Source: Acidimicrobiia bacterium | GTDB lineage: Bacteria; Actinomycetota; Acidimicrobiia; Spongiisociales; ZC4RG35 | Assembly: GCA_026002975.1 (NCBI GenBank) | Contig: BPGJ01000006.1 | Span: forward strand, 1 to 64,000 | DNA: 64,000 nucleotides | Direction: 5' to 3' | In this document: piece by piece, positions 1-64,000 of the stretch | How the letters are laid out: each line of letters starts with the position of its first letter | Numbering within the stretch: the stretch's first letter is position 1 | Position numbers and translations under genes: made by a program | The notes under the pieces: model-generated | Databases searched by the model: none | Seen by the model: the letters and a program-made list of their open reading frames with translations, nothing else | What the model was told of the DNA's origin: nothing

Positions 1-375
1 GCCTATATCGGTCTGGTCGCGTCACCCAAACGGGTCGATGCCGTGTTCGAGTGGCTACGTGACCGGGGAGTCTCGGAGGGAGACCTGGCACGGGTCCGTG
101 CGCCCGCGGGCTTGGATCTGGGACCGGTACGGCACGAAGCGATATCGGTGTCGATCCTCGCCGAGCTGGTCTCGTGGGAAGCCGGCGGGAGGTTGCAACC
201 CCCCGCCCGGTCCACGGCCCGCCTGGAGACGGTCGACCCGGTCTGCGGGATGGCCGTCGACCCGAACCGTTCCCGCTTCTCCACCACCCATGGCGGTCGC
301 ACCTTCCACTTCTGCGCCGCCTCCTGCCTGCGTGCCTTCGAGCGCGATCCGGCCGCCTACCTGGGCGACCGATAA
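1..375 (+). CDS. XdhC-family protein, C-terminal part, fused to a YHS domain (partial)
   Basis: The frame is open from base 1, so the gene begins upstream. The first part (AYIGLVASPKRV, then a GLDLGP...EAISVSILAEL stretch) matches the end of the XdhC/CoxI C-terminal Rossmann domain; these proteins mature or insert the molybdenum cofactor of xanthine-dehydrogenase-type hydroxylases. The last ~45 residues form a YHS domain, with DPVCGM followed by FCAASC, the usual cysteine-containing metal-binding pattern. A second XdhC gene follows 13 bases later, then coxG, so this is probably the end of a CO-dehydrogenase-like or hydroxylase accessory operon. The catalytic subunits are not in this window. 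The family call is firm; the target enzyme is inferred. Confidence 0.8.
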   Translation, partial: AYIGLVASPKRVDAVFEWLRDRGVSEGDLARVRAPAGLDLGPVRHEAISVSILAELVSWEAGGRLQPPARSTARLETVDPVCGMAVDPNRSRFSTTHGGRTFHFCAASCLRAFERDPAAYLGDR

Positions 376-388
376 GCTGACCGGCGCC

Positions 389-1486
389 ATGACCGGAGAT
401 CCGAGCTCCGCCCCGACCACCGAGCTGGACAAGATCGTCGAGTCGATCCTGGGCAGGGACACCGACGACTTCGCCCTGGCCACCGTGGTGGGTACCCGGG
501 GGTCCACCTACCGGGGGCTGGGGGCCCGTCAGCTCGTCCGGGCCGACGGTGTGAGCGTCGGCACCGTCTCTGGTGGATGCCTCGACTCCGACCTGAGGGC
601 GGTGGCTGAACGGGTGATGGCCGGCGGCGTGGCCGAGATCGTCACCTTCGACCTGACGGCCGACGACGAGGCGATCTGGGGTTGGGGGATCGGATGCAAC
701 GGCGTGACCGAGCTTCTGGTGGAACCGGCCGCCTCCGCCCGGCCCCTCGCTCACCGCATCGTCAGGGCGAGGGCCGAGCAGAGACCCCTAGCCGTCGTCC
801 ACGACCTGTCCCGGCCCGGTCGACGCTGGTTCGTCGACCGCGCCGACTCGGATGGCCCGGACGAGATCGCACGGGCGGCGACTTCGGCCCTGGACGAGGG
901 CTGGCCCAGGGTGGAGGAGATATCGGGGGTCCGGTACATGATCGAAGTGGTGGGAGCGCCATCCAGGCTGGTCGTGTGTGGAGCCGGGCACGACGCGTCC
1001 CCGGTCGTCGAGTTCGGGGCGCGCCTCGGCTTCGAGGTGACCGTGGTCGACGATCGGCGGCAGTTCCTCACCCGGGAGAGGTTCCCCCAGGCAGCCCGGC
1101 TGGTCCACTCACGACCTTCGGCCCTCGCCGACGCGGTGGAGCTCGACAGCCGAACCTACGTGGTGTTGATGAGCCACAATTACCTCCGGGACCTGGACTA
1201 CCTGCGGGCGGTGCTCGGCACCGACGTCGCCTACGTGGCCGCCCTCGGCCCGGGTGAGAGGCTTCGTCGGCTGCTCGCCGATCTGGAGGAGCAGGGGATT
1301 CGTCCTACCGAGGCGGACCTGGCGAAACTGCACGGACCGGCGGGTCTCGACATCGGGGCCGAGGGGCCGGACGAGATCGCCTGGGCGATAATGGCAGAGA
1401 TCCTGGCTGTCCGTAGGGGGAAACCCGGCGGCAGGCTGCGGGATCGGAAAGGGCCGAAGCTGATCAGAACAGGAGGAGCCGAGTGA
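389..1486 (+). CDS. XdhC/CoxI family molybdenum hydroxylase maturation protein
   Basis: A 365-residue protein with the two usual parts. The N-terminal XdhC/CoxI domain has SGGCLDSDL near residues 61-69 and GIGCNG near 100-105. The C-terminal Rossmann domain has VVCGAGHDA near 195-203 and an acidic VVDDR strand end. XdhC proteins bind molybdenum cofactor and help sulfurate and insert it into xanthine-dehydrogenase or CO-dehydrogenase-like enzymes. The ATG at 389 was chosen because it begins the conserved domain shortly after the preceding stop; the frame extends further upstream but overlaps the previous gene. Its stop overlaps the GTG start of coxG. It is the second XdhC-type gene in tandem. 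Confidence 0.88.
   Translation: MTGDPSSAPTTELDKIVESILGRDTDDFALATVVGTRGSTYRGLGARQLVRADGVSVGTVSGGCLDSDLRAVAERVMAGGVAEIVTFDLTADDEAIWGWGIGCNGVTELLVEPAASARPLAHRIVRARAEQRPLAVVHDLSRPGRRWFVDRADSDGPDEIARAATSALDEGWPRVEEISGVRYMIEVVGAPSRLVVCGAGHDASPVVEFGARLGFEVTVVDDRRQFLTRERFPQAARLVHSRPSALADAVELDSRTYVVLMSHNYLRDLDYLRAVLGTDVAYVAALGPGERLRRLLADLEEQGIRPTEADLAKLHGPAGLDIGAEGPDEIAWAIMAEILAVRRGKPGGRLRDRKGPKLIRTGGAE
1471..1478 (+). promoter_or_regulatory. Ribosome binding site of the CoxG-like gene
   Basis: AGGAGGAG lies just inside the end of the upstream xdhC gene, five bases before the GTG at 1483. It supports that GTG start and translational coupling of the two genes. Confidence 0.7.
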
Positions 1487-2035
1487 AGATCACCCACGAG
1501 TTCACGGTGGCCAGCCCGCCCGACACGGTCTGGGCTTTCTTCCAGGACGTGCCGGCCGTCTCCCAGTGCCTTCCGGGAGCCGAGCTGTTGGAGGACAAGG
1601 GCGACGGTGTGTACTCCGGGAAGGTGTCGGTCAAGTTGGGGCCGATGACGGCCACCTTCGAGGGGGAGGCCAAGGTGACCCCCAACCCGGCCGAGAGGTT
1701 CGGGCACCATCGAAGGCAAGGGAGTGGACCGTCGGGGCGGCAGCCGCGGTCAGGTCAAGGTCGAATACCGACTCAGCCCGGAGAACGGGGGCACCCGGGT
1801 CGTGATCGACGCCGACGTGGTCCTGTCGGGAGCCGCGGCCCAGTTCGGGAGGACCGGCCTGATCAACGAGATGTCGAACCGGCTGATCGGCGAGTTCGTC
1901 GACTGTGTCGAAGGGAAGCTGACCGCCGAGACACCGGAGGAGGCCGCGCAGGTCAAGGCTGCCGAGGTTCGTGGGTTCACCCTCCTGTTGAGGAGCCTGT
2001 GGGCCTGGCTGCGGCGTCTCATCGGTCGACGCTAG
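1483..2035 (+). CDS. CoxG-like SRPBCC family protein (frameshifted)
   Basis: CoxG proteins are START/SRPBCC-fold proteins that sit in carbon-monoxide-dehydrogenase operons and help anchor or mature the enzyme at the membrane. The first frame gives MKITHEFTVASPPDTVWAFF through NPAER; the rest of the domain (GTIEGKGVD, VKVEYRL, VVIDADVVLSG, then a Leu/Trp-rich tail) is in the next frame, open to the stop at 2035. Removing one base near 1698-1703 (ttcgggc to tcgggc) joins the two into about 183 residues, normal for the family. The GTG start overlaps the xdhC stop and has a good ribosome binding site. The break may be a sequence error, because both halves are well conserved. Confidence 0.75.
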
Positions 2036-2044
2036 GACTTCCTT

Positions 2045-3733
2045 TCAACCCACCTCGACCCTCACGACCGCGGTGTCGCAGTATGTCCGGGTAGAGTCGC
2101 ATATGCGATAGGTGAAGGTGTCGACCCCGAACCAGCCCTCCGGGGCCCGGTACCTCACGTTGCCGCTGGAGCCGGCCTGAGCGCTCCCACCCTGGGTGGG
2201 GCCGGACACGATCTCCAGTGTGGTCCGATCGATCGGCCCCTCGTCGTTGGCGACCACGGAGATCACCACCACCCGGCCCGGTCTGGTGGATGCGGTGTCG
2301 TCGTGGGCCACCACCAGCGAAGGGGCGGTGGTGGTCGTGGTGCTGGTCGTCGTGGTGGTGGTGGTCGTCGTCGTTGTCGTCGTGGTGGTGGTGGTGGACG
2401 TTGTGGTGATGGACGTCGTGGTGGTGGACCTGGGGGGCGACGTCGTCGAGGTGGAGGAGTCGGACGGTGGTGTCCCGGTGGTGGATGTCACAGCCGAGGT
2501 CGGCTCCGTGGTGGAGCCGTCGGTCGTAGGGGTTCCGGCGCTCCCGGTTTCCGACGAGGAAGGCGGAGGGTCGGCTCCGGGATCCGTCTGAGACGGGGAG
2601 TCTGGACTCATTTCCGCTCCGGCGATGATGATCCGAGCGAGCTCCAGAGGCGCAACCTCGGAGGGGGTGGGAACCGCCCCTGCGACGAGCATCGAAGCCA
2701 TCAACGCGGTGGAGGTGAGAGCGGTGACGACATCCCTCCCCACCTGTGACAACCCTCTCACCCCCGGTACCTCGCCCAGGCTCGCCAAGGGACCCGCCAC
2801 CCTCTTCAGATCCCCCAAGCGAAACGTTCATCAAGGCCCTCACCACCTTGGGATCGAACTGGGTTCCGGCGTGGCTGAGCAGCTCCAACCTCGCCTCCGC
2901 GGGGGCGAGTCTCCGCCGGTAGGTCCTCCCCGCGGTCATGACGTCGTAGGCGTCGGCGACCGCCACGATCCGTGCGCCGAGGGCGATGTCCTCGCCCGAG
3001 CAGTCCGTGGGGGTAGCCCGAACCGTCCCACCGTTCGTGATGGTGCTCCACCGTCTTGGCCCACGGTCCCAGCCATCCCTCGATCGGTCTGATCAACTCC
3101 ATACCGGCTTCGGGGTGTGTGCGGACCAGCTCCCATTCCGCATCGTCGAGACTCGTGTTCTTGGACAGGATCTCGGAGGGGATGGACAGCTTGCCGACGT
3201 CGTGGAGGAGAGCCGCCCATTGGAGACGATCCCGGTCGTCGGCGTCCAGACCCATCTCTCGGGCGATCAGGTCGGCATAGGCGCGCGTTCGCTCGGAATG
3301 GCCCCGAGTTCGAGGGTCGTGGCGGGAGAGCGCCGCCGCCAGGGCGAGGATCAGCTCGGCAGCCTCGCCCGTCTCCACCTCTTCGCCCTCTCCGCATCCG
3401 ATCCACCCGATCCCGGAGCCGGCTGACCGACCCGGCCCGAAGCGCCACCTTGAACCGAGACGGCACCCGGTCGGGAAACGTGAGGGTCAGCTCGAACAGC
3501 GCAGCGAGGGGTAAGGCCCGTCTAACCCATCGGTCCACCAGCGTCGCCACCGTGGAGGCGACGACGATCACCAGCAACCACCAGCCCGCCACCTCCCATA
3601 CGTTGGTGGGAGGTCGAAGGAGCCGAGCCAGACCCGTGCCCGCCGCCATGCCCACCAGGATCGGCAGGACGAAGACCACCACCCGGACGGCGAACGCCGT
3701 CCGAGGACGGGCGCGCCAGCGGGTCGTCTGCAT
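2045..3733 (-). CDS. Membrane HD-GYP phosphodiesterase with Thr-rich stalk and Ig-like ectodomain (three frameshifts)
   Basis: In coding order: two N-terminal membrane helices (FAVRVVVFVLPILVGMAAG and WLLVIVVASTVATLV); an HD-GYP domain with HDVGK, HHERWDGSGYP and VADAYDVMTAGRTYR; NVSLG followed by DLKRVAGPL; a third membrane helix (TSTALMASMLVAGAVP); a long Ser/Thr/Pro region with a run of ~17 Thr; and a C-terminal beta domain of bacterial Ig/cadherin-like type (DDTASTRPG ... DTFTYRICDS). HD-GYP domains hydrolyse cyclic di-GMP. Three hydrophobic helices place the HD-GYP inside and the stalk and Ig domain outside. The gene is split over four frames; one extra base near 3389-3400, in the run at 2994-2996 and in the C5 run at 2812-2816 explains all the breaks. 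The 257-residue C-terminal frame (from 2818) would otherwise be called a separate secreted protein. Confidence 0.7.
2324..2432 (-). repeat. Low-complexity threonine-codon tract
   Basis: Nearly pure ACC/ACG codons on the minus strand encode the poly-Thr stalk of the HD-GYP protein. The plus strand reads as a spurious poly-Val frame. Such tracts are prone to slippage and copy-number change. Confidence 0.85.
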
Positions 3734-3867
3734 GTGGACTCTTATCGGTGTCGGGGGTGGGGTTCATTAGAGAGACTGCGTGACAGCATTGAGAGGCAGG
3801 TGGTCCGCCGGGTGTGTCGGCCAATGCGGCCGGATCGTTCTGGGGTCCCCGACCCGGGCCCAGTATG

Positions 3868-3889
3868 ATGATATGTCAAGATGTATCAT
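3868..3889 (+). promoter_or_regulatory. Palindromic operator and -10 element of the toxin-antitoxin operon
   Basis: ATGATA (3868-3873) and TATCAT (3884-3889) are a perfect inverted repeat with a 10-base spacer, in an AT-rich island within GC-rich surroundings. TATCAT is also a good -10 hexamer six bases before the ATG at 3896, giving a leaderless transcript. A dimeric antitoxin bound here would cover the promoter, as in typical autorepressed toxin-antitoxin operons. Confidence 0.5.
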
Positions 3890-3895
3890 GATCCC

Positions 3896-4117
3896 ATGCC
3901 GATGCAGAAGTTCTCTTCCCAGGCGAGACCCGAGCTCCTCGAGGAGGTTCGTCGCATAGCCCGGGAGGAGGGGCGCCAGTTCCAGGCGGTCTTGAACGAG
4001 GCCCTAGCCGAATGGGTGGCGAGAAAGAAGGGCGAAGCCCCACGGGCCGATGTCATCGCCCATGCCAAGGCTTCCATAGCCCGCCACCGGAAGCTCTACC
4101 AGAAGCTGGCCGAATAG
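3896..4117 (+). CDS. Antitoxin of a Doc-type toxin-antitoxin pair, probably ribbon-helix-helix
   Basis: A 73-residue protein beginning MPMQKFSSQARPELLEE. The short N-terminal strand followed by two helices (ELLEEVRRIAREEG, FQAVLNEALAEWVARKKG) resembles a ribbon-helix-helix antitoxin rather than classical Phd. The basic C-terminal tail (AKASIARHRKLYQKLAE) would wrap the toxin. The Doc-like toxin gene starts two bases after its stop, which supports the role. The frame is also open from ATG 3881, but 3896 sits six bases after the -10 element TATCAT and is preferred; 3902 is also possible. The pair lies between unrelated genes next to an AT-rich promoter, typical of a mobile accessory module. Confidence 0.65.
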   Translation: MPMQKFSSQARPELLEEVRRIAREEGRQFQAVLNEALAEWVARKKGEAPRADVIAHAKASIARHRKLYQKLAE

Positions 4118-4118
4118 G

Positions 4119-4493
4119 TTGGCCGACTATCTCACGGTCGTCGACGTCCTGGCGATCCACGCCTTACTGATCGACGAGTTCGGCGGCGCTGGGGGAGTGC
4201 GTGACATGGGAGCGTTGGAAGCCGCGGTATTCCGCCCTCAGACCGGCTACTACGAGGATCCCATCGCCGAAGCGGCGGCGCTCTTCGAGAGCCTCATCCA
4301 ACTCCACCCGTTCATCGACGGCAACAAGCGCACCGCCCTCGCTGCGGCAGATGTGCATCTTCGGCTGCACGGACTCGAACTGGGCGGCGACTCGATGGAA
4401 CACCACCGCTTCATCATCGGATCGATGGAGGCGGGCGCACTCAACTGGCAGACGATCGACGCTTGGCTGAGAAGCAACGCGGAGAAGTCCTGA
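4119..4493 (+). CDS. doc: Doc-type toxin, Fic/Doc family
   Basis: A 124-residue protein with the Fic/Doc signature HPFIDGNKRTAL at about residues 67-78, matching HxFx(D/N)GNKR. Doc toxins transfer a phosphate to elongation factor Tu and stop translation; Fic relatives transfer AMP. The short length, the N-terminal VVDVLAIHALLIDEFGG and the RDMGALEAAVFRPQ segment match the Doc branch. The start is TTG at 4119, two bases after the antitoxin stop, implying translational coupling. The convergent aceE gene ends five bases downstream. Family assignment is firm; the target is by analogy. Confidence 0.85.
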   Translation: MADYLTVVDVLAIHALLIDEFGGAGGVRDMGALEAAVFRPQTGYYEDPIAEAAALFESLIQLHPFIDGNKRTALAAADVHLRLHGLELGGDSMEHHRFIIGSMEAGALNWQTIDAWLRSNAEKS

Positions 4494-4497
4494 GTGG

Positions 4498-7215
4498 TCA
4501 ACGCTGCCAGGGTGGCGCCACCTCCGGGTCCAAGCCGTATCGGCGAACCGCGTCCTCCACCGCCGACGAGTCGATCTTCCCCTCCCTGCACAGAGACGAC
4601 AGCACCGCCAGGACGATGTGGGACGCGTCCGTCTCGAAGAAGCGGCGAAGCCTGGCCCGGGTGTCGGAGCGGCCGAAGCCGTCGGTGCCCAGCGGCACGA
4701 ACGTGCCGGGGACCCACCTGGCCACCTGCTCGGGCACCATCCGCATGAAGTCGGTCACCGCCACCTTCGGTCCGGGGGCCTCTTCCAGGCGGCGGGTGAC
4801 GAGAGGAACACGCGGCGGTCGGTCGGGGTGGAGCAGGTTCCACCGGTCGGCCTCGAGCGCCTCTTCCCGTAGTGCCTTGTAGGAGGTCACCGACCAGAGC
4901 TCGGCCCCGACTCCGTAGTGTTCGGCGAGCTCGTCCCGAGCATCACGCGCCGCCAGGAAAGCCGTTCCCGAGAACAGGATGGTTGCCCCGAGACGGCCCT
5001 CCGGAGCCGCTTCCCATCGGTACATGCCTTCGACGATCTGGGCGTCGACCCCATCCGGTTTCGGGGGCTGCAGGTAGTTCTCGTTGTACAAGGTCAGGTA
5101 GTAGTACACGTCCTCGTCTTCGAGGTACATGCGTCTTATGCCGTCCCGAACGATCACCGCCATCTCATAGGCGAACGCGGGGTCGTAGGCACGGCACGTC
5201 GGAACCACCGAGGCCAACACGTGGGAGTGGCCGTCCTGGTGCTGCAGGCCCTCGCCTTGCAAGGTGGTTCGGCCCGCGGTGGCTCCCAGCAGGAAGCCCC
5301 GGGCACGGGCGTCCGCCGCCGCCCAGAGCAGGTCCCCCACCCGCTGGAACCCGAACATGGAGTAGAAGATGTAGAAGGGGACCATCGGGACTCCCCGGGT
5401 GGCGTACGAGGTGGCTGCTGCGGTCCACGAGGCGGTGGACCCGGCTTCGGTGATCCCCTCCTCGAGGATCTGCCCGTCCTGGGACTCGATATAGGCGAGC
5501 AGCATCTTGGCGTCGACCGGCTCGTAGAGCTGACCCTGCGAGGCGTAGATCTTGAGCTCCCTGAAGAGAGAGTCCATGCCGAAGGTCCTGGCCTCGTCGG
5601 GAACGATGGGAACCACACGCGGCCCGAACTCGGGGAGGCGGCAGAGGTTGCGCAGGAGCCGCACGAAAGCCGTGGTGGTCGACGCCGGGACCTTCTCCGA
5701 GCCACGGTAGAGGTCTTCGAAGGCTTCGTCGCTCGGCGGTGCGAGCGGGTTCCTGATCCGGACGACCCGGGCGGGCAGGGACCCGTGGAGGCGCTTCCGG
5801 CACTCCATCATGTACTGGTATTCGGGGGAGTCGACCGGAGGCCGGTAGTAGGGCGGATCTCGATCCCCCTCCAGGGACTCGGCGGGGATCTCCTCCTCGA
5901 GGTGGAGTCGGTTCCGCAGGTCGAGGAGTTGGCGGTTGGTGAGTTCCTTGATCTGATGGGTCGCGTTTCGGCCCTCGACGTCGGGACCCAGGGTCCAACC
6001 CTTGATGGTCTTGGCGAGGATGACGGTGGGGCCGGGCATCTCCGTCGCCGCCTTGTAGGCGGCGTAGACCTTCCTCGGATCGTGGCCACCCCGACGGAGG
6101 TTCCAGATCTCCTCGTCCGACATGTGCTCCACCAGCTTCAACGCCCGTGGGTCCTTGCCGAAGAAGTGCTTCCGCACGTAGGCCCCGTCCTCGGCCTTGT
6201 AACGCTGGTACTCGCCGTCGACCGTGTTGTTCATGATCTCCACCAGGACACCTTCGTGGTCGGCGGCGAGGAGGGGATCCCAATCCGATCCCCAGATGAC
6301 CTTGATCACGTTCCAGCCTGCTCCCCGGAAGATCGCCTCCAGCTCCTGGATGATCTTCCCGTTCCCCCTGACGGGGCCGTCCAGTCGCTGGAGGTTGCAG
6401 TTGACCACCCAGATCAGGTTGTCCAGACCTTCCCGGGCGGCCAGCGAGATCGAACCGAGGGTTTCGGGCTCGTCGCATTCCCCGTCGCCGAGGAAGCACC
6501 ACACCCGGGACTGGGAGGTGTCGTCGATCCCCCGGTTGTGCAGGTACTTGTAGAACCGGGCCTGGTAGATCGAGTTGATGGGTCCGAGGCCCATGGACAC
6601 CGTGGGGTATTCCCAGAAGTCGGGCATCAGACGGGGATGTGGGTACGAAGAGAGGCCGCCACCCCCGATCTCCATGCGGAAGTTGTCGAGGTGACGCTCG
6701 TCGAGTCTCCGTTCGATGAAGGCTCGCGCGTAGATGCCGGGAGCGGCGTGTCCCTGAACGTAGACGGCGTCGCCCGGGAACCCGTCGTCCTTGCCCCGGA
6801 AGAAGTGGTTGAAGCCCACCTCGTAGAGGAGCGCCGACGAAGCGAAGGTGGAGAGGTGGCCTCCGATGCCCTTCTCGTGGTGGTTCGCCTTGATCACCAT
6901 CACCGCGGCGTTCCACCGGATGAATCGGCGGATCCGCTTCTCCATCCATTCGTCTCCCGGGTACTCGGGCTCTTCCTCCGGGGGGATCGTGTTGATGTAG
7001 GGGGTGCTGACCGTGCCCGGCACCCCGAGGGCGAGTTGATGGGCCCGCTCCATCAGCTTGGCCAGCAGGAAGCGGGCCCGCCCCGGCCCGTCATGTCGTA
7101 TCACCTCGTCGAGCGACTCGAGCCACTCGCGGGTCTCCACCGGATCTATGTCGTGGAGCTGGTGGACGAACCCGTCGATGTAGGCGTTGACCTTCCGGGG
7201 TGCAAGATCGGTCAT
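4498..7215 (-). CDS. aceE: Pyruvate dehydrogenase E1 component, homodimeric type
   Basis: A 905-residue protein, the normal size for AceE. It uses thiamine diphosphate to decarboxylate pyruvate and pass the acetyl group to the E2 lipoyl domain, feeding acetyl-CoA synthesis. The thiamine-diphosphate motif GDGECDEPE followed by NLIWVVNCNLQRLDG is intact, as are EKRIRRFIRWNAA near the N-terminus and the C-terminal VTDFMR...FVPLGTDGFG region. The ATG at 7215 lies seven bases after a TAGGCT -10 element, so the transcript may be leaderless. The gene stands alone: no E2 or E3 genes are adjacent, as in many actinobacteria. Confidence 0.96.
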   Translation of the reverse strand: MTDLAPRKVNAYIDGFVHQLHDIDPVETREWLESLDEVIRHDGPGRARFLLAKLMERAHQLALGVPGTVSTPYINTIPPEEEPEYPGDEWMEKRIRRFIRWNAAVMVIKANHHEKGIGGHLSTFASSALLYEVGFNHFFRGKDDGFPGDAVYVQGHAAPGIYARAFIERRLDERHLDNFRMEIGGGGLSSYPHPRLMPDFWEYPTVSMGLGPINSIYQARFYKYLHNRGIDDTSQSRVWCFLGDGECDEPETLGSISLAAREGLDNLIWVVNCNLQRLDGPVRGNGKIIQELEAIFRGAGWNVIKVIWGSDWDPLLAADHEGVLVEIMNNTVDGEYQRYKAEDGAYVRKHFFGKDPRALKLVEHMSDEEIWNLRRGGHDPRKVYAAYKAATEMPGPTVILAKTIKGWTLGPDVEGRNATHQIKELTNRQLLDLRNRLHLEEEIPAESLEGDRDPPYYRPPVDSPEYQYMMECRKRLHGSLPARVVRIRNPLAPPSDEAFEDLYRGSEKVPASTTTAFVRLLRNLCRLPEFGPRVVPIVPDEARTFGMDSLFRELKIYASQGQLYEPVDAKMLLAYIESQDGQILEEGITEAGSTASWTAAATSYATRGVPMVPFYIFYSMFGFQRVGDLLWAAADARARGFLLGATAGRTTLQGEGLQHQDGHSHVLASVVPTCRAYDPAFAYEMAVIVRDGIRRMYLEDEDVYYYLTLYNENYLQPPKPDGVDAQIVEGMYRWEAAPEGRLGATILFSGTAFLAARDARDELAEHYGVGAELWSVTSYKALREEALEADRWNLLHPDRPPRVPLVTRRLEEAPGPKVAVTDFMRMVPEQVARWVPGTFVPLGTDGFGRSDTRARLRRFFETDASHIVLAVLSSLCREGKIDSSAVEDAVRRYGLDPEVAPPWQR

Positions 7216-7222
7216 AGTTTCC

Positions 7223-7228
7223 AGCCTA
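7223..7228 (-). promoter_or_regulatory. -10 element of aceE, leaderless type
   Basis: TAGGCT on the minus strand lies seven bases before the aceE ATG. No ribosome binding site is visible. Divergent from the promoter of the radical SAM gene. Confidence 0.45.
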
Positions 7229-7264
7229 GTGACGGTCCCGCGAAGTGGTCCGGGGTATCGCCCC

Positions 7265-7270
7265 TACGAT
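7265..7270 (+). promoter_or_regulatory. -10 element of the radical SAM selenoprotein gene, leaderless type
   Basis: TACGAT lies seven bases before the ATG at 7278. This spacing favours 7278 over the in-frame ATG at 7269, which overlaps the hexamer. Confidence 0.45.
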
Positions 7271-7277
7271 GGAGCCG

Positions 7278-8648
7278 ATGCGGGCACTACTGGTCTCCAC
7301 CTACGAGATGGGTCATCAACCCCTCGGGGTGGCGTCAGCCGCCGCGGCGTTGACCGAGGCAGGCCACGACGTCCGGGCGCTGGACCTCCAGGTGGAACCC
7401 TACAGGGAGGATCTGGTCGACTGGGCGGACGCGGTGGCAGTTTCGGTGCCCATGCACACCGCAATGCGGTTGGCGGTGCCACTCGCCGAGAAGATCCGGG
7501 AGCGTCGACCCGACCTCCCCATCGCCTTCTACGGGCTCTACGCGGCGGTGGCCCGGGATAGAACCGTGGCCCGTCTTATCGACAAGGCGATAGTGGGCGA
7601 GTACCTGCCAGGTCTGGTGTCCTGGTTCGCCGATCTCGACCGTGGGGTGGAGGTCGACCTCACCGTGCAGCAGTTCGGGGTGCCTCGCCGAGACCTGCTC
7701 CCTCCCCTCGACCGGTACAGCCACCTCCAGATCGGGGACGAGCATCGTCTGGCGGGCTACGTCGAGGCCAGCCATGGATGCCGCCACCGGTGTCGCCACT
7801 GTCCGGTCCCGGCGGTCTACGACGGACTGTTCCGGATCGTAGGTGTGGAGCCGGTGGTGAGCGACGTGGCCCAGCTCGTCGACATGGGAGCCCGCCACAT
7901 CAGCTTCGGCGATCCCGACTTCCTCAACGCGCCGGTCTACGCAGCCAAGGTGATCGACGCCGTCCACCGTACCTTTCCCGACCTCACCTTCGACGTGACC
8001 GTGAAGGTGGAGCACCTACTCGCCCACCCCGGGTTACTCGAGACGTTGGCCGCCAGCAACGTGTTGTTCGTCGTTTCCGCCTTCGAGACCGTGTCGGACC
8101 ACATCCTCCGGCTCCTCGACAAGGGCCACACGGTCGCCGACATGGCCCGAGCGGTGGAGGAGTGTCGGCGGGTGGGCATCGACATCAGGGCGTCGTGGCT
8201 GCCGTTCACCCCATGGACCCGTCCCGACGATCTCCTTGGGGTGTTCCGGTTCCTCGCCGACCACGACCTGGCCGCCACCACCGACCCGGTCCAGCTGTCG
8301 ATCCGTCTCCTGGTTCCCGACGGGTCGCTCCTCCTCGACCTGCCCGACATGGTTCCCTACCTGGGCGACTACGACCCGGTGGGTCTCACCTACCGATGGG
8401 AGTACGCCCATCCGGAGCTGGATCGGGTGCAGGCGACGTTGGCCGAGCTGGCAGCGGAGGCGGCCGATCGGGGAGAGGACCCGGGAACGACCCTTACCGA
8501 GATGTGGGCTCGGAGCGCCGAGCTCCTCGACCTTCCCGCCTCCGAGGTGATCCCGGCGGGTGCCACGTCGGGGCGACCCCGGATGACCGAACCCTGGTTC
8601 TGCTGAGCGGAACCCACCGGGCGCCAGGTCGGCGCCCTCGGCGACTAG
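7278..8648 (+). CDS. CUAEP-tail radical SAM selenoprotein (TGA at 8604-8606 read as selenocysteine)
   Basis: The N-terminal ~140 residues resemble a cobalamin-binding domain (MRALLVSTYEMGHQPLG, ALDLQVE, VSVPMHTAM). A radical SAM domain follows, with cysteines 168, 172 and 175 in CRHRCRHC for the 4Fe-4S cluster and a later ISFGDPDFLN strand. The apparent end is TEPWFC-TGA, but the frame continues Ala-Glu-Pro-Thr-Gly and closes at TAG 8646-8648, giving 456 residues with selenocysteine at 443. A family known as CUAEP/CCAEP-tail radical SAM (seleno)proteins has exactly this tail, with Sec or Cys in the variable place. A SECIS-like hairpin follows the TGA at the correct distance. The final CTAG also contains the plsB stop on the other strand. 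The reaction catalysed is unknown. Conventional gene calling would end this gene at 8606. Confidence 0.88.
8604..8641 (+). promoter_or_regulatory. Bacterial SECIS element (selenocysteine insertion)
   Basis: The TGA at 8604-8606 is followed after 19 bases by the loop AGGTC (8626-8630), closed by a perfect stem GGGCGCC (8619-8625) / GGCGCCC (8631-8637). CC at 8617-8618 can also pair with GG at 8640-8641 across a small bulge. The E. coli formate dehydrogenase SECIS has a similar spacing and an AGGUCU apical loop; the bulged U and loop guanines are what SelB contacts. There is no T-tract, which argues against an intrinsic terminator. Confidence 0.8.
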
Positions 8649-10885
8649 ACCGACACGTTCTCGAGTTCGGCGATCCGTCGGCTCCGCCCCACCAGGTCCT
8701 GGACCTCCTCCAGGAACGCCTGCCGGCTCTCCGGGGTGTCCAACCTCCGGTTCTCGACCAGACGCAACACGGTTTGGAACAGCGGCTTGGAGACGGCTTC
8801 GGGGCTCCGGAGCCGACCCTCGTCGATGGCTCGGCGGCCCCGTTCCAGGCAGGCGGCGAGGAACTCCCGCTCGTCGGCGGGTCCGTCGACCGCGAGCTGT
8901 TCGGCCACCACCAGATAGGCCTCCAGGAACGGGAGGAGCGTCCAATGGGCACGGAGGGGACGGCACGACTCGAGCAGCTTCCGCCGGTCGGTCGCCACCA
9001 GGTCTTCCCAGTGGGGGTCGATCCGCTCCAGTTCGACTCGGATCCGCTCCAGGAACCGGGCCTTGGCGGGGAAGAAGAACTCGAACTTGAGCAGGTCCCG
9101 GATCGCCAGGGCCTCGTCGAACGGGTCGCCGCTCCCGGCCAGGGCCAGTTCGGTGATGGCCCCGGGAACGAAATGATGGACCACCGAGTTCCGGTAGTAG
9201 GAGGCCTCGATCGCCTGTCTACGGCTCAGCCTGACGTGTTGGTCCTCCAAGGTGACGGTCCCGTGGCGAGCCAGCTGGGCGAGCAGGGAAGCCACCCGCT
9301 CGGGTCGGTGGAGCTCTAGGGGCTCGGTGACCGGGAAACCCATCTCGTCCACGTACCGGCACAGCTCGGTGCACCGTGCCGTGACCCGGGACACGGTGGG
9401 TTCCGGATCGGCCAGGGTGGCGGCGGTGACCAGGGACGTGGGAGTTATCGGCGTCACCTCCGAGATCCGGTACATCACCTCGAAGGCGAGCTTCTGCAGG
9501 TCGAGGGTGACCTCGTCACCCTCCCCTGACAGTTCGGCCACGTCCCGACCCACCGACACCGGCTCGGCGAACCGTATGTGGATGTTCCCGTAGCCGATCC
9601 GAAGCGAGCGGATCGCCGACACCGCCCAGGCGAAACTCTCGGGACGCTTCTCCCCTCCCAGGGCTTCGTGGGCGTAGTCGTGCACGTCCTGGATCTGGTC
9701 GTAGGTGATGGCGGTCGGGATCAGATAGAGGTCGTCGGCCTTGCCCCTCCGCACCGAGTCGACCACCCAGCTCAGCAGACCGAACCGAGGGGGGAGCAGC
9801 TTCCCGGTGCGGGACCTGCCCCCCTCCATGTACCACTCCAGGGGAAACCGCTTCTCCAACAGATAGTCCAGGTAGGAGCGGAGGACGAACTTGTACAGAG
9901 GGTTGTCCTTGAAGCTCCGTCGTATGAAGAAAGCACCGGTGCGGCGTATCAGCGGTCCCACCGGCCAGAAGTTCATGTTGATCCCGGCCGCGGTGTGGTT
10001 CGGCGGCAGGTCGTTCTGCCACAGGACGTATTGGAGGCTGAGACGATCCATCATCGAGCGGTGGGAGGGGAGGAACGCCAGCGGATGACTCTCGCCCAGC
10101 GCGGTCACCTTCCGCAGCTCGTCGGGGTCGTACAGGATGGCCCCATAGCCGAGCCGGTACAGCCATTGGATGGCGGTGGCCACCAGGTCGATCACGAAAG
10201 TGCTGTGGGACGCCGCGATCTCCCTCAGGTAGTAACGGGCCCGGGCGAACGCCAACTCGGGGGGCATTCCCTGCTCCCCGGCGATCCGCACCACACCGTC
10301 TCGGAACTCGGCCCTGTCCAGGATCTCTTCCCGGACGAAACGGGGGACCTTGTACCGGTTGCCCCGGAGCGCACGTTCGGCCCTCTCCAGGGCCAGATGG
10401 GCCCGCCGGGTGACGAAGGTGACCAGACTCACCGCCTCGGGTGAGGTGCGCCAGGCCTCCAACAGCTCGTCGGCCCGGGCTCCCTGTCCGACGACGATCC
10501 GAACCCGGTCGGGGTGGAGACGGACGATCAGGTGTTGGCGGACGGCGTTCGGGTCCCGGGGATCCCCGAGTTTCAGCAGGTCGACCCACGAGGCGGTGCG
10601 CATCCCGTGCCGCTCGGGTGGAAACCAGGCCAGGCGGACCGGCACGACCAACGGATCGTCGCCTCTCTGGAGTCGTGCAGCGAGCCGCGGGTCGGTGCGC
10701 CGCCGGCGGAGGCGGTTGGGTCGGCGGGACGGAAGCAGATCGATGGTCTCCACCCCACCACCCCCCACCCTCTCGGCCCATCCCACCAGGATGTCCTGCT
10801 CCAAGCGGGAGGCCGCGTCGACCAGCACCACCAGAGGCCTGGTTGGGTCGAGAGGGGGTTCGTCGGGGAGGACGGGAGCGGCCAC
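8645..10885 (-). CDS. plsB: Glycerol-3-phosphate 1-O-acyltransferase (PlsB type)
   Basis: A 746-residue protein of the large membrane-associated PlsB family, which acylates position 1 of glycerol-3-phosphate to begin phospholipid synthesis. The acyltransferase block has FLPSHRSMMDRLSL (the HX4D motif), GINMNFWPVGPLIRRTGAFF, then YMEGGRSRTGKLLPP and LIPTAITYDQI, in the family order. The C-terminal third is helical and variable. The start is GTG at 10885; dtd begins 30 bases away in the opposite direction. Its stop shares the CTAG at 8645-8648 with the read-through stop of the radical SAM gene. The window also encodes plsX, so two routes into acyl transfer are present. Confidence 0.92.
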   Translation of the reverse strand: MAAPVLPDEPPLDPTRPLVVLVDAASRLEQDILVGWAERVGGGGVETIDLLPSRRPNRLRRRRTDPRLAARLQRGDDPLVVPVRLAWFPPERHGMRTASWVDLLKLGDPRDPNAVRQHLIVRLHPDRVRIVVGQGARADELLEAWRTSPEAVSLVTFVTRRAHLALERAERALRGNRYKVPRFVREEILDRAEFRDGVVRIAGEQGMPPELAFARARYYLREIAASHSTFVIDLVATAIQWLYRLGYGAILYDPDELRKVTALGESHPLAFLPSHRSMMDRLSLQYVLWQNDLPPNHTAAGINMNFWPVGPLIRRTGAFFIRRSFKDNPLYKFVLRSYLDYLLEKRFPLEWYMEGGRSRTGKLLPPRFGLLSWVVDSVRRGKADDLYLIPTAITYDQIQDVHDYAHEALGGEKRPESFAWAVSAIRSLRIGYGNIHIRFAEPVSVGRDVAELSGEGDEVTLDLQKLAFEVMYRISEVTPITPTSLVTAATLADPEPTVSRVTARCTELCRYVDEMGFPVTEPLELHRPERVASLLAQLARHGTVTLEDQHVRLSRRQAIEASYYRNSVVHHFVPGAITELALAGSGDPFDEALAIRDLLKFEFFFPAKARFLERIRVELERIDPHWEDLVATDRRKLLESCRPLRAHWTLLPFLEAYLVVAEQLAVDGPADEREFLAACLERGRRAIDEGRLRSPEAVSKPLFQTVLRLVENRRLDTPESRQAFLEEVQDLVGRSRRIAELENVSV

Positions 10886-10915
10886 GTCGAAAAGGATGCC
10901 AGAATCGGCCGGGCC

Positions 10916-11371
10916 GTGCGTGCGGTAGTCCAGAGGGTTTCCAGGGCCCAGGTACGGGTCGACGGAGTGGCCGTCTCGAGCATCGGTCCCGGCCTCTGCG
11001 CCTTCGTCGGGGTGGAAAAGGGTGACACCGAAGCCGACGTGGCAGCCCTGGCCGACAAGCTCGCCGGCCTCAGGGTGTTCAGCGACCCGGAAGGTCGGAT
11101 GAACCTCGACATCTACGCGGTGGGCGGGAGCCTCCTCGTAGTGAGTCAGTTCACCCTCGCCGCCGACCTGCGGCGAGGCCGGCGCCCGTCCTTCGACCGG
11201 GCGGCACCCCCCGAAGAAGCCGAGCGTCTCCTCCAGATCCTGGTCGACCGGCTACGGTCCGAAGGGCTCTCCGTGGCCACCGGCGTGTTCGGCGCCGTCA
11301 TGGAAGTCGATCTGGTCAACCAGGGGCCGGTGACCTTCGTCATAGCCACGTCTTCGGGTCGGGTGGTGTGA
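10916..11371 (+). CDS. dtd: D-aminoacyl-tRNA deacylase
   Basis: A 151-residue protein, normal for Dtd. It hydrolyses D-aminoacyl-tRNAs (and glycyl-tRNA-Ala) to prevent D-residue misincorporation. It has MRAVVQRVSRAQVRVDG at the start, SQFTLAAD for the catalytic site, and NQGPVTFVI near the C-terminus, corresponding to the cross-subunit Gly-Pro motif. The GTG at 10916 was chosen because it begins the conserved RAVVQRV strand; the open frame extends upstream over plsB without conservation. The gene ends three bases before the convergent adnB stop. Confidence 0.92.
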   Translation: MRAVVQRVSRAQVRVDGVAVSSIGPGLCAFVGVEKGDTEADVAALADKLAGLRVFSDPEGRMNLDIYAVGGSLLVVSQFTLAADLRRGRRPSFDRAAPPEEAERLLQILVDRLRSEGLSVATGVFGAVMEVDLVNQGPVTFVIATSSGRVV

Positions 11372-11374
11372 GCC

Positions 11375-14300
11375 TCATTCCGCCGACAGATACTCGGCTC
11401 CCGGGGGACAGAACCGGACGAAGTCGCAGTTGCGGCAAGCCGGCGACGGGGCCGGATCGAACCGGCCCTCGGTGATTCCGCCCACCAGGTCTTCGATCTC
11501 CCTTCGTGCTTCTTCCAACCACTCGGCATCGGCTACGTAGGTGACCTCCTCACAGGTGTTCCCTCCCAGGTAGGCGAAGGTCAGCCTGAGCCGGTCGGGT
11601 CTGGGGCGGCCGAATTCGACGTGCCGGATGGCCAGGCCGTAGACCTGGAGCTGAACCGGAGGAACCGGACCGTCCGGTTTGCGGCCCGACTTGAAGTCGA
11701 CCACCTCCCAATGGTCTCCCCGGTCGTACACGGCGTCGATCCTTCCCCGGATCACCACATCCGGTTCCAGGACGAGATGGAAGGGAGCTTCGACCAGGAG
11801 AGGCGGCTGCTCCGAGAAACGGGAGGCGAGGAAGTTCCGGAAGGGATCGGCTCCGGTGGTCTGTGCGCCGTCCCACTCCACCGCGTCGTACAGCTCCGGA
11901 TCCAACTCTTCCAGGGGGACCCTGCCTCGCAGGTGCAACTCGATGCGTCGATGGATCTGCACTCCCCGGGTAGCGGCCCGGCCGCCACGACGAGGCAGAC
12001 GGTCCACCTCGGTCCAGTAGAAGCGCAGGGGGCAGGTCCGGTAGGTGACCAGGCCTGTCGCCGACATCTCCATTCGGGTCGCCGGCTCCACGGTACGGGG
12101 CACCGAGATGTCGAGCACGAGCTGCCGGTGGTCTTCCACCGCGGTGTGGTACTCGGCGACCACCCCTCGCTCCTCGGCCACCCGTCGGGGTAGCTCGGGA
12201 TCTTCCACCACCTCTTCGAGGAAACGGTTGGGGTCTTCGCCCAGGAGAGGATCCTCCGCTGCTGTCGATGGGGTGCCCACCACCATCACCTCGGGTCGGG
12301 GCGGCGGCTCTCCGGGCGGATCCCCGATCGTCGAACCCACACCGGCTGCGTGCTCCCACAGCTCGGAGGGCGGAACCGGGTTCTGGTTGGGCTCCGGGTG
12401 TCCGTACCAATGGGCACCGGTGACGTACAGCCGCTCTTTGGCCCGTGTGACGGCCACATACGCCACACGCCACTCCTGCCGGATCCGGTTCTGCTGCAAC
12501 CATTCCCGGAGGTCGGCGGACTCGGGCGGTCCCGGATCGAGCCTGAACTCGAAGGGCAGGCTCTCCGGTCGGGAGGTCGGATCGTCGTAGGCTCCTCCCC
12601 GGGTGGGGAAGTTCCCCCGGTAGACGGCGGGCAGGAACACCACGGGCCACTCGAGGCCCTTGGCCCGGTGGACGGTTATCAGCGTCACCGCGTCGGCGCC
12701 TGACAACCGGGCGGTGTCGAGCTCCTCGGCGTGCTCCTGGTCGAGCGCTTCCAGGTGGGCGAGGAACGCCCGAAGGGTGGGTCGTCCATCCAAGGGACTC
12801 CACGACTCGGCCAGGTCGAGGAATCTGTGGAGGTTGAGTCGAGCGGACAGCGCCGAGTTCGGCTCCATCGCTTCGATCTCGTCCCAAGCCCCGATTCGAT
12901 CCAGGATCGTGCGGCAGAGCTCGACCAGCGAAAGCTGCTGGGCGGAGGCGACCAGCTCTCCGTATTCGGATCGGAACTCTTCGAGGCGGGCCCGTGCCTC
13001 GTCGGAGAGGCCTTCGAATCCCTCCAAGCGATCCACCACCTCCGCGACTCCGATGGGGACCTCTCGATCCGGGTCGGCCGGGTCGACGCTCAGCCGCACC
13101 TGTCGGCTGATCACCGCCAAGTCGGCCAAACCCAGCCGATACCTGGGCCCGAGGAGGATGCGGGCCGCCGCCGGGCCGTCGTCGGGCCGTTCGAGGAGAC
13201 GAAGCCAGGCATGCAGATCCACCACCTCCGGCACGCCCAGGAGCCCACCCAGGTTGGCGACCTCGAAGGGGATGTCGTGGACGGCCAACGCCTGATGCAC
13301 GAGGAGCATGTCCTTGTTCTTGCGGAACAGGATCGCCATGTCCCGCCATGCGGTTCCCGTCTCGTGGAGATCACCGATCGTCGATGCCAGCCATTCCGCC
13401 TCCTGGACTGCGGTGTCGAACCAGGCGGTCTCGACCGACCCGGGGAGGGCGTCGGGTCGGGGGCGCAACCGAACCGACCCGGACAGCTCCTCCACCAGCC
13501 GGTTGGCCAGTTCCAGGATCTTCCAGCCGGACCGCCGGTTGACCGTCAGTTCCAGGGTGGGCGCCGGTCCCTCGGGGTTGGCGAAGTGCTGGGGAAAGTC
13601 GGCGAAGTTGGCTGGGGACGCTCCCCGCCACTCGTAGATGGTCTGATACGGGTCGCCCACCGCGGTGACCGGCACCCTCCCGGCGAACAACCGGCGAAGG
13701 AGCTCCCTCTGGGCGGGATTGGTGTCCTGGTACTCGTCGAGCAGGACCGCCCGATAACGGGCCGCGATCTTCTCGGCCACGTCCGGATGGTCCACCACCA
13801 GGCGATGCGCCTTGGTGATCAGATCCCCATAGTCGGCCACCCCCATCCGGCGTTTCTCCTCCTCGTAGGCCGAGAGGAGTTCCAGCATCTCCTTTCGAGC
13901 GGGCCAAGGCTCCTCCTCCGTCGCGGCGCCCAACACGGTGACGGGATCGACCAGGTTGTCGGCCAGTCGACCGCCCAGGGTCAGGATCCGATCCACCGCT
14001 GCGGGGATCGTCGGGTCGAAGGAGTCCCAGTCGAACCGGTCGAGGAGGTCCATGAGCAGGCGGTGGGCATAGGCGGGGGTGATGATCGGGGTGTCCCGCT
14101 CGATACCGACCAAGACACCGAACTCGCGCAGGATCGAGGCGGCGAAACCGTGATAGGTGTGGACCTCGACCTCCCTGCCGACTTCGATCCGACCACCCAA
14201 CATCGCCCGGATCCGGTCGGCCAGCTCCTCGGCCGCCTTGTTGGTGAAGGTGAGGCCGAGGATCGCTTCGGGATCGACCCCGTGCCGGGTCACCAGCTCC

Positions 14301-14410
14301 ACCACCCTCCAGGCGAGGGTCGAGGTCTTGCCGGTACCGGCGGTCGCGGTGACCCGCAGCGACACGAGGGGCGACTCCACGACCCGGAGCTGTTCTCTGC
14401 TCGGTCTCAC
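11375..14410 (-). CDS. adnB: AdnB-like ATP-dependent helicase-nuclease subunit
   Basis: A 1011-residue UvrD-like helicase with a C-terminal RecB-family nuclease. Helicase motifs in order: Walker A AGTGKTS (residues 24-30), LTFTNKAAEE, LLDEYQDTNPAQ (Walker B), GDPYQTIYEWRGA, TVHRAKGLEW and VAVTRAKERLYV. The nuclease has VVDFKSGRK, plus a TYRTCPLRFYW cysteine and CRNCDFVRFC, the four-cysteine pattern of an Fe-S staple. Mycobacterial AdnAB resects double-strand breaks and replaces RecBCD/AddAB. The GTG at 14410 overlaps the adnA stop (GTGA); a long upstream extension in the same frame is antisense-like noise inside adnA. Confidence 0.87.
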   Translation of the reverse strand: MRPSREQLRVVESPLVSLRVTATAGTGKTSTLAWRVVELVTRHGVDPEAILGLTFTNKAAEELADRIRAMLGGRIEVGREVEVHTYHGFAASILREFGVLVGIERDTPIITPAYAHRLLMDLLDRFDWDSFDPTIPAAVDRILTLGGRLADNLVDPVTVLGAATEEEPWPARKEMLELLSAYEEEKRRMGVADYGDLITKAHRLVVDHPDVAEKIAARYRAVLLDEYQDTNPAQRELLRRLFAGRVPVTAVGDPYQTIYEWRGASPANFADFPQHFANPEGPAPTLELTVNRRSGWKILELANRLVEELSGSVRLRPRPDALPGSVETAWFDTAVQEAEWLASTIGDLHETGTAWRDMAILFRKNKDMLLVHQALAVHDIPFEVANLGGLLGVPEVVDLHAWLRLLERPDDGPAAARILLGPRYRLGLADLAVISRQVRLSVDPADPDREVPIGVAEVVDRLEGFEGLSDEARARLEEFRSEYGELVASAQQLSLVELCRTILDRIGAWDEIEAMEPNSALSARLNLHRFLDLAESWSPLDGRPTLRAFLAHLEALDQEHAEELDTARLSGADAVTLITVHRAKGLEWPVVFLPAVYRGNFPTRGGAYDDPTSRPESLPFEFRLDPGPPESADLREWLQQNRIRQEWRVAYVAVTRAKERLYVTGAHWYGHPEPNQNPVPPSELWEHAAGVGSTIGDPPGEPPPRPEVMVVGTPSTAAEDPLLGEDPNRFLEEVVEDPELPRRVAEERGVVAEYHTAVEDHRQLVLDISVPRTVEPATRMEMSATGLVTYRTCPLRFYWTEVDRLPRRGGRAATRGVQIHRRIELHLRGRVPLEELDPELYDAVEWDGAQTTGADPFRNFLASRFSEQPPLLVEAPFHLVLEPDVVIRGRIDAVYDRGDHWEVVDFKSGRKPDGPVPPVQLQVYGLAIRHVEFGRPRPDRLRLTFAYLGGNTCEEVTYVADAEWLEEARREIEDLVGGITEGRFDPAPSPACRNCDFVRFCPPGAEYLSAE

Positions 14411-17337
14411 CGCTGGAACGCCTCCTTCCCCTCGGGCCACAGCGGACACACCAGCCGCACCGAGCATCGCCGACAGTGGCTCCCCATTCGGGGTGTCCAC
14501 TCCTCGTCCAGGATCCCCCTCGCCGCCTCGGTGAGCCGTTCCTCGACTTCGTCGAGACGCCCAGGGTCGAAGGGCCGCCGCCACCTGCCGCGCGCTCTGG
14601 GGATCCACATCTCGGCGACGACCTCGGAGTCGAACTCCCTCGCCACCGCCGCGACGTAGAAGCCGAGCTGCAGCGACGCCTCCACGTCCTCGTACCTGGG
14701 AGCGGTGGAGCTGGTCTTGTAGTCGACCACCCTGACCCTGCCGTCCGGGAGACGGTCGATCCGGTCGACCCGACCGACCCAGCGTATGCCACCCAGCTCG
14801 AAGGCCACGGGGTGTTCGACCGCGATGGTGGTGGATTCGTCTTCGGGCCACCCTTCGTAGAGCCGCTGGAGGAGGTCCACCGCCTTGCGACGCCACACCC
14901 GGTTCATCGTGTCCGACCCGAAGTCGGCTCCCTCCCCCCAGACTCGGTCGAGGGCGGCCAGCGCGGTCGGCAGGTCCGAGTGGGGACGTCCCTCGCTCAG
15001 AGCCCGACGATCCGCCTCCTCCAAGACGGAGTGGACCAGCCTGCCGAAGAGGGCCCAAGGTCCGCTCTCGCCTCCCAATCCGAGGCGTCGCTCCAACACG
15101 TAGCGGCGGGGACACTCGAGATATGCCTCGGCCTGACTGGGGGAGAGGATCGGCGTCCCGTCGAGTACCCCCCGGTCGGGACCAGGCCGGCGGATCCCGG
15201 CGAACCGTCTGGGGTCCCACAGCGGGACGGGAGGGTGGGCCAGCACCTGGGCCGCGGCGAGACGGTGCCCGGCCGGTCGACGGGGATCGGCGAGTAGGCG
15301 GCGCAGGCGGGCCTGGGCCTGTCGGGCGGTGAGCGGAGGTCCCTCGTACCGGGGAGGAGGGGGGACGGAGCCGACGCCGTCCACTCCCGCGGCGGCGAGG
15401 AGGAAACGGCTCGGCCTGTCTTCGCCCTCGTCGATGCCCGAGGCGGTCGCGGTCCACACCACACGACGTCGAGCCCGAGTCATCGCCAGGTAGCCCAGCC
15501 TCGCCTCCTCGGCCAGCCTGATCCCCATGAGTTCCCGGCGGTCCGCGAGGTCGAGGAGGTGCGTGTCCAACACGCCCACCCCCTTTCCAAGGTCCGGGAA
15601 CACACCCTCGGTCGCATCGGCGATGAAGACCACGTCGAATTCGAGACCCTTCGATTGGTGCATCGTCGTGAGGGTGACCCGGTCGTCCCCGGCGTCCCGG
15701 TAAGAGAGCAGGGGGGTGGGTTCGAAGTCCTGGTCCCCGACCATCTCCCAGTAGTCCCGAAGGGTCACACGGGGATCCCGCTCGCGTTGACGTTCCAGGG
15801 TCTGGGAGAACGCGGTCCATGCCGCCCGATGAGACCTGAAGGCCGGGTCGGTGGCGAGCCGCCCCAGTGCGGGGATCGTCTCCCAAAACACCCAGAACCC
15901 GTCGGCCGCGGGCGACTCCGTGGCCCATCCGGGGTCGGCTAGGAGCTCGGCCACCGCCGATCCCTCGGATGAATGCTCTCTCAGCAGGTCCGTCCAGTCA
16001 CGGCCCGCCCGACGCATCCGGAGCAATTGACGCTCCTCGGCGACGGGCAGCCGAAAGAGCTCGCCGAGCAGCAGCCGCCGCATGGCCTGGTCGGCGACCT
16101 CTGGGTCCTCGGCCGTGGCAGCCTCGACCAGGTCGAACAGCATCCTGACCGCCGGATGGTCGACCAGTCGGCGGTGACCGGCGTCGTGAGCCAACCCCCG
16201 ACGCTGGAAAGCCCGTGATAGTTCGTTGAGGAGCCGCCGCTTGGACCGCACCAGAACCCCGATTCGACGCAGAGGCACGCCATCTCCCAGGTGGAGGCGT
16301 TCGATCTCGGCGGCGATCCAGTCGGCCTCGGCGGAGCCCTGGTCGAACAGGTAGGCCTCCACGGTCCCGGAGTGCTCGGCGGGACGAGGCGAAGGAGAAC
16401 CCCCGGGCAGGTGGTGGGTGGCGAGGAGGCGCCGAGCCCCGTCGAGGATCGTCGCCGGAACCCGGAAACTGACGGCCAGCTGCCACCAGCGGGTGTCGGG
16501 ACCGAAGATCTGGGGAAACTCGGCGACGTTCTCGACCCGGGCACCTCTGAACGAGTAGGTCGATTGGGCTGGTTCTCCGGCCGCGGTCAGGTTGTGGCTG
16601 GGTCTGGTGGCCTGGTGGATGAGCGCCACCTGGGCGGGCGACAGGTCCTGGTACTCGTCGACCAGCACGAATGGGTGATCCTGGCTCACGCTGCGACGCA
16701 CGGTCTCGTCCGAGAGGAGGTCGAGGGCGTCGAGCAGGAGGGTCGAGTAGTCGATCTTTCCGAGCTCGCCGAGGGCCGCCCGGTACCGCTCCAGGAAGCC
16801 GGGGAGCGCGCCCCACAGGGGGTGTCGCCGGGCACGCTCGGCCAGTCGGGTCGAGTCGATCCGGCGTTCGGCGCAGCGGAGTAGGAAGTCGGTGACGTCC
16901 CGGGCGAAGGTGGGGGAGCCCAGCAGGGGGCGGAGCGCAGGCGGCCAAGTTCGGGGATCCTCTTCGTGCAGGAGACGGGACACCAGGGCGAGCTGCTCGG
17001 GCCCGGTCAGCAATGCCGGAGGCCCGCCCGGTCGGTGCGCCTCCAGGAGACGGTATGCGAAGGAGTGAACCGTCGACGCCGCCACCGAGGTGAGGGAACG
17101 ACCCAGCCGGTCCAGGATGCGCCGCCTCAGCGCATCCGCGGCCCGCCTCGAGAAGGCCAACACCAGCACCTCGTCGGCCCGGTCGACGACGTGCTCGATC
17201 AGGTGGGTTGCCCGCCGGACGAGGAATTCGGTCTTGCCCGATCCGGGCCCCCCGGTGACGATCTGCGGTCCCTCCACCTCCACGATCGCGCGATCCCAGT
17301 CGGGAGGTTCCACCACGGCGACGATCGGGCGGTTCAC
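14407..17337 (-). CDS. adnA: AdnA-like ATP-dependent helicase-nuclease subunit
   Basis: A 976-residue partner of the next gene with the same layout. Helicase: GGPGSGKT (29-36), VLAFSRRAADALRRR, FVLVDEYQDLSPAQ, GEPAQSTYSFRGA, TTMHQSKGLEFDVVF, LAMTRARRRVVW. Nuclease: VRVVDYKTSS, with YLECPRRYVLE and CRRCSVRLVC supplying an Fe-S cysteine set. In mycobacteria the two subunits form a heterodimer with a motor and a nuclease in each. Here the Walker A of this subunit is complete, so its motor is not obviously lost. The gene lies first and overlaps adnB by four bases. The start is GTG at 17337. Confidence 0.85.
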   Translation of the reverse strand: MNRPIVAVVEPPDWDRAIVEVEGPQIVTGGPGSGKTEFLVRRATHLIEHVVDRADEVLVLAFSRRAADALRRRILDRLGRSLTSVAASTVHSFAYRLLEAHRPGGPPALLTGPEQLALVSRLLHEEDPRTWPPALRPLLGSPTFARDVTDFLLRCAERRIDSTRLAERARRHPLWGALPGFLERYRAALGELGKIDYSTLLLDALDLLSDETVRRSVSQDHPFVLVDEYQDLSPAQVALIHQATRPSHNLTAAGEPAQSTYSFRGARVENVAEFPQIFGPDTRWWQLAVSFRVPATILDGARRLLATHHLPGGSPSPRPAEHSGTVEAYLFDQGSAEADWIAAEIERLHLGDGVPLRRIGVLVRSKRRLLNELSRAFQRRGLAHDAGHRRLVDHPAVRMLFDLVEAATAEDPEVADQAMRRLLLGELFRLPVAEERQLLRMRRAGRDWTDLLREHSSEGSAVAELLADPGWATESPAADGFWVFWETIPALGRLATDPAFRSHRAAWTAFSQTLERQRERDPRVTLRDYWEMVGDQDFEPTPLLSYRDAGDDRVTLTTMHQSKGLEFDVVFIADATEGVFPDLGKGVGVLDTHLLDLADRRELMGIRLAEEARLGYLAMTRARRRVVWTATASGIDEGEDRPSRFLLAAAGVDGVGSVPPPPRYEGPPLTARQAQARLRRLLADPRRPAGHRLAAAQVLAHPPVPLWDPRRFAGIRRPGPDRGVLDGTPILSPSQAEAYLECPRRYVLERRLGLGGESGPWALFGRLVHSVLEEADRRALSEGRPHSDLPTALAALDRVWGEGADFGSDTMNRVWRRKAVDLLQRLYEGWPEDESTTIAVEHPVAFELGGIRWVGRVDRIDRLPDGRVRVVDYKTSSTAPRYEDVEASLQLGFYVAAVAREFDSEVVAEMWIPRARGRWRRPFDPGRLDEVEERLTEAARGILDEEWTPRMGSHCRRCSVRLVCPLWPEGKEAFQR

Positions 17338-17403
17338 CTCGGGGTACGGAGCGCAGGCCGACGGTCCATCGAGGACGACCCTAACGGCAGGGTGTGACGT
17401 GAC

Positions 17404-17568
17404 TCAGGCGAGGACCGCCCCGCATCCCCGGCAAGTAAGAGGTCTGGTTCCCTCCAGATCGAGGATCAGATCGTCGGGCTCGGCGGTGACCCCGCAGCCG
17501 GGACACGCGACCGGGGGCTGGTCGTCTTCGTGCGGCTCGAGGAACACCACCGCGGCCGTACCACTCAT
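17404..17568 (-). CDS. Small zinc-ribbon protein
   Basis: A 54-residue protein starting MSGTAAVVFLEPHEDDQ, with two CxxC knuckles (ACPGCGV and TCRGCGAVLA) about 25 residues apart, as expected for one zinc ribbon. The ATG at 17568 overlaps the stop of the upstream RecB-like nuclease (ATGA), so the two are translationally coupled. It lies between that nuclease and adnA on the same strand, suggesting a role linked to DNA repair, but no function is recognised. Confidence 0.65.
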   Translation of the reverse strand: MSGTAAVVFLEPHEDDQPPVACPGCGVTAEPDDLILDLEGTRPLTCRGCGAVLA

Positions 17569-18428
17569 ACCGCCACCCGAGAAGGTTCGGCGAAGGCCGG
17601 GCACCTGTCCCGAAACGAGCACCAGTCACAAAGACGGGAGGGACGAGGGGGGAACCGGTCGTCGGCGATCGCCCGTTCGATGGCCTCCCAAAGAGCCCTC
17701 AGTTGGCGATCCATTGCATCGAGCTGGGGGTCGTCGATGGGCATCCGGTAGAGGGTGGGGCCGTCCAGGTACAGGAGCCGGACCTCCGCAGGAGTCTCGG
17801 AGAATCGGCGTCTAACCAGCAGGGCGTAGATCTTCAAGGCGAAGAAGGCAGGCAGCGCGTAGCGCTCCGGAGGTGCGCTCCCGGTCTTGTAGTCGGTGAT
17901 CACCAACCGGCCGTCGGGGAGCCGATCGATCCGGTCGAGTATCCCGCGGACCACTATTCCACCCAGGTCCTCGACCAGGTCGAGCTCGGTGCCGACCGGA
18001 TCGATCCGGCGCGGATCCTCCATGACGAAGTAGTTGTGGAGGAGGGCCAAACTCTCGACACCCCATCGGCGCTCCTCGTCGAGTGTCTCGAAGAGGTCGG
18101 CGTAGTCGTCCTGGCCTCGGAGCTCGGTCCAGGCCTCCCGGAACAGATCCGCCAGCCGGTCCACGGTTCTCTCTCCTCGGGGGAGGGAGTAGAGGCGTTG
18201 CAGAGCGAGATGCGCGGTGGTGCCCCGGGCCTGGTAGACGGTGACGGGTTCCTCCAACCGGTCGATAGCCCGGAACTTGAAGAGTTGGGGACACGACTTG
18301 AAGTCACTCGCCCGGCTGGGGGAGAGGGAGGTGAGAACCGGGCGATCGCCGGCACCTCCGTCCCCGGAGCGGGCATCACCGGTGTAGGTGGCGACCGGCT
18401 GGTCGGTCGGTGGGTGGGGCTGTGCCAT
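17565..18428 (-). CDS. RecB-family PD-(D/E)XK nuclease with Fe-S cysteines
   Basis: A 287-residue stand-alone nuclease: SLSPSRASDFKSCPQLFKFR, then LVITDYKTGSAPP (catalytic D-x-K) and a C-terminal CDWCSFRDRC. The four cysteines match the Fe-S staple of RecB/Cas4-like enzymes. Actinobacteria commonly carry such a lone RecB-like protein of unproven role. The ATG at 18428 is chosen because TATATT lies six bases upstream; an in-frame extension of ~210 codons upstream has no conservation. It heads a same-strand run of nuclease, zinc ribbon, adnA and adnB, all apparently DNA-end processing genes. No CRISPR array is nearby, so Cas4 is not supported. Confidence 0.8.
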   Translation of the reverse strand: MAQPHPPTDQPVATYTGDARSGDGGAGDRPVLTSLSPSRASDFKSCPQLFKFRAIDRLEEPVTVYQARGTTAHLALQRLYSLPRGERTVDRLADLFREAWTELRGQDDYADLFETLDEERRWGVESLALLHNYFVMEDPRRIDPVGTELDLVEDLGGIVVRGILDRIDRLPDGRLVITDYKTGSAPPERYALPAFFALKIYALLVRRRFSETPAEVRLLYLDGPTLYRMPIDDPQLDAMDRQLRALWEAIERAIADDRFPPRPSRLCDWCSFRDRCPAFAEPSRVAV

Positions 18429-18434
18429 GAGGCA

Positions 18435-18440
18435 AATATA
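18435..18440 (-). promoter_or_regulatory. -10 element of the RecB-like nuclease gene
   Basis: TATATT on the minus strand, six bases before the ATG at 18428. It is the most AT-rich spot in the region and supports a leaderless start. Confidence 0.5.
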
Positions 18441-18474
18441 GGACATGGGAATGACACGGATGTGGTTTGCGGTA

Positions 18475-18508
18475 TTCGCGAAAACCCGGTGAGGTGCGCG
18501 AAAACTGG
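18475..18508 (+). repeat. Two CGCGAAAAC boxes
   Basis: TTCGCGAAAACCCGG at 18475-18489 and GCGCGAAAACTGG at 18496-18508, about two helical turns apart. Three related boxes occur at 18827-18877. Confidence 0.6.
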
Positions 18509-18678
18509 ATGGCGCTACGGCTTGACCGGGGGAGTCGAACGGGTCTAGGTTGCTGCCTACCGGATGGGGGTGACCCCAACCGGTACCGGAGAGGCCGAGA
18601 GGTCTCTTCGGGAGCCCTCCGGAAGACCGACCCTCCGGCCCCCCGGGGCCAGAGAGTCCGGAGTTCCGGGAGGCAGGA

Positions 18679-18722
18679 AACCCCGAGAGGGTTTGAGCTC
18701 CGGCCCAGGCTCTCTCGGGGTT
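18679..18722 (+). repeat. 11-base inverted repeat
   Basis: AACCCCGAGAG (18679-18689) and CTCTCGGGGTT (18712-18722) are perfect inverse complements with a 22-base loop. There is no T-tract after the right arm. The right arm is part of a repeat found again at 19177. Confidence 0.65.
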
Positions 18723-18723
18723 C
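18710..18723 (+). repeat. 14-base direct repeat, copy 1
   Basis: CTCTCTCGGGGTTC, identical to 19177-19190. The flanking bases are also similar (ccagg/ccaaga before; tccgcg/ctcgcg after), suggesting a degenerate repeat of about 25 bases. Confidence 0.6.
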
Positions 18724-18826
18724 TCCGCGTCCGGGGTTCGCCGCGTCTGGGTTCTCCGGGTTGGGTCGGTCCCGGACGCCAGCCCCCACCGGGACGGGGA
18801 GACCCCATCCGGATCGGCCGGTCGAT

Positions 18827-18858
18827 TTCGCGAAATCTCGACTTCGCGAAATCTCGAC
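18827..18858 (+). repeat. Perfect tandem 16-base repeat containing a TTCGCGAA palindrome
   Basis: TTCGCGAAATCTCGAC occurs twice head-to-tail (18827-18842, 18843-18858). The first copy lies in a 14-base perfect palindrome, GATTTCGCGAAATC (18824-18837). A fifth related box, CCGCGAAAACCGG, is at 18865-18877. The arrangement resembles a binding-site cluster for a dimeric DNA-binding protein. Confidence 0.65.
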
Positions 18859-19116
18859 GATCGTCCGCGAAAACCGGCTAGACACCGGGGGCGTCTCCTT
18901 CTCCTGATCTCGGTTAGCTTCCAACTACGAACCCGGACGGGTGACCGTTCGGGCTCGCGGGCACCCAGCCACCCGGCTCGGGCAGGGGACGGCATCAGCC
19001 TCCCGCCCGCAGACAGCGTCTGAGCCCGGCGCTGGTCGTCGGGAGAGACGCCGCGGGGGACCGGCAACGGTCGACCCGATCGTGCGCCGCCGACGAGGCG
19101 GCGACACGTCCTCCCG

Positions 19117-19135
19117 CCGAAGGCTCAGCCTTCGG
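19117..19135 (+). repeat. Short perfect hairpin
   Basis: CCGAAGGCT-C-AGCCTTCGG folds into a very tight stem. Another small stem, GCCGCC/GGCGGC, lies just upstream at about 19086-19102. Together they structure the leader of the fadD-like gene. Confidence 0.5.
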
Positions 19136-19176
19136 AGGGTCCGAGGGCCCCGAGGGGGTGGAGGCGAAAGCCAAGA

Positions 19177-19190
19177 CTCTCTCGGGGTTC
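19177..19190 (+). repeat. 14-base direct repeat, copy 2
   Basis: CTCTCTCGGGGTTC, identical to 18710-18723, about 40 bases before the start codon of the fadD-like gene. Confidence 0.6.
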
Positions 19191-19228
19191 CTCGCGGTAG
19201 GCTCGGATGGGCGACCCAAGGAGTACGG

Positions 19229-20854
<1,626 letters not shown>

Positions 20855-20864
20855 GGAGGCCGAG

Positions 20865-21146
20865 GTGTTCGAAGCGGTCGAGAACATCGATCCCAAGGAA
20901 CCGCCGGGCAGCCCTCTCCAGACTCGCATCATCGGGACCTTCGAGGTGGAGGCGGAAGCGATCGAGGCTGCCCGGGCCGCCCGGGAGGAGTTCCTCCTCA
21001 CCGGCCGGGACGACTACGCATGGTGGATCGTGCGGGAGGAGGGAGCCCAACTGGCACGTTGGATCGCCGACTCGGTCTCCGGCCAGGAATACGTGCTGGA
21101 TCTTCGCTCAGGCCAACTCGTCGAGGTCCCCGGTCTGGACGAGTGA
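20865..21146 (+). CDS. Conserved-looking hypothetical protein
   Basis: A 93-residue acidic soluble protein (MFEAVENIDPKEPPGSPLQ ... YVLDLRSGQLVEVPGLDE). I do not recognise a family. It has no signal peptide or membrane helix. The GTG at 20865 has GAGGAGG five bases upstream, overlapping the fadD-like stop, so it is probably co-transcribed and coupled with that gene. Confidence 0.6.
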   Translation: MFEAVENIDPKEPPGSPLQTRIIGTFEVEAEAIEAARAAREEFLLTGRDDYAWWIVREEGAQLARWIADSVSGQEYVLDLRSGQLVEVPGLDE

Positions 21147-21170
21147 AGCGCGGGCTAGCCTGCTGACCCC

Positions 21171-21557
21171 GTGAACTTCTCCGGCAGCCCGGTAGGCGAC
21201 TTCCACTCGGTCTGGGGCTGGGTCGTCGTGGTGATCCTCGGTGTCGGGGGGGTCTGGGGTCTGGTGCTGGCATCGATCCGGCGTGAGCCTCCCCGCTACT
21301 TCTGGTGGATGGTCGCCGCGGGGATGGGGGCGGCCACGGTCCAGGTTGCGCTGGGTGTGTGGGCCTTCGCGGTGGACGGTATCCAGCCGGGGAACCAACA
21401 CGTGTTCTATGGGATCGTCATCGCGTTCACCATGGCGTTCGCCTACATGTACCGGTCCCAGCTGGGTCGCCGGCCGGCGTTGGCGTACGGCCTGCTGATG
21501 CTGTTCATGATGGGACTGGCCATCCGGGGGATCATGACCTTCGGCCACAGCTTCTGA
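21171..21557 (+). CDS. Small integral membrane protein of unknown function
   Basis: A 128-residue protein with four predicted membrane helices: WGWVVVVILGVGGVWGLVLA, YFWWMVAAGMGAATVQVALG, HVFYGIVIAFTMAFAYMY and ALAYGLLMLFMMGLAI. No functional motif is seen. The start is GTG at 21171, nine bases after a TAGCCT hexamer. It lies 20 bases before fabI, so it may be co-transcribed with fatty-acid synthesis, but no function can be inferred. Confidence 0.65.
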   Translation: MNFSGSPVGDFHSVWGWVVVVILGVGGVWGLVLASIRREPPRYFWWMVAAGMGAATVQVALGVWAFAVDGIQPGNQHVFYGIVIAFTMAFAYMYRSQLGRRPALAYGLLMLFMMGLAIRGIMTFGHSF

Positions 21558-21577
21558 TAGTTCTGATAGGAGGGACC

Positions 21578-22381
21578 ATGCTTCTCGCGGGAAAGAGACT
21601 GCTGATCACCGGGGTCCTCACCGACGACTCCATCGCCTGGCACACCGCCCGGATCGCTCAACAGGAGGGTGCGGAGATCGTATGCACCGGCTTCGGCCGG
21701 GGGATGCGTCTCACCGAACGGTCGGTGCAGAGACTGCCCAAACCCTGTGAGACCTACGAACTGGACATCAACGATCCCACCCACGTCGACAGGGTCAGGG
21801 CTGCCCTCGAGGAGAAGTGGGGGGCGGTGGATGGGGCGGTCCACGCCATCGCCTTCGCTCCGGCCGATGCGTTGGGAGGCAACTTCCTCGACACGCCCGC
21901 CGAGAGCGCGAAGACCGCCTTCCTGACTTCGGCCTTCTCGTACAAGACGCTGGCCGTCGGTCTCCTGCCGTTGATGCAGAAGGCAGGGGGTGGGGCGTTG
22001 GTCACCCTCGACTTCGACAACCGGCAGGCCTGGCCGGCCTACGACTGGATGGGAGTGGCCAAGGCCGCCCTGGAAGCCGTCACCCGTTACCTGGCTCGGG
22101 ACCTCGGGCGTTACAACATCAGAGTGAACGCGGTGTCGGCGGGCCCTCTCGCCACCGTGGCAGCTCGCTCCATCCCGGGATTCGCACGTTTCCACGACGT
22201 GTGGACGTCCCGGGCTCCCCTCGGGTGGGACGACACCGACCCCGAACCGGTCGCCCGGATGGTGTGTCTGCTCCTGTCGGACTGGACACCCATGACCACC
22301 GGGGAGATAGTTCACGTGGACGGCGGGTTCCATGCGGTCGCGGTCGGACCCGACGAAGGGCTCAGGCCCTCGGCAACCTGA
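21578..22381 (+). CDS. fabI: Enoyl-[acyl-carrier-protein] reductase (FabI/InhA type)
   Basis: A 267-residue short-chain dehydrogenase. It reduces enoyl-ACP with NAD(P)H in the last step of the fatty-acid elongation cycle. The N-terminal KRLLITGVLTDDSIAWHTA is the FabI-specific nucleotide-binding start, and the catalytic YDWMGVAKAALE has the Tyr-x6-Lys arrangement seen in InhA. The C-terminus has MTTGEIVHVDGGFHA. The start has TAGGAGGGACC just upstream. The gene ends 20 bases inside the convergent histidine kinase gene. Confidence 0.94.
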   Translation: MLLAGKRLLITGVLTDDSIAWHTARIAQQEGAEIVCTGFGRGMRLTERSVQRLPKPCETYELDINDPTHVDRVRAALEEKWGAVDGAVHAIAFAPADALGGNFLDTPAESAKTAFLTSAFSYKTLAVGLLPLMQKAGGGALVTLDFDNRQAWPAYDWMGVAKAALEAVTRYLARDLGRYNIRVNAVSAGPLATVAARSIPGFARFHDVWTSRAPLGWDDTDPEPVARMVCLLLSDWTPMTTGEIVHVDGGFHAVAVGPDEGLRPSAT

Positions 22382-24101
22382 CGGTGAAGGTCGCTCCACC
22401 CCCCGGTGTCTCACCGGCCTCCACTTCGCCTCCCATCGCCTCGACGAGCCCCTTGACGATGGAGAGCCCCAGGCCCGAGCCTCCCCGCCTGCGTGTGTCG
22501 GACGGTTCCAGCTGGGTGAAACGCTCGAAGATCCGATCCCGCTCGGACTCCGGTATCCCGGGCCCATGGTCGATCACGTCGACCTCCACTCTGCGCCGCA
22601 CCGGTCGGGCGACGACCTCGACCGGGGACCCGGGTGCGTACTTGGCGGCGTTCTCGAGGAGGTTGATGAACACCCTCCCCAGATGATCGGGATCCGCCAC
22701 CACCTGGAGGTCGGCTGGTTCCACCGAGACGGATACCCGCTCTAGGCCCACCGTCTCCACGGTCTCCTCCAGGAAGGGAGCGAGCTTCACCGTTTCGGGG
22801 GCGACCGGCACCGACTGCCGGTCGATGCGGGACACGATGAGAAGGTCGTCGATGAGGCGACGCAACCGAGCGGCCTGCCGACGCGACGAGTCGACCAGGT
22901 CGGCTGCGGTACCGTCGGGCAGGTCGGGCCGGGCCAGCGTGTCGAGGGCACCGATTATCGAGGTGAGCGGGGTTCTGAGTTCGTGTGACACCACCGACAC
23001 GAAGTCGGTCTTCATCTGGGCTACTTCCTGCATCCTGCGGCTCATCTCGGACAGCGACTCGTACCGCTGGAGTTGGGAGACCACCAGCGCGGCCGGCGCG
23101 GCCAGAGACTCCAGCTCGTCGAGCTGTTCCTCCCGGAAGGAACCGAAGGCGGGGTCGCCCACCAGGATCACCCCAACGGCGATCCCCTCCACCCGGAGGG
23201 GTGCGAGCATCGCCTCGTCCACGCCCAGGTCGCCCACCACCCCGAACGCCTCCGGGCGTTTGGACACCTCGTCGACCCGGTGCGGCCTACCCGACCGGTA
23301 GACCTGGACGACCAGGCCCCCTTCCCTGATTGGAGCCTCCAACTCGTCTGTTTCCAGGATGTGGCCGTTCACCCAGATCGGATTCCGGAGTGCCAGGGCA
23401 TGCCTCTCCTCCCGGTAGATGAAGACCGCTCCGACCTGAGCCCCCAGGTAGCGGCAGATCGTTCCGACCAGCTGGGGGAGACCGTCCCGCAACGAGTCCA
23501 CCCCGGCCAGGGTGGTGGAGACGGCGTAGAGGCGTTCGAACGCCTGTCGCCGGTCCTCCAGCTCCTGCATCTGGAGGGCTTGGCGACGGCTCGCCCTCTC
23601 CACTTCGGCCCCCATCACGGCGGTGGCGGTCGCCACGACCGCCAAGGTCAACACCGGCACGACGAGATCCTCCAGAGTGTCCATCCCGCTCGAGGTGATC
23701 GCGGCCAGAGCCAGGAGGAATCCCGCCAGGGTCGACACGAAGGCGTGACGGATGGCGGGCAACACGATCCCGGTCAACGCCGCCACCCCGGTGAACAGGG
23801 GCGCAGCAGTGGGGAACATGCCCCCCACCGTGGCGATCGAAGCCAGACCCACGGTGAGGGCCACCGAGAAGGCCCAGGCCAGATAACCGCCGGAAGGAGA
23901 GGTCAGGGCGTGCTGCCAGTCGACTACCGACGCCGTTGCCAGCACCACCGCCAGGGCCCCTAGGGTGGCGAGGAGCCTGGAATCGACGAACGCCCCGACC
24001 CTGACCGATTGGGCGGTCAGGACGAGCAGGATCACCCAGGCGAGGACCACGCTGCGGCGCATGGCAGCCGCCCGAAAGCTGACGGTGGCGGGGTCGGTCA
24101 T
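22362..24101 (-). CDS. Membrane sensor histidine kinase with GAF domain
   Basis: A 579-residue protein. The N-terminal ~170 residues hold about six membrane helices, then a short coiled coil (RRQALQMQELEDRRQAFER), a GAF domain (~residues 195-335), a HisKA domain with SHELRTPLTSI, and a HATPase domain with NLLENAAKYA (N box), DHGPGIP (G1), RIFERFTQ (F) and GSGLGLSIVKG (G2). No response regulator gene is adjacent, so it is an orphan kinase and its signal is unknown. The start ATG at 24101 lies six bases after a TACCGT -10. A longer frame upstream antisense to the alpha/beta hydrolase gene was rejected. Confidence 0.9.
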   Translation of the reverse strand: MTDPATVSFRAAAMRRSVVLAWVILLVLTAQSVRVGAFVDSRLLATLGALAVVLATASVVDWQHALTSPSGGYLAWAFSVALTVGLASIATVGGMFPTAAPLFTGVAALTGIVLPAIRHAFVSTLAGFLLALAAITSSGMDTLEDLVVPVLTLAVVATATAVMGAEVERASRRQALQMQELEDRRQAFERLYAVSTTLAGVDSLRDGLPQLVGTICRYLGAQVGAVFIYREERHALALRNPIWVNGHILETDELEAPIREGGLVVQVYRSGRPHRVDEVSKRPEAFGVVGDLGVDEAMLAPLRVEGIAVGVILVGDPAFGSFREEQLDELESLAAPAALVVSQLQRYESLSEMSRRMQEVAQMKTDFVSVVSHELRTPLTSIIGALDTLARPDLPDGTAADLVDSSRRQAARLRRLIDDLLIVSRIDRQSVPVAPETVKLAPFLEETVETVGLERVSVSVEPADLQVVADPDHLGRVFINLLENAAKYAPGSPVEVVARPVRRRVEVDVIDHGPGIPESERDRIFERFTQLEPSDTRRRGGSGLGLSIVKGLVEAMGGEVEAGETPGGGATFTVRLPRA

Positions 24102-24107
24102 CGGTTC

Positions 24108-24113
24108 ACGGTA
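24108..24113 (-). promoter_or_regulatory. -10 element of the sensor kinase gene
   Basis: TACCGT on the minus strand, six bases before the kinase ATG, consistent with a leaderless transcript. Confidence 0.4.
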
Positions 24114-24162
24114 TTCTCGGCGTCCCCGACCACCCGATTGAGGTATCCGTCTTGGAGCCGGA

Positions 24163-24909
24163 ATGGCTGCACCTCTGACCTCCCTGGACGAAGGGCGCCT
24201 ATTCGGGCGCCGTCTCGGGCCCGGACCGCCCCGCGTGGTGGCCCTCCACGGCTGGGGACGGGACTCGTCGGACTTCGTCGAGGCACTGTCCGGGCTGCCC
24301 GCCCTGGCGGTGGACCTGCCCGGTTTCGGCGCCTCTCCCGCCCCCGGGGAACCGATCGGCGCCGCCGGGTACCTGGAGCATCTCGACCCGGTCTTCGACC
24401 ATCTCCGCCAACCGGTCGTGCTGGTGGGCCACTCGTTCGGTGGCAGGGTCGCGTTGGCGGCGGCGGTGGCCCGAGCCGACCAGGTCGGTGGTCTGGTGCT
24501 CATCGGGGTGCCGCTCCTGAGGGCCGGCACCCGCAGCCGGACCCGTCCGGGCTACAGGGCGATCCGGTTGGCCCACCGGTTCGGTCTCGTGTCGGATGCG
24601 CAGCTCGAACAGGCTCGGAGACGTTACGGCTCTCCGGACTACCGGGCGGCCCAGGGTGTGATGCGGCAGGTGCTCGTCCGGGCGGTCAACGAGACCTATG
24701 AGCATGAACTGAGCCGCTTGTCGGTTCCGACCCGGCTGGTGTGGGGAACCGACGACCGTGAGGTGCCGGTCACCGTGGCGAGACGGGCCATGGGTCTGAT
24801 CCCCGACGGCCTGGCCGAGCTGGTAGAAGTCCCGGGAGGAGGCCACCACCTCCCGACCACCCACCCGGGGGTGGTGAGGGAGGTCGTCACCCGGATGATG
24901 GAAGGATGA
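24163..24909 (+). CDS. Alpha/beta hydrolase
   Basis: A 248-residue alpha/beta-fold hydrolase with an intact catalytic set: oxyanion region LHGWGRDS, nucleophile elbow GHSFGG, acid in WGTDDREVP and His in GGGHHLPTTHP. The substrate is unknown. Its stop overlaps the ATG of the MurF-like gene (ATGA), and a Ddl-like gene follows, so it is the first gene of a likely three-gene operon for cell-wall precursor or dipeptide chemistry. An esterase or peptidase role there is inference. Confidence 0.85.
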   Translation: MAAPLTSLDEGRLFGRRLGPGPPRVVALHGWGRDSSDFVEALSGLPALAVDLPGFGASPAPGEPIGAAGYLEHLDPVFDHLRQPVVLVGHSFGGRVALAAAVARADQVGGLVLIGVPLLRAGTRSRTRPGYRAIRLAHRFGLVSDAQLEQARRRYGSPDYRAAQGVMRQVLVRAVNETYEHELSRLSVPTRLVWGTDDREVPVTVARRAMGLIPDGLAELVEVPGGGHHLPTTHPGVVREVVTRMMEG

Positions 24910-26409
24910 CCACCGTCGTCGCGCTGTCGGCGGGGGCCGTCTTCGCGCTGCTGCGATGGCTTCGGGTCTGCCAGCGGGAACACTACGTCCCCGGGTCCGT
25001 GACCAGGTTCGCGGCGAGATGGTGGTCCTCCCGCCCCGTCAACCTCCTGCTGGCAGGGACCGGGCTGGCTGCCGCGGTGCTCACCGCCTCGGGGTTCGAA
25101 CAGGCGGCATACGTCGTCGCCGCGGCGGCTGCGGTCGGCCCGGTCGGCCTGACAGTTCGAGGAACTTCCGCTCCGCTTCGGTGGACGCCCCGCCTTATCC
25201 GACTCGCCTCGGCATCGGCCGTGCCGCCCCTCGCCGCCGCGGTGTGGTCGGTGCGGTCGGCGGAACCCACATCGATGACCCTGGCAGCATTGGCGGTCCC
25301 GCTGTGGGTCGACCTGGCATCAGCGGCCCTCCGGCCCCTCGAGAAGAGGATCTCCCGCCGGTGGGTCTGGACGGCTTCCCGACGTCTCGCCGAAGTAGCG
25401 CCCAGAGTGGTGGCCATAACCGGTTCGTACGGCAAGACGTCCACCAAGGAGCTGGTTCGTCACCTCCTCGCCGGGAGGCACTCGGTGCTGGCCAGCCCGG
25501 CTTCCTTCAACAACCTCCTCGGGCTGGCCAGGACCATCAACGAGCATCTCACACCCGACGTGGAGGTCTTCGTCGCCGAGATGGGAACCTACGGGCCGGG
25601 GGAGATCGACGAGATGTGCCGACACTACCCCCCCGAGGTCGGAGTGATCACCGCACTGGGACCCGTCCACCTGGAGCGCATGGGGTCGATCGAGCGGATC
25701 CGCGACGCCAAGAGCGAGATCCTCCGGCGGGCCCGGGTAGGGGTTATAAACGTCGACCATCCGCTGCTCGCCGAACTGGCGCGAGCCGAGATGGATCGCA
25801 TCCGAGTGGTCACCTGCTCGACTTCGCAACCGGAGGCCGACGTGGTCTGCGCCGACGGTCGGGTGTCGATCGGGGGTGTCGAGTTGGCCAGGTTCCAGAG
25901 CGGTGTGGTCCACCCCGGGAACCTGGCGTGCGCGGTGGGTGTCCTGGTCGCTCTGGGCGAGGATCCGTCGAGTTGGATCGACCGTCTGGAGGACCTGCCC
26001 GTGCCACCCCACCGCCTCGTCTCGGCGACGAGCGAGCGGGGGTTCGTCGTGTTCGACGACACCTTCAACGCCAACCCGGAAGGAGCGCGGGGAAGGGCTC
26101 CGCCGGCTCGCGGTCGCGGCCCCCCTCCGGCCGGAGGGTGCTGGTAACCCCGGGCATGGTGGAACTCGGTCACCTGCAATACGAGGAGAACCGGCGACTG
26201 GCCCGGGACGCGGGCTGCCGTGGTGACCGACCTCGTGGTGGTGGGTCGTACCAACCGGAAGGCTTTGTTGGAGGGGGCCGCCGAGGGTGGGATCCGATCG
26301 GTTATCGTCGTGGAGAACCGGGAGGAGGCGGTCGCCTGGGTCCGTGACCGTCTGGGTCCGGGGGGACGCCGTCCTCTACGAGAACGACCTGCCAGACCAC
26401 TACCCCTAG
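24906..26409 (+). CDS. Membrane-anchored MurF-like Mur ligase (four frameshifts near the 3' end)
   Basis: The N-terminal ~150 residues contain several hydrophobic helices, not present in standard MurF. The Mur ligase core follows: VVAITGSYGKTSTKELVRH (ATP loop), SFNNLLGLARTINEH, VAEMGTYGPGEIDEM and ITALGPVHLERMGS, then FDDTFNANPEGAR. Mur ligases join an amino acid or dipeptide to UDP-muramyl peptides; MurF adds D-Ala-D-Ala. After NPEGAR the frame breaks, but GLRRLAVAAP, SGRRVLVTPGMVELGHLQYE, VVTDLVVVGRTNRKALLE and GDAVLYENDLPDHYP continue in successive frames to TAG 26407-26409. Removing single bases near 26089-26097, in the C6 run 26120-26125, near 26213-26217 and in the G6 run 26360-26365 restores one protein of about 499 residues. 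Confidence 0.72.
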
Positions 26410-26416
26410 GAGCGAC

Positions 26417-27490
26417 ATGCCGAGGCCCGCCATCGTGTTCGGAGGACCTTCTCCGGAGCACGACATCAGCGTTTCCACGGGCTTGCAGGCGACCCACACC
26501 CTGGGCGACGTCTGGGCCATCTACTGGGACAAACAGGGTCGGTTCCATGCGGTCGATCCGGCTGCGGAGCCGGTCGACTTCGCCGAGGGGATCCCCCGCA
26601 AGGCGAGAGAGCTGGGTTTCTCGGCGGTGCCGGGTGGGGGGTTCACCCTGCGTCGCAAACCCCTCGACATCTCGGTGGTGGTGAACTGCTGCCACGGGGG
26701 GCCGGGGGAAGACGGCACGCTGCAGGCTGCGTTCGAGCTGGTGGGATACCGATTCACGGGTCCCGGCTCCCGAGGTTCGGCTCTGGGGATGGACAAGTTC
26801 GCCTTCTCGGCGACGGTGGCCGCGTTGGGCCTTCCCGTCCTGCCCCGGCTGCTGCTCGGTCCCGACACCAGGCCCGACTTCCCCCCGCCGTACATCGTCA
26901 AGCCCCGCTACGGGGGGAGCTCGATCGGCATCGAGATCACCGAAGACGTCGAGACCGCGCTGGCTCTCCTCGCCTCCTCCCCCCATCTCCGGGAAGGTGC
27001 GGTGATCGAACCGTACCTGGCCGACTGCCGGGACCTGCAAGTGGCCGTCCGCACCTACCCCGAGTTCCAGACCTCCGCCATCGAAGAGCCCCTCAGGGCC
27101 GAGGCCGGTTTGTACAGCTACCGTCAGAAGTATCTGGCCTGGGGTGAGAGCGGTCAGGCTGCCCGCCGGCTCCCCGCCGACGTGGATCCGCCGCTCGCGG
27201 AACAGGTGAAGGCCCTGGCCCGCCGGGTCGCCGAGCTCTGTCAACTGCGTTCGGTGGGAAGGGTCGACTTCCTCGAGAGGGGAGGGGAGCTCTGGGTCAA
27301 CGAAGTCAACACCATCCCGGGCAGCCTCGCTGCCTATCTGTGGATCGACCCGCCCATCGACCGGGCCACCTTGTTGGCCGACATGATCACAGAAGCGGAG
27401 ACCCGACCTCCTCGGATCTTCTCGGCTGCCGGCGCCGACGGAACCGCTCTCAGGAGCGCCCGCTCGATCGCGGCGAAGCTGGGCGGCTGA
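26417..27490 (+). CDS. D-alanine-D-alanine ligase-like ATP-grasp protein
   Basis: A 357-residue ATP-grasp ligase. It has VFGGPSPEHDISVSTG at the N-terminus, NCCHGGPGEDGTLQAAFEL, YIVKPRYGGSSIGIE, RVDFLERGGELWVNEVNTIPGS and a C-terminal helical tail. These are the Ddl signatures; Ddl makes D-Ala-D-Ala for peptidoglycan. The central metal-binding Glu/Asn (NEVNTIPG) are present. The gene starts 7 bases after the MurF-like gene, so ligase and dipeptide supply are paired. I cannot say if this is the main Ddl or a second copy making another dipeptide. Confidence 0.87.
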   Translation: MPRPAIVFGGPSPEHDISVSTGLQATHTLGDVWAIYWDKQGRFHAVDPAAEPVDFAEGIPRKARELGFSAVPGGGFTLRRKPLDISVVVNCCHGGPGEDGTLQAAFELVGYRFTGPGSRGSALGMDKFAFSATVAALGLPVLPRLLLGPDTRPDFPPPYIVKPRYGGSSIGIEITEDVETALALLASSPHLREGAVIEPYLADCRDLQVAVRTYPEFQTSAIEEPLRAEAGLYSYRQKYLAWGESGQAARRLPADVDPPLAEQVKALARRVAELCQLRSVGRVDFLERGGELWVNEVNTIPGSLAAYLWIDPPIDRATLLADMITEAETRPPRIFSAAGADGTALRSARSIAAKLGG

Positions 27491-27493
27491 ACT

Positions 27494-27727
27494 TCAGAGG
27501 TGCACGACCGGGCAGGTGAGGGTGCGGGTGATCCCTTCGATCGCCTGGATCTTGGCGACGACCAGCTTCCCCAGGGCGTCGACGTCCTCGGCCGTCGCCT
27601 TCACGATCACGTCGTAGGGTCCGGTCACGTCGTCGGCGGACTCCACCCCCGGGATCTGTCTGACCTCCTCGGCGACGATCGCCGCCTTACCGACCTCGGT
27701 CTGGATCAACACGTACGCTTGGACCAC
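27494..27727 (-). CDS. Stand-alone Lrp/AsnC-type ligand-binding (RAM) domain protein
   Basis: A 77-residue protein equal to the RAM domain of Lrp/AsnC regulators, without any helix-turn-helix: QAYVLIQTEVGKAAIVAEEV, IPGVESADDVTGPYDVIVKA and TRTLTCPVV. Such small proteins form ring oligomers that bind amino acids; actinobacteria often have one. It cannot bind DNA alone and could modulate another regulator. The gene is on the minus strand, tail-to-tail with the Ddl-like gene (three bases apart). Confidence 0.82.
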   Translation of the reverse strand: MVQAYVLIQTEVGKAAIVAEEVRQIPGVESADDVTGPYDVIVKATAEDVDALGKLVVAKIQAIEGITRTLTCPVVHL

Positions 27728-27787
27728 TGAACCTCCCTCACGTCGGGTCGGGCACCGATGCTACAGAAACCGGAAGGGCGGGGCCGG

Positions 27788-28006
27788 TCAGTAGGCGTCC
27801 TGACCCACCCGAATCCTCACCGCGTAGCGGGTGTCGCCCTCCTCCACCACGTCGAACAGGATCCGCTGGCCCTGTCGGAGGAACCGGAAGATCGATCCCT
27901 CCAGCGAGCCGGGCCTGAGGAAGACCTCCGACCGGTCGGTGTCGCACACCACGACACCCACCCCGGTCTGCTCGTCATACGACTTGACCACCCCCTGGAT
28001 CGGCAT
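27788..28006 (-). CDS. Small cold-shock-like OB-fold protein
   Basis: A 72-residue protein: MPIQGVVKSYDEQTGVGVVVCDTD, then EVFLRPGSLEGSIFRFLRQGQ and ILFDVVEEGDTRYAVRIR. The layout resembles a cold-shock domain (nucleic-acid-binding OB fold), but the aromatic RNP1 motif is not clear, so nucleic-acid binding is uncertain. The ATG directly follows the rpmB stop with no gap, so it is likely translated with rpmB. Confidence 0.6.
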   Translation of the reverse strand: MPIQGVVKSYDEQTGVGVVVCDTDRSEVFLRPGSLEGSIFRFLRQGQRILFDVVEEGDTRYAVRIRVGQDAY

Positions 28007-28195
28007 TCAGGCCTTCTCCACCTTTCCGGCACGGATACAGGACGTGCAGACCCTCGCCCGCCTGGTGTTCGAACCGTCGCGGACGCGGACCCGTTGCACG
28101 TTGGGGAGCCAACGGCGGCTGTTGCGCTTGTGGGAGAAGGTCACGTTCTTGCCGAAGCTGGGCGCCTTCCCGCAGATCTCACACCGGTAGGACAT
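28007..28195 (-). CDS. rpmB: 50S ribosomal protein L28
   Basis: A 62-residue L28: [22 protein letters not shown], then [16 protein letters not shown] and [12 protein letters not shown]. It has four cysteines in two CxxC pairs (CEIC, CTSC), the zinc-binding form. A longer in-frame start upstream is not conserved; GAGGAG lies seven bases before the chosen ATG. Confidence 0.95.
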
Positions 28196-28258
28196 TCGAG
28201 ACTCCTCGGGGAATGGACGGACACGACAGGGTAGCACCGGGCGAGTGGTGTCACTCCT

Positions 28259-28264
28259 TATACT
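28259..28264 (+). promoter_or_regulatory. -10 element upstream of recG
   Basis: TATACT, a near-consensus -10 hexamer, 30 bases before the recG GTG and diverging from rpmB. It would give a short leader of about 24 bases. Confidence 0.45.
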
Positions 28265-28294
28265 CCGACGGCAGATGCGTCCTCGTCGTTCGGC

Positions 28295-30463
28295 GTGACC
28301 GGCCGCAGCCTCGCCTACCTCTCCTCGGTTCCCATCGCCAGGGTCCGCGGCGTCGGTGAGCGGCTCGCTCGTGCGCTCACCCAGGCCGGGCTGGCCAGCG
28401 TCGCCGATCTACTGCTCCACGTGCCTCGGAGGTACATCGACCGTTCGGTGGTCAAACCCATCGGCCGGATCCGGCCCGGCGAGGAGGCAACGGTGGTCGG
28501 CACCGTCGAGGAGATCGCCTCACGCAGGGCCCGTACCGGCCGCCCGATGGTCCAGGCCACCGTGAGCGACCCGACCGGGTCCATCAGGGTGGTTTGGTTC
28601 AACCAGCCCTACCGGGAAGGACAACTCGGCCGTGGGGACCTCGTGGCCCTGTTCGGAAAGGTCGACGTCTTCCGAGGTCGGCTCGGCATGACCAACCCCG
28701 TCACCGAACCCCTGAGGAGACCGGGCGGTACCAGTAGAACCGGCCGGGTGGTTCCGATCTACCCGTCGGTCGCCAAGCAGCCCTCCTGGAAGATCCAGGA
28801 TCTGGTGGCCGATGCCCTGCGACGTTCCCGTCCCATCCTGGATCCCGTCCCCGAGAGCATCCTGGAGCGACTAGGCCTCCCGAGCCGGGACGACGCCTTC
28901 GGCGCAATGCATGCTCCCGACCGGCTCGAGGATGCCGAACTGGGAAGGCAGAGGCTGGTGTTCGACGAGTTCTTCCGTATCGAGCTGGCCCTGGCGATGG
29001 CCAAACGTCGGATGATCGCCGAGGCGCGGGGCATCCCGCACAGACCGACGGGCACTCTGGTCGAGAAGTTCGTCGGCGGGCTCCCCTTTCGTCTGACCCG
29101 CGACCAGGAGAGGGTGGTGGGTCAGATCCTCGACGACCTGGCCCGCCCTCATCCGATGCATCGCCTTCTACAAGGCGAGGTCGGATCGGGAAAGACGGTG
29201 GTGGCCGTGATCGCCGCCCTGAGAGTGGTGGAAGGCGGTCACCAGGTGGCGATCATGGCGCCCACCGAGGTGCTGGCCACCCAGCATTTCCTCGGCATCT
29301 CCCGCCTGCTGGAGGAGGCAGGGTTGGCGCCACCCCTGGAAGGGGAGGGGATCCGCTTGGGGATGCCGTCCCTCTTCGAAGACGGCCCGGCGGTTCGTGT
29401 CGCCCTACTCACCTCCTCTCAGGCCACGACCAACTTCGTCCCTCAGGCCAGCCGGGACGACGTTCTCGCCTGGGTTGCCGACGGCAAGGTGGATGTGGTG
29501 GTCGGAACCCATGCCCTCATCCAGGAGGCGGTCGACTTCGCCGGGTTGGGCCTCGCGGTGATCGACGAGCAGCACCGTTTCGGAGTGGCCCAACGGCTCA
29601 GGATCCAAGGCAAGGCGAACTTGGGGCATCCCGACGTGCTGATCATGACCGCCACCCCGATTCCACGGACCCTGTCGATGACCCTGTACGGAGACCTGGA
29701 CGTGTCCACCATCGAAGAACTCCCGCCCGGGCGATCACCGGTGTCGACCGAAGTGGTCCCCAAGTCCGAGGAGGCCCGGGTGTGGGAGGCCGTGAGGCGA
29801 GAGGTCGCTCGGAGCCGGCAAGTCTACGTGGTGTGTCCCCTGATCGAAGAATCCCCGAAGATCGAGGCGGCGAGTGCGGTCGCCGAGTACGAAAGGCTGT
29901 CGGCCCTCCTGCCCGGGCTCCGTCTGGGCCTGCTCCACGGCCAGCTCCGGCCAGACGAGAAACGCCGGGTGATGGAGGACTTCAGGCAGGGGCTGTTGGA
30001 TGTGCTGGTGGCCACCACCGTGATCGAGGTGGGTATCGACGTGCCCAACGCCACGCTGATCGTGGTGGAGGATGCGCACCGTTTCGGGCTGAGCCAGCTC
30101 CACCAGCTGCGCGGTCGGGTGGGTCGGGGGGACCACCCGGGGAGATGCATCCTGCTGGTGGAAGAGACCACCGAGGAGGCGAAGAGGCGCATCGCCGCGA
30201 TCGCGGCCACCACCGACGGGTTCAGACTGGCCGAAGAAGACCTGGCGATCCGCGGGCACGGGACCGTGTTCGGAACCCGTCAGGCCGGGCTGGCCGATCT
30301 TCGGATCGCCGACCTACTCAGAGACTTCGACCTCCTCGTCCGGGCTCGGGAGGAGGCCTTCGACCTGGTCGGTTCCGACCCTGACTTGCGGGGACATCCC
30401 GCCCTACGCGAGGAGATCCGGGCGATGCTCGGCGAGTCGGTGGCCTGGCTGTTCGTCGGATGA
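28295..30463 (+). CDS. recG: ATP-dependent DNA helicase RecG
   Basis: A 722-residue RecG, which remodels stalled replication forks and branch-migrates Holliday junctions. It has an N-terminal wedge/OB domain ([29 protein letters not shown]), then helicase motifs [14 protein letters not shown] (Walker A), [23 protein letters not shown]-like text, [10 protein letters not shown] (DEQH), [19 protein letters not shown] and the C-terminal [14 protein letters not shown]. The start is GTG at 28295, matching the normal N-terminus. It ends five bases before rsmD. Confidence 0.95.
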
Positions 30464-30467
30464 TGCG

Positions 30468-31022
30468 ATGCGGGTGGTAGCGGGGCGGTTCGGAGGCCGG
30501 CGCCTGGTCGCACCGAGAGGCGGAGCGACCCGACCGGTGACCGACCGGGTGAAGGAAGCCGTCTTCTCCTCTCTGGCCGACCGGATCGAAGGTGCCGCCG
30601 TGGCCGACCTCTATGCGGGGACCGGCAGTTTCGGTATCGAATCCTTGAGCCGGGGCGCCCGCCTGGCCGTGTTCGTGGAAACCGATCCCTCCGCCCTGGA
30701 GGCGTTGCGCCGCAACCTGGGGATGCTGGGTTTGGGCGAAGACGTGGCCCGGGTGGTGCCGACCACCGTGGAGTCCTTTCTCCTCGAAGCCCCTCTCTCC
30801 TTCGATCTGGTGTTCTGCGACCCGCCCTGGAGCCTCGATGCGGAGCATCTCGCCGGGGTTCTCGACCGGGTTCCCCTCGCGCCCGGAGCCCAGGTGGTGG
30901 TCTCCCGGCGCTGGCAGGATCCCGTCCCGCAGCCCGCCCGTCTCCGGATTTACCGTCAACGTAGATACGGAGACACCAGAATCGTCCGATATGTGGAGAG
31001 CGCCGAGGAGATGAGCCGATGA
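30468..31022 (+). CDS. rsmD: 16S rRNA (guanine-966-N2)-methyltransferase
   Basis: A 184-residue SAM-dependent methyltransferase: MRVVAGRFGGRRLVAPRG, RPVTDRVKEAVFSSL, LYAGTGSFGIESLSRGA (SAM site) and FCDPPW (catalytic, DPPY type). RsmD methylates G966 of 16S rRNA. The stop overlaps the coaD start (ATGA). The rsmD-coaD pair is common in bacteria. Confidence 0.92.
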   Translation: MRVVAGRFGGRRLVAPRGGATRPVTDRVKEAVFSSLADRIEGAAVADLYAGTGSFGIESLSRGARLAVFVETDPSALEALRRNLGMLGLGEDVARVVPTTVESFLLEAPLSFDLVFCDPPWSLDAEHLAGVLDRVPLAPGAQVVVSRRWQDPVPQPARLRIYRQRRYGDTRIVRYVESAEEMSR

Positions 31023-31492
31023 CGGTCGCCCTGTGTCCCGGGAGCTTCGATCCTCCCACCAACGGTCACGTCGACATCGTGGAACGGTCGGCGGTGGTGT
31101 TCGACAGGGTGGTGGTTGCGGTCGTAGCCAACCCGTCCAAAGAGCCGCTCTTCACGGCGGACGAACGGGTGCGTCTGCTCGCCGCCAGCCTCACACATCT
31201 CGGCAACGTCGAGGTGGCGGCGTTCGAGGGGCTGCTGGTCGACTTCGCCGAGTCGCGGGGAGTCGACGTGATCGTGAAAGGACTCCGCGCGGTGTCCGAC
31301 TTCGACTACGAGCTGCAGATGGCCCAGATGAACCGAACCCTCCGAGGGGTGGAGACCCTGTTCATGCCGACGAACCCCGAATGGAGCTACCTATCGTCGT
31401 CACTGGTGAGAGAAGTCGCGAGACTGGGTGGCAGGATCGACGAGCTGGTACCTCCGCCGGTGGCGGAGGCTCTCAAGGAGAGATTGAAGTGA
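31019..31492 (+). CDS. coaD: Phosphopantetheine adenylyltransferase
   Basis: A 157-residue CoaD. It converts 4'-phosphopantetheine and ATP to dephospho-CoA. The nucleotidyltransferase motif is CPGSFDPPTNGHVDI (T/HxGH), with KGLRAVSDFDYELQMAQMNR in the middle and a C-terminal SSSLVREVARLGG. The ATG overlaps the rsmD stop by four bases; its own stop overlaps the next gene's GTG. Confidence 0.96.
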   Translation: MTVALCPGSFDPPTNGHVDIVERSAVVFDRVVVAVVANPSKEPLFTADERVRLLAASLTHLGNVEVAAFEGLLVDFAESRGVDVIVKGLRAVSDFDYELQMAQMNRTLRGVETLFMPTNPEWSYLSSSLVREVARLGGRIDELVPPPVAEALKERLK

Positions 31493-32007
31493 CCGACGAC
31501 CGACCCACCATCGACCCCCGCCCGCGGACCACCGTCGGCGAGCTCCAGGAGCTCATCGACCAGATGATCGAACACCTGGAGACGGCCAAGTCGATGCCGC
31601 TGTCCACCAACGTGCTGGTCGACCGGGAGTGGTTCCTGGAGGCGCTCGAACGGCTCAAGGCGGAGCTGCCCGACGAACTGCGGGCGGCCAGGTGGATGGT
31701 GCGGGAGCGGGAAGCATTCATCGCCCGAACCAACGAGCGCGCCCAGGAGATCATCGATCGGGCCAAGGCCGAGAGCCGCCGGCTCGTGTCGGAGTCGTAC
31801 GTGTTGGCGGAGGCGGTGGAGGAAGCCAACACGCTGGTGAGGAGGGCCGAAGGGGAAGCACGCCGCCTCCGGCTCGAAGCCGAAGACGAGGTGGAACGGA
31901 TGTTGGAGCGGGTAGAGACGCTCCTCGCCGAGCTGTTGACGAAGGTGCACAACTCCAGGGAGGAACTCCACCGGGCCCGGCCGGCTCCGCCCGACGTCCC
32001 GTTGTGA
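31489..32007 (+). CDS. DivIVA-like coiled-coil cell-division or polarity protein
   Basis: A 172-residue, highly charged helical protein. It starts VTDDRPTIDPRPRTTVGELQ, then has long coiled-coil segments (QELIDQMIEHLETAK; EEANTLVRRAEGEARRLRLEAEDEVERMLERVETLL). Actinobacterial homologues next to coaD resemble DivIVA/SepIVA and act in cell-envelope growth or septation; membrane-binding features of classical DivIVA are not seen. GTG at 31489 overlaps the coaD stop. Confidence 0.7.
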   Translation: MTDDRPTIDPRPRTTVGELQELIDQMIEHLETAKSMPLSTNVLVDREWFLEALERLKAELPDELRAARWMVREREAFIARTNERAQEIIDRAKAESRRLVSESYVLAEAVEEANTLVRRAEGEARRLRLEAEDEVERMLERVETLLAELLTKVHNSREELHRARPAPPDVPL

Positions 32008-32018
32008 AACCCGGCGCC

Positions 32019-32024
32019 TACCCT
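32019..32024 (+). promoter_or_regulatory. -10 element of the DUF177 gene
   Basis: TACCCT seven bases before the ATG at 32032; leaderless arrangement. It could drive DUF177-rpmF-plsX-rnc. Confidence 0.4.
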
Positions 32025-32031
32025 GACCGGT

Positions 32032-32526
32032 ATGGCGTTCCGCTTCCTCGTAGCCGACCTCCTCGCCGATCCGGGCCGGGCTCGCACCGAGACCGGATCG
32101 GTGCCGGTGTCGTTCGAGTTTCCCCAGGCCCGGATCGAGGACGTGGTGGAGGTGACCTGCACGCTCCGGTCCTTGACCGACGGGGTCGTGGCTCGGGGCA
32201 CCATCACGGTGGCTGCCACCCTCCTCTGCAACCGCTGCCTCACCGACTGGGTCGAGACCCGGCGTGTCCCGTTCGAACAGGTCTATCGGTGGTCCCCCAG
32301 CGACGTCGACGAGCTGGCCGTCGAACCGGGGGGCTACATCGACCTGGAGGGCGTCGTTCGAGACGAGGTCGCCCTGTCGGTTCCTCTCGCACCTCTGTGT
32401 CGGGCCGACTGCCGGGGACTTTGCCCCGAGTGCGGAACCGACTTGAATGTCGCGCCTTGCGGGGGGCACGGAGACGAGAAGGAGTCGCCGTTCGCCCCAC
32501 TCAGACAGCTTTTCGACCAGTCGTGA
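32032..32526 (+). CDS. DUF177 (YceD) family protein
   Basis: A 164-residue DUF177/YceD protein upstream of rpmF, its near-universal position. The family is linked to 23S rRNA maturation and ribosome assembly. It has CNRCLTDW in the middle and CRADCRGLCPECGTDLN toward the end, giving several zinc-type cysteines. It is 13 bases before rpmF, so the two are probably co-expressed. Confidence 0.88.
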   Translation: MAFRFLVADLLADPGRARTETGSVPVSFEFPQARIEDVVEVTCTLRSLTDGVVARGTITVAATLLCNRCLTDWVETRRVPFEQVYRWSPSDVDELAVEPGGYIDLEGVVRDEVALSVPLAPLCRADCRGLCPECGTDLNVAPCGGHGDEKESPFAPLRQLFDQS

Positions 32527-32539
32527 CAAGGAGCGCCTG

Positions 32540-32716
32540 ATGGCCGTCCCCAAGAAGAAGATGTCGCGCATGCGGACCCGGCACCGCAAGGCGCAGTGGA
32601 AGATCCAGCGCCCTGCCTTGGTCACCTGTCCCCGCTGCCGGGCCCCCAAGCTGGGGCACCGGGTGTGTCCGAACTGCGGGACCTACAAGGGTCGACAGGT
32701 CGTAGAAGTCGACTGA
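32540..32716 (+). CDS. rpmF: 50S ribosomal protein L32
   Basis: A 58-residue L32 with MAVPKKKMSRMRTRHRKAQW at the N-terminus and CPRCRAPKLGHRVCPNCGTY, a complete zinc ribbon. It follows DUF177 and precedes plsX, the conserved order. Confidence 0.96.
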   Translation: MAVPKKKMSRMRTRHRKAQWKIQRPALVTCPRCRAPKLGHRVCPNCGTYKGRQVVEVD

Positions 32717-32721
32717 CCCAC

Positions 32722-33696
32722 ATGGCCCGGATCGCCCTCGACGCGATGGGGGGAGACAACGCTCCCGCCGAGACGGTCGCTGGTGCGGTGGCAGCCGCCG
32801 AAGCGGGGGTGGAGGTGGTCCTGGTGGGCGACCGGGAGGCGGTGGAGGCCGAACTCGGGCGCCACGGTCGGCTCCTGGAGGTCATCCATGCTCCCGAGAC
32901 CATCGGGATGGGGGAGGACCCGATCAGGGGAATCCGGGAGAAGCCGGATGCCTCGGTGGTGGTCTGCAGTCGGCTGGTCAAGGAGGGTGCCGCCGACGGC
33001 ATGGTCTCGGCCGGTTCGACCGGCGCGGCCATGACCGCGGCTACGGTGCTGATCGGGCGCCTCCCGGGAGTGCTCCGTCCCACCATCGCCAGCGTGTTCC
33101 CCACCCCGGGAACCCCGACGGTGTTGCTCGACTCCGGCGCCAACCCCGAGGTGAAACCCGAACACCTTCTCCAGTTCGCCCTTATGGGAGCCATATTCAG
33201 CGACGTGTACTTCGGTAACCGTCGGCCCCGGGTCGGGCTGCTCAACATAGGTGAGGAGCCGTCCAAGGGGCGCGCCCTGGAGAGGCAGACCTACCCCCTC
33301 CTGGCGGACAGCTCGCTCGATTTCGTCGGCAACGTCGAAGGCAGGGTGGTGGCGGGCGACGGATGCGACGTGATCGTGACCGACGGTTTCACCGGCAACG
33401 TTTTCCTGAAGACGGCCGAGGGCGCGGCCGCCCTCGCCACTTCGGTGGTGCTGGAGGCGCTGTCCGACCTGCCGCCCGAGGTGGCCTCCGAGGTGTGGCC
33501 GCGCCTGGCCCGGATCGAGGAGCAGATGGACTACGAAACATACGGGGGAGCCCATCTGCTCGGCGTGTCGGGTGTGGTGGTGATAGCCCACGGCTCCTCG
33601 ACCCGGAAATCCATCACCAACGCCCTCCGCATGGCGGCCGAGGGGGCGGCGAAGGATCTACCCGGCCAGATCGCGGCCCGGATCGCCCGGGGATGA
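32722..33696 (+). CDS. plsX: Phosphate acyltransferase PlsX
   Basis: A 324-residue PlsX, which makes acyl-phosphate from acyl-ACP for phospholipid synthesis. Motifs: IALDAMGGDNAP at the start, SAGSTGAAMTA, LDSGANPEVKPEHLLQFA, LLNIGEEPSKG, VIVTDGFTGNVFLKT. The ATG at 32722 is five bases after the rpmF stop; the stop overlaps rnc by four bases (ATGA). Confidence 0.96.
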   Translation: MARIALDAMGGDNAPAETVAGAVAAAEAGVEVVLVGDREAVEAELGRHGRLLEVIHAPETIGMGEDPIRGIREKPDASVVVCSRLVKEGAADGMVSAGSTGAAMTAATVLIGRLPGVLRPTIASVFPTPGTPTVLLDSGANPEVKPEHLLQFALMGAIFSDVYFGNRRPRVGLLNIGEEPSKGRALERQTYPLLADSSLDFVGNVEGRVVAGDGCDVIVTDGFTGNVFLKTAEGAAALATSVVLEALSDLPPEVASEVWPRLARIEEQMDYETYGGAHLLGVSGVVVIAHGSSTRKSITNALRMAAEGAAKDLPGQIAARIARG

Positions 33697-34367
33697 GGTT
33701 GGACGAGCTCGGGCGGCGCCTGGGCCATCCATTCGAACGTGCGGAGCTCCTGCGGGCCGCCCTCGTTCATCGATCCTATGCAGCCGAGAATCCGGGGGAG
33801 TCGGACAACGAGCGGCTCGAGTTCCTCGGCGACGCGGTCCTCCAGCTGGTCGTCACCGAGCTCCTCTACTCGGCATATCCCGACCTCACCGAAGGGGAGA
33901 TGGCGAAGGTGCGGGCCGCCAGCGTGAACCGGTCGGAGCTCGCCCGGGTGGCCAGGACACTCGGCCTCGGAGACCACCTGCTGGTCGGAGCCGGCGAGGA
34001 GGCCACCGGGGGCAGGGACAAGGACTCCATCCTGGCCGACACCATGGAGGCGGTGATCGCCGCCATCTACCTCGACGGCGGCATCTCGGCTGCCCGGCGT
34101 TTCATCGTCGAGCACTGGGAGCCCATCGTCGCCGAAAAGGCGGAGGCGCCGGGCGCACGCGACTACAAGACCCGCTACCAGGAGTACCTCGCGGCCAGGG
34201 GGAAGAAGCCGACCTACCGGGTGGTGGGGGAGGGGCCGGATCACGCCAAACGGTTCACCGCCACCGTGTCGGTCGACGGCGTGGTCACCGGGACCGGTGA
34301 AGGACGGTCGAAGAAGGAAGCCGAGCAGGAGGCCGCCCGAAAGGCCCTCGGCGGCGAGGTTCGCTGA
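33693..34367 (+). CDS. rnc: Ribonuclease III
   Basis: A 224-residue RNase III: catalytic signature NERLEFLGDAVLQ, DTMEAVIAAIYLDGG, and a C-terminal double-stranded RNA-binding domain (DYKTRYQEYLAARGK ... KKEAEQEAARKAL). It processes rRNA and other structured transcripts. The ATG overlaps the plsX stop. Confidence 0.97.
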   Translation: MRLDELGRRLGHPFERAELLRAALVHRSYAAENPGESDNERLEFLGDAVLQLVVTELLYSAYPDLTEGEMAKVRAASVNRSELARVARTLGLGDHLLVGAGEEATGGRDKDSILADTMEAVIAAIYLDGGISAARRFIVEHWEPIVAEKAEAPGARDYKTRYQEYLAARGKKPTYRVVGEGPDHAKRFTATVSVDGVVTGTGEGRSKKEAEQEAARKALGGEVR

Positions 34368-34408
34368 GAAAAAGCCCGGTCCGGGCGTCCCGGGGCCGTC
34401 CGATGAGA

Positions 34409-34414
34409 TAGGTT
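34409..34414 (+). promoter_or_regulatory. -10 element of the FGE-like gene
   Basis: TAGGTT eight bases before the ATG at 34423. Suggests the FGE/MIP18/amidohydrolase cassette has its own promoter. Confidence 0.4.
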
Positions 34415-34422
34415 CGGACGGG

Positions 34423-34998
34423 ATGCGCCACCTGGTGGAGCTGGGCGACGGTGTCCGGATCGGCCTATTCCCCGTCACCGTGGGGGAATACTCCCTCTTC
34501 GTGCGCGCTGGGGGGAGGTCACCCAGCGTCTGGCAGGGTGACGAGCCACCCCGCCACCTCGTCGACCATCCGGTCACCGACGTGTCCTGGTTCGACGCGA
34601 TGTCCTACTGCCGATGGTTCTCGGATCGTCTGGGCTGGGAGGTCCGACTCCCGACCGGCGACCAGTGGACCACCGCCGCCGGCGGCTCGGACGGCCGGCT
34701 CTACCCGTGGGGCGACGTATTCGACCCCTCCCGGTGCAACACCTGGGAATCGGGCGACGCCCGCACGACGCCGGTGGACGCCCATCCCGACGGCCGGTCC
34801 CCCTTGGGGGTGTGGGACCTCGCCGGAAACGTGTGGGAATGGACCGCCGAGGCCGACCGGGGAGGGTGGCGCGCCCTGCGAGGCGGATCCTGGTACGACA
34901 CGGGGCCCGGGGTGTGCATCGCCCGGAGGCTCCTCGCCGACCCCTGTTTGCCCACACCCAACGTCGGTTTCCGGGTGGTCGTGGTGGAAAGGAGGTGA
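34423..34998 (+). CDS. Formylglycine-generating-enzyme (FGE/SUMF1) domain protein
   Basis: A 191-residue FGE-sulfatase-fold protein, shorter than typical enzymes. It has FPVTVGEYSLFVRAGG, DHPVTDVSWFDAMSYCRWFSD, RLPTGDQWTTAAGG, YPWGDVFDPSRCN and VWDLAGNVWEWTAE, ending RGGSWYD...NVGFRVVV. FGE oxidises a sulfatase cysteine to formylglycine; many short relatives have other oxidase or binding roles. No sulfatase is nearby. Start ATG 34423 follows a TAGGTT -10. The next gene starts after an exceptionally strong ribosome binding site at its stop. Confidence 0.8.
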   Translation: MRHLVELGDGVRIGLFPVTVGEYSLFVRAGGRSPSVWQGDEPPRHLVDHPVTDVSWFDAMSYCRWFSDRLGWEVRLPTGDQWTTAAGGSDGRLYPWGDVFDPSRCNTWESGDARTTPVDAHPDGRSPLGVWDLAGNVWEWTAEADRGGWRALRGGSWYDTGPGVCIARRLLADPCLPTPNVGFRVVVVERR

Positions 34999-34999
34999 T
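34988..34999 (+). promoter_or_regulatory. Near-perfect Shine-Dalgarno sequence
   Basis: AAAGGAGGTGAT is fully complementary to the usual 16S rRNA 3' end. It overlaps the FGE stop and precedes the GTG at 35000 by only four bases from its GGAGG core. Strong translation of the MIP18-like protein is implied. Confidence 0.7.
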
Positions 35000-35365
35000 G
35001 TGACGACGAGAGAAGCCGTCCTCGAGGCCCTGGGTCGTTGCTACGACCCGTGCTGCCGAGACCGGGGGATCAGCGTGGTCGACATGGGGCTGATCGAGGA
35101 CGTCAGGGTGGAGGCTGAGCGGGTCGAGATCGACATGGTGTTGACCACCGGCTGGTGCCCGTTCGTGGCCGCCCTCAACAGCAGCATGATGGAAGAGGTG
35201 GCTCGCCTTCCCGGAGTGGAGGACGTGGAGATCCGGGTCGTTTGGGAGCCGGTGTGGACCCCCGAACGGCTGTCACCCGAGGCGCGAGCCCGACTCGAGA
35301 TGCCACTCGAGCCGCTCCTCCCGTACCGGCGGAGGCGGCTCGAAGCAGAGAGGAGCGAACCGTGA
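35000..35365 (+). CDS. MIP18/DUF59-family metal-sulfur cluster assembly protein
   Basis: A 121-residue protein with the DUF59 core: VLEALGRCYDPCCRDRGISVVDMGLIEDV, TTGWCPFVAALNSSMMEEV and VEDVEIRVVWEPVWTPERLS. Family members (SufT, PaaD, MIP18) help load Fe-S clusters into target enzymes. The GTG has a near-perfect Shine-Dalgarno. The stop overlaps the amidohydrolase start, so the two are coupled. The target may be a nearby enzyme, but this is inference. Confidence 0.8.
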   Translation: MTTREAVLEALGRCYDPCCRDRGISVVDMGLIEDVRVEAERVEIDMVLTTGWCPFVAALNSSMMEEVARLPGVEDVEIRVVWEPVWTPERLSPEARARLEMPLEPLLPYRRRRLEAERSEP

Positions 35366-36369
35366 TCGGCGGAGCATTTGTCTTCGACTGTGTGTGTCAC
35401 TGCTTCAACTTCGATCTGAAGAACGCCTACGGGCCCCCCGGGGAGCTGTTCATCCACCATCTCTACGCCTTCCATTCGCTCCTCACCAAAGAGGGCGAGC
35501 GGATCCTCACCGCAGAGGAGTTCATGCGGGAATGGTCGATCGACGAGATCTACCGGATGGTGATCGAAGAGTCCGACACCGACATGATCGTCGCCCAGCC
35601 GCTCCCGTTGACCGACATGTTCCAGGATGGTCTCTCGAGCTGGGAACGCTGCGCCGAAATGGCCCAGCGTTACCCAGACCGGGTGGTCTTCTGGGGGTCG
35701 ATCAACCCGCTGGAAGGCAAGAAGGCGCTCGAGCTGATGGAGGTCCAGGTAAAGGAGTACGGCGCCCGGGCCTTCAAGCTGTACAACGTGCGTTACGACT
35801 ACGGCCAGCCTTTCCCATGGAGGATGGACGATCCGCGGGTGGCCTTCCCGGTGTTCGAGAAGGCGTTGGAGCTCGGTGTGAACCTGATCGGGGTGCACAA
35901 AGGCGTGCCGTTGGGTCCTCAACCCGTCGAGCACACCCGGACCTTCGACATGGACGGTGCAGCCGCCAACTTCCCCGACATCAACTTCGTGATCTTCCAC
36001 GTGGGGCTGCCCTGGCTCGACGAGGTGCTCTGGCAGGTGGTGCGCTATCCCAACCTCTACGCTTCGATCGCGGCCACCCTGAACTTCATATCCAGGCAAC
36101 CCCGGGTGTTCGCCGAGACCTTGGCCAAGATGCTCTGGTGGTGCGGCGAGGACAAGATCATCTACGGAGGCGAGGCACCGATCTGGCATCCCCAGTGGGC
36201 GCTGGAAGCGTTCTGGGAGTTCCAGCTCCCCGACGACCTGGTGGTCGAATACGGGTACCCGCAGCTCACCGAACAGGCCAAACGGAAGATCCTCGGAGAG
36301 AACCTGGCGCGGCTACACGGGATCGACCTCGAGGAGAAGAAGCGGGAGCTGGGTCTGGTCGGGTCTTGA
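35362..36369 (+). CDS. Amidohydrolase 2 family protein (decarboxylase-like)
   Basis: A 335-residue TIM-barrel metal hydrolase of the amidohydrolase-2 type, close in layout to ACMSD-like decarboxylases. It has FDCVCHCFNFDLKNAYG at the N-terminus, QPLPLTDMFQDG, AFKLYNVRYDYGQPFPW, NLIGVHKGVPLGPQP, NFVIFHVGLPWLD and IIYGGEAPIWHPQW. A full set of metal-binding His/Asp is plausible (HKG, FHVG, GGEAPIW), but the usual N-terminal HxH is replaced by CHCF. The substrate is unknown. The GTG overlaps the MIP18-like stop. Confidence 0.8.
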   Translation: MIGGAFVFDCVCHCFNFDLKNAYGPPGELFIHHLYAFHSLLTKEGERILTAEEFMREWSIDEIYRMVIEESDTDMIVAQPLPLTDMFQDGLSSWERCAEMAQRYPDRVVFWGSINPLEGKKALELMEVQVKEYGARAFKLYNVRYDYGQPFPWRMDDPRVAFPVFEKALELGVNLIGVHKGVPLGPQPVEHTRTFDMDGAAANFPDINFVIFHVGLPWLDEVLWQVVRYPNLYASIAATLNFISRQPRVFAETLAKMLWWCGEDKIIYGGEAPIWHPQWALEAFWEFQLPDDLVVEYGYPQLTEQAKRKILGENLARLHGIDLEEKKRELGLVGS

Positions 36370-36396
36370 TCCGGCCGCTGTAACCTCGCGGCCTCG

Positions 36397-37216
36397 ATGC
36401 CCGAACTCCCCGAGGTCGAATCCGTCCGAAGGGCACTCCTCCCCGTGCTCCTCGGCCGGACCGTCCGGCGAGTCGAAGTCCTCAGGGACCGCACCGTACG
36501 TCACCACCGAGACCGGTCCGAAGTGGAGGAAAGGCTGGTGGGTAGGACCGTGACCCGCCTGCGGAGGCACGGCAAGTACCTGCTGGGCGACCTCGACTCG
36601 GGCGACACCTGGGTGTTCCACCTGGGGATGTCGGGTCGGATCGAGGTAGGCGGCGACGGGACGACAGCCCACACCAACTTTCGGGCGACCCTCGACGACG
36701 GGAGCGACCTACGTTTCGTCGATCCGCGGACCTTCGGGTTCGTGGCCGTCTACCGGCCGGACGAGGTGGCGGCTTCGCCCCTCGGCCGGCTCGGACCCGA
36801 TGCCTGGGAACAGCCGCCCACTCCCGGCTGGCTCGAAGGGCGACTGAAGGGGCGCACGGCCCCGATCAAGGCTTTGCTCCTCGACCAGCGGATCGTGGCG
36901 GGAATCGGCAACATCTACGGCGACGAGACCTTGTTCCGGGCGCGGCTGTCGCCGCTTCGTCCCGGCGGTTCCCTCGGGCGGTCGGAGCTGGTTCGCCTCA
37001 CCCGTGGCCTGCGGGCGGTTCTGGCTTCTGCGATAGCACAGGAGGGCACCAGCCTGGACGACCGGGCCTACCTCCTACCCGACGGGAGGGAAGGACGGAA
37101 TCGCCCACGGGTCTACGGGAGAGCCGGGATGGCCTGTCCCCGGTGCGGGGCCGTCCTGCGCAGGACGACCAGTCGCCCAACGCTCGACCCACTTCTGTCC
37201 CGCATGCCAGAGCTGA
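36397..37216 (+). CDS. mutM: Formamidopyrimidine-DNA glycosylase (frameshift before the zinc finger)
   Basis: MutM removes oxidised purines such as 8-oxoguanine. It starts MPELPEVESVRR (catalytic Pro2/Glu3), with FHLGMSGRIEV, FVDPRTFG, LLDQRIVAGIGNIYGDE and the first zinc knuckle CPRCGAVLRR. The frame as given runs into the next gene. If one C is removed from the run at 37176-37178, it reads QRSTHFCPACQS and stops at TGA 37214-37216, giving a complete Cx2Cx16Cx2C zinc finger of the normal MutM type. So the gene should end at 37216. Confidence 0.88.
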
Positions 37217-37221
37217 GCGCG

Positions 37222-37485
37222 GTGCACGCCTACGTCTCCGGCCGGGTTCAGGGGGTCTTCTTCCGGCAGGCGACCCGACAGGCCGCCCGGGAGTTGGGTC
37301 TGGTCGGATGGGTCCGCAACCTGCCGGACGGAAGGGTCGAGGTCTGGGCGCAAGGCAGACCCGAGGCGATCGACCGGCTGGTCCAATGGTTGTGGCACGG
37401 ACCACCGGCCGCCAGGGTGACCGGCGTGGAGAGCGAGCCCGTGCCACCCGACCCGTCCCTGAGGGATTTCATAGTCGCCAACTAG
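37222..37485 (+). CDS. acyP: Acylphosphatase
   Basis: An 87-residue acylphosphatase: MHAYVSGRVQGVFFRQATRQAA contains the phosphate-binding loop with its Arg, then GWVRNLPDGRVEVWAQG with the catalytic Asn. It hydrolyses acyl-phosphates. The GTG at 37222 is five bases after the repaired mutM stop. In the sequence as given it is joined in frame to mutM, which I judge an artefact. Confidence 0.88.
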   Translation: MHAYVSGRVQGVFFRQATRQAARELGLVGWVRNLPDGRVEVWAQGRPEAIDRLVQWLWHGPPAARVTGVESEPVPPDPSLRDFIVAN

Positions 37486-37565
37486 CTACCCGGGCCCGAC
37501 GGCCGAGCCCGCTAGCCTGACCGGACGAATGACGTCCATGTAATCCCGAGCGCCGAGGGGAGAAC

Positions 37566-40500
37566 GTGTACCTGAAGACCCTCAAACTCGCCGGCTTCAA
37601 GTCGTTCGCCGATCGCACCCGTCTCGAGTTCCGGCCCGGGGTGACGATCGTGGTGGGTCCCAACGGATCCGGCAAGTCGAACATCGTCGACGCGATCGCC
37701 TGGGTGATGGGGACCCAGGCGCCTCGGGCGCTGCGCACCGAGAAGATGGAGGACGTCATCTTCGCCGGAACCGCGCTTCGCCCCGCCCTGGGGAGGGCCG
37801 AGGTGACCTTGGTGATCGACAACGGATCCGGCCTGCTTCCCCTCGACCTTCCCGAGGTCTCTCTCACCCGCCGGATCTACCGGGACGGATCCAGCGAGTA
37901 CGAGATCAACGGGGTGGGATGCCGGCTCCTCGACATCCAGGAGCTGCTGTCCGACGCCGGTGTCGGACGACAGCAGCACGTCATCGTCTCGCAGGGTCAG
38001 ATCGACTCGGTGTTGAACGCCTCTCCCACCGAACACCGGGAGATCATCGAGGACGCCGCCGGGATCCGGAAACACCGGGTGCGTAAGGAGAAGGCGATGC
38101 GGCGCCTCGAGCGCACCGAAATGGACATGGTCAGGCTCAGGGACCTGCTGGGTGAGCTCGAACGTCAGATGCGACCGCTGAGACGACAAGCCGAGGCGGC
38201 CGAGCGGCACGGCGAGCTGTCCAACCGGGTGAGGTCGCTACGCCTGTGGCTGGCCGGCGAAGAACTCCGCCGGATCGACCGTCGTCTAGCCGCCCTGGAC
38301 GAAGAGCGGGCGGAGCTGTCGGCCCGCTCCGAGGAGCTACACCACGACCTGGCCGAACTCGATCAGGTCCTCACACTCCTCAGGCAGGAGGCGGGTAGGG
38401 CGGGAGAATCGGTCGACCGCCTGGCTGCGGCGGCTGCCCATCTCGAGACGACCCGGGAGCGCCTGAGGAGGGTGACCGCGGTCGCCGCCGAGCGGCGTCG
38501 CACCCTCCAAGCCCGACACGAAGACCGTGAGGCCCTACGACGTGACCTGGAAGCCGAGTCGGGCAACCTGGTCGTGTCACTGGAAGCCACCGCCGGCGAG
38601 GCCGAGCGGCTGCGGGCCGAAGCCCGAACCGCCGAACTCCGTTTCAGGGAACTCGAAGACGAAGAACGCTCCCTCGCCGATCAGGAGGCGGTGGGGCCAC
38701 AGGGGGCGGCCGCGGTGGTGAGAGGCGAGCTGCAGTCCCTCGAGGCGGCGGAGCGCAGGGAAACCCGGGAGGCGGAACGCGTCTCGGGGGAGATCGAGAG
38801 GCTGTCGGCCCGCCGGGACACCGAGCAAGCCGAGGTAGAGCGCCTGCTCGAAGAGGCCAAGGAACTCGACGTCCGGGTTGGAGCCGCGCAGAGTCGATAC
38901 GAGGAGGCGCGCACACGGAGCCGGGCGGCTCAGAACCGCTGGGAGGAAGCCGAGCGGGCCCACGACGAGGCGAGGGTGGCCCTGGCCGCGGCCCGCGCCC
39001 GGCTCGAGGCCGCCCGGGAGGTGGTGGCGGGTGTGGCCGATCCGCAGGCTCGCCAAGAGGCGGTCGAAGTGGAGGCGGTCATCGGCACGATCGCCGCGGC
39101 GCTGGACGTTCCCGGCGAACTCGCCGCCGCGGTCGACGCCGCTCTCGGACCGTTCGCCGACGGGGTGGCGTATCGGGATGCGGAGGGGATGCTGGCGGCC
39201 CTCTCCAAACTCAAGTCGTCGGGGCTGGGTGGAGTAGGGCTGGTGGCCGCCACCCCGGAGAACCCCACCCCCGCCCGCGAGGTGGTTCGGCTCGGCCATC
39301 AACCCCTGATCGACCTCCTCGGCCCAGACGCCGACCGGCGCCTGGCTTCGTCGCTGCTGGGTGACGTGGTGCTGGTCGAGGGCTGGCGGGCCGGGTGGGA
39401 ACTCGTCAGGCAGTACCCACATCTGCGGGTGGTGACCCCCGAGGGAGATCTCATCACCGCCCGAGGGGTGAAGGTGGCGCAACCGGACGGGATGACACCG
39501 GCGATGGTGGAGATGGCGGAGGCGGATCTGGAGCGAGCCGAGATCGAAGCCGCCCGCCGCTCCAGCCTCCTCACCCAGGCTCGTCGAGAGTTCGACCGGG
39601 CCCGGGCGGAGGAGCGAGCCGCCCTGGAACAACTGGAGCGGGTGGAGGCGGAGCTCTCCGGTGTCACCGAAGCGGCGGGGCGTCTACGCAGGGCGGCGGA
39701 AGCCACCGATCAACAGCTCGTCGAGCTCCGGAGGCGGCTCGGCGAGCTGCTCGAGCAGCGGCGAAGCCGCAGCGAGAAGACTGCTCGGCTCCGGGCCCGC
39801 CTGGCCGAGCTGGAGGGTGATTCCCGCTGGGAGGAACTGGCCGAGAGGCGTCGGTTCGTCGCCGAGGAGAAGGAGAGAGCCAGGGCGGTCTGGCAGGAGG
39901 CCGCAGCAGCTCTCAGAGCCGTGGAGGAGCGGAGAAGGATGCTCGAACGGCGGCTTCGCCAGATCGACGAGGCGCTGGCCGTCGACCAGCCGCCCGACCC
40001 CGAAGCGACGGCCCGCCTCGTCGAGGTGGAAGCCGTCGGGAGCGTCGCCCTGCAGGCCATGGACGAGCGGCTACGCGAGCTCAGGGGTCTGCTGGCCTCC
40101 CGCCGTGAGACCGCAGCCGGTCTACGCGGCAGGCTGGAGACCTGCCGGAGAGAGCGGGAACGTCTCTCCGTCGAGCTGGCCGACGTCAAGGACAGGCTCG
40201 CCGGGTTGGAGGTGGAACGCACCGAGCTAGCCACCCGCAAGGAGGGTCTCGTGGAGGGACTGCGAAGGGACTTGGACGTCTCCGACGAGGAAGCCCTGGC
40301 GGCTCCTGCGCCTCCCGACCCGGACCCGGCAGCGGCCCTCCGCACCGCGGAGGCCGAGCTGCGGCGACTGGGCCCGATCAACCCGCTGGCCGCCGAGGAG
40401 TACGCCGGTCTCGCCGACCGGCACGCCTTCCTCGAATCCCAGATGGAAGATCTCGAGCAGTCACGTTCCGAGCTCAGGAAGGTGGTGGAGGCGCTGGATC

Positions 40501-40970
40501 GGGAGATCGAAACCCGCTTCATGGAGGCGTTCACGCAGATCGCCGAGGCGTACGCCGATCACTTCGCTCTCCTCTTCCCCGGAGGCCGGGGGAGGCTGAG
40601 GCTGAGCGACCCCGACCGGCCCCTGGAGTCCGGCGTCGAGATCGACGCTCAGCCGATGGGGAAGAAGGTGTCGAAGATGAGCCTGCTGTCGGGCGGGGAG
40701 AGATCTCTCGCGGCCCTCGCCTTCCTGTTCGCCGTGTTCAAGGCACGGCCCAGCCCGTTCTACGTCCTCGACGAGGTGGAGGCTGCACTCGACGACGCCA
40801 ACCTACGCCGCTTCCTGAAACTGATCGACCGTTTCCGGCGCGACACCCAGCTGCTGATCGTCACCCATCAGCAGCTCACCATGGAAGCGGCCGACGTCCT
40901 CTACGGTGTCACCCTAGAGCCGGGAGGCTCGACCAAGGTGGTCGCCAAGGTGCTCGACAAGGTCAGCTGA
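37566..40970 (+). CDS. smc: Chromosome segregation protein SMC
   Basis: A 1134-residue SMC ATPase of the condensin complex. The N-terminal head has VVGPNGSGKSNIVDAIAW (Walker A), the Q-loop region and SQGQIDSVL. Two long coiled coils flank a hinge (~residues 490-620; ALDVPGELAAAVDAALGPFADGV, LGDVVLVEGW). The C-terminal head has LLSGGERSLAALAFLFA (signature) and YVLDEVEAALDDAN (Walker B). The start is GTG at 37566, after GAGGGGAGA. ScpA and ScpB genes are not in the window. It ends immediately before ftsY. Confidence 0.96.
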   Translation: MYLKTLKLAGFKSFADRTRLEFRPGVTIVVGPNGSGKSNIVDAIAWVMGTQAPRALRTEKMEDVIFAGTALRPALGRAEVTLVIDNGSGLLPLDLPEVSLTRRIYRDGSSEYEINGVGCRLLDIQELLSDAGVGRQQHVIVSQGQIDSVLNASPTEHREIIEDAAGIRKHRVRKEKAMRRLERTEMDMVRLRDLLGELERQMRPLRRQAEAAERHGELSNRVRSLRLWLAGEELRRIDRRLAALDEERAELSARSEELHHDLAELDQVLTLLRQEAGRAGESVDRLAAAAAHLETTRERLRRVTAVAAERRRTLQARHEDREALRRDLEAESGNLVVSLEATAGEAERLRAEARTAELRFRELEDEERSLADQEAVGPQGAAAVVRGELQSLEAAERRETREAERVSGEIERLSARRDTEQAEVERLLEEAKELDVRVGAAQSRYEEARTRSRAAQNRWEEAERAHDEARVALAAARARLEAAREVVAGVADPQARQEAVEVEAVIGTIAAALDVPGELAAAVDAALGPFADGVAYRDAEGMLAALSKLKSSGLGGVGLVAATPENPTPAREVVRLGHQPLIDLLGPDADRRLASSLLGDVVLVEGWRAGWELVRQYPHLRVVTPEGDLITARGVKVAQPDGMTPAMVEMAEADLERAEIEAARRSSLLTQARREFDRARAEERAALEQLERVEAELSGVTEAAGRLRRAAEATDQQLVELRRRLGELLEQRRSRSEKTARLRARLAELEGDSRWEELAERRRFVAEEKERARAVWQEAAAALRAVEERRRMLERRLRQIDEALAVDQPPDPEATARLVEVEAVGSVALQAMDERLRELRGLLASRRETAAGLRGRLETCRRERERLSVELADVKDRLAGLEVERTELATRKEGLVEGLRRDLDVSDEEALAAPAPPDPDPAAALRTAEAELRRLGPINPLAAEEYAGLADRHAFLESQMEDLEQSRSELRKVVEALDREIETRFMEAFTQIAEAYADHFALLFPGGRGRLRLSDPDRPLESGVEIDAQPMGKKVSKMSLLSGGERSLAALAFLFAVFKARPSPFYVLDEVEAALDDANLRRFLKLIDRFRRDTQLLIVTHQQLTMEAADVLYGVTLEPGGSTKVVAKVLDKVS

Positions 40971-41960
40971 ATGGACACGACGGTCTTCCTCATCGTCGCT
41001 GCGGTCGTGGTGATCGGCCTCGTGCTCGTGGTGGCTCTCAGAGACCGCAGTTCCACCACCACCCCCGCCCGGGTGCCCGACGTGAAGGAGAGGCTGGCCA
41101 AAGCTCGTCGGTCCCTCACCGAGTCGCTGCGCCGGCTTGGGTCCCGCGGCTCGGTCGACGAAGCGTTCTGGAGCCAGCTGGAAGAGACCCTGATATCGGC
41201 CGACGTCGGGGTGGCGACCAGCGGTCGGCTGGTCGCCCGGGTGCGGGAGTCGCGTCCCGCCGACACCCAGGCCGCGTTGGACACCCTCCGGGCCGCGATG
41301 GTGGAGGTCCTCTCCGACCGGGACCGGAGCCTCCGCCTCGAGGGGAACCCGGCCGTCGTGCTGGTGGTGGGAGTGAACGGCACCGGTAAGACCACCACCA
41401 TCGCCAAACTGGCCCACCATCTGATGGGGGAGGGTCGTTCGGTCCTGCTCGCGGCGGCCGACACCTTCCGGGCGGCCGCGGTCGACCAGCTCCGGACCTG
41501 GGCGGAGCGGATCGGATGCGACTGCGTGGCCGGGGGAGAACGGGCCGACCCGGCAGCGGTCGCGTTCGACGCCTACCAGGCGGCTCGGGCCCGAGGACGG
41601 GACGTGGTGATCGTTGACACGGCGGGGAGACTCCACGCCAAAGGTGAGCTGATGGAGCAGCTGGCCAAAATCAAGAGGGTGTTGGACCGGGAAGCGGGAA
41701 GCGTGGACGAGGTGCTCCTCGTGTTGGACGCCACTGCGGGACAGAACGGGATCGTGCAGGCGGAACGATTCCTCGAGGTGGTGGGGGTGACCGGTCTCGT
41801 ATTGGCGAAGCTCGACGGAACCGCCAAAGGCGGAATCGTCCTCGCCATCGAGTCGTCGCTGGGCCTCCCCGTGAAGTTCGTCGGGATCGGTGAAGGCATG
41901 GAGGATCTGGTGCCTTTCGAGCCGGCGGCCTTCGTGGAGGCTCTGCTGGGAGATCTCTAG
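40971..41960 (+). CDS. ftsY: Signal recognition particle receptor FtsY
   Basis: A 329-residue FtsY. It has an N-terminal membrane helix (VFLIVAAVVVIGLVLVVAL), an N domain, then the SRP GTPase: GVNGTGKTTTIAKL (residues 134-147), LAAADTFRAAAVDQL, VDTAGRL, LAKLDGTAKGG, and a C-terminal GEGMEDLVPFEP. It pairs with Ffh to deliver nascent membrane proteins. Abuts smc with no gap. An acidic A domain is missing, as in many actinobacteria. Confidence 0.96.
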   Translation: MDTTVFLIVAAVVVIGLVLVVALRDRSSTTTPARVPDVKERLAKARRSLTESLRRLGSRGSVDEAFWSQLEETLISADVGVATSGRLVARVRESRPADTQAALDTLRAAMVEVLSDRDRSLRLEGNPAVVLVVGVNGTGKTTTIAKLAHHLMGEGRSVLLAAADTFRAAAVDQLRTWAERIGCDCVAGGERADPAAVAFDAYQAARARGRDVVIVDTAGRLHAKGELMEQLAKIKRVLDREAGSVDEVLLVLDATAGQNGIVQAERFLEVVGVTGLVLAKLDGTAKGGIVLAIESSLGLPVKFVGIGEGMEDLVPFEPAAFVEALLGDL

Positions 41961-42353
41961 ATGGCACCCACCGATCTCGAGCTGGTGGAGATGGCCCGGC
42001 GGGCCGCCGAACAGGCGTACGCCCCGTACTCGGGTTTCAGGGTGGGGGCGGCGGTACTCACCCGGGAAGGAGACGTGTTCACCGGCGCCAACGTCGAGAA
42101 CGCCTCGTACCCGGTGTCGAGCTGCGCCGAAGCCACCGTGGTGGCCTATGCGGTGGCGCAGGGGAACCGCGCCATCGACACGGTCGCGGTGGCGTGCATC
42201 GACGCTCGCGACGTGGAGCAGGCGTACCCGTGCGGCAGGTGCCGGCAGATCCTCGCCGAGTTCGACACCCGGCGGATACTCGTGTCGGTGAGCGACGGTC
42301 CGTGGCGGGAGCACACGTTGGGAGAGTTGCTCCCCCATCGCTTTCGCCTCTGA
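41961..42353 (+). CDS. cdd: Cytidine deaminase
   Basis: A 130-residue zinc-dependent cytidine deaminase: [34 protein letters not shown] (catalytic His is replaced by Cys in this class: CAE) and [10 protein letters not shown], giving three zinc cysteines. It converts (deoxy)cytidine to (deoxy)uridine in pyrimidine salvage. Starts directly after the ftsY stop. Its TGA and the etfA stop on the other strand together form TGATCA. Confidence 0.94.
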
Positions 42354-43304
42354 TCAGCCGCGGCGTTTCTCCAGCTCCTCGACGAGCCGTGGCAGCACCT
42401 GGTGGACGTCCCCTACCACTCCCAGGTCGGCCACACCGAAGATCGGGGCGTCCGGATCCTTGTTGATGGCGATGATCGTCTTCGAGTCCTTCATCCCCAC
42501 GAGGTGCTGCATCGCCCCCGAGATGCCGCAGGCGATGTACACGTCGGGTTTCACCGTCTTACCGGTCTGGCCGACCTGCTTGGCGTAGGGGACCCAGCCG
42601 GCGTCGACGATCGCGCGGGTCGCCCCGGTGGCGGCGCCCAGAAGCTTCGCCAGCCTCTCCACCAGCTCGTATTTGTCGGCCGAGCCGAGTCCTCTGCCTC
42701 CCGAGACGACCACCCTTGCGTCCTCGAGTTGCGGCCCCTCCCGCTCCGCGACGTGGGAGGCGACCACTTCGGCGGCGGCACGACCCACGTCGGGCAGGTC
42801 GACCGTGATCACCTCGGGCCGGGAGGCCTCACCGGGTTCGTCGGGGAACGACTTGGGACGAACGATGACCAGATATGGCGGTCCTCCGGTCAGCTTCGCG
42901 GTGGCGATCATGCTCCCCCCGAGGATCTCGTGCCGGGTCACGGCTTCGCCGTCGAGGCTGACGTCGGTGGCGTTGGAGAGCAGCGACTTGCCGATCCGGG
43001 CCGCCAGCCGACCCGCCACGTCCCGGTCGTTGTAGGCCTGGCCGAAGAGGATCAGGTCCGGGTTCTCCGAACCGACCAGGTCGGCGAGAGCCGCCGCCAC
43101 CGGAGCCGTCCACAGGACCGCACCGGGCTGGAAGTGATACACCTTCGCCACCCCATAGGCACCCACCTGGTCGAATGCCGCGTCTCCGGCAGGACCGACG
43201 TACACACAGGTCACCTCACCCAGGCTCCTCGCCTTGGAGAGCAACTCCCTCCCCAGCGGCGTGGGACCCGACTCGTCTCCCTCGGTGAAAACCCAGACTC
43301 TCAT
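42354..43304 (-). CDS. etfA: Electron transfer flavoprotein alpha subunit
   Basis: A 316-residue EtfA. It accepts electrons from acyl-CoA dehydrogenases and passes them to the respiratory chain. The C-terminal FAD-binding region has [43 protein letters not shown] and [22 protein letters not shown]. The ATG overlaps the etfB stop (TGATG). Ends tail-to-tail with cdd. Confidence 0.95.
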
Positions 43305-44063
43305 CAGATCACCTTCAACTCTTCCAGCTTGGCGACGATCTTCAGGTGGGCGGTGCCGTCGTCCTCGACGATCTCCCCGGCCGTCCTCTCGGGAGCGGGC
43401 TCCACCCCGACCACCACCTGTTCGACCTTCGGTTCCACCCCCAGCTCCGACAAGGTCAGGGTCTCCACCGGCTTCTTCTTGGCCTCCATGATCCCCTTGA
43501 AGGTGGGGTAACGGGGTTCCACCACCCCGGCCGTCACCGACACCACGACGGGTAGAGATGCCCGTACTTCGTCGTAGCCGAGGTCCGTCTGCCGGTGGAT
43601 GGTGGCCTCCTCACCCGACACCTCGAGCTTGGTGGCATAGGTCAGGGCGGGGACGTCGAGCAGCTCCGCCACCATTTGCGGTACCACCCCCGAGTAGCCG
43701 TCGGTCGATTCGGTACCTGCGATCACCAGGTCGAAGCCTTCCCTCCGTATCGCCTCGGCCAGCACCCGCGCGGTGAGCAGGGCATCCGATCCCCGCAGCG
43801 AGGGATCGTCGATCACCACCGCCTTGTCGGCGCCCATGGCGAGAGCCTGCCGGATCCCCTGGAGATTCCCGGCTGGTCCCATCGACACGAGCGTCACCGA
43901 ACCGCCGACCGCTCTGGCCGATCTGCAAACCCATCTCCACCCCGTAACGGTCCGTGTCGTCGAGCACCTGCTCGGCGGGTCGGACCAACCAGTGGGTGTC
44001 GGGTTCCAACTCGTAGGGCGTGGCAGGATCGGGAATCTGTTTGGCGCAAACGACAATCCGCAT
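43304..44063 (-). CDS. etfB: Electron transfer flavoprotein beta subunit (frameshifted)
   Basis: The start reads MRIVVCAKQIPDPATPYELE ... GVEMGLQI, and the rest (VGGSVTLVSMGP, IRQALAMGADKAV, GFDLVIAGTESTDGYSG, QTDLGYDEVRASLPVVVSV, FKGIMEAKKK) is in the next frame to the stop at 43304. Removing one base near 43917-43921 (atcggcc to atcgcc) joins them into about 252 residues, normal for EtfB. The gene precedes etfA and overlaps it by one base, the usual operon. The break is probably a sequence error because a functional EtfA partner gene is intact. Confidence 0.85.
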
Positions 44064-44136
44064 CGATGTTCCTCCGTTCGAGAGATGCTAGGTCGACCGG
44101 GCCGCCCGCACCCAACTCACGGGCCGATCCTCTCCC

Positions 44137-45430
44137 TCACCAGGGAGCCTGCGCAGCCGGGGGGTGGTCGCCGATCACGAATGCGGGCTCGATGATGCCG
44201 AGAGCCTCGTCCAGCCGGGCGGTGTGACGATAGGAGAGGGACGCGAGGGGCTGGCCGGCTTCGACCCGGTCTCCCGGTTTGGCCAACAATGTGATCCCCA
44301 CTCCGGGATCGACGGTGTCTTCCTTTCGCTCCCTGCCGGCGCCGAGGCGCATGGCCGCGATCCCCACCAGCCGGGCGTCGCAGGCCACCAGGAAGCCGGA
44401 ACGGTTGGCGACCACCTCGTGTCTGCGATCGGTCGTGGGGAGCAGGTCGAAGTCGTCGACCACCCGCGGATCCCCGCCCTGGGCCTCCACCACACAGGCG
44501 AACCTCTCCAGCGCTTCTCCGCTCCGCACGGCGGCTTCGAGGCGAGCACGGGCCGTCTCCCGGTCCGGCGCCACCCCACCGAGGAGGAGCATCTCCGATC
44601 CGAGGGTGAACACCACCTCGACCAGATCCGGCGGTCCGTCCCCTCTCAGGACCTCGATCGACTCGCGGATCTCGTTGGCGTTCCCCACCTCCCGGCCCAG
44701 GGGCGTGTCCATCGAGGTGAGATAGGCGACGGTCCGGACTCCGTGAGCCCGGCCGATCCCCACCATCACCTCGGCCAGTGAACGGGCGTCTTCGACGGTG
44801 GTCATGAACGCTCCCGACCCGAACTTGACGTCGAGGACGAGACCATCGAGGTCCTCGGCCAGCTTCTTCGACATGATCGAGCTGGCGATCAGGGGGATGG
44901 ACTCCACCGTGCCGGTGGCATCCCTCAGGGCGTACAGCTTTCGGTCGGCGGGAACCAGGGTCTCGGACTGCCCTGCCAGAACCAGACCGCACCTACGGAG
45001 CACGCCGACGAAGCTCGTCCGGGTCGAACCCGGTCCGGAAGCCGGGGATCGATTCGAGCTTGTCCAACGTGCCGCCCGTGTGGCCGAGGCCACGACCGGA
45101 CATCATGGGGACCGCCACCCCGCAGGCGGCGACCATCGGCGCCAGGGGTATCGACACCTTGTCACCCACCCCGCCGGTCGAGTGCTTGTCGACCTTGGGT
45201 AGCGGCACCCACGACAGGTCCAGCACCTGCCCGGAATGGAGCATCGCCCCGGTCCACGCAGTCAGCTCGTCCGGGTCCATGCCCCGCAGGAAGATCGCCA
45301 TCAGCAGGGCCGACATCTGATAGTCGGGGACGGTGCCGGCCGTGTAGCCGGCGATGAGCCACTCGATCTCCTGTGGGGTGAGCCGGCCGCCGTCCCGCTT
45401 CCGTTGGATCAGCTCCACCGCGGTCGGCAT
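44137..45430 (-). CDS. deoA: Thymidine/pyrimidine-nucleoside phosphorylase (frameshifted)
   Basis: The first part has VELIQRKRDGGRLTPQEIEWL, MSALLMAIFLRGM, DKHSTGGVGDKVSIPLAP (phosphate-binding signature) and GRGLGHTGGTLDKLESIPGF, then ends prematurely. The rest (CGLVLAGQSETLVPADRKLYALRDATGTVES, IMSKKLAEDLDGLVLDVKFGSGAFM, MDTPLGREVGN) is in the next frame to 44137. One extra base near 45004 explains it; the restored protein is about 430 residues, normal for DeoA/PdpA. It splits thymidine or other pyrimidine nucleosides with phosphate. ATG 45430 overlaps the deoB stop; GTG 45433 is an alternative. Confidence 0.85.
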
Positions 45431-46599
45431 CACAGCACCTCGGCCAGGAACGAGGTGCCGCCGAGCGGCGGGAGCCCGAATCCTTCGGCGATGGTCGCCG
45501 CCACATCACCGAACTGGCTACGCACCCCCAGGTCGACCCCCGCGGCCGACCCCCCTGCGACGAGCAGCGGCACGTATTCCCGGGTGTGGTCGGTGCTCCC
45601 GTCGGTGGGGTCGTTGCCATGGTCGGCGGTGACGAACAGCAGGTCGTCGGGCCCGAGAGCCTCGACCAGTGCAGGCAGGTGTCGGTCGATGATCGCCAAA
45701 CCCGACGCGTAGCCGTGGGGGTCTTCCCGATGCCCGTACAGCATGTCCAGGTCGACCAGGTTGGTGAAGACGATCCCCGGTCGTGGCCTCTCCCGCATCG
45801 CTTCCAGGGTCCTGGCGAGACCGTCGGCGTCTCCTTCGGTGTGGACCGTGGCCGACAGGCCGCGGCCGGCGAACAGGTCCTCGATCTTGCCGACTCCGAA
45901 CGTGTCGAGCCCGGCCGCCGATGCGTGGTCGAGGAGGGTCGGGCCGTCGGGTTCCATCGCGAAGTCCTTCCTCTCGTAGGTCCGGCGGAACCCGCCCGGC
46001 GGCCCCTCGAAGGGCCGCGCGATCACCCGTCCGATCCGGTACCGGTCGCAATGACGACGGGCTATCCGGCATATCCGGTAGAGCTCTTCCAGGGGGACCA
46101 CGTCCTTGTGTGCCGCGATCTGGAAGACCGAATCCGCCGACGTGTAGAGGATCGGCCGGCCCGTGCGGAGGTGCTCCTCTCCGAGCTCCTCGATGATCAC
46201 CGTCCCCGAAGCGGCTCGGTTGCCGATGAACTCGACCCCGGCGTCGTGTTCCACCGCTTCCACCAGCTCCTCGGGGAAACCGGTGTCGGTGAAGGTGGCG
46301 AACGGCTCGTCGGTGACGAGCCCTGCGATCTCCCAGTGGCCGGTGGTCGAGTCCTTCCCGGCCGAGGCCTCGCTCATCTTCCCGAACGCCATGGTGGGCT
46401 CGCCGACCGGCGGTACGCCTGCCAGGTCACCGTGGAGGTTGCCCAGCCCCGCCGCCTCGAAGTTGGGGAGGTGCAACCCGCCGACCGCCCGAGCGACGTG
46501 GCCGAGGGTGTCGGATCCCTCGTCTCCGTACTTCGACGCGTCGGGCGCCGCTCCGGCGCCACACGAGTCCATCACCACGACCACCGCTCGACCGATCAC
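45430..46599 (-). CDS. deoB: Phosphopentomutase
   Basis: A 389-residue alkaline-phosphatase-superfamily mutase. It interconverts (deoxy)ribose-1- and -5-phosphate. Motifs: VVVVMDSCGAGAAPDA (metal/Asp), GKDSTTGHWEIAG (the phosphorylated Thr region), YTSADSVFQIAAH and TADHGNDPTDGSTDHTREY (metal ligands). It lies upstream of deoA in a salvage operon. The start is GTG at 46599, overlapping the stop of the Atl gene. Confidence 0.95.
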   Translation of the reverse strand: MIGRAVVVVMDSCGAGAAPDASKYGDEGSDTLGHVARAVGGLHLPNFEAAGLGNLHGDLAGVPPVGEPTMAFGKMSEASAGKDSTTGHWEIAGLVTDEPFATFTDTGFPEELVEAVEHDAGVEFIGNRAASGTVIIEELGEEHLRTGRPILYTSADSVFQIAAHKDVVPLEELYRICRIARRHCDRYRIGRVIARPFEGPPGGFRRTYERKDFAMEPDGPTLLDHASAAGLDTFGVGKIEDLFAGRGLSATVHTEGDADGLARTLEAMRERPRPGIVFTNLVDLDMLYGHREDPHGYASGLAIIDRHLPALVEALGPDDLLFVTADHGNDPTDGSTDHTREYVPLLVAGGSAAGVDLGVRSQFGDVAATIAEGFGLPPLGGTSFLAEVL

Positions 46600-46871
46600 C
46601 GAAGTCCTCCGAGTTCCACCACTCGGCCGGCCGACAGCTTCACTCCCTCTCGTTTCAGCATCCGGGCCTGGTCGGCTCGGCAGGGAGCTCGGAGAGACCC
46701 GTCGGCTGCCACCACCCGCCACCAGGGGACGTCGGCGTCCGTACCAGCCAGGACCCGACCCACCGCCCGGGCCGCCCCGGGGCGGCCCGCCGCCTCTGCC
46801 ACCTCGCGGTAGCTCATGACCTCGCCTTCGGGGATTCTCCTGACTACCTCGAGGACGGCGGTGTGGAACAT
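46596..46871 (-). CDS. Alkyltransferase-like (Atl) DNA repair protein
   Basis: A 91-residue protein resembling the C-terminal half of O6-alkylguanine methyltransferase: FHTAVLEVVRRIPEGEVMSYREVAEAAGRPGAARAVG, then PWWRVVAADGSL. The active-site Cys of methyltransferases (PCHRV) is replaced (PWWRV), so it is an Atl protein, which binds O6-alkylguanine and recruits nucleotide excision repair. ATG at 46871; it overlaps deoB by four bases and lies two bases after upp. Confidence 0.88.
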   Translation of the reverse strand: MFHTAVLEVVRRIPEGEVMSYREVAEAAGRPGAARAVGRVLAGTDADVPWWRVVAADGSLRAPCRADQARMLKREGVKLSAGRVVELGGLR

Positions 46872-46873
46872 CC

Positions 46874-47494
46874 TCAAACGGTGCCGAACAGGCGGTCGCC
46901 CATGTCGCCGAGTCCGGGTCGGATGAAGTAGTGGAAGTCGAGCTCCCGGTCGAGGGCGGCGGCCACGATGCGAGTGTCCGGATGCTCCGACTCCATGCGT
47001 TCCACCCCCACCGGTGCGGCGACCACACACACCGCGGTGACGTCTACCGCCCCGCGTTCCTTCACCTTGCTGGTCGCCCACGACAGCGACCCGCCCGTGG
47101 CCAGCATCGGCTCCAGGATCAGCACCCGGGCGTCCTCCATGGGAGGGAACTTCGTGTAGTACTCGAGGGGTTCGGCGGTCTCCTCGTCCCTCTGCACCCC
47201 CGCGTAGCCGATGCGGGCGTCGGGCAGGAGATCGAGGGCCGCGTCGAGCAGACCGAGGCCGGCTCTGAACACCGCCACCACCACGATCGGTTTGCCGAGA
47301 TGGGCCCCGACGGTTCCCTCCAGCGGCGTCTCGATCTCGACCGGCGAGGTGGGGAGGTCGGCGGTGGCCTCCGCCACCAACAGGTAGGCGAGGCGTCGGG
47401 CCGCCTGCCGGAAGAACGGGGGTTCCGTACGCCTATCCCGCAGGACGGTCAGGTAGTGCTGGGCGAGCGGGTGCTGGACTAGGTGGATCGGCAC
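46874..47494 (-). CDS. upp: Uracil phosphoribosyltransferase
   Basis: A 206-residue Upp: salvage of uracil to UMP with PRPP. It has HPLAQHYLTVLRDRRTE at the start, VVVAVFRAGLGLLDAAL, ARIGYAGVQRDEETAEPLEYY, VLILEPMLATGGSLSWA (PRPP loop) and a C-terminal RPGLGDMGDRLFGT (uracil site). It heads the upp-atl-deoB-deoA run. A ribosome binding site (AGGAGG) is upstream. Confidence 0.95.
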   Translation of the reverse strand: MPIHLVQHPLAQHYLTVLRDRRTEPPFFRQAARRLAYLLVAEATADLPTSPVEIETPLEGTVGAHLGKPIVVVAVFRAGLGLLDAALDLLPDARIGYAGVQRDEETAEPLEYYTKFPPMEDARVLILEPMLATGGSLSWATSKVKERGAVDVTAVCVVAAPVGVERMESEHPDTRIVAAALDRELDFHYFIRPGLGDMGDRLFGTV

Positions 47495-47531
47495 TGCTCC
47501 TCCTGGGTCGTGGGCAGACTACCTTCGGAGG

Positions 47532-50261
47532 TCATCCAGTGTTCCGCATGCCCGCGGCGACGCCGTTCACGGTGAGGAGGAGTGCCCGCTCCAAGGCGGG
47601 ATCCAGGTGTCCCTCCTGGCGCCTGCGTTCGAGCAGCGCGACCTGCAGGTAGTTGAGTGGGTCCAGGTAGTAGTCCCGCACCGCCAACGTCCGGCGGAGC
47701 ACCGGAAGGCGGGCGAGCAGCTCCTGACCCGTCAGCGACGTTATCTGGCTCACCGTCGATTCGTATTCGTCCCGGATCCGGTGGAAGATGTGATGGAGCC
47801 GAGGGTCGACCAGCCGGCTGGTGTAACGCCAGGCGATCTCCATGTCGGTCTTGGTGAGGGTCATCTCCACATTGGAGACGAACGCCCGGAGGAAGGACCA
47901 GTTTCGGTACATGTCCTCCACCACCTCCCAACGTCCCTGCGCCCGAGCCGCCGCCAGGCCGGAACCCACCCCGAACCAGCCCGGGACGATCTGGCGGGAC
48001 TGGGTCCAGCCGAACACCCAGGGGATGGCCCGCAGGTTCTCCAGTCCGGACCCTCCGGGCCGGCGGGAAGGTCGGGACCCGATGTTGAGTTGCGAGAGCT
48101 CATCGACCGGGGTCGCCGCCAGGAAGTAGTCGACCAGGCCTTCGGTCTCCACCAGGTCCCGGTAGGCCCGGTAGGCGGCCTCGGAGATCGCGTCCATCGT
48201 CTCGAACCAGACCTCGAGCACATCGTCGGGCTGCCGGGCGGTGCGATGCAGCAGGGAGGCCTCCAAGACCGAAGAGAGGGCCAACTCCAGGTTCCGGCGG
48301 GCCAGACCGGGAAGGCCGTACTTGTCGGACACCACCTCGCCCTGTTCGGTCACCTTCAGGTCCCCTTCGATGGTTCCGAAGGGTTGGGCGAGGATCGCTT
48401 CGTGGGTGGGGCCACCTCCCCTTCCGATGGTGCCTCCCCGGCCGTGGAACAGGCGCAGTCCCACCCCGTGGGAATGCGCGACGTCGCGTAGTTGCCGCTG
48501 CGCCTTGTAGATCTCCCACTGTGAAGTCGTGATCCCCCCTTCCTTGTTGGAGTCCGAGTAGCCCACCATCACCTCTTGCACCCCGCCCCTCAGGTCCACC
48601 AGACGTCGGTAGGGCTCCACCGAGAGGAGGTCGTCGAGGAGACGGCCGGCCCGACGCAGCTCGGAGATGGTCTCCAGCAGCGGCACGAACGAGATGCGCG
48701 CCACCCCTTCGGTGAGATCGACCAGCCCGGCCTCCCGGGCGAGGACCACCGCAGCGAGGACGTCCGCCGGGCTGCGGGTCATGGACACGATGTAGACCTC
48801 CACCGCATGCTCCCCGTACCGGTCGAGCGCTTCCCGGATCACCCGGAAGGTGTCGAGGGTGCGGGCCGCGTCTTCCGGCAGGCGGGTGGCCGGGGTGGTG
48901 AGGGAACGGGCCCCCGACAGCTCGTCGGTCAGCAGCGAGACTCGGGCACGGGAATCCAGCTCCTGGTAGTCGATCCCGACCCGTCGATAGAGCTCGGTCA
49001 AGACCCGGTGGTGGGCGGCGGCGTGCTCCCGCACGTCCATGGTGGCCAGGCCGAACCCGAAGCAGGAGACGTTGCGGAGCAGCCTGAGGAGGGAACCGTC
49101 GGCGATCGTTCCCCCGGCGTTGGCCTGAAGAGAACGCCGCATGATCTGCAGATCCTCGACCAGCTCCTCGGGGCAGGAGTAGTCCCGACCGGGGACGTGG
49201 CGGGTCCCCTCCCTGAGCCGCTCCGCGGTGGCGTGGAGGCGGGCGTGCACGTAGGCGCACTTGAGTCGATAGGGTTCGTTGGCGTTCACCCGACCGAAGC
49301 GGCGCCACACCTCGGGGAGGGCCTCCCGGTCCCGGTCGAGGGACTCGAGCAGCTCGGGAGACACGGGTCTGATCCGGGTGGAGACCGACAGCTCCTCGGC
49401 GAGATCCTCCACCATGCGGATCAGGTTCCGCAGGCCGTGTTCGTGTTGGAGGGCGAGGACCTGGAGGGTCGTCTCGGGGGTGACCGCCGGGTTGCCGTCC
49501 CGGTCCCCGCCCACCCACGTCCCGAACCTGATGGGGGGGCGCAGCTCGTCGAACGGACGGCCCAACTCTGCCAGGGCGACGGCCACGTCCTCGGCCAGGT
49601 CGGGCAGCACTTCGGCGAAAAGCTGATCGAAGTAGAAGACCGTGGACCGTGCCTCGTCGAGGGGGGTCGGTCGCTCGGCTCGGAGCTCGTCGGTCTGCCA
49701 GATCTCGTCGATCAGCTCGGCGATCCGACGGTCGACTCGTTCCACCTCTTCGGCTTCGATGCGGGGGTCGGATCGACGCTCCAACAGACGTGCGATGTGC
49801 TGGAGCTTGGTCAACAGGCTGCGGCGGGCCGCCTCGGTCGGATGAGCCGTGAAGACCGGGCGAAGCTCGAGCCGTTCGAGTACCCGGCGGAGTGTCTCGG
49901 GGTCTGGTGACCGGGACGCGATCCGGTCGACCGCCCGGCTGATCCTACGGTCCTCGTCGACCATCGACAGGTCGCCGATCCGGTGGGTCTGTTCGGCCAC
50001 GTTGGCCAGGTAGAAATAGGCGGAGAAGGCCCTGACCAGATTGATGGTCGCCTCGACGTCGAGCGACCCCAGAACCTCTTCCAGCTCGGCGGCGGCCTGC
50101 GGATCCGTTCCCGTCCTGGCCGCCTTGGTGAGGCGACGCACCCGTTCCACCAGATCGAGGAGTTCGGGACCGTGTTGACGAACCAGGGCCTCACCGAGCT
50201 GGGACCCGAGGCGGCGGATGTCGGCGCGTAGAGCCTCGTCCCGGGGGTCGGTGGCGGTCAT
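47532..50261 (-). CDS. ppc: Phosphoenolpyruvate carboxylase
   Basis: A 909-residue PEP carboxylase, normal length. It fixes bicarbonate to PEP to make oxaloacetate for the TCA cycle. Motifs: RPVFTAHPTEAARRS (catalytic His), GTWVGGDRDGNP, VMVGYSDSNKEGG (catalytic Lys), FHGRGGTIGRGGGP and the C-terminal NTG. The ATG at 50261 is chosen because it starts the usual N-terminus and overlaps the stop of a 50-residue upstream frame; a much longer upstream frame is antisense to ffh. Confidence 0.95.
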   Translation of the reverse strand: MTATDPRDEALRADIRRLGSQLGEALVRQHGPELLDLVERVRRLTKAARTGTDPQAAAELEEVLGSLDVEATINLVRAFSAYFYLANVAEQTHRIGDLSMVDEDRRISRAVDRIASRSPDPETLRRVLERLELRPVFTAHPTEAARRSLLTKLQHIARLLERRSDPRIEAEEVERVDRRIAELIDEIWQTDELRAERPTPLDEARSTVFYFDQLFAEVLPDLAEDVAVALAELGRPFDELRPPIRFGTWVGGDRDGNPAVTPETTLQVLALQHEHGLRNLIRMVEDLAEELSVSTRIRPVSPELLESLDRDREALPEVWRRFGRVNANEPYRLKCAYVHARLHATAERLREGTRHVPGRDYSCPEELVEDLQIMRRSLQANAGGTIADGSLLRLLRNVSCFGFGLATMDVREHAAAHHRVLTELYRRVGIDYQELDSRARVSLLTDELSGARSLTTPATRLPEDAARTLDTFRVIREALDRYGEHAVEVYIVSMTRSPADVLAAVVLAREAGLVDLTEGVARISFVPLLETISELRRAGRLLDDLLSVEPYRRLVDLRGGVQEVMVGYSDSNKEGGITTSQWEIYKAQRQLRDVAHSHGVGLRLFHGRGGTIGRGGGPTHEAILAQPFGTIEGDLKVTEQGEVVSDKYGLPGLARRNLELALSSVLEASLLHRTARQPDDVLEVWFETMDAISEAAYRAYRDLVETEGLVDYFLAATPVDELSQLNIGSRPSRRPGGSGLENLRAIPWVFGWTQSRQIVPGWFGVGSGLAAARAQGRWEVVEDMYRNWSFLRAFVSNVEMTLTKTDMEIAWRYTSRLVDPRLHHIFHRIRDEYESTVSQITSLTGQELLARLPVLRRTLAVRDYYLDPLNYLQVALLERRRQEGHLDPALERALLLTVNGVAAGMRNTG

Positions 50262-50410
50262 CGGTGCTCGGCCAGGCGGAGCCGGGTCCGACGGTCGTGG
50301 GACGGCTCCTCGTCTCCTCGCCGGTCGTCGGGAAGCATCACCGGGGCGTACCAGCCCGGGAGCCGACCCGGGCGGGCCATCACCGAGAACACCGTGGGCA
50401 GGTCTCGCAT
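50258..50410 (-). CDS. Possible 50-residue protein upstream of ppc
   Basis: A short frame starting MRDLPTVFSVMARPGRLPG and ending RLRLAEHR. Its stop overlaps the ppc ATG (ATGA), and TAACAT lies eight bases before its ATG. These two features suggest a small gene or leader peptide translated with ppc. No family is recognised; it could also be 5' leader. Confidence 0.45.
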   Translation of the reverse strand: MRDLPTVFSVMARPGRLPGWYAPVMLPDDRRGDEEPSHDRRTRLRLAEHR

Positions 50411-50418
50411 GGTCACGG

Positions 50419-50424
50419 ATGTTA
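50419..50424 (-). promoter_or_regulatory. -10 element of the ppc leader gene
   Basis: TAACAT on the minus strand, eight bases before the ATG of the small frame preceding ppc. Confidence 0.4.
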
Positions 50425-50451
50425 CGGCGATGGTCTACGGTGGTGATCCAC

Positions 50452-51798
50452 ATGTTCGAAGCACTCACCGAGAGGCTGGGTGCCGCCTTCGGTCGCCTCC
50501 GCGGCCGGGGTCGGCTGACAGAGGCCGACGTCGACGCGGCGTTGGCTGAGGTCCGAGTGGCGCTCCTCGAAGCGGACGTCCACGTCGACGTCGTGCGGAG
50601 CCTCCTCGATCGGGTCCGGGGGCGGGCGCTCGGGGCGGAAGTCATGGAGAGCCTCACTCCGGCCCAACAGGTGGTCAAGATCGTGCGGGACGAGCTGATC
50701 GCCACCTTGGGGACCCGGGCGGAACCTCTCGCCGAGGGGAGGCCCCTGGTGATCCTGATGGTGGGACTCCAAGGGTCGGGGAAGACCACCACCGCCGCCA
50801 AACTGGCCCGGATGCTCGCCCGCCAGAAGCGCAACCCGCTGCTGGTGGCGGCCGACCTGCAGCGGCCGGCTGCGGTCGATCAGCTGGAGACCCTGGGCGG
50901 GGCGGTAGGCGTTCCGGTCTTCTCCGACAAGTCCTCGCGTCCCCGCAGGGTGGTCAGGGCCGCGCTGAAGCACGCCAGGCAAGCTGGTCACGACGCGTTG
51001 GTGATCGACACTGCGGGACGGCTTCAGATCGACGACCGCCTCATGGACGAACTCGCCGATATCCGCAGGGAGGCCCGACCCCAGGAAGTGCTCCTCGTCG
51101 TCGACGCCATGACCGGACAGGACGCCGTGAACGTCGCCCGCGGGTTCGCCGAACGGGTCGGGGTGACCGGCGTGGTGCTGTCCAAGCTGGACGGGGACGC
51201 AAGAGGCGGAGCGGCGATCTCCATCCGCCAGGTCACGGGTGTTCCGGTGAAGCTGGTCGGGGTCGGTGAGCACCCCGACGCCTTGGAACCGTTCCATCCC
51301 GACCGGATGGCAGGCAGGATCCTGGGGATGGGGGACGTCCTCAGCCTGATCGAGAAGGCCGAGGAGACCTTCGACCACCGAGAGGCGGAACGGGCTGCAC
51401 GAAAACTGGAGGAGGGCAGCTTCGACCTCGACGACTTCCTCTCCCAGTTCCAGATGCTGAAGCGGATGGGATCTTTGAAAGACATCCTTGCTATGCTGCC
51501 CGGCGCTGCCGGCGCCCTGCGCGGCATCGAGATCGACGATCGCGATCTGCGCAGGGTGGAGGCGATCATCCGGTCGATGACCCCTGAGGAGCGTAGGAAT
51601 CCGAAGATCATCGACGGGAGCCGCCGGCGAAGGATCGCGGCGGGGTCGGGCACCAACCCCCAGGACGTCAACCGCCTCCTGAGGCAGTTCGCCGAAGCTC
51701 AGCGGATGATGAAGCAGCTGAGCGGAGGGAGGGGACTGCCGGCAGGGGCGGGACGGGGACGCCGCGGACAGACCAAGCGCAAGAAACGCAAGAGGTGA
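50452..51798 (+). CDS. ffh: Signal recognition particle protein Ffh
   Basis: A 448-residue Ffh. N domain ([20 protein letters not shown]), G domain with [15 protein letters not shown] (105-119), [33 protein letters not shown] and [27 protein letters not shown], then a Met-rich M domain ([23 protein letters not shown]) and a basic tail. It binds signal sequences and 4.5S RNA. ATG 50452 is the conserved start; frames starting upstream are not conserved. Confidence 0.96.
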
Positions 51799-51802
51799 CT
51801 GG

Positions 51803-52165
51803 ATGGCCGTCAAGATTCGTCTGATGCGGATGGGGAAGAAGAAGAGCCCCTCCTACCGGGTTGTGGTCATCGACGGACGCGCTCCTCGCGACGGCCGCTA
51901 CATCGAACAGATCGGACGTTACGACCCCCGGCAGGAGCCCTCGCTGGTCGAGATCGACACCGAGAAGGCCGTCGACTGGCTCCGCAAGGGCGCCCAACCC
52001 ACCGAGCCGGTGCGGAAACTGCTGGAGATCTCCGGCGCCATGGCCAGGTACAAGGTGGTGAGAGGCGAAGTCCACACGGTCTCCGGGCCCGCCTCCGGAG
52101 CATCCGGCGAGGTCGCCGAGACGGAGCCCGCCGAGGAGACCGCCGACGTCCCCGAGGAGGAGTGA
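51803..52165 (+). CDS. rpsP: 30S ribosomal protein S16
   Basis: A 120-residue S16 ([50 protein letters not shown]) with an acidic C-terminal extension. It lies between ffh and the KH-domain gene, the conserved actinobacterial order. Confidence 0.96.
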
Positions 52166-52166
52166 G

Positions 52167-52418
52167 GTGGCCAAGGGTGACATCGTGAAGTCGGTGGTCG
52201 CCTACGTGGTGGGTCAGATCGTGTCCCGCCCCGAAGAGGTGCAGGTGACGCTGGTCGAGCGGGGCCCCAACGAGGTGCTGGCCGAGGTTCGCACCGCCAA
52301 GGGGGACATGGGTCGGGTGATCGGTCGTCGGGGCCGGGTCGCCAGGGCGATAAGGACCGTGGCTCAGGCCGCCGCCGATGAAGAAGGACTGGTCGCCGGG
52401 GTCGAGTTCGTCGACTGA
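52167..52418 (+). CDS. khpA: KH-domain RNA-binding protein (KhpA-like)
   Basis: An 83-residue protein with one KH domain: GRVIGRRGRVARAIRTV contains the GxxG loop (GRRG). It binds RNA and in other bacteria acts with KhpB in cell-division and translation control. The GTG is one base after rpsP. Confidence 0.88.
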   Translation: MAKGDIVKSVVAYVVGQIVSRPEEVQVTLVERGPNEVLAEVRTAKGDMGRVIGRRGRVARAIRTVAQAAADEEGLVAGVEFVD

Positions 52419-52422
52419 CCTG

Positions 52423-52905
52423 GTGGTGGTCGGTCACATCGGACGCCCCCATGGGGTGGCCGGGTTCGTGACCGTGCACCCCGAGACCGACCATCCAGGC
52501 CGTTTCTCCCCGGGTTCCCGGATGAGGGCCGGAGGCCGCACCCTGGTGGTCGCGGCACGCCGGTCTCACCGGGGCAGGCTGCTCGTCAAGTTCGAAGGGA
52601 TCGAAGACAGAACCCAGGCCGAGTCGCTCCGGGGATGCCAGCTCACCATCTCGATCGACGAGCGTCGACCCTTGGGTCCGGACGAGTACTGGCCTGACCA
52701 GCTCGTCGGCCTGGAGGTCCGAGCCGCAGGTGCCGGGATGGTGGGAAGGGTGGTCGACGTGGTCGAAGGTGCCGCCCAGGACCGGCTGGTGGTGGAAAAG
52801 CCGGGGGGGCGACGGGTGGAGGTCCCGTTCGTACGGGCGCTGGTTCCCAGAGTGGACCTCCAGGAACGGTTCGTCGAGGTCGTTCCGCTGGAGGGGATGT
52901 TCTGA
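52423..52905 (+). CDS. rimM: Ribosome maturation factor RimM
   Basis: A 160-residue RimM: VVVGHIGRPHGVAGFVTVHPET, LLVKFEGIEDRTQAESLRG, and a C-terminal PRC-barrel (VEVPFVRALVPRVDLQERFVEV). It helps 30S 3'-domain maturation. The GTG at 52423 (or 52426) just after the KH gene is preferred over an ATG at 52378 that lies inside that gene. Its TGA and the lipoprotein stop on the other strand form TGATCA. Confidence 0.9.
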   Translation: MVVGHIGRPHGVAGFVTVHPETDHPGRFSPGSRMRAGGRTLVVAARRSHRGRLLVKFEGIEDRTQAESLRGCQLTISIDERRPLGPDEYWPDQLVGLEVRAAGAGMVGRVVDVVEGAAQDRLVVEKPGGRRVEVPFVRALVPRVDLQERFVEVVPLEGMF

Positions 52906-53736
52906 TCAGCCCGCGACCAGCGGGAAAGACAACTCGCCGTCGACGTCTACGGTGAGGCGTCCGGTGGGGCCCTCGGGGACCAGGATGCTGAACGAGCGCC
53001 ACACGTCGTCCTCGGTGGGCAGCGCCCCGTCGACCCTCACCGACGACCCGTCCGCCAGAGACGTGACCGAGGCCTCCACCACCTCCCGGTCGTCGCCCAA
53101 CACGTATCCGGTGATGGAGAACGGATACGACACGGTATCTGCGGCCGGTTCGACCACCACGAGCGACTCCGAGGTGAGCGGCGAACGCACGTACGGCGTC
53201 CCGCCCGGTCGGAGATCGATGAGTATCCGACCGGGTCCGTCTCGACTCTGCACCCGGGCGAAGGCGGGCTGGCCCAGATGCAGGTCCACGAACAGGGGTC
53301 CGGAGAGGGAACGCACCACCACCACCCGCCGGACCAGCTCGGCGCCGATCAGCTGGTCGGCCAGGTTGGACGTACGGACCTCGTCGGAGAGCACCACCCT
53401 GAGGACCCCGGAAGGCCGGAGCAGGGAAGACGTGAACGACGTCGCCCGGACGGCCGGAGCGCCTTCCTCGGTGGAGAGGGTCAGCACGACCCGCTCGCAC
53501 TCCGGGTGGGTCTCCCACTCGACTCCGAAGAGGATCGTCGCGTCGGATGCCCGGTCGGGCGAGGAGCCGGCTTGTCCGTCCGACTGGAAGGGGGGCGGTC
53601 CCCCGACGCAGGGAACCGTGGACGGAACGGAGGTCGTAGTGGTGGGTTGGGGCTGGGTGACGGTGACGGAGGTGGGAGCCTGTGGAGCGGAGGTGCACGC
53701 CACGACCAGGACCAACGAGCACACCAGGGAGCGCAC
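52906..53736 (-). CDS. Lipoprotein with AMIN-like and Gmad2-like Ig domains
   Basis: A 276-residue exported protein. The N-terminal VRSLVCSLVLVVACTS is a signal with a lipobox-type cysteine. A Thr/Pro linker (TVTQPQPTTTTSVPSTVP) precedes an AMIN-like beta domain (CERVVLTLSTEEGAPAVR ... GPGRILIDLRPGG) and a Gmad2-like Ig domain (ITGYVLGDDREVVEASV). Such lipoproteins occur in actinobacteria in envelope or sporulation contexts; the function is unknown. The GTG at 53736 lies eight bases after TAGCCT. Divergent from the sensor kinase. Confidence 0.72.
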   Translation of the reverse strand: MRSLVCSLVLVVACTSAPQAPTSVTVTQPQPTTTTSVPSTVPCVGGPPPFQSDGQAGSSPDRASDATILFGVEWETHPECERVVLTLSTEEGAPAVRATSFTSSLLRPSGVLRVVLSDEVRTSNLADQLIGAELVRRVVVVRSLSGPLFVDLHLGQPAFARVQSRDGPGRILIDLRPGGTPYVRSPLTSESLVVVEPAADTVSYPFSITGYVLGDDREVVEASVTSLADGSSVRVDGALPTEDDVWRSFSILVPEGPTGRLTVDVDGELSFPLVAG

Positions 53737-53744
53737 AGGCGACG

Positions 53745-53750
53745 AGGCTA
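53745..53750 (-). promoter_or_regulatory. -10 element of the lipoprotein gene
   Basis: TAGCCT, eight bases before the GTG. It shares a 43-base divergent region with the sensor kinase promoter. Confidence 0.4.
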
Positions 53751-53766
53751 CACGGGTCCCTCCTCG

Positions 53767-53772
53767 TATCCT
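53767..53772 (+). promoter_or_regulatory. -10 element of the NarL-type sensor kinase gene
   Basis: TATCCT, seven bases before the ATG at 53780; leaderless arrangement. Confidence 0.42.
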
Positions 53773-53779
53773 CTGCGGG

Positions 53780-54886
53780 ATGAACCCTGCCCCGCCGCAG
53801 GACCTGGAGGCGACCCTCCTCCGGATCGCGGGAGGTGCCCGCCTCTTCGGGCTGGGCTGGTTCGTGCTCCTCGCGGCGGTCGCCTGGCTCCAACATGGGG
53901 ACGCGATCGTTCGTCCTGCCTGGCTGGTGGTACCCGCCCTCGCTGCAGCGACGTGGGCGCTGATCAGCCTGGTGGCGGTTCGGAGACGCCGGGAATCCGC
54001 CGTCGCTCCCAGCCTCCTGGCGGTAGACACCCTCATCGCGGCGGCGGCCCTGCTCGCTCCCTCCCAGGCCGGGATCGGGGACGTGCTCTTCTACGGTGGG
54101 CTACCTCTGATAGTCGTCGGGATCGGAGCGATCCGTGGCAGCGGGGCGGCGTGGTCGATGGCATCGGCTCTCGTGCTGGCGGTCCTCGTCCGCATCGGGG
54201 TGTCCTCGGTGGCGGACGTGGTCGGATCCATCTCCCAGATCCTCACGTATGTGGGTGGGGCTTTCATCTTCACCTGGGTGGCCCGGATCCTGCGCAGCTC
54301 GGAGACTGCCCGGCTGCTCTACGCCGAAGCTGCGGCCCGGGCCGAAGAGCGGGCGGAGATATCCCGACATCTACACGACTCGGTGCTCCAGACGCTGGCT
54401 CTGATCCAACGGGCCGCCGCCGATCCGAGCCAGGTCACCTCACTGGCTCGTCGGCAGGAGCGGGACCTCCGCGAGTACCTGTACGGCACCCCCAGATCCC
54501 CCGGTTCGGGATTCGCAGACGGGCTGCGGGCGATGGCGGCAGACGTCGAGGAGTCCTACCGGGTCGCGGTGGACGTGGTGACGGTGGGTGACGCTCCCAC
54601 CTCCCACCGGATCGACGAGCTCCTGGCCGCAGCCCGGGAGGCGACGGTCAACGCGGCGAAGCACGCCGAAGTCGATCACGTATCGGTGTACGGCGAGGTG
54701 CTGGGCGACGTCGTCACCGTCTACGTCCGGGATCGGGGCAAGGGCTTCGATCCCGCCCAGATCGGATCGGGACGGCGGGGTATCGAAGACTCGATCCTGC
54801 GTAGGCTCGAGGCGGTGGGAGGTTCCGCCGAGCTGCGAACCGGTCCGGAGGAGGGCACCGAATGGCGGATGCAGGTGAACGTCTGA
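53780..54886 (+). CDS. NarL-type sensor histidine kinase
   Basis: A 368-residue protein. N-terminal membrane domain with about five or six helices (LFGLGWFVLLAAVAWL ... SQILTYVGGAFIFTWVARIL), a short helix, then HisKA_3 with SRHLHDSVLQTLALIQ (phospho-His) and HATPase_c with AAREATVNAAKHA, VYVRDRGKGFDP and GIEDSI. Such kinases usually pair with NarL/LuxR-type regulators, and one overlaps its 3' end. Signal unknown. Confidence 0.9.
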   Translation: MNPAPPQDLEATLLRIAGGARLFGLGWFVLLAAVAWLQHGDAIVRPAWLVVPALAAATWALISLVAVRRRRESAVAPSLLAVDTLIAAAALLAPSQAGIGDVLFYGGLPLIVVGIGAIRGSGAAWSMASALVLAVLVRIGVSSVADVVGSISQILTYVGGAFIFTWVARILRSSETARLLYAEAAARAEERAEISRHLHDSVLQTLALIQRAAADPSQVTSLARRQERDLREYLYGTPRSPGSGFADGLRAMAADVEESYRVAVDVVTVGDAPTSHRIDELLAAAREATVNAAKHAEVDHVSVYGEVLGDVVTVYVRDRGKGFDPAQIGSGRRGIEDSILRRLEAVGGSAELRTGPEEGTEWRMQVNV

Positions 54887-55509
54887 AGGTCCTGGTGGTG
54901 GACGACCACGACCTCTTCCGATCGGGGGTCAAGGCCGAGCTGCCCGACGACATGCTGGTGGTGGGGGAGGCGTCCGACACCGAGGCGGCCGTCGAGCTGA
55001 TCCTCGAACGCAGACCCGACGTGGTGCTGTTGGACGTCCACCTGCCCGGGGGCGGAGGCGCCCAGGTGGTGGCGCAGGTGAAGAGACGGGCCCCCGAAGT
55101 GGTGTTCCTGGCCCTGTCGGCCTCGGACGCTCCCCAAGACGTGGTGTCGGTGGTTCGGGCGGGGGCGCGGGGATACGTCACCAAGTCGATCCATCCGCAG
55201 GAGCTGGCCGACATCATCCGACGGGTGGCGTCGGGTGACGTGGTGTTCTCGCCGCGTCTGGCCGGGTTCGTGCTCGACGCCTTCGCCGGAGACGTCGAGG
55301 TGGGAGACCCCGAGCTGGATTCCCTGACCGACCGTGAACGGGAGGTCCTCCGCCACATCGCACGGGGTTACACGTACAAGGAGGTGGCCGAAGCCTTGTA
55401 CATCTCGGTCAAGACCGTGGAGACCCACGTGTCGTCGGTGCTGCGCAAACTACAGCTCAGCAACCGAAGCGAGCTGACCCGATGGGCGGTCGAGCGGCGC
55501 CTGATCTGA
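54862..55509 (+). CDS. LuxR/NarL-family response regulator
   Basis: A 215-residue regulator. The receiver has VLVVDDHDLFRSGVKAEL (acidic pocket) and VVLLDVHLPGGGG (phospho-Asp), with LALSASDA and a later Lys (VTKSIHP). The C-terminal LuxR helix-turn-helix is LTDREREVLRHIARGYTYKEVAEALYISVKTVETHV. It overlaps the kinase gene by 25 bases, implying a coupled pair. ATG 54862 starts before the receiver domain; a slightly later start is possible. Confidence 0.93.
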   Translation: MADAGERLKVLVVDDHDLFRSGVKAELPDDMLVVGEASDTEAAVELILERRPDVVLLDVHLPGGGGAQVVAQVKRRAPEVVFLALSASDAPQDVVSVVRAGARGYVTKSIHPQELADIIRRVASGDVVFSPRLAGFVLDAFAGDVEVGDPELDSLTDREREVLRHIARGYTYKEVAEALYISVKTVETHVSSVLRKLQLSNRSELTRWAVERRLI

Positions 55510-55514
55510 CGCTC

Positions 55515-55520
55515 TAGCCT
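55515..55520 (+). promoter_or_regulatory. -10 element of the acyl-CoA dehydrogenase gene
   Basis: TAGCCT, seven bases before the GTG at 55528. Confidence 0.42.
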
Positions 55521-55527
55521 TGGGTGG

Positions 55528-56685
55528 GTGCACCCCGTCGACTCGCCTGAAGAAGCCGCGTTCCGTGCGGAAGCCCGCAGGTGGCTGGAGCAGAACGCCT
55601 CCCGGCGGTCGCGTCCTCCGGTGGCGCCGTCGGCGATAGTCGCCGAGTGGAAACCAGAAGAGGAGGAGGCCAGGCTGGCGGAGGCCCGCCGGTGGCAGGC
55701 CACGAAGTTCGACGCGGGGTGGGCCGGGATCGCGTGGCCGACCGAATATGGAGGGAGGGGAGGGACCATCTACCAGCAGCACGTCTTCGACGAGGAGGAA
55801 GCTGCCTTCGACGTTCCCCGCGACGCCCTGGTGGTCGGTCTCGGCTGGTGCGGTCCGGCCATCCTCCATCTGGGCACCCCTGAGCAGCGGAGACGGTTCC
55901 TCCCACCCATGCTCCGCGGCGACGAGATGTGGTGCCAGCTCTTCAGCGAGCCGGGTTCGGGGAGCGACCTGGCGTCCCTCGCCACCAAGGCCCACCGGGA
56001 CGGAGCCGACTGGGTGCTGGAGGGCGAGAAGACCTGGTCTACCTTCGCCCACCATGCCGACTGGGGCCTGTGTATCGCCCGCCACGGACCCGACCGCCAT
56101 CGGGGGTTGACCGCCTTCCTGGTGGACATGAACTCGCCGGGGGTGGTGGTGACGCCGATCAGGCAGATGACCGGCGCCGCCAACTTCAACCAGGTCTACC
56201 TCGACGGTGTGCGGGTCCCAGATCGGCTCCGGCTGGGTGAGATCGGCGACGGGTGGCGGGTGGTGATCACCACCTTCATGTACGAAAGGGTGGCCGCCTA
56301 TCTGCCGGTCAGGCAGGTGGTCGAAGCTGCCAGGCCGCTCGTGTCGACCTCCCACCCGTCCCGGAGAGCACGATGGACACGCGCGTTCATCACCGCCAGG
56401 GTCTTGGAGCTCTTGAGGTTGAGGCAGATCACGGCCCTCCACGACGGCGTCCCGGGGCCGCACGGCTCGCTGATCAAACTCGCCGGAACCCTGCTGCTCG
56501 ACCAGGTCTACGACCTCGGTCTGGACGCCTTCGGTCCGGCCGGGATGGTCGCCACCGGCGGCGCCGGTGAATGGGTCGATGCCTTCTTGGGGACGCCGGG
56601 CCTGAGGATCGGTGGCGGGACCGATCAGATCCAGAGGAACATCATCGCCGAGAGGATCCTCGGGCTTCCCCGCGACCCTCGCTGA
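55528..56685 (+). CDS. Acyl-CoA dehydrogenase family protein
   Basis: A 385-residue FAD enzyme: FRAEARRWLEQNASR, GWAGIAWPTEYGGRGG, MWCQLFSEPGSGSDLASLATKAHRDG, WSTFAHHADWGLCIAR, NFNQVYLDGVRVPD and the C-terminal GGGTDQIQRNIIAERILGLPRDPR. It oxidises an acyl-CoA to enoyl-CoA, with electrons to EtfAB (in this window). The catalytic Glu is not obvious, so activity on a specific substrate is uncertain. GTG start seven bases after TAGCCT. Confidence 0.9.
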   Translation: MHPVDSPEEAAFRAEARRWLEQNASRRSRPPVAPSAIVAEWKPEEEEARLAEARRWQATKFDAGWAGIAWPTEYGGRGGTIYQQHVFDEEEAAFDVPRDALVVGLGWCGPAILHLGTPEQRRRFLPPMLRGDEMWCQLFSEPGSGSDLASLATKAHRDGADWVLEGEKTWSTFAHHADWGLCIARHGPDRHRGLTAFLVDMNSPGVVVTPIRQMTGAANFNQVYLDGVRVPDRLRLGEIGDGWRVVITTFMYERVAAYLPVRQVVEAARPLVSTSHPSRRARWTRAFITARVLELLRLRQITALHDGVPGPHGSLIKLAGTLLLDQVYDLGLDAFGPAGMVATGGAGEWVDAFLGTPGLRIGGGTDQIQRNIIAERILGLPRDPR

Positions 56686-57022
56686 GCGCCACCGCGGTGC
56701 CGTAGGCGACCGCCACCATCACGCCGTCGGCGGCGCCGGTCAGCTCGATCCGGATCCCCCCGACCAGGTCGGCTCCCAGAGTCCTCGCCCGATCCTCCAG
56801 CCGATCCAACGCGGCTCGAACTGCGGTGCCCGCGGCTCCGGCCGCGGACCCGTCCGAGGCCTCCCCTTCGCCGATCACCAGACCCAGCCAGCGACCCGGA
56901 GGGGGATCCTGGGTGAGGAGCCGCACCGCGTCGGGTCGGTGATCCGCGGGGGGCGGGGGTGCTCCCGGGGCACCCCAGGGGGGAAGGTCGAAAGGAGGGA
57001 TGTCCGGGTCTTGGTCCACCAT
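56642..57022 (-). CDS. YbjQ-like heavy-metal-binding-domain protein
   Basis: A ~126-residue protein. The N-terminal half is proline-rich (DIPPFDLPPWGAPGAPPPPAD); the C-terminal half, ALDRLEDRARTLGADLVGGIRIELTGAADGVMVAVAYGTAV, resembles the YbjQ/DUF74 fold. Function is unknown. The start is uncertain; ATG 57022 avoids overlap with trmD, ATG 57070 would overlap by 23 bases. Its end overlaps the convergent acyl-CoA dehydrogenase gene by 44 bases. Confidence 0.55.
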   Translation of the reverse strand: MVDQDPDIPPFDLPPWGAPGAPPPPADHRPDAVRLLTQDPPPGRWLGLVIGEGEASDGSAAGAAGTAVRAALDRLEDRARTLGADLVGGIRIELTGAADGVMVAVAYGTAVALSEGRGEARGSSRR

Positions 57023-57047
57023 CCCGGCCAGCTTACGCTCTGTGTCG

Positions 57048-57719
57048 GTGAGGATCAGCGTCGTTACCATCTTCCCCGGTTATTTCGATTCACCTCTCCG
57101 GTGGGGCATCACCGGGCGGGCGATCGCCGAGGGGCACCTGGAGGTGGTTCCGGTCGACCTACGCCGGTGGGGTAAGGGACGCCACCGGCAGGTCGACGAC
57201 GCCCCCTTCGGGGGCGGCCCGGGCATGGTGCTGATGGTCGAGCCGATCTACGAGGCGTTGGAACACGTCGATCCTCGACCGCCCGGCGGCGCTCACCGTG
57301 TCCTGCTGAGCGCGGCGGGTGACGTCCTGACCCAGTCGCACCTGGACCGCTGGGCTCGGCTCGACCACCTGGTGGTGGTGTGCGGACGCTACGAAGGTGT
57401 CGACGAGAGGGTCGCCGAGCATCTGGTGGACGAAGAGGTGTCGTTGGGGGATTTCGTGCTGGCCGGGGGCGAACCCGTGGCCCTCTGCATCGTCGAAGGT
57501 GTGTCCCGGCTGCTTCCGGGGGTGGTGGGCAACCCGGAGTCGATCGGCAGGGAGTCCTTCCGGGAAGGTCTGGTCGAGGAGCCCCAGTACACGAGACCGG
57601 CCGAGTTTCGTGGCTGGCGGGTGCCCGACGTCCTGCTGAGCGGGGATCACGGTCGGATCGCCGAGTGGAGGAACCAGCAGCGTCTCCTCCGCACGGCCAG
57701 GAGGCGGAGAGGCCGATGA
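57048..57719 (+). CDS. trmD: tRNA (guanine37-N1)-methyltransferase
   Basis: A 223-residue SPOUT methyltransferase: [76 protein letters not shown]. It methylates G37 of tRNAs. The GTG at 57048 starts the conserved domain. It follows rimM in the conserved order but is here separated by about 4 kb. Confidence 0.95.
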
Positions 57720-57734
57720 CACCCCGACCCCTGC

Positions 57735-57740
57735 TAGTCT
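57735..57740 (+). promoter_or_regulatory. Possible -10 element of rplS
   Basis: TAGTCT between trmD and rplS, 43 bases before the rplS ATG, with AGGAG just before the ATG. Suggests rplS can be transcribed apart from trmD. Confidence 0.35.
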
Positions 57741-57783
57741 TCGGGTCTCCGCGGCGAAGATCCACCGATCCCCAGGAGTCCCT

Positions 57784-58128
57784 ATGAACAAGCTCGATAT
57801 GGTCGAATCCGCCCGGCTGCGCACCGACCTGCCGGAGTTCCAGGCGGGTGACACCGTGCGGGTCCACGTGCGGGTGGTGGAGGGAGGCCGGGAACGCATC
57901 CAGGTGTTCGAGGGTGTGGTGATAGCTCGTGACGGTTCGGGTCTCCGCTCCACCTTCACCGTTCGGAAGGTCAGTTTCGGTGTCGGGGTGGAGAGGGTGT
58001 TTCCTCTCCACGCCCCGATCATTCAGAAGATCGAGGTGGTCCGACGCGGCGACGTCCGGCGCTCCAAGCTCTACTACCTGAGGGACCGCTCCGGCAAGGC
58101 TGCGAGGATCAAGGAAAAGCGCGACTGA
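57784..58128 (+). CDS. rplS: 50S ribosomal protein L19
   Basis: A 114-residue L19 ([57 protein letters not shown]). It lies at the 30S-50S interface. Normal length. Confidence 0.97.
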
Positions 58129-58133
58129 CCTCG

Positions 58134-58760
58134 GTGGAGCGGCCCCCCACCGCCTCGGAAGCCCGGCCGAAAGGCTGGGCCTCTGTGGTGTCCTTCCTGA
58201 CCGAGTTGCCCGGCCTCCTGCTGGTGGCGCTGACCGTCGCCGTCCTGATCAAGACGTTCGTCATCCAACCCTTCTACATACCCTCCGGTTCGATGCTCCC
58301 CACCCTCGAGATCGACGACCGGGTGATGGTGTCGAAGCTGCACTACAGGTTCGGGGACCCCAAACCCGGCGACATCGTCGTCTTCGAGAGCCCCTACACC
58401 TCCCAGGACGACGAGTCGTTCTTGCAGGCGGTCGCCGAAGCGATCCTCGAGGCGGTGGGGGTGGCCAACGGTGAAGAGGACCTCATCAAACGGGTCGTGG
58501 CGACCGAAGGGCAGACGGTGGAGATCCACGACAACCGGGTTTTCGTCGACGGGGTGCCGATCGATGAGCCGTACCTGATGCCGGGGAGCCGAATGCAGGA
58601 CGAACCTCCGACCACCGTGCCCTCTGGTCACGTGTTCGTCATGGGGGACAACAGGAGCGCCAGCTCCGACAGTCGGGTCTTCGGACCGATCCCGGTGTCC
58701 TCCATCGTCGGCAAGGCGGTCTTCCGGATCTGGCCGTTGGATCGGCTCGGGACCCTGTGA
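58134..58760 (+). CDS. lepB: Signal peptidase I
   Basis: A 208-residue type I signal peptidase. N-terminal anchor (GLLLVALTVAVLIKTFVIQ), catalytic Ser in IPSGSMLPTLEI, Lys in DLIKRVVATEGQTVEI and the box GHVFVMGDNRSASSDSRVFG. It removes Sec signal peptides outside the membrane. Only one membrane helix is predicted. GTG start five bases after rplS. Confidence 0.96.
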   Translation: MERPPTASEARPKGWASVVSFLTELPGLLLVALTVAVLIKTFVIQPFYIPSGSMLPTLEIDDRVMVSKLHYRFGDPKPGDIVVFESPYTSQDDESFLQAVAEAILEAVGVANGEEDLIKRVVATEGQTVEIHDNRVFVDGVPIDEPYLMPGSRMQDEPPTTVPSGHVFVMGDNRSASSDSRVFGPIPVSSIVGKAVFRIWPLDRLGTL

Positions 58761-58792
58761 GGGATGTCCCCCGGTGCGGGCATACTGACTCC

Positions 58793-59086
58793 ATGGACGA
58801 GGAGCTGGAGAGGTACGAGAGCGAGGTCGAGCTGCAGACCTACCGGGAGTTCCGGGACGTGGCACCCATGTTCCGGTTCCTGGTCGAGACGGAGCGGCAC
58901 CGCTACCTCGCCAACCGGGTCGACCTCCACCGGCGGGAGAGCGGCGGCAACGTCTACTTCGAGATCGACTTGGAGGACGCATGGGTGTGGGACGTCCATC
59001 GACCGGTCCGGTTCCTGAAGAGAGCCAAGGTGATCACCTTCGGGGACGTGCACGTCGAGGAGGCGGAGAGGTCCTCGGCGGGCTGA
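58793..59086 (+). CDS. DUF2469 family protein
   Basis: A 97-residue acidic protein (LERYESEVELQTYREFRDV, FRFLVETERHRYLANRV, DVHRPVRFLKRAKVITFGDV). DUF2469 is a nearly actinobacteria-specific family found between lepB/rnhB and yraN. Function unknown. CATACT lies six bases before the ATG. Its stop overlaps the probable CTG start of yraN. Confidence 0.9.
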   Translation: MDEELERYESEVELQTYREFRDVAPMFRFLVETERHRYLANRVDLHRRESGGNVYFEIDLEDAWVWDVHRPVRFLKRAKVITFGDVHVEEAERSSAG

Positions 59087-59394
59087 ACACCCGGACGGTC
59101 GGCCGGCTGGGGGAGAGGATCGCGGCCGGGTTCCTGCAGAGCCGGGGGGCGAGGATCCTGGGGAGCAACGTGCAGGTCGGTCGGGGTGAGCTCGACCTGG
59201 TGGTGTCGCTGGAGGGTCGCACGGTGGCAGTCGAAGTCCGCACCGTCACCGGGGAGGAGCCCCTCGACGCCTTCGACTCGGCCAAGCTGCGGCAGGTCCG
59301 CAAACTGGCGGCTTCGATCCGGGCCGACCGGGTGGATCTGGTCGGGGTCCGTCTGGCCGATCAGGTGGAGCTCCGATGGGTCAAGGGGGTGTGA
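59083..59394 (+). CDS. YraN/UPF0102 family endonuclease-like protein (probable CTG start)
   Basis: A ~103-residue restriction-endonuclease-fold protein: NTRTVGRLGERIAAGFLQSRGARIL, GRGELDLVV, TVAVEVRTV and LRQVRKLAASI. The catalytic core is D...E-x-R, with R replacing the more usual K. No ATG, GTG or TTG starts the conserved domain closely. CTG 59083 overlaps the DUF2469 stop (CTGA) after GAGAGG, which mimics the usual coupling in this genome. A start at ATG 58981 inside DUF2469 is the alternative. Confidence 0.78.
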   Translation: MNTRTVGRLGERIAAGFLQSRGARILGSNVQVGRGELDLVVSLEGRTVAVEVRTVTGEEPLDAFDSAKLRQVRKLAASIRADRVDLVGVRLADQVELRWVKGV

Positions 59395-59581
59395 CCCCGC
59401 GTCGGCGCAGCTCCTTGTGCCAGCATCCGTGATGCCAGTGACGCCGCAGGTCTGGTGCCCAGTCGGGAACCACCACCAAATGGAACGTGCCGGGCGGGAT
59501 CGTCCCCTCACAGCCCGGACACAGATAGGTCTTGCGGGCCGCGTATGGCTGGACCGGGGTGACCACCTCGGGTCCGATCAA
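59381..59581 (-). CDS. Small zinc-binding protein
   Basis: A 66-residue (61 if GTG 59566) protein: VTPVQPYAARKTYLCPGCEG, PGTFHLVVVPDWAPDLRRHWHHGCWHKELRRRG. A CxxC pair and the HWHHGCW segment form a zinc site. A conserved actinobacterial family by recollection, function unknown. TTG 59581 overlaps the stop of the upstream micro-gene (TTGA). It ends 14 bases inside convergent yraN. Confidence 0.65.
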   Translation of the reverse strand: MIGPEVVTPVQPYAARKTYLCPGCEGTIPPGTFHLVVVPDWAPDLRRHWHHGCWHKELRRRGVTPP

Positions 59582-59688
59582 CCCGTGATCGCCCACACCA
59601 CCACCGCCACCGTCGCCGCCAATGCCAGACCCACCATGAGCAGATCCAAACCGGTCTTGGAGTGAGGGCGAAAAGGGTTGAATCCCAT
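59578..59688 (-). CDS. 36-residue single-pass membrane protein
   Basis: MGFNPFRPHSKTGLDLLMV then a helix GLALAATVAVVVWAITG. It is too short for usual gene finders, but the start, basic N-terminus and one hydrophobic helix make a coherent membrane microprotein, and small actinobacterial homologues beginning MGFNPFRP are, to my memory, common. It is upstream of and overlaps the zinc-binding gene. Confidence 0.6.
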   Translation of the reverse strand: MGFNPFRPHSKTGLDLLMVGLALAATVAVVVWAITG

Positions 59689-59721
59689 GCTCTCTACGGT
59701 AGACCACCCCGGGCGGAGTGT

Positions 59722-59727
59722 TAGGTT
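59722..59727 (+). promoter_or_regulatory. -10 element of the enoyl-CoA hydratase gene
   Basis: TAGGTT, eight bases before the GTG at 59736. Confidence 0.42.
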
Positions 59728-59735
59728 TGCGACAC

Positions 59736-60512
59736 GTGAGCTGGCTCGAGATCCGCGACGAAGGGCAAGTACGGTGGATGGTCCTCAACCGGCCGGAGCG
59801 GAGGAACGCGGTACCGCCGGACGGTTGGGAGCAGCTGGCCGAAGAGTTCGCCCGCTTCGAGGGGTCGGAGGCAAGGGTGCTGGTAGTCACCGGGGCGGGA
59901 GGCGCGTTCTGTTCGGGAGCCGACCTGGATCCCTCTGCCACACCCGGTGAGGGGGTGGTCGCCCGTCATCAGCGGATGAAGCTGATAGGGGAGGCGGCGA
60001 CCCGCCTCCATCGTCTCGGCAAACCGACCATCGCCGCGGTGGACGGGGTCGCGGTCGGAGCGGGCATGAACCTGGCGCTCGGCTGTGACGTCGTGTTGGC
60101 TTCGACCCGAGCCCGGTTCGCCGAGATCTTCGTTCGGAGGGGACTCACCGTCGACTTCGGGGGGTCGTGGCTGCTGCCACGAGTGGTCGGGATCCAGCGC
60201 GCCAAGGAGCTGGCGTTGAGCGGAAGGATGGTGGGCGCCGACGAGGCCCTGCGTCTCGGTCTGTGCATGGAGGTGGTGGAACCGGAGCGCCTGGTGGAGC
60301 GCACCCGGGAGGTGGCCTCGGGCTTCTTGGAGGGGGCGCCCGTGGCGCAGATGCTCGCCAAACGTTGCCTGGACCGCTCTTGGGAGCTCTCTTTCGAGCA
60401 GGCACTTGCGTGGGAGGGGCAGGCTCAGGCGATCTGTTTCCAGACCGAAGACGTGGCCGAGGGGATCGCCGCGTTCCTGGAGAAGAGAACCCCGCGCTGG
60501 CAGGGCAGATGA
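59736..60512 (+). CDS. Enoyl-CoA hydratase/isomerase family protein
   Basis: A 258-residue crotonase-fold protein: WMVLNRPERRNAVPP, VVTGAGGAFCSGADL (oxyanion region), KPTIAAVDGVAVGAGMNLALGCDVVLAS and the C-terminal SFEQALAWEGQAQAICFQTEDVAEGIAAF. It probably hydrates enoyl-CoA in fatty-acid oxidation. The catalytic second Glu is not clear (RRGLTVDFGGSWLLPR has Asp in that area), so isomerase or other crotonase activity is possible. The GTG at 59736 follows TAGGTT. Confidence 0.88.
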   Translation: MSWLEIRDEGQVRWMVLNRPERRNAVPPDGWEQLAEEFARFEGSEARVLVVTGAGGAFCSGADLDPSATPGEGVVARHQRMKLIGEAATRLHRLGKPTIAAVDGVAVGAGMNLALGCDVVLASTRARFAEIFVRRGLTVDFGGSWLLPRVVGIQRAKELALSGRMVGADEALRLGLCMEVVEPERLVERTREVASGFLEGAPVAQMLAKRCLDRSWELSFEQALAWEGQAQAICFQTEDVAEGIAAFLEKRTPRWQGR

Positions 60513-60515
60513 CCG

Positions 60516-60588
60516 AGCGGCGGACGGGCTTCGAACCCGCGACCTCAACCTTGGCAAGGTTGCGCTCTACCGACTGAGCTACCGCCGC
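60516..60588 (-). tRNA. tRNA-Gly (GCC)
   Basis: A 73-base cloverleaf: acceptor GCGGCGG/CCGCCGC, D-arm GCTC/GAGC, anticodon stem CAACC/GGTTG with loop TTGCCAA (anticodon GCC), T-arm with TTCGAAG, and U at the discriminator position, usual for tRNA-Gly. No CCA is encoded. Confidence 0.97.
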
Positions 60589-60636
60589 GAGCTCCCTTAC
60601 TTATAGCCGACCGGCGTACGTGTCGCAGCCACCTCG

Positions 60637-60642
60637 TACGTT
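60637..60642 (+). promoter_or_regulatory. -10 element of comM
   Basis: TACGTT, seven bases before the comM ATG at 60650. Confidence 0.45.
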
Positions 60643-60649
60643 GGGCGCC

Positions 60650-62104
60650 ATGTTCGCTCATGTGACGTCCGCCACGCTGGTAGGGGTCGAAGCCCGGGCG
60701 GTAGAGGTCGAGGCCCATCTGGGTAAAGCCCAGGCGCGGTTCTCGCTGGTGGGCCTGCCCGACACCGCGGTGCGGGAGGCCAAACAGAGGGTGGAGTCCG
60801 CGTTGGCCGCCTCGGGATTCGTCTTCCCGAATCGACGCCTGACCGTGAACCTGGCCCCGGCCGAGCTCCCCAAGGCCGGGTCGGCCTTCGACCTCCCGAT
60901 CGCATTGGGTGTGCTGGGTGCCGACGGCCAGGCCCGGGGAGTGGAGGGAGTGGTCGCTGTGGGGGAGCTGGCTCTCGACGGTCGGGTCCGGCCTGCCAGA
61001 GGTGAGCTGGCCGCCGCCCTGGTGGCGGCCAGGAGGGGGCGCCCCTGCCTACTCTCGGCGGAGTCGGCGGGTGCCATCGCCGGTCTGGTCGACGCCGACC
61101 TTCGGCCGGTGGCCGACCTGAAGGAGGCGGTGGCGGTGTTGGACGGCGCCGCTCCCTCCCCTCCTGTACCCTCCGTGGGCGAGGACCCGCCGGTTCCCGA
61201 CCTGGCCGACGTGCGGGGACAGCCCATGGCCCGCCGTGCGCTCGAGCTGGCAGCGGCCGGAGGACACAACCTGCTGATGACCGGTCCCCCCGGTGCCGGC
61301 AAATCGATGCTGGCTCGTCGTCTTCCCGGCCTTCTTCCCGATCTGGTTCGGGAAGAGCTGGTCGAGGTGGCCTGCGTCTACGCAGCCGCCGGACTCCCCC
61401 CACCTCGGAGACGCCCCCCGTTCCGCAGCCCGCATCACTCTGCGTCGGTGGCGGCGCTGCTGGGAGGAGGTAGCGGAGTGGCGGTGCCCGGCGAGCTGTC
61501 CCTGGCCCACAGGGGTGTGCTCTTCCTCGACGAATTGGGGGAGTTCCCCACCAACGTGCTCGACGCCCTACGCCAACCCCTCGAGGACCGTAGGGTGACC
61601 ATCGCCAGGCGGGGAGTGAGCGTCGCCTACCCGGCGGGGACGATCCTGGTGGCGGCCACCAACCCGTGTCCCTGCGGCTATCTGGGTGATCGCCTGGTGG
61701 CCTGCCGATGCTCAGAAGCTGCGCTGGGTCGTCACCGGAGGCGGCTGTCGGGTCCGCTCCTCGACCGTTTCGACATCTCGGTGTGGGTGGGGAGGCCCGA
61801 ACGGCTGGACGGGCCCCGGGAGGAACCCACCGGACCGGTTCGTCGTCGGGTCGAAGCCGCCCGGAGCATCCAGCTCGGCCGTGGAAAGCTCAACTGCGAA
61901 CTCGACGGATGGGAACTGGATCAACTGGACTACACCCCGGAGGCCAGGAGGCTCCTCGCCCGGGCGGTTGCGACGGGATCGCTGACCGGGCGAGGGTACG
62001 ACCGGACACGCCGACTGGCCCGCACCATCGCCGACCTCTCCGGGGGAGGCCCCGTGGACGCCCCGGCGGTCGCCGAGGCCATGGCGCTGAGGAAGGCGGG
62101 ATGA
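60650..62104 (+). CDS. comM: ComM/YifB family magnesium-chelatase-like ATPase
   Basis: A 484-residue AAA+ protein: VEAHLGKAQARFSLVGLPDTAVREAK, RRLTVNLAPAELPKAGSAFDLPIAL, then GPPGAGKSMLARRLPGLLP (Walker A), FRSPHHSASVAAL, GVLFLDELGEF (Walker B), NPCPCGYLGD and a C-terminal domain. ComM is a helicase aiding branch migration during natural transformation. It overlaps dprA by four bases, a conserved pair. Confidence 0.93.
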   Translation: MFAHVTSATLVGVEARAVEVEAHLGKAQARFSLVGLPDTAVREAKQRVESALAASGFVFPNRRLTVNLAPAELPKAGSAFDLPIALGVLGADGQARGVEGVVAVGELALDGRVRPARGELAAALVAARRGRPCLLSAESAGAIAGLVDADLRPVADLKEAVAVLDGAAPSPPVPSVGEDPPVPDLADVRGQPMARRALELAAAGGHNLLMTGPPGAGKSMLARRLPGLLPDLVREELVEVACVYAAAGLPPPRRRPPFRSPHHSASVAALLGGGSGVAVPGELSLAHRGVLFLDELGEFPTNVLDALRQPLEDRRVTIARRGVSVAYPAGTILVAATNPCPCGYLGDRLVACRCSEAALGRHRRRLSGPLLDRFDISVWVGRPERLDGPREEPTGPVRRRVEAARSIQLGRGKLNCELDGWELDQLDYTPEARRLLARAVATGSLTGRGYDRTRRLARTIADLSGGGPVDAPAVAEAMALRKAG

Positions 62105-63000
62105 GCGCCCCGCTCATCACCATGGCCTTCTCGGGTGGGGGAGCTCCCCCGAGCCCGGCGGAGGCGATGAGACGCATTCGGGAGGCCGGCGCCGAGTTCG
62201 TCGTCGACCTACCCGACCACCTGGCCTGCCTCCCCGACGCGCCCCGATGGCTGTTCGTCAAGGGAAGACTCCCCGACCGACCGGGTGTGGCCGTGGTGGG
62301 CGCCCGAAAAGCGACCCGATACGGCCTGTCGATCGCCCGACGTATCGGCGCTCTCGTCGGCGGGGCCGGGTGGCCCGTCGTGTCCGGCTTGGCGAAGGGT
62401 GTCGACGCCGAGGCCCACCGGGGCTGTCTTGAAGCCGCGGGGACCGCGGTGGCGGTCCTGGGGTGCGGGATCGACCGGTGGTACCCGGCTGCCAACCGGC
62501 AGCTGGGGGAGCGGATCCTGGCTGCGGGAGGAGCGGTGGTGTCGGAATACCCCCCAGGTACACCACCCGAGGCGTGGCGATTCCCCGCTCGCAATCGAAT
62601 AATCGCCGGGCTGAGTCGGGTGGTGCTGGTGATAGAAGCCGCGGAGCGGTCCGGGGCTCTGATCACCGCCCGGATGGCCCTCGACCAGGGAAAGGAGGTC
62701 ATGGCGGTTCCAGGAGACGTAGACCGGGACACTTCCCGGGGATGCAACCAGCTCATCCGGGACGGAGCCCATCCCATCACCGACCTGGCCCACCTGGTAG
62801 ACGAGCTGACCTTCTGGATGGGTCCCCCGCCTCGACCCGACACCGACTCCCCGCCGGAGGAGGTCACCGTCGAAGACCTGATCCGCCGATGGGGGGCCGA
62901 AGAGGCGTTCGGCCGTCTGGCCGAGTGGCAAGCCCGGGGGTTGGTCGCAATCGAGGACGGCCGGGTCGTGATTCCGCGAGCCGAAGGTTGGAGCACTTAG
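62101..63000 (+). CDS. dprA: DNA-processing protein DprA
   Basis: A 299-residue Dpr[91 protein letters not shown]-like [27 protein letters not shown] and a C-terminal winged-helix-like end. It loads RecA on incoming single-stranded DNA. The ATG overlaps the comM stop. Confidence 0.95.
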
Positions 63001-63007
63001 CATCCAG

Positions 63008-63901
63008 GTGGTGGCTCCCATACCTGCACCTCCCGGATGGGCTCGATCCGACCTCCAGGCCTTCCTGGACGAGCTCGCCCGGCGGCGGCTGTCCCCCAAC
63101 ACCGTGGCGGCCTATCGGCGCGACCTGAGCCAGTTCACCGCCTTCTGCGACCGTAGGGGAGCGCGTTCCCTCGACCAGATCGACCGGGACCACGTCCGGT
63201 CGTACCTCGCTCATCTGGACACCCGGCGGTACGCGCGGTCGTCGATCCGCCGGAAGGCCTCGGCGGTGCGGTCTTTCCTCGACCATGCGGTCCGGAGAGG
63301 AGTGATCCGTTCCAACCCGGCGAGGAGCCTGGGCACCCCCAGGCGCAGGACCCGTCTCCCTTCCGCCCTTCCCCGACGGGTCGTGACCGAGACCCTCGAC
63401 GGGATGCCGGACGACACGCCCATCGATCTGAGGGACAGGGCCGTGCTGGAACTGCTCTACGCCACCGGAATCCGGGTCGGTGAGCTGTGTCGACTGAGAC
63501 TCAGCGACCTCCAGCAGGGCTCTCTACTCCGGGTGGAGGGCAAAGGCGGACGGGTGCGGGTGGTTCCCGTGGGGGCGCTGGCCCGGCGGGCGGTGCAGCG
63601 ATGGTTGGAGGACGGCAGACCCGCACTGGCCCATGGTGGATCCCCCGACAGTCTGTTCCTCGGATCCAGGGGCGGTTCTCTGGGGCCGAGGAGCGTGAGG
63701 AGGATCGTCCGACGGCGACTCGGAACCTTTCCCCACGCCCTCCGCCACTCCTTCGCCACCCACCTCCTGGAAGGCGGCGCCGACCTGAGGTCGGTGCAGG
63801 AGCTGCTCGGACACGTTGCCCTGTCGACCACCCAGACCTACACTGCCGTGACCCGCCAGCACCTCCGAGAGACCTATGAGCGAACCCACCCGCGGGCCTG
63901 A
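63008..63901 (+). CDS. xerC: Tyrosine recombinase XerC-like
   Basis: A 297-residue tyrosine recombinase. N-terminal SAM-like domain ([16 protein letters not shown]). Catalytic domain with Arg in [15 protein letters not shown], Lys in [29 protein letters not shown] (His, Arg), [13 protein letters not shown] (His, Tyr). It resolves chromosome dimers at dif sites; its position after dprA and before a WhiG-like sigma gene matches the actinobacterial xerC locus. The GTG at 63008 starts it. It overlaps the sigma gene by 26 bases. Confidence 0.92.
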
Positions 63902-64000
63902 GCGGACAGACGAGATCGGGGCCCTGTGGGCTCGGTTCAAAGCAACCGGGGACGAAACGGCCCGCGAGAAGCTGATCATCCACTACTCGCCGCTGGTCAA
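63876..64000 (+). CDS. RNA polymerase sigma factor, WhiG/FliA type (partial)
   Basis: The gene runs off the right edge. The visible 41 residues include [20 protein letters not shown] and YSPLVK, the region 1.2/2 start of sigma-28-like factors (WhiG, FliA). In Streptomyces, whiG follows the dprA/recombinase genes. WhiG directs sporulation and FliA flagellar genes; which role applies here cannot be told. ATG 63876 lies inside xerC. Confidence 0.72.

What the first reader, a model, noticed from the sequence alone, without database searches (positions are those of the whole stretch)
8590..8648. Radical SAM gene carries an in-frame UGA that very probably encodes selenocysteine, with its own SECIS
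Sequence: the frame ends FC-TGA and continues Ala-Glu-Pro, exactly the C-U-A-E-P tail of a named radical SAM (seleno)protein family. A perfect 7-bp GC stem with an AGGTC loop begins 12 bases after the TGA, with the loop about 19 bases after it, close to the E. coli fdhF SECIS, whose loop is AGGUCU. The extended frame closes at TAG 8646, and the same CTAG holds the plsB stop on the other strand. Known: bacterial SECIS hairpins sit just after the UGA inside the coding frame. Inference: this organism makes selenocysteine, so selA, selB, selC and selD should exist elsewhere. Standard annotation truncates this protein and hides the Cys-Sec pair, the likely redox centre.
Basis: partly seen in the sequence, partly recalled or inferred. 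Interest (0 to 1): 0.92.

Follow-up and report, generated by a model that had tools for sequence, protein, structure and literature searches.

The report
Selenocysteine-tailed radical SAM enzyme
A bacterial enzyme gene looks as if it ends early but very probably reads its stop signal as selenocysteine, giving a reactive sulfur-selenium tail; the family already has a database name, its job is unknown, and a partner gene suggests it makes an unusual amino acid.

Summary
Confirmed. Frame 7278-8648 (+) has one in-frame TGA (8604-8606) followed by AEPTGRQVGALGD and TAG. It belongs to NCBIfam NF040546, 'CUAEP/CCAEP-tail radical SAM (seleno)protein' (510.9 bits with the tail, 490.6 without, cut-off 500). 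In 79 of 79 readable homologous loci that codon is UGA (28) or Cys (51). A 7-bp hairpin 12 nt downstream fits the published bacterial SECIS model and covaries; the model is met by 35 of 42 Sec-type and 10 of 55 Cys-type genes. The genome has selA, selB, tRNA-Sec and a selD with its own UGA and a frame change. So: a selenoprotein, in a family NCBI already models. Added here: an ATP-grasp L-amino-acid-ligase-like gene lies in 51 of 80 loci and occurs in 23 of 24 carrier genomes against 10 of 372 others. Nearest characterised relative: ArsL (arsinothricin). Best guess, untested: the Cys-Sec tail holds a thiol-seeking substrate for radical chemistry that yields an unusual amino acid, which the ligase couples.

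The parts
7278..8648 (+). CUAEP-tail radical SAM selenoprotein gene (456 residues with Sec; start ATG 7278 by family alignment, ATG 7269 possible)
   Evidence: NCBIfam NF040546 510.9 bits with TGA read through; alignment with 19 homologues
7290..7601 (+). B12-binding-fold domain (residues 5-108)
   Evidence: Pfam PF02310, 45 bits, cut-off 32.1; cobalamin binding not tested
7767..8183 (+). radical SAM domain (residues 164-302)
   Evidence: Pfam PF04055, 51.4 bits, cut-off 29.5
7779..7802 (+). CxxxCxxC motif for the SAM-binding [4Fe-4S] cluster (C168, C172, C175)
   Evidence: invariant in the 53 rows of alignment A4
8601..8606 (+). Cys442-Sec443 pair; TGA 8604-8606 read as selenocysteine
   Evidence: codon 443 is TGA, TGC or TGT in 79 of 79 readable loci of 80
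8607..8645 (+). conserved tail AEPTGRQVGALGD, reached only through the UGA
   Evidence: E445, P446 and Q450 invariant in A4; the tail lifts the family score over the cut-off
8619..8637 (+). bacterial SECIS hairpin: 7 bp, loop AGGTC, 19 nt from the UGA
   Evidence: fits the published model, -17.0 kcal/mol; covariation over 42 Sec-type genes
4498..7215 (-). aceE (pyruvate dehydrogenase E1), divergent neighbour
   Evidence: Pfam PDH_E1_M and transketolase domains; aceE found in 16 of 80 homologous loci
8645..10885 (-). plsB-like glycerol-3-phosphate acyltransferase, convergent neighbour sharing the CTAG
   Evidence: Pfam GPAT_C; ORF coordinates

Best explanation
The UGA at 8604 is decoded as selenocysteine by the cell's own SelA/SelB/tRNA-Sec/SelD system, steered by the hairpin at 8619-8637. 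The product is a 456-residue B12-fold radical SAM enzyme with a C-terminal Cys442-Sec443 pair (probability about 0.97; the confidence below is for this part). How it works is inferred (about 0.4 as a whole): the CxxxCxxC cluster cleaves SAM; the tail folds back towards the active site, and its Cys-Sec pair, the only other invariant thiol/selenol positions, binds or activates the substrate, probably a thiol-seeking (soft) species as in the relative ArsL; the radical chemistry yields an unusual amino acid, and the partner ATP-grasp enzyme (L-amino-acid-ligase-like) joins it to another molecule. The Cys-Cys members would do the same job without selenium.
For: Sec: in 79 of 79 readable loci (of the best 80 of 566 relatives) codon 443 is TGA (28), TGC (39) or TGT (12). 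Own genome: selB (329 bits, cut-off 242) next to selA (445, cut-off 268), tRNA-Sec with anticodon TCA (74.7, cut-off 47), selD. selA found in 13 of 14 other genomes with the UGA form (one of the 13 a fragment under cut-off) against 1 of 6 with the Cys form. SECIS: 87.8% of cells paired and 44 double changes against 13.5 in shuffles; mean pairs 6.14 of 7 in 42 Sec rows, 2.84 in 55 Cys rows, synonymous null 4.44 with maximum 4.90 in 200 draws; published model passed by 35 of 42 Sec and 10 of 55 Cys rows. Among 18 loci fetched later, the 12 less than 95% alike to earlier tails give 6, 7, 7, 7 pairs in 4 Sec rows and 1 to 3 in 8 Cys rows. At least 13 Sec/Cys switches on a tree of 82 rows, 7 forced by well-supported branches. 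Mechanism: C168, C172, C175, C442 and position 443 are the only invariant Cys/Sec positions in 53 rows; second-best family is ArsL, 275 bits over residues 4-385; ATP-grasp in 51 of 80 loci and co-occurrence 23 of 24 against 10 of 372; tail blocks 431-440 and 441-450 modelled with mean pLDDT 85 and 82.
Against: No peptide or selenium data. 7 of 42 Sec-type genes fail my implementation of the published SECIS model and 10 of 55 Cys-type genes pass it. On phylogenetically independent pairs the hairpin follows Sec in 4.3 of 7 and never the other way (median p 0.125); with my fixed stem register only 1.8 of 7 (p 0.5). One Sec genome (G393, 78% complete) shows no selA and one Cys genome (G118) has it. 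The own selD changes frame in this assembly, so a working SelD is not shown. For the chemistry: no arsenic family is among the 25 commonest Pfam families of 83 other neighbours (47 rarer families not shown); the ArsL passages that I saw speak of only three conserved cysteines (PMC8552651), so the parallel with ArsL's tail rests on the model name rSAM_RCCLKC; no coordinates were at hand to measure whether the tail reaches the cluster; co-occurrence is not corrected for kinship.
Confidence: 0.95

Rival explanations
1. The UGA is an ordinary stop; the protein ends at Cys442 and the frame beyond is chance or a decayed end.
For: A 442-residue product still scores 490.6 bits to the family; single-sequence shuffle z-scores of the hairpin are modest; the own selD is frame-changed.
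Against: The codons after the UGA encode the same AEP-x-x-Q tail as in Cys members; the codon is UGA or Cys in 79 of 79 readable loci; the hairpin covaries; selA, selB and tRNA-Sec are present.
Confidence: 0.02
2. UGA is read as tryptophan, or by leaky readthrough, rather than as Sec.
For: The extended frame is open.
Against: None of the 79 readable loci has TGG there; the tRNA with anticodon TCA is tRNA-Sec by ARAGORN and by the Rfam model; the hairpin would be unexplained.
Confidence: 0.01
3. The Cys-Sec pair is a redox (selenenylsulfide) couple that reduces an intermediate or protects the enzyme, rather than a binding site for a soft element.
For: Vicinal Cys-Sec pairs are redox centres in other selenoproteins (recalled, from no call); Cys replaces Sec repeatedly; a flavin-reductase-like domain occurs in 3 of 83 scanned neighbours.
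Against: No thioredoxin-like family is among the 25 commonest families of those neighbours (47 not shown); the closest characterised relative ArsL acts on arsenite (PMC8552651, passages). Neither is decisive.
Confidence: 0.35
4. The enzyme serves pyruvate dehydrogenase or lipoate metabolism (for instance repair or modification of the lipoyl group), which would explain its place beside aceE, lipA, lipB, aceF and lpd and near an NfuA-like Fe-S carrier.
For: aceE lies in 16 of 80 loci and in the window, in two arrangements: divergent upstream in 7 and in the window, codirectional downstream in 9 Chloroflexi loci; NfuA-like gene in 49 of 80.
Against: lipA/lipB linkage is confined to 9 Chloroflexi loci, which are kin; 64 of 80 loci show no aceE (many are cut short); the NfuA-like gene mostly accompanies the ATP-grasp gene, also in the own genome.
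Confidence: 0.15

Closest known systems
NCBIfam NF040546 (rSAM_CUAEP), CUAEP/CCAEP-tail radical SAM (seleno)protein
   Same: Whole length, over cut-off, C-U-A-E-P tail, radical SAM and B12-binding-fold domains.
   Different: Nothing essential: this is a member. The model's title names no function.
ArsL, arsinothricin biosynthesis radical SAM protein (NF040542)
   Same: 275 bits over residues 4-385; the model name rSAM_RCCLKC suggests a cysteine-rich motif as well.
   Different: Below that family's cut-off (450 bits). ArsL works with ArsM and ArsQ (PMC8552651); this one goes with an ATP-grasp ligase. arsM and arsQ were not searched for by name.
AprD4, OxsB, MgmA, TsrM (B12-fold radical SAM structures)
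   Same: Fold: AprD4 6fd2 TM 0.67, OxsB 5ul3 TM 0.66; profile hits 9ccb, 6fd2, 5ul2.
   Different: 14-18% identity in the rows of these four; the tables say nothing of a comparable tail.
Other radical SAM selenoproteins in the 2026 review (TIGR04167; TrsS, NF045646)
   Same: Radical SAM proteins with predicted Sec (PMC13188914, passages).
   Different: Different families; NF040546 and CCAEP do not occur in that review's main text, CUAEP in no paper of the library.

Membership tests
NF040546 rSAM_CUAEP | score over the curated cut-off of 500 bits | tested here: met
   510.9 bits with the Sec tail; 503.9 in the genome search
NF040546 rSAM_CUAEP | C-terminal C-[U/C]-A-E-P motif | tested here: met
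   FCUAEP at 8598-8615
Bacterial selenoprotein | in-frame UGA aligned to Cys in homologues | tested here: met
   28 UGA and 51 Cys codons in 79 readable loci
Bacterial selenoprotein | SECIS hairpin just after the UGA fitting the published model | tested here: met
   spacing 19, loop 5 nt with G at position 2, 7 bp, -17.0 kcal/mol; model from a figure legend of PMC13188914
Bacterial selenoprotein | selA, selB, tRNA-Sec and selD in the genome | tested here: met
   selD is split by a frame change in the assembly
Bacterial selenoprotein | selenium in the protein | not testable with these tools
   needs mass spectrometry or 75Se labelling
ArsL (NF040542) | score over the curated cut-off of 450 bits | tested here: not met
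   275.1 bits
ArsL (NF040542) | transfer of the 3-amino-3-carboxypropyl group of SAM to As(III) | not testable with these tools
   enzymology needed
Radical SAM superfamily | CxxxCxxC cluster motif | tested here: met
   C168, C172, C175 invariant in 53 rows; PF04055 51.4 bits
Cobalamin-dependent radical SAM | bound cobalamin | not testable with these tools
   PF02310 matches, which says nothing certain about cobalamin

The most novel reading that the evidence does not exclude
A widespread, perhaps undescribed pathway of environmental bacteria: a radical SAM enzyme with a Cys-Sec (or Cys-Cys) tail builds an unusual amino acid, probably by forming a carbon bond to a soft element such as arsenic or selenium, and a dedicated ATP-grasp L-amino-acid ligase couples it into a dipeptide or similar, with an NfuA-like protein supplying Fe-S clusters; in some lineages it is tied to pyruvate dehydrogenase and lipoate.
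Probability: 0.25. Interest if true: 0.85.

Novelty: new member of a known kind. Interest (0 to 1): 0.5.

Why it matters
It gives comparative evidence that a family of radical SAM selenoproteins, named by NCBI but not found by name in the papers searched, is real and has switched between Sec and Cys many times, a natural test of what selenium adds to a radical enzyme. The recurring ATP-grasp partner turns a radical SAM protein of unknown function into a two-gene pathway that can be expressed and assayed. Ordinary gene calling, which stops at the UGA, would cut off the residues that probably matter most.

Tried and rejected
Arsenic gene cluster around the gene: not seen. ABC transporters lead the Pfam tally of 83 neighbours; these were 83 of 98 proteins that a script listed out of 385 ORFs of fitting size near the gene, 15 left out because I judged them near-copies. 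Only the 25 commonest of 72 families are shown, so rarer arsenic genes are not excluded. Anti-phage role: no PADLOC match for the enzyme or the own ATP-grasp. Sec-type formate dehydrogenase in the own genome: no match over the cut-off, none with an internal stop; I made no wider search for other selenoproteins. Rfam over the window at gathering scores: only a tRNA. The greedy gene calling missed genes (13 loci with aceE against 16 by tblastn) and was replaced. My first hairpin measure (fixed 5-nt loop) does badly in the independent-pair test, partly because L119, L121 and L139 pair with a 4-nt loop and L042 is shifted; both results are given. I first took the aceE linkage for three arrangements; on rechecking L097 there are two. 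I first called the 18 later loci held-out; 3 of 18 repeat earlier tails exactly and 6 of 18 are at least 95% alike, so only 12 are counted as new.

Rows left out: L097 of the 80 loci (no readable tail); identical tails L070, L086, L094 (the two genome collections overlap); L051 and L052 (gene cut by the contig end) and L053 (FCC-AAP variant) from the tail sets; G046, G070 and G080 from the Sec/Cys comparison (G080, a Cys variant, has no selA; the other two cannot be typed; G046 has selA, G070 not). The G032 second copy (TGA) was not fetched as a locus. A4 holds the window and 52 of the 77 references listed. The tree has 82 rows with position 443 masked; it is the quick tree, the careful search did not finish.

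Full report
What is there. The + frame from ATG 7278 runs to a TGA at 8604-8606, continues with 13 codons (AEPTGRQVGALGD) and closes at TAG 8646-8648. The stop of the plsB-like gene on the other strand shares the CTAG. The protein has a B12-binding-fold domain and a radical SAM domain and matches NCBIfam NF040546, 'CUAEP/CCAEP-tail radical SAM (seleno)protein', with 510.9 bits when the TGA is read as Sec (cut-off 500) and 490.6 bits when it ends at the TGA.

Is the UGA selenocysteine? In 79 the tail could be read with any codon allowed at position 443; it is TGA in 28, TGC in 39, TGT in 12. A separate search of 396 genomes of the phylum gave 20 genomes over the cut-off, the own one included; of the 21 loci with the motif 15, this one included, have TGA and 6 Cys. 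The two collections overlap in part (3 identical tails).

Machinery: the window's own genome is a 2.33-Mb assembly in 20 contigs, 84.6% complete. It has selB and selA side by side on contig 7, tRNA-Sec with anticodon TCA on contig 1 and selD on contig 1. SelD carries an in-frame TGA in SHGAG-U-ACK, where I recall the catalytic Cys/Sec to lie, and changes frame in mid-gene in this assembly. Of 14 other genomes with the UGA form, 13 have selA (one a fragment); of 6 with the Cys form, 1 (Fisher p 0.002, not corrected for kinship).

SECIS: the hairpin at 8619-8637 has 7 G-C pairs, loop AGGTC, 19 nt from the UGA, -17.0 kcal/mol. It meets the published bacterial model: loop 3-9 nt, upper stem 4-16 bp, G in the first two loop positions, spacing 16-37 nt, energy at most -7.5 (PMC13188914, passages). 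Over 42 Sec-type genes 87.8% of cells pair, with 44 double changes against 13.5 in shuffles, falling to 57.8% or less when the register is slid. Sec rows average 6.14 of 7 pairs, Cys rows 2.84, synonymous null 4.44. The published model passes 35 of 42 Sec and 10 of 55 Cys rows. Of 18 loci fetched afterwards from the same family and order, 6 are near-copies of earlier ones; the other 12 give 6, 7, 7, 7 pairs in 4 Sec rows and 1 to 3 in 8 Cys rows.

History: on a quick tree of 82 proteins with the position masked, Sec and Cys change at least 13 times, 7 of them forced by well-supported branches. Independent switches point the expected way or do not differ, never the other way, but are too few for significance (4.3 for, 0 against, of 7; 1.8 for with my fixed register). 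L138, a Cys-type gene paired with the Sec-type L119 in the tree, still passes the SECIS model, as a recently lost Sec would.

What it does. The only Cys/Sec positions invariant in 53 aligned sequences are the three of the SAM cluster motif (C168, C172, C175) and the tail pair C442-U443. An AlphaFold model (mean pLDDT 93.7) gives residues 431-440 and 441-450 means of 85 and 82, after a weak stretch of 59 at 421-430, so the tail may be docked, but I had no coordinates to see where. Nearest solved folds include AprD4, OxsB, MgmA and TsrM. The next-best family after its own is ArsL, at 275 bits, the enzyme predicted to put the 3-amino-3-carboxypropyl group of SAM on arsenite (PMC8552651, passages).

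Neighbours. In the 80 loci, tblastn with marker proteins finds an ATP-grasp gene in 51, an NfuA-like gene in 49, a DUF169 gene in 20, aceE in 16, lipA and lipB in 9 each, selA in 1 and selB in none; many loci are cut short by contig ends. The ATP-grasp lies just upstream in the same direction in 39, further upstream in 1, downstream in the same direction in 7 and downstream on the other strand in 4, so the link was probably remade more than once. Its C-terminal domain is LAL_C2, L-amino acid ligase. In the window's genome it is not linked: it sits on contig 17 beside the NfuA-like gene. In the phylum sample of 396 genomes, searched twice (the handles agree where listed), 23 of 24 genomes that carry the CUAEP gene also carry the ATP-grasp (E at most 1e-60), against 10 of 372 others (not corrected for kinship). 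The 24 include the own genome and four genomes below the CUAEP cut-off; the exception is G021. I take this as the strongest functional clue. aceE beside the gene is shared by the window and 16 of 80 loci in two arrangements, divergent (7) and codirectional downstream (9); in 8 Chloroflexi loci the row is ATP-grasp, CUAEP gene, lipB, lipA, aceE, aceF, lpd.

Reading. Shown by comparison: the family, the UGA/Cys exchange, the SECIS, the machinery, the partner gene. Inferred: the tail enters the active site; it binds a soft or thiol-reactive substrate; the product is an amino acid that the ligase couples. Against arsenic in particular: no arsenic family among the commonest neighbours, and the ArsL passages mention three conserved cysteines only.

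Novelty. The protein is a new member of a family that NCBI already models and names as a (seleno)protein. 'CUAEP', 'CCAEP' and 'NF040546' occur in none of the 5.39 million open papers searched; ATP-grasp, radical SAM and selenoprotein occur together in none. Two papers by Haft and co-workers that might treat the family (PMC12013261, PMC9879109; titles seen in a reference list) are not held, so I cannot say it is unpublished.

Noticed in passing
G000:C1:239504-240413 (-), locus L142: selD carries an in-frame TGA in SHGAG-U-ACK (probably Sec) and changes reading frame in mid-gene in this assembly, from sequencing error or decay.
   Followed up: partly
G000:C17:21059-22934, locus L141: ATP-grasp L-amino-acid-ligase-like gene and NfuA-like gene, a divergent pair: unlinked counterparts of the neighbours seen in homologous loci.
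   Followed up: yes
L138, match 10001-11404: Thermogemmatispora aurantia has the Cys form with a hairpin that still passes the SECIS model: a possible fossil of a lost Sec codon.
   Followed up: partly
L066, L067, L069, L073, L081, L087, L099, L101: Chloroflexi loci with ATP-grasp, CUAEP gene, lipB, lipA, aceE, aceF and lpd in one row.
   Followed up: partly
20 of 80 loci, e.g. L094 and L096 directly downstream: DUF169 (COG2043) genes recur in the loci of the CUAEP gene in varied arrangements.
   Followed up: no
window 11375-17337 (-): Two large ORFs with UvrD helicase plus PD-(D/E)XK nuclease domains, overlapping in the ORF list, and a third ORF with a PD-(D/E)XK domain at 17565-19067.
   Followed up: no
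window 38-2094 (+): XdhC/CoxI-like and CoxG-like genes, suggesting a molybdenum hydroxylase or CO dehydrogenase locus at the window's edge.
   Followed up: no
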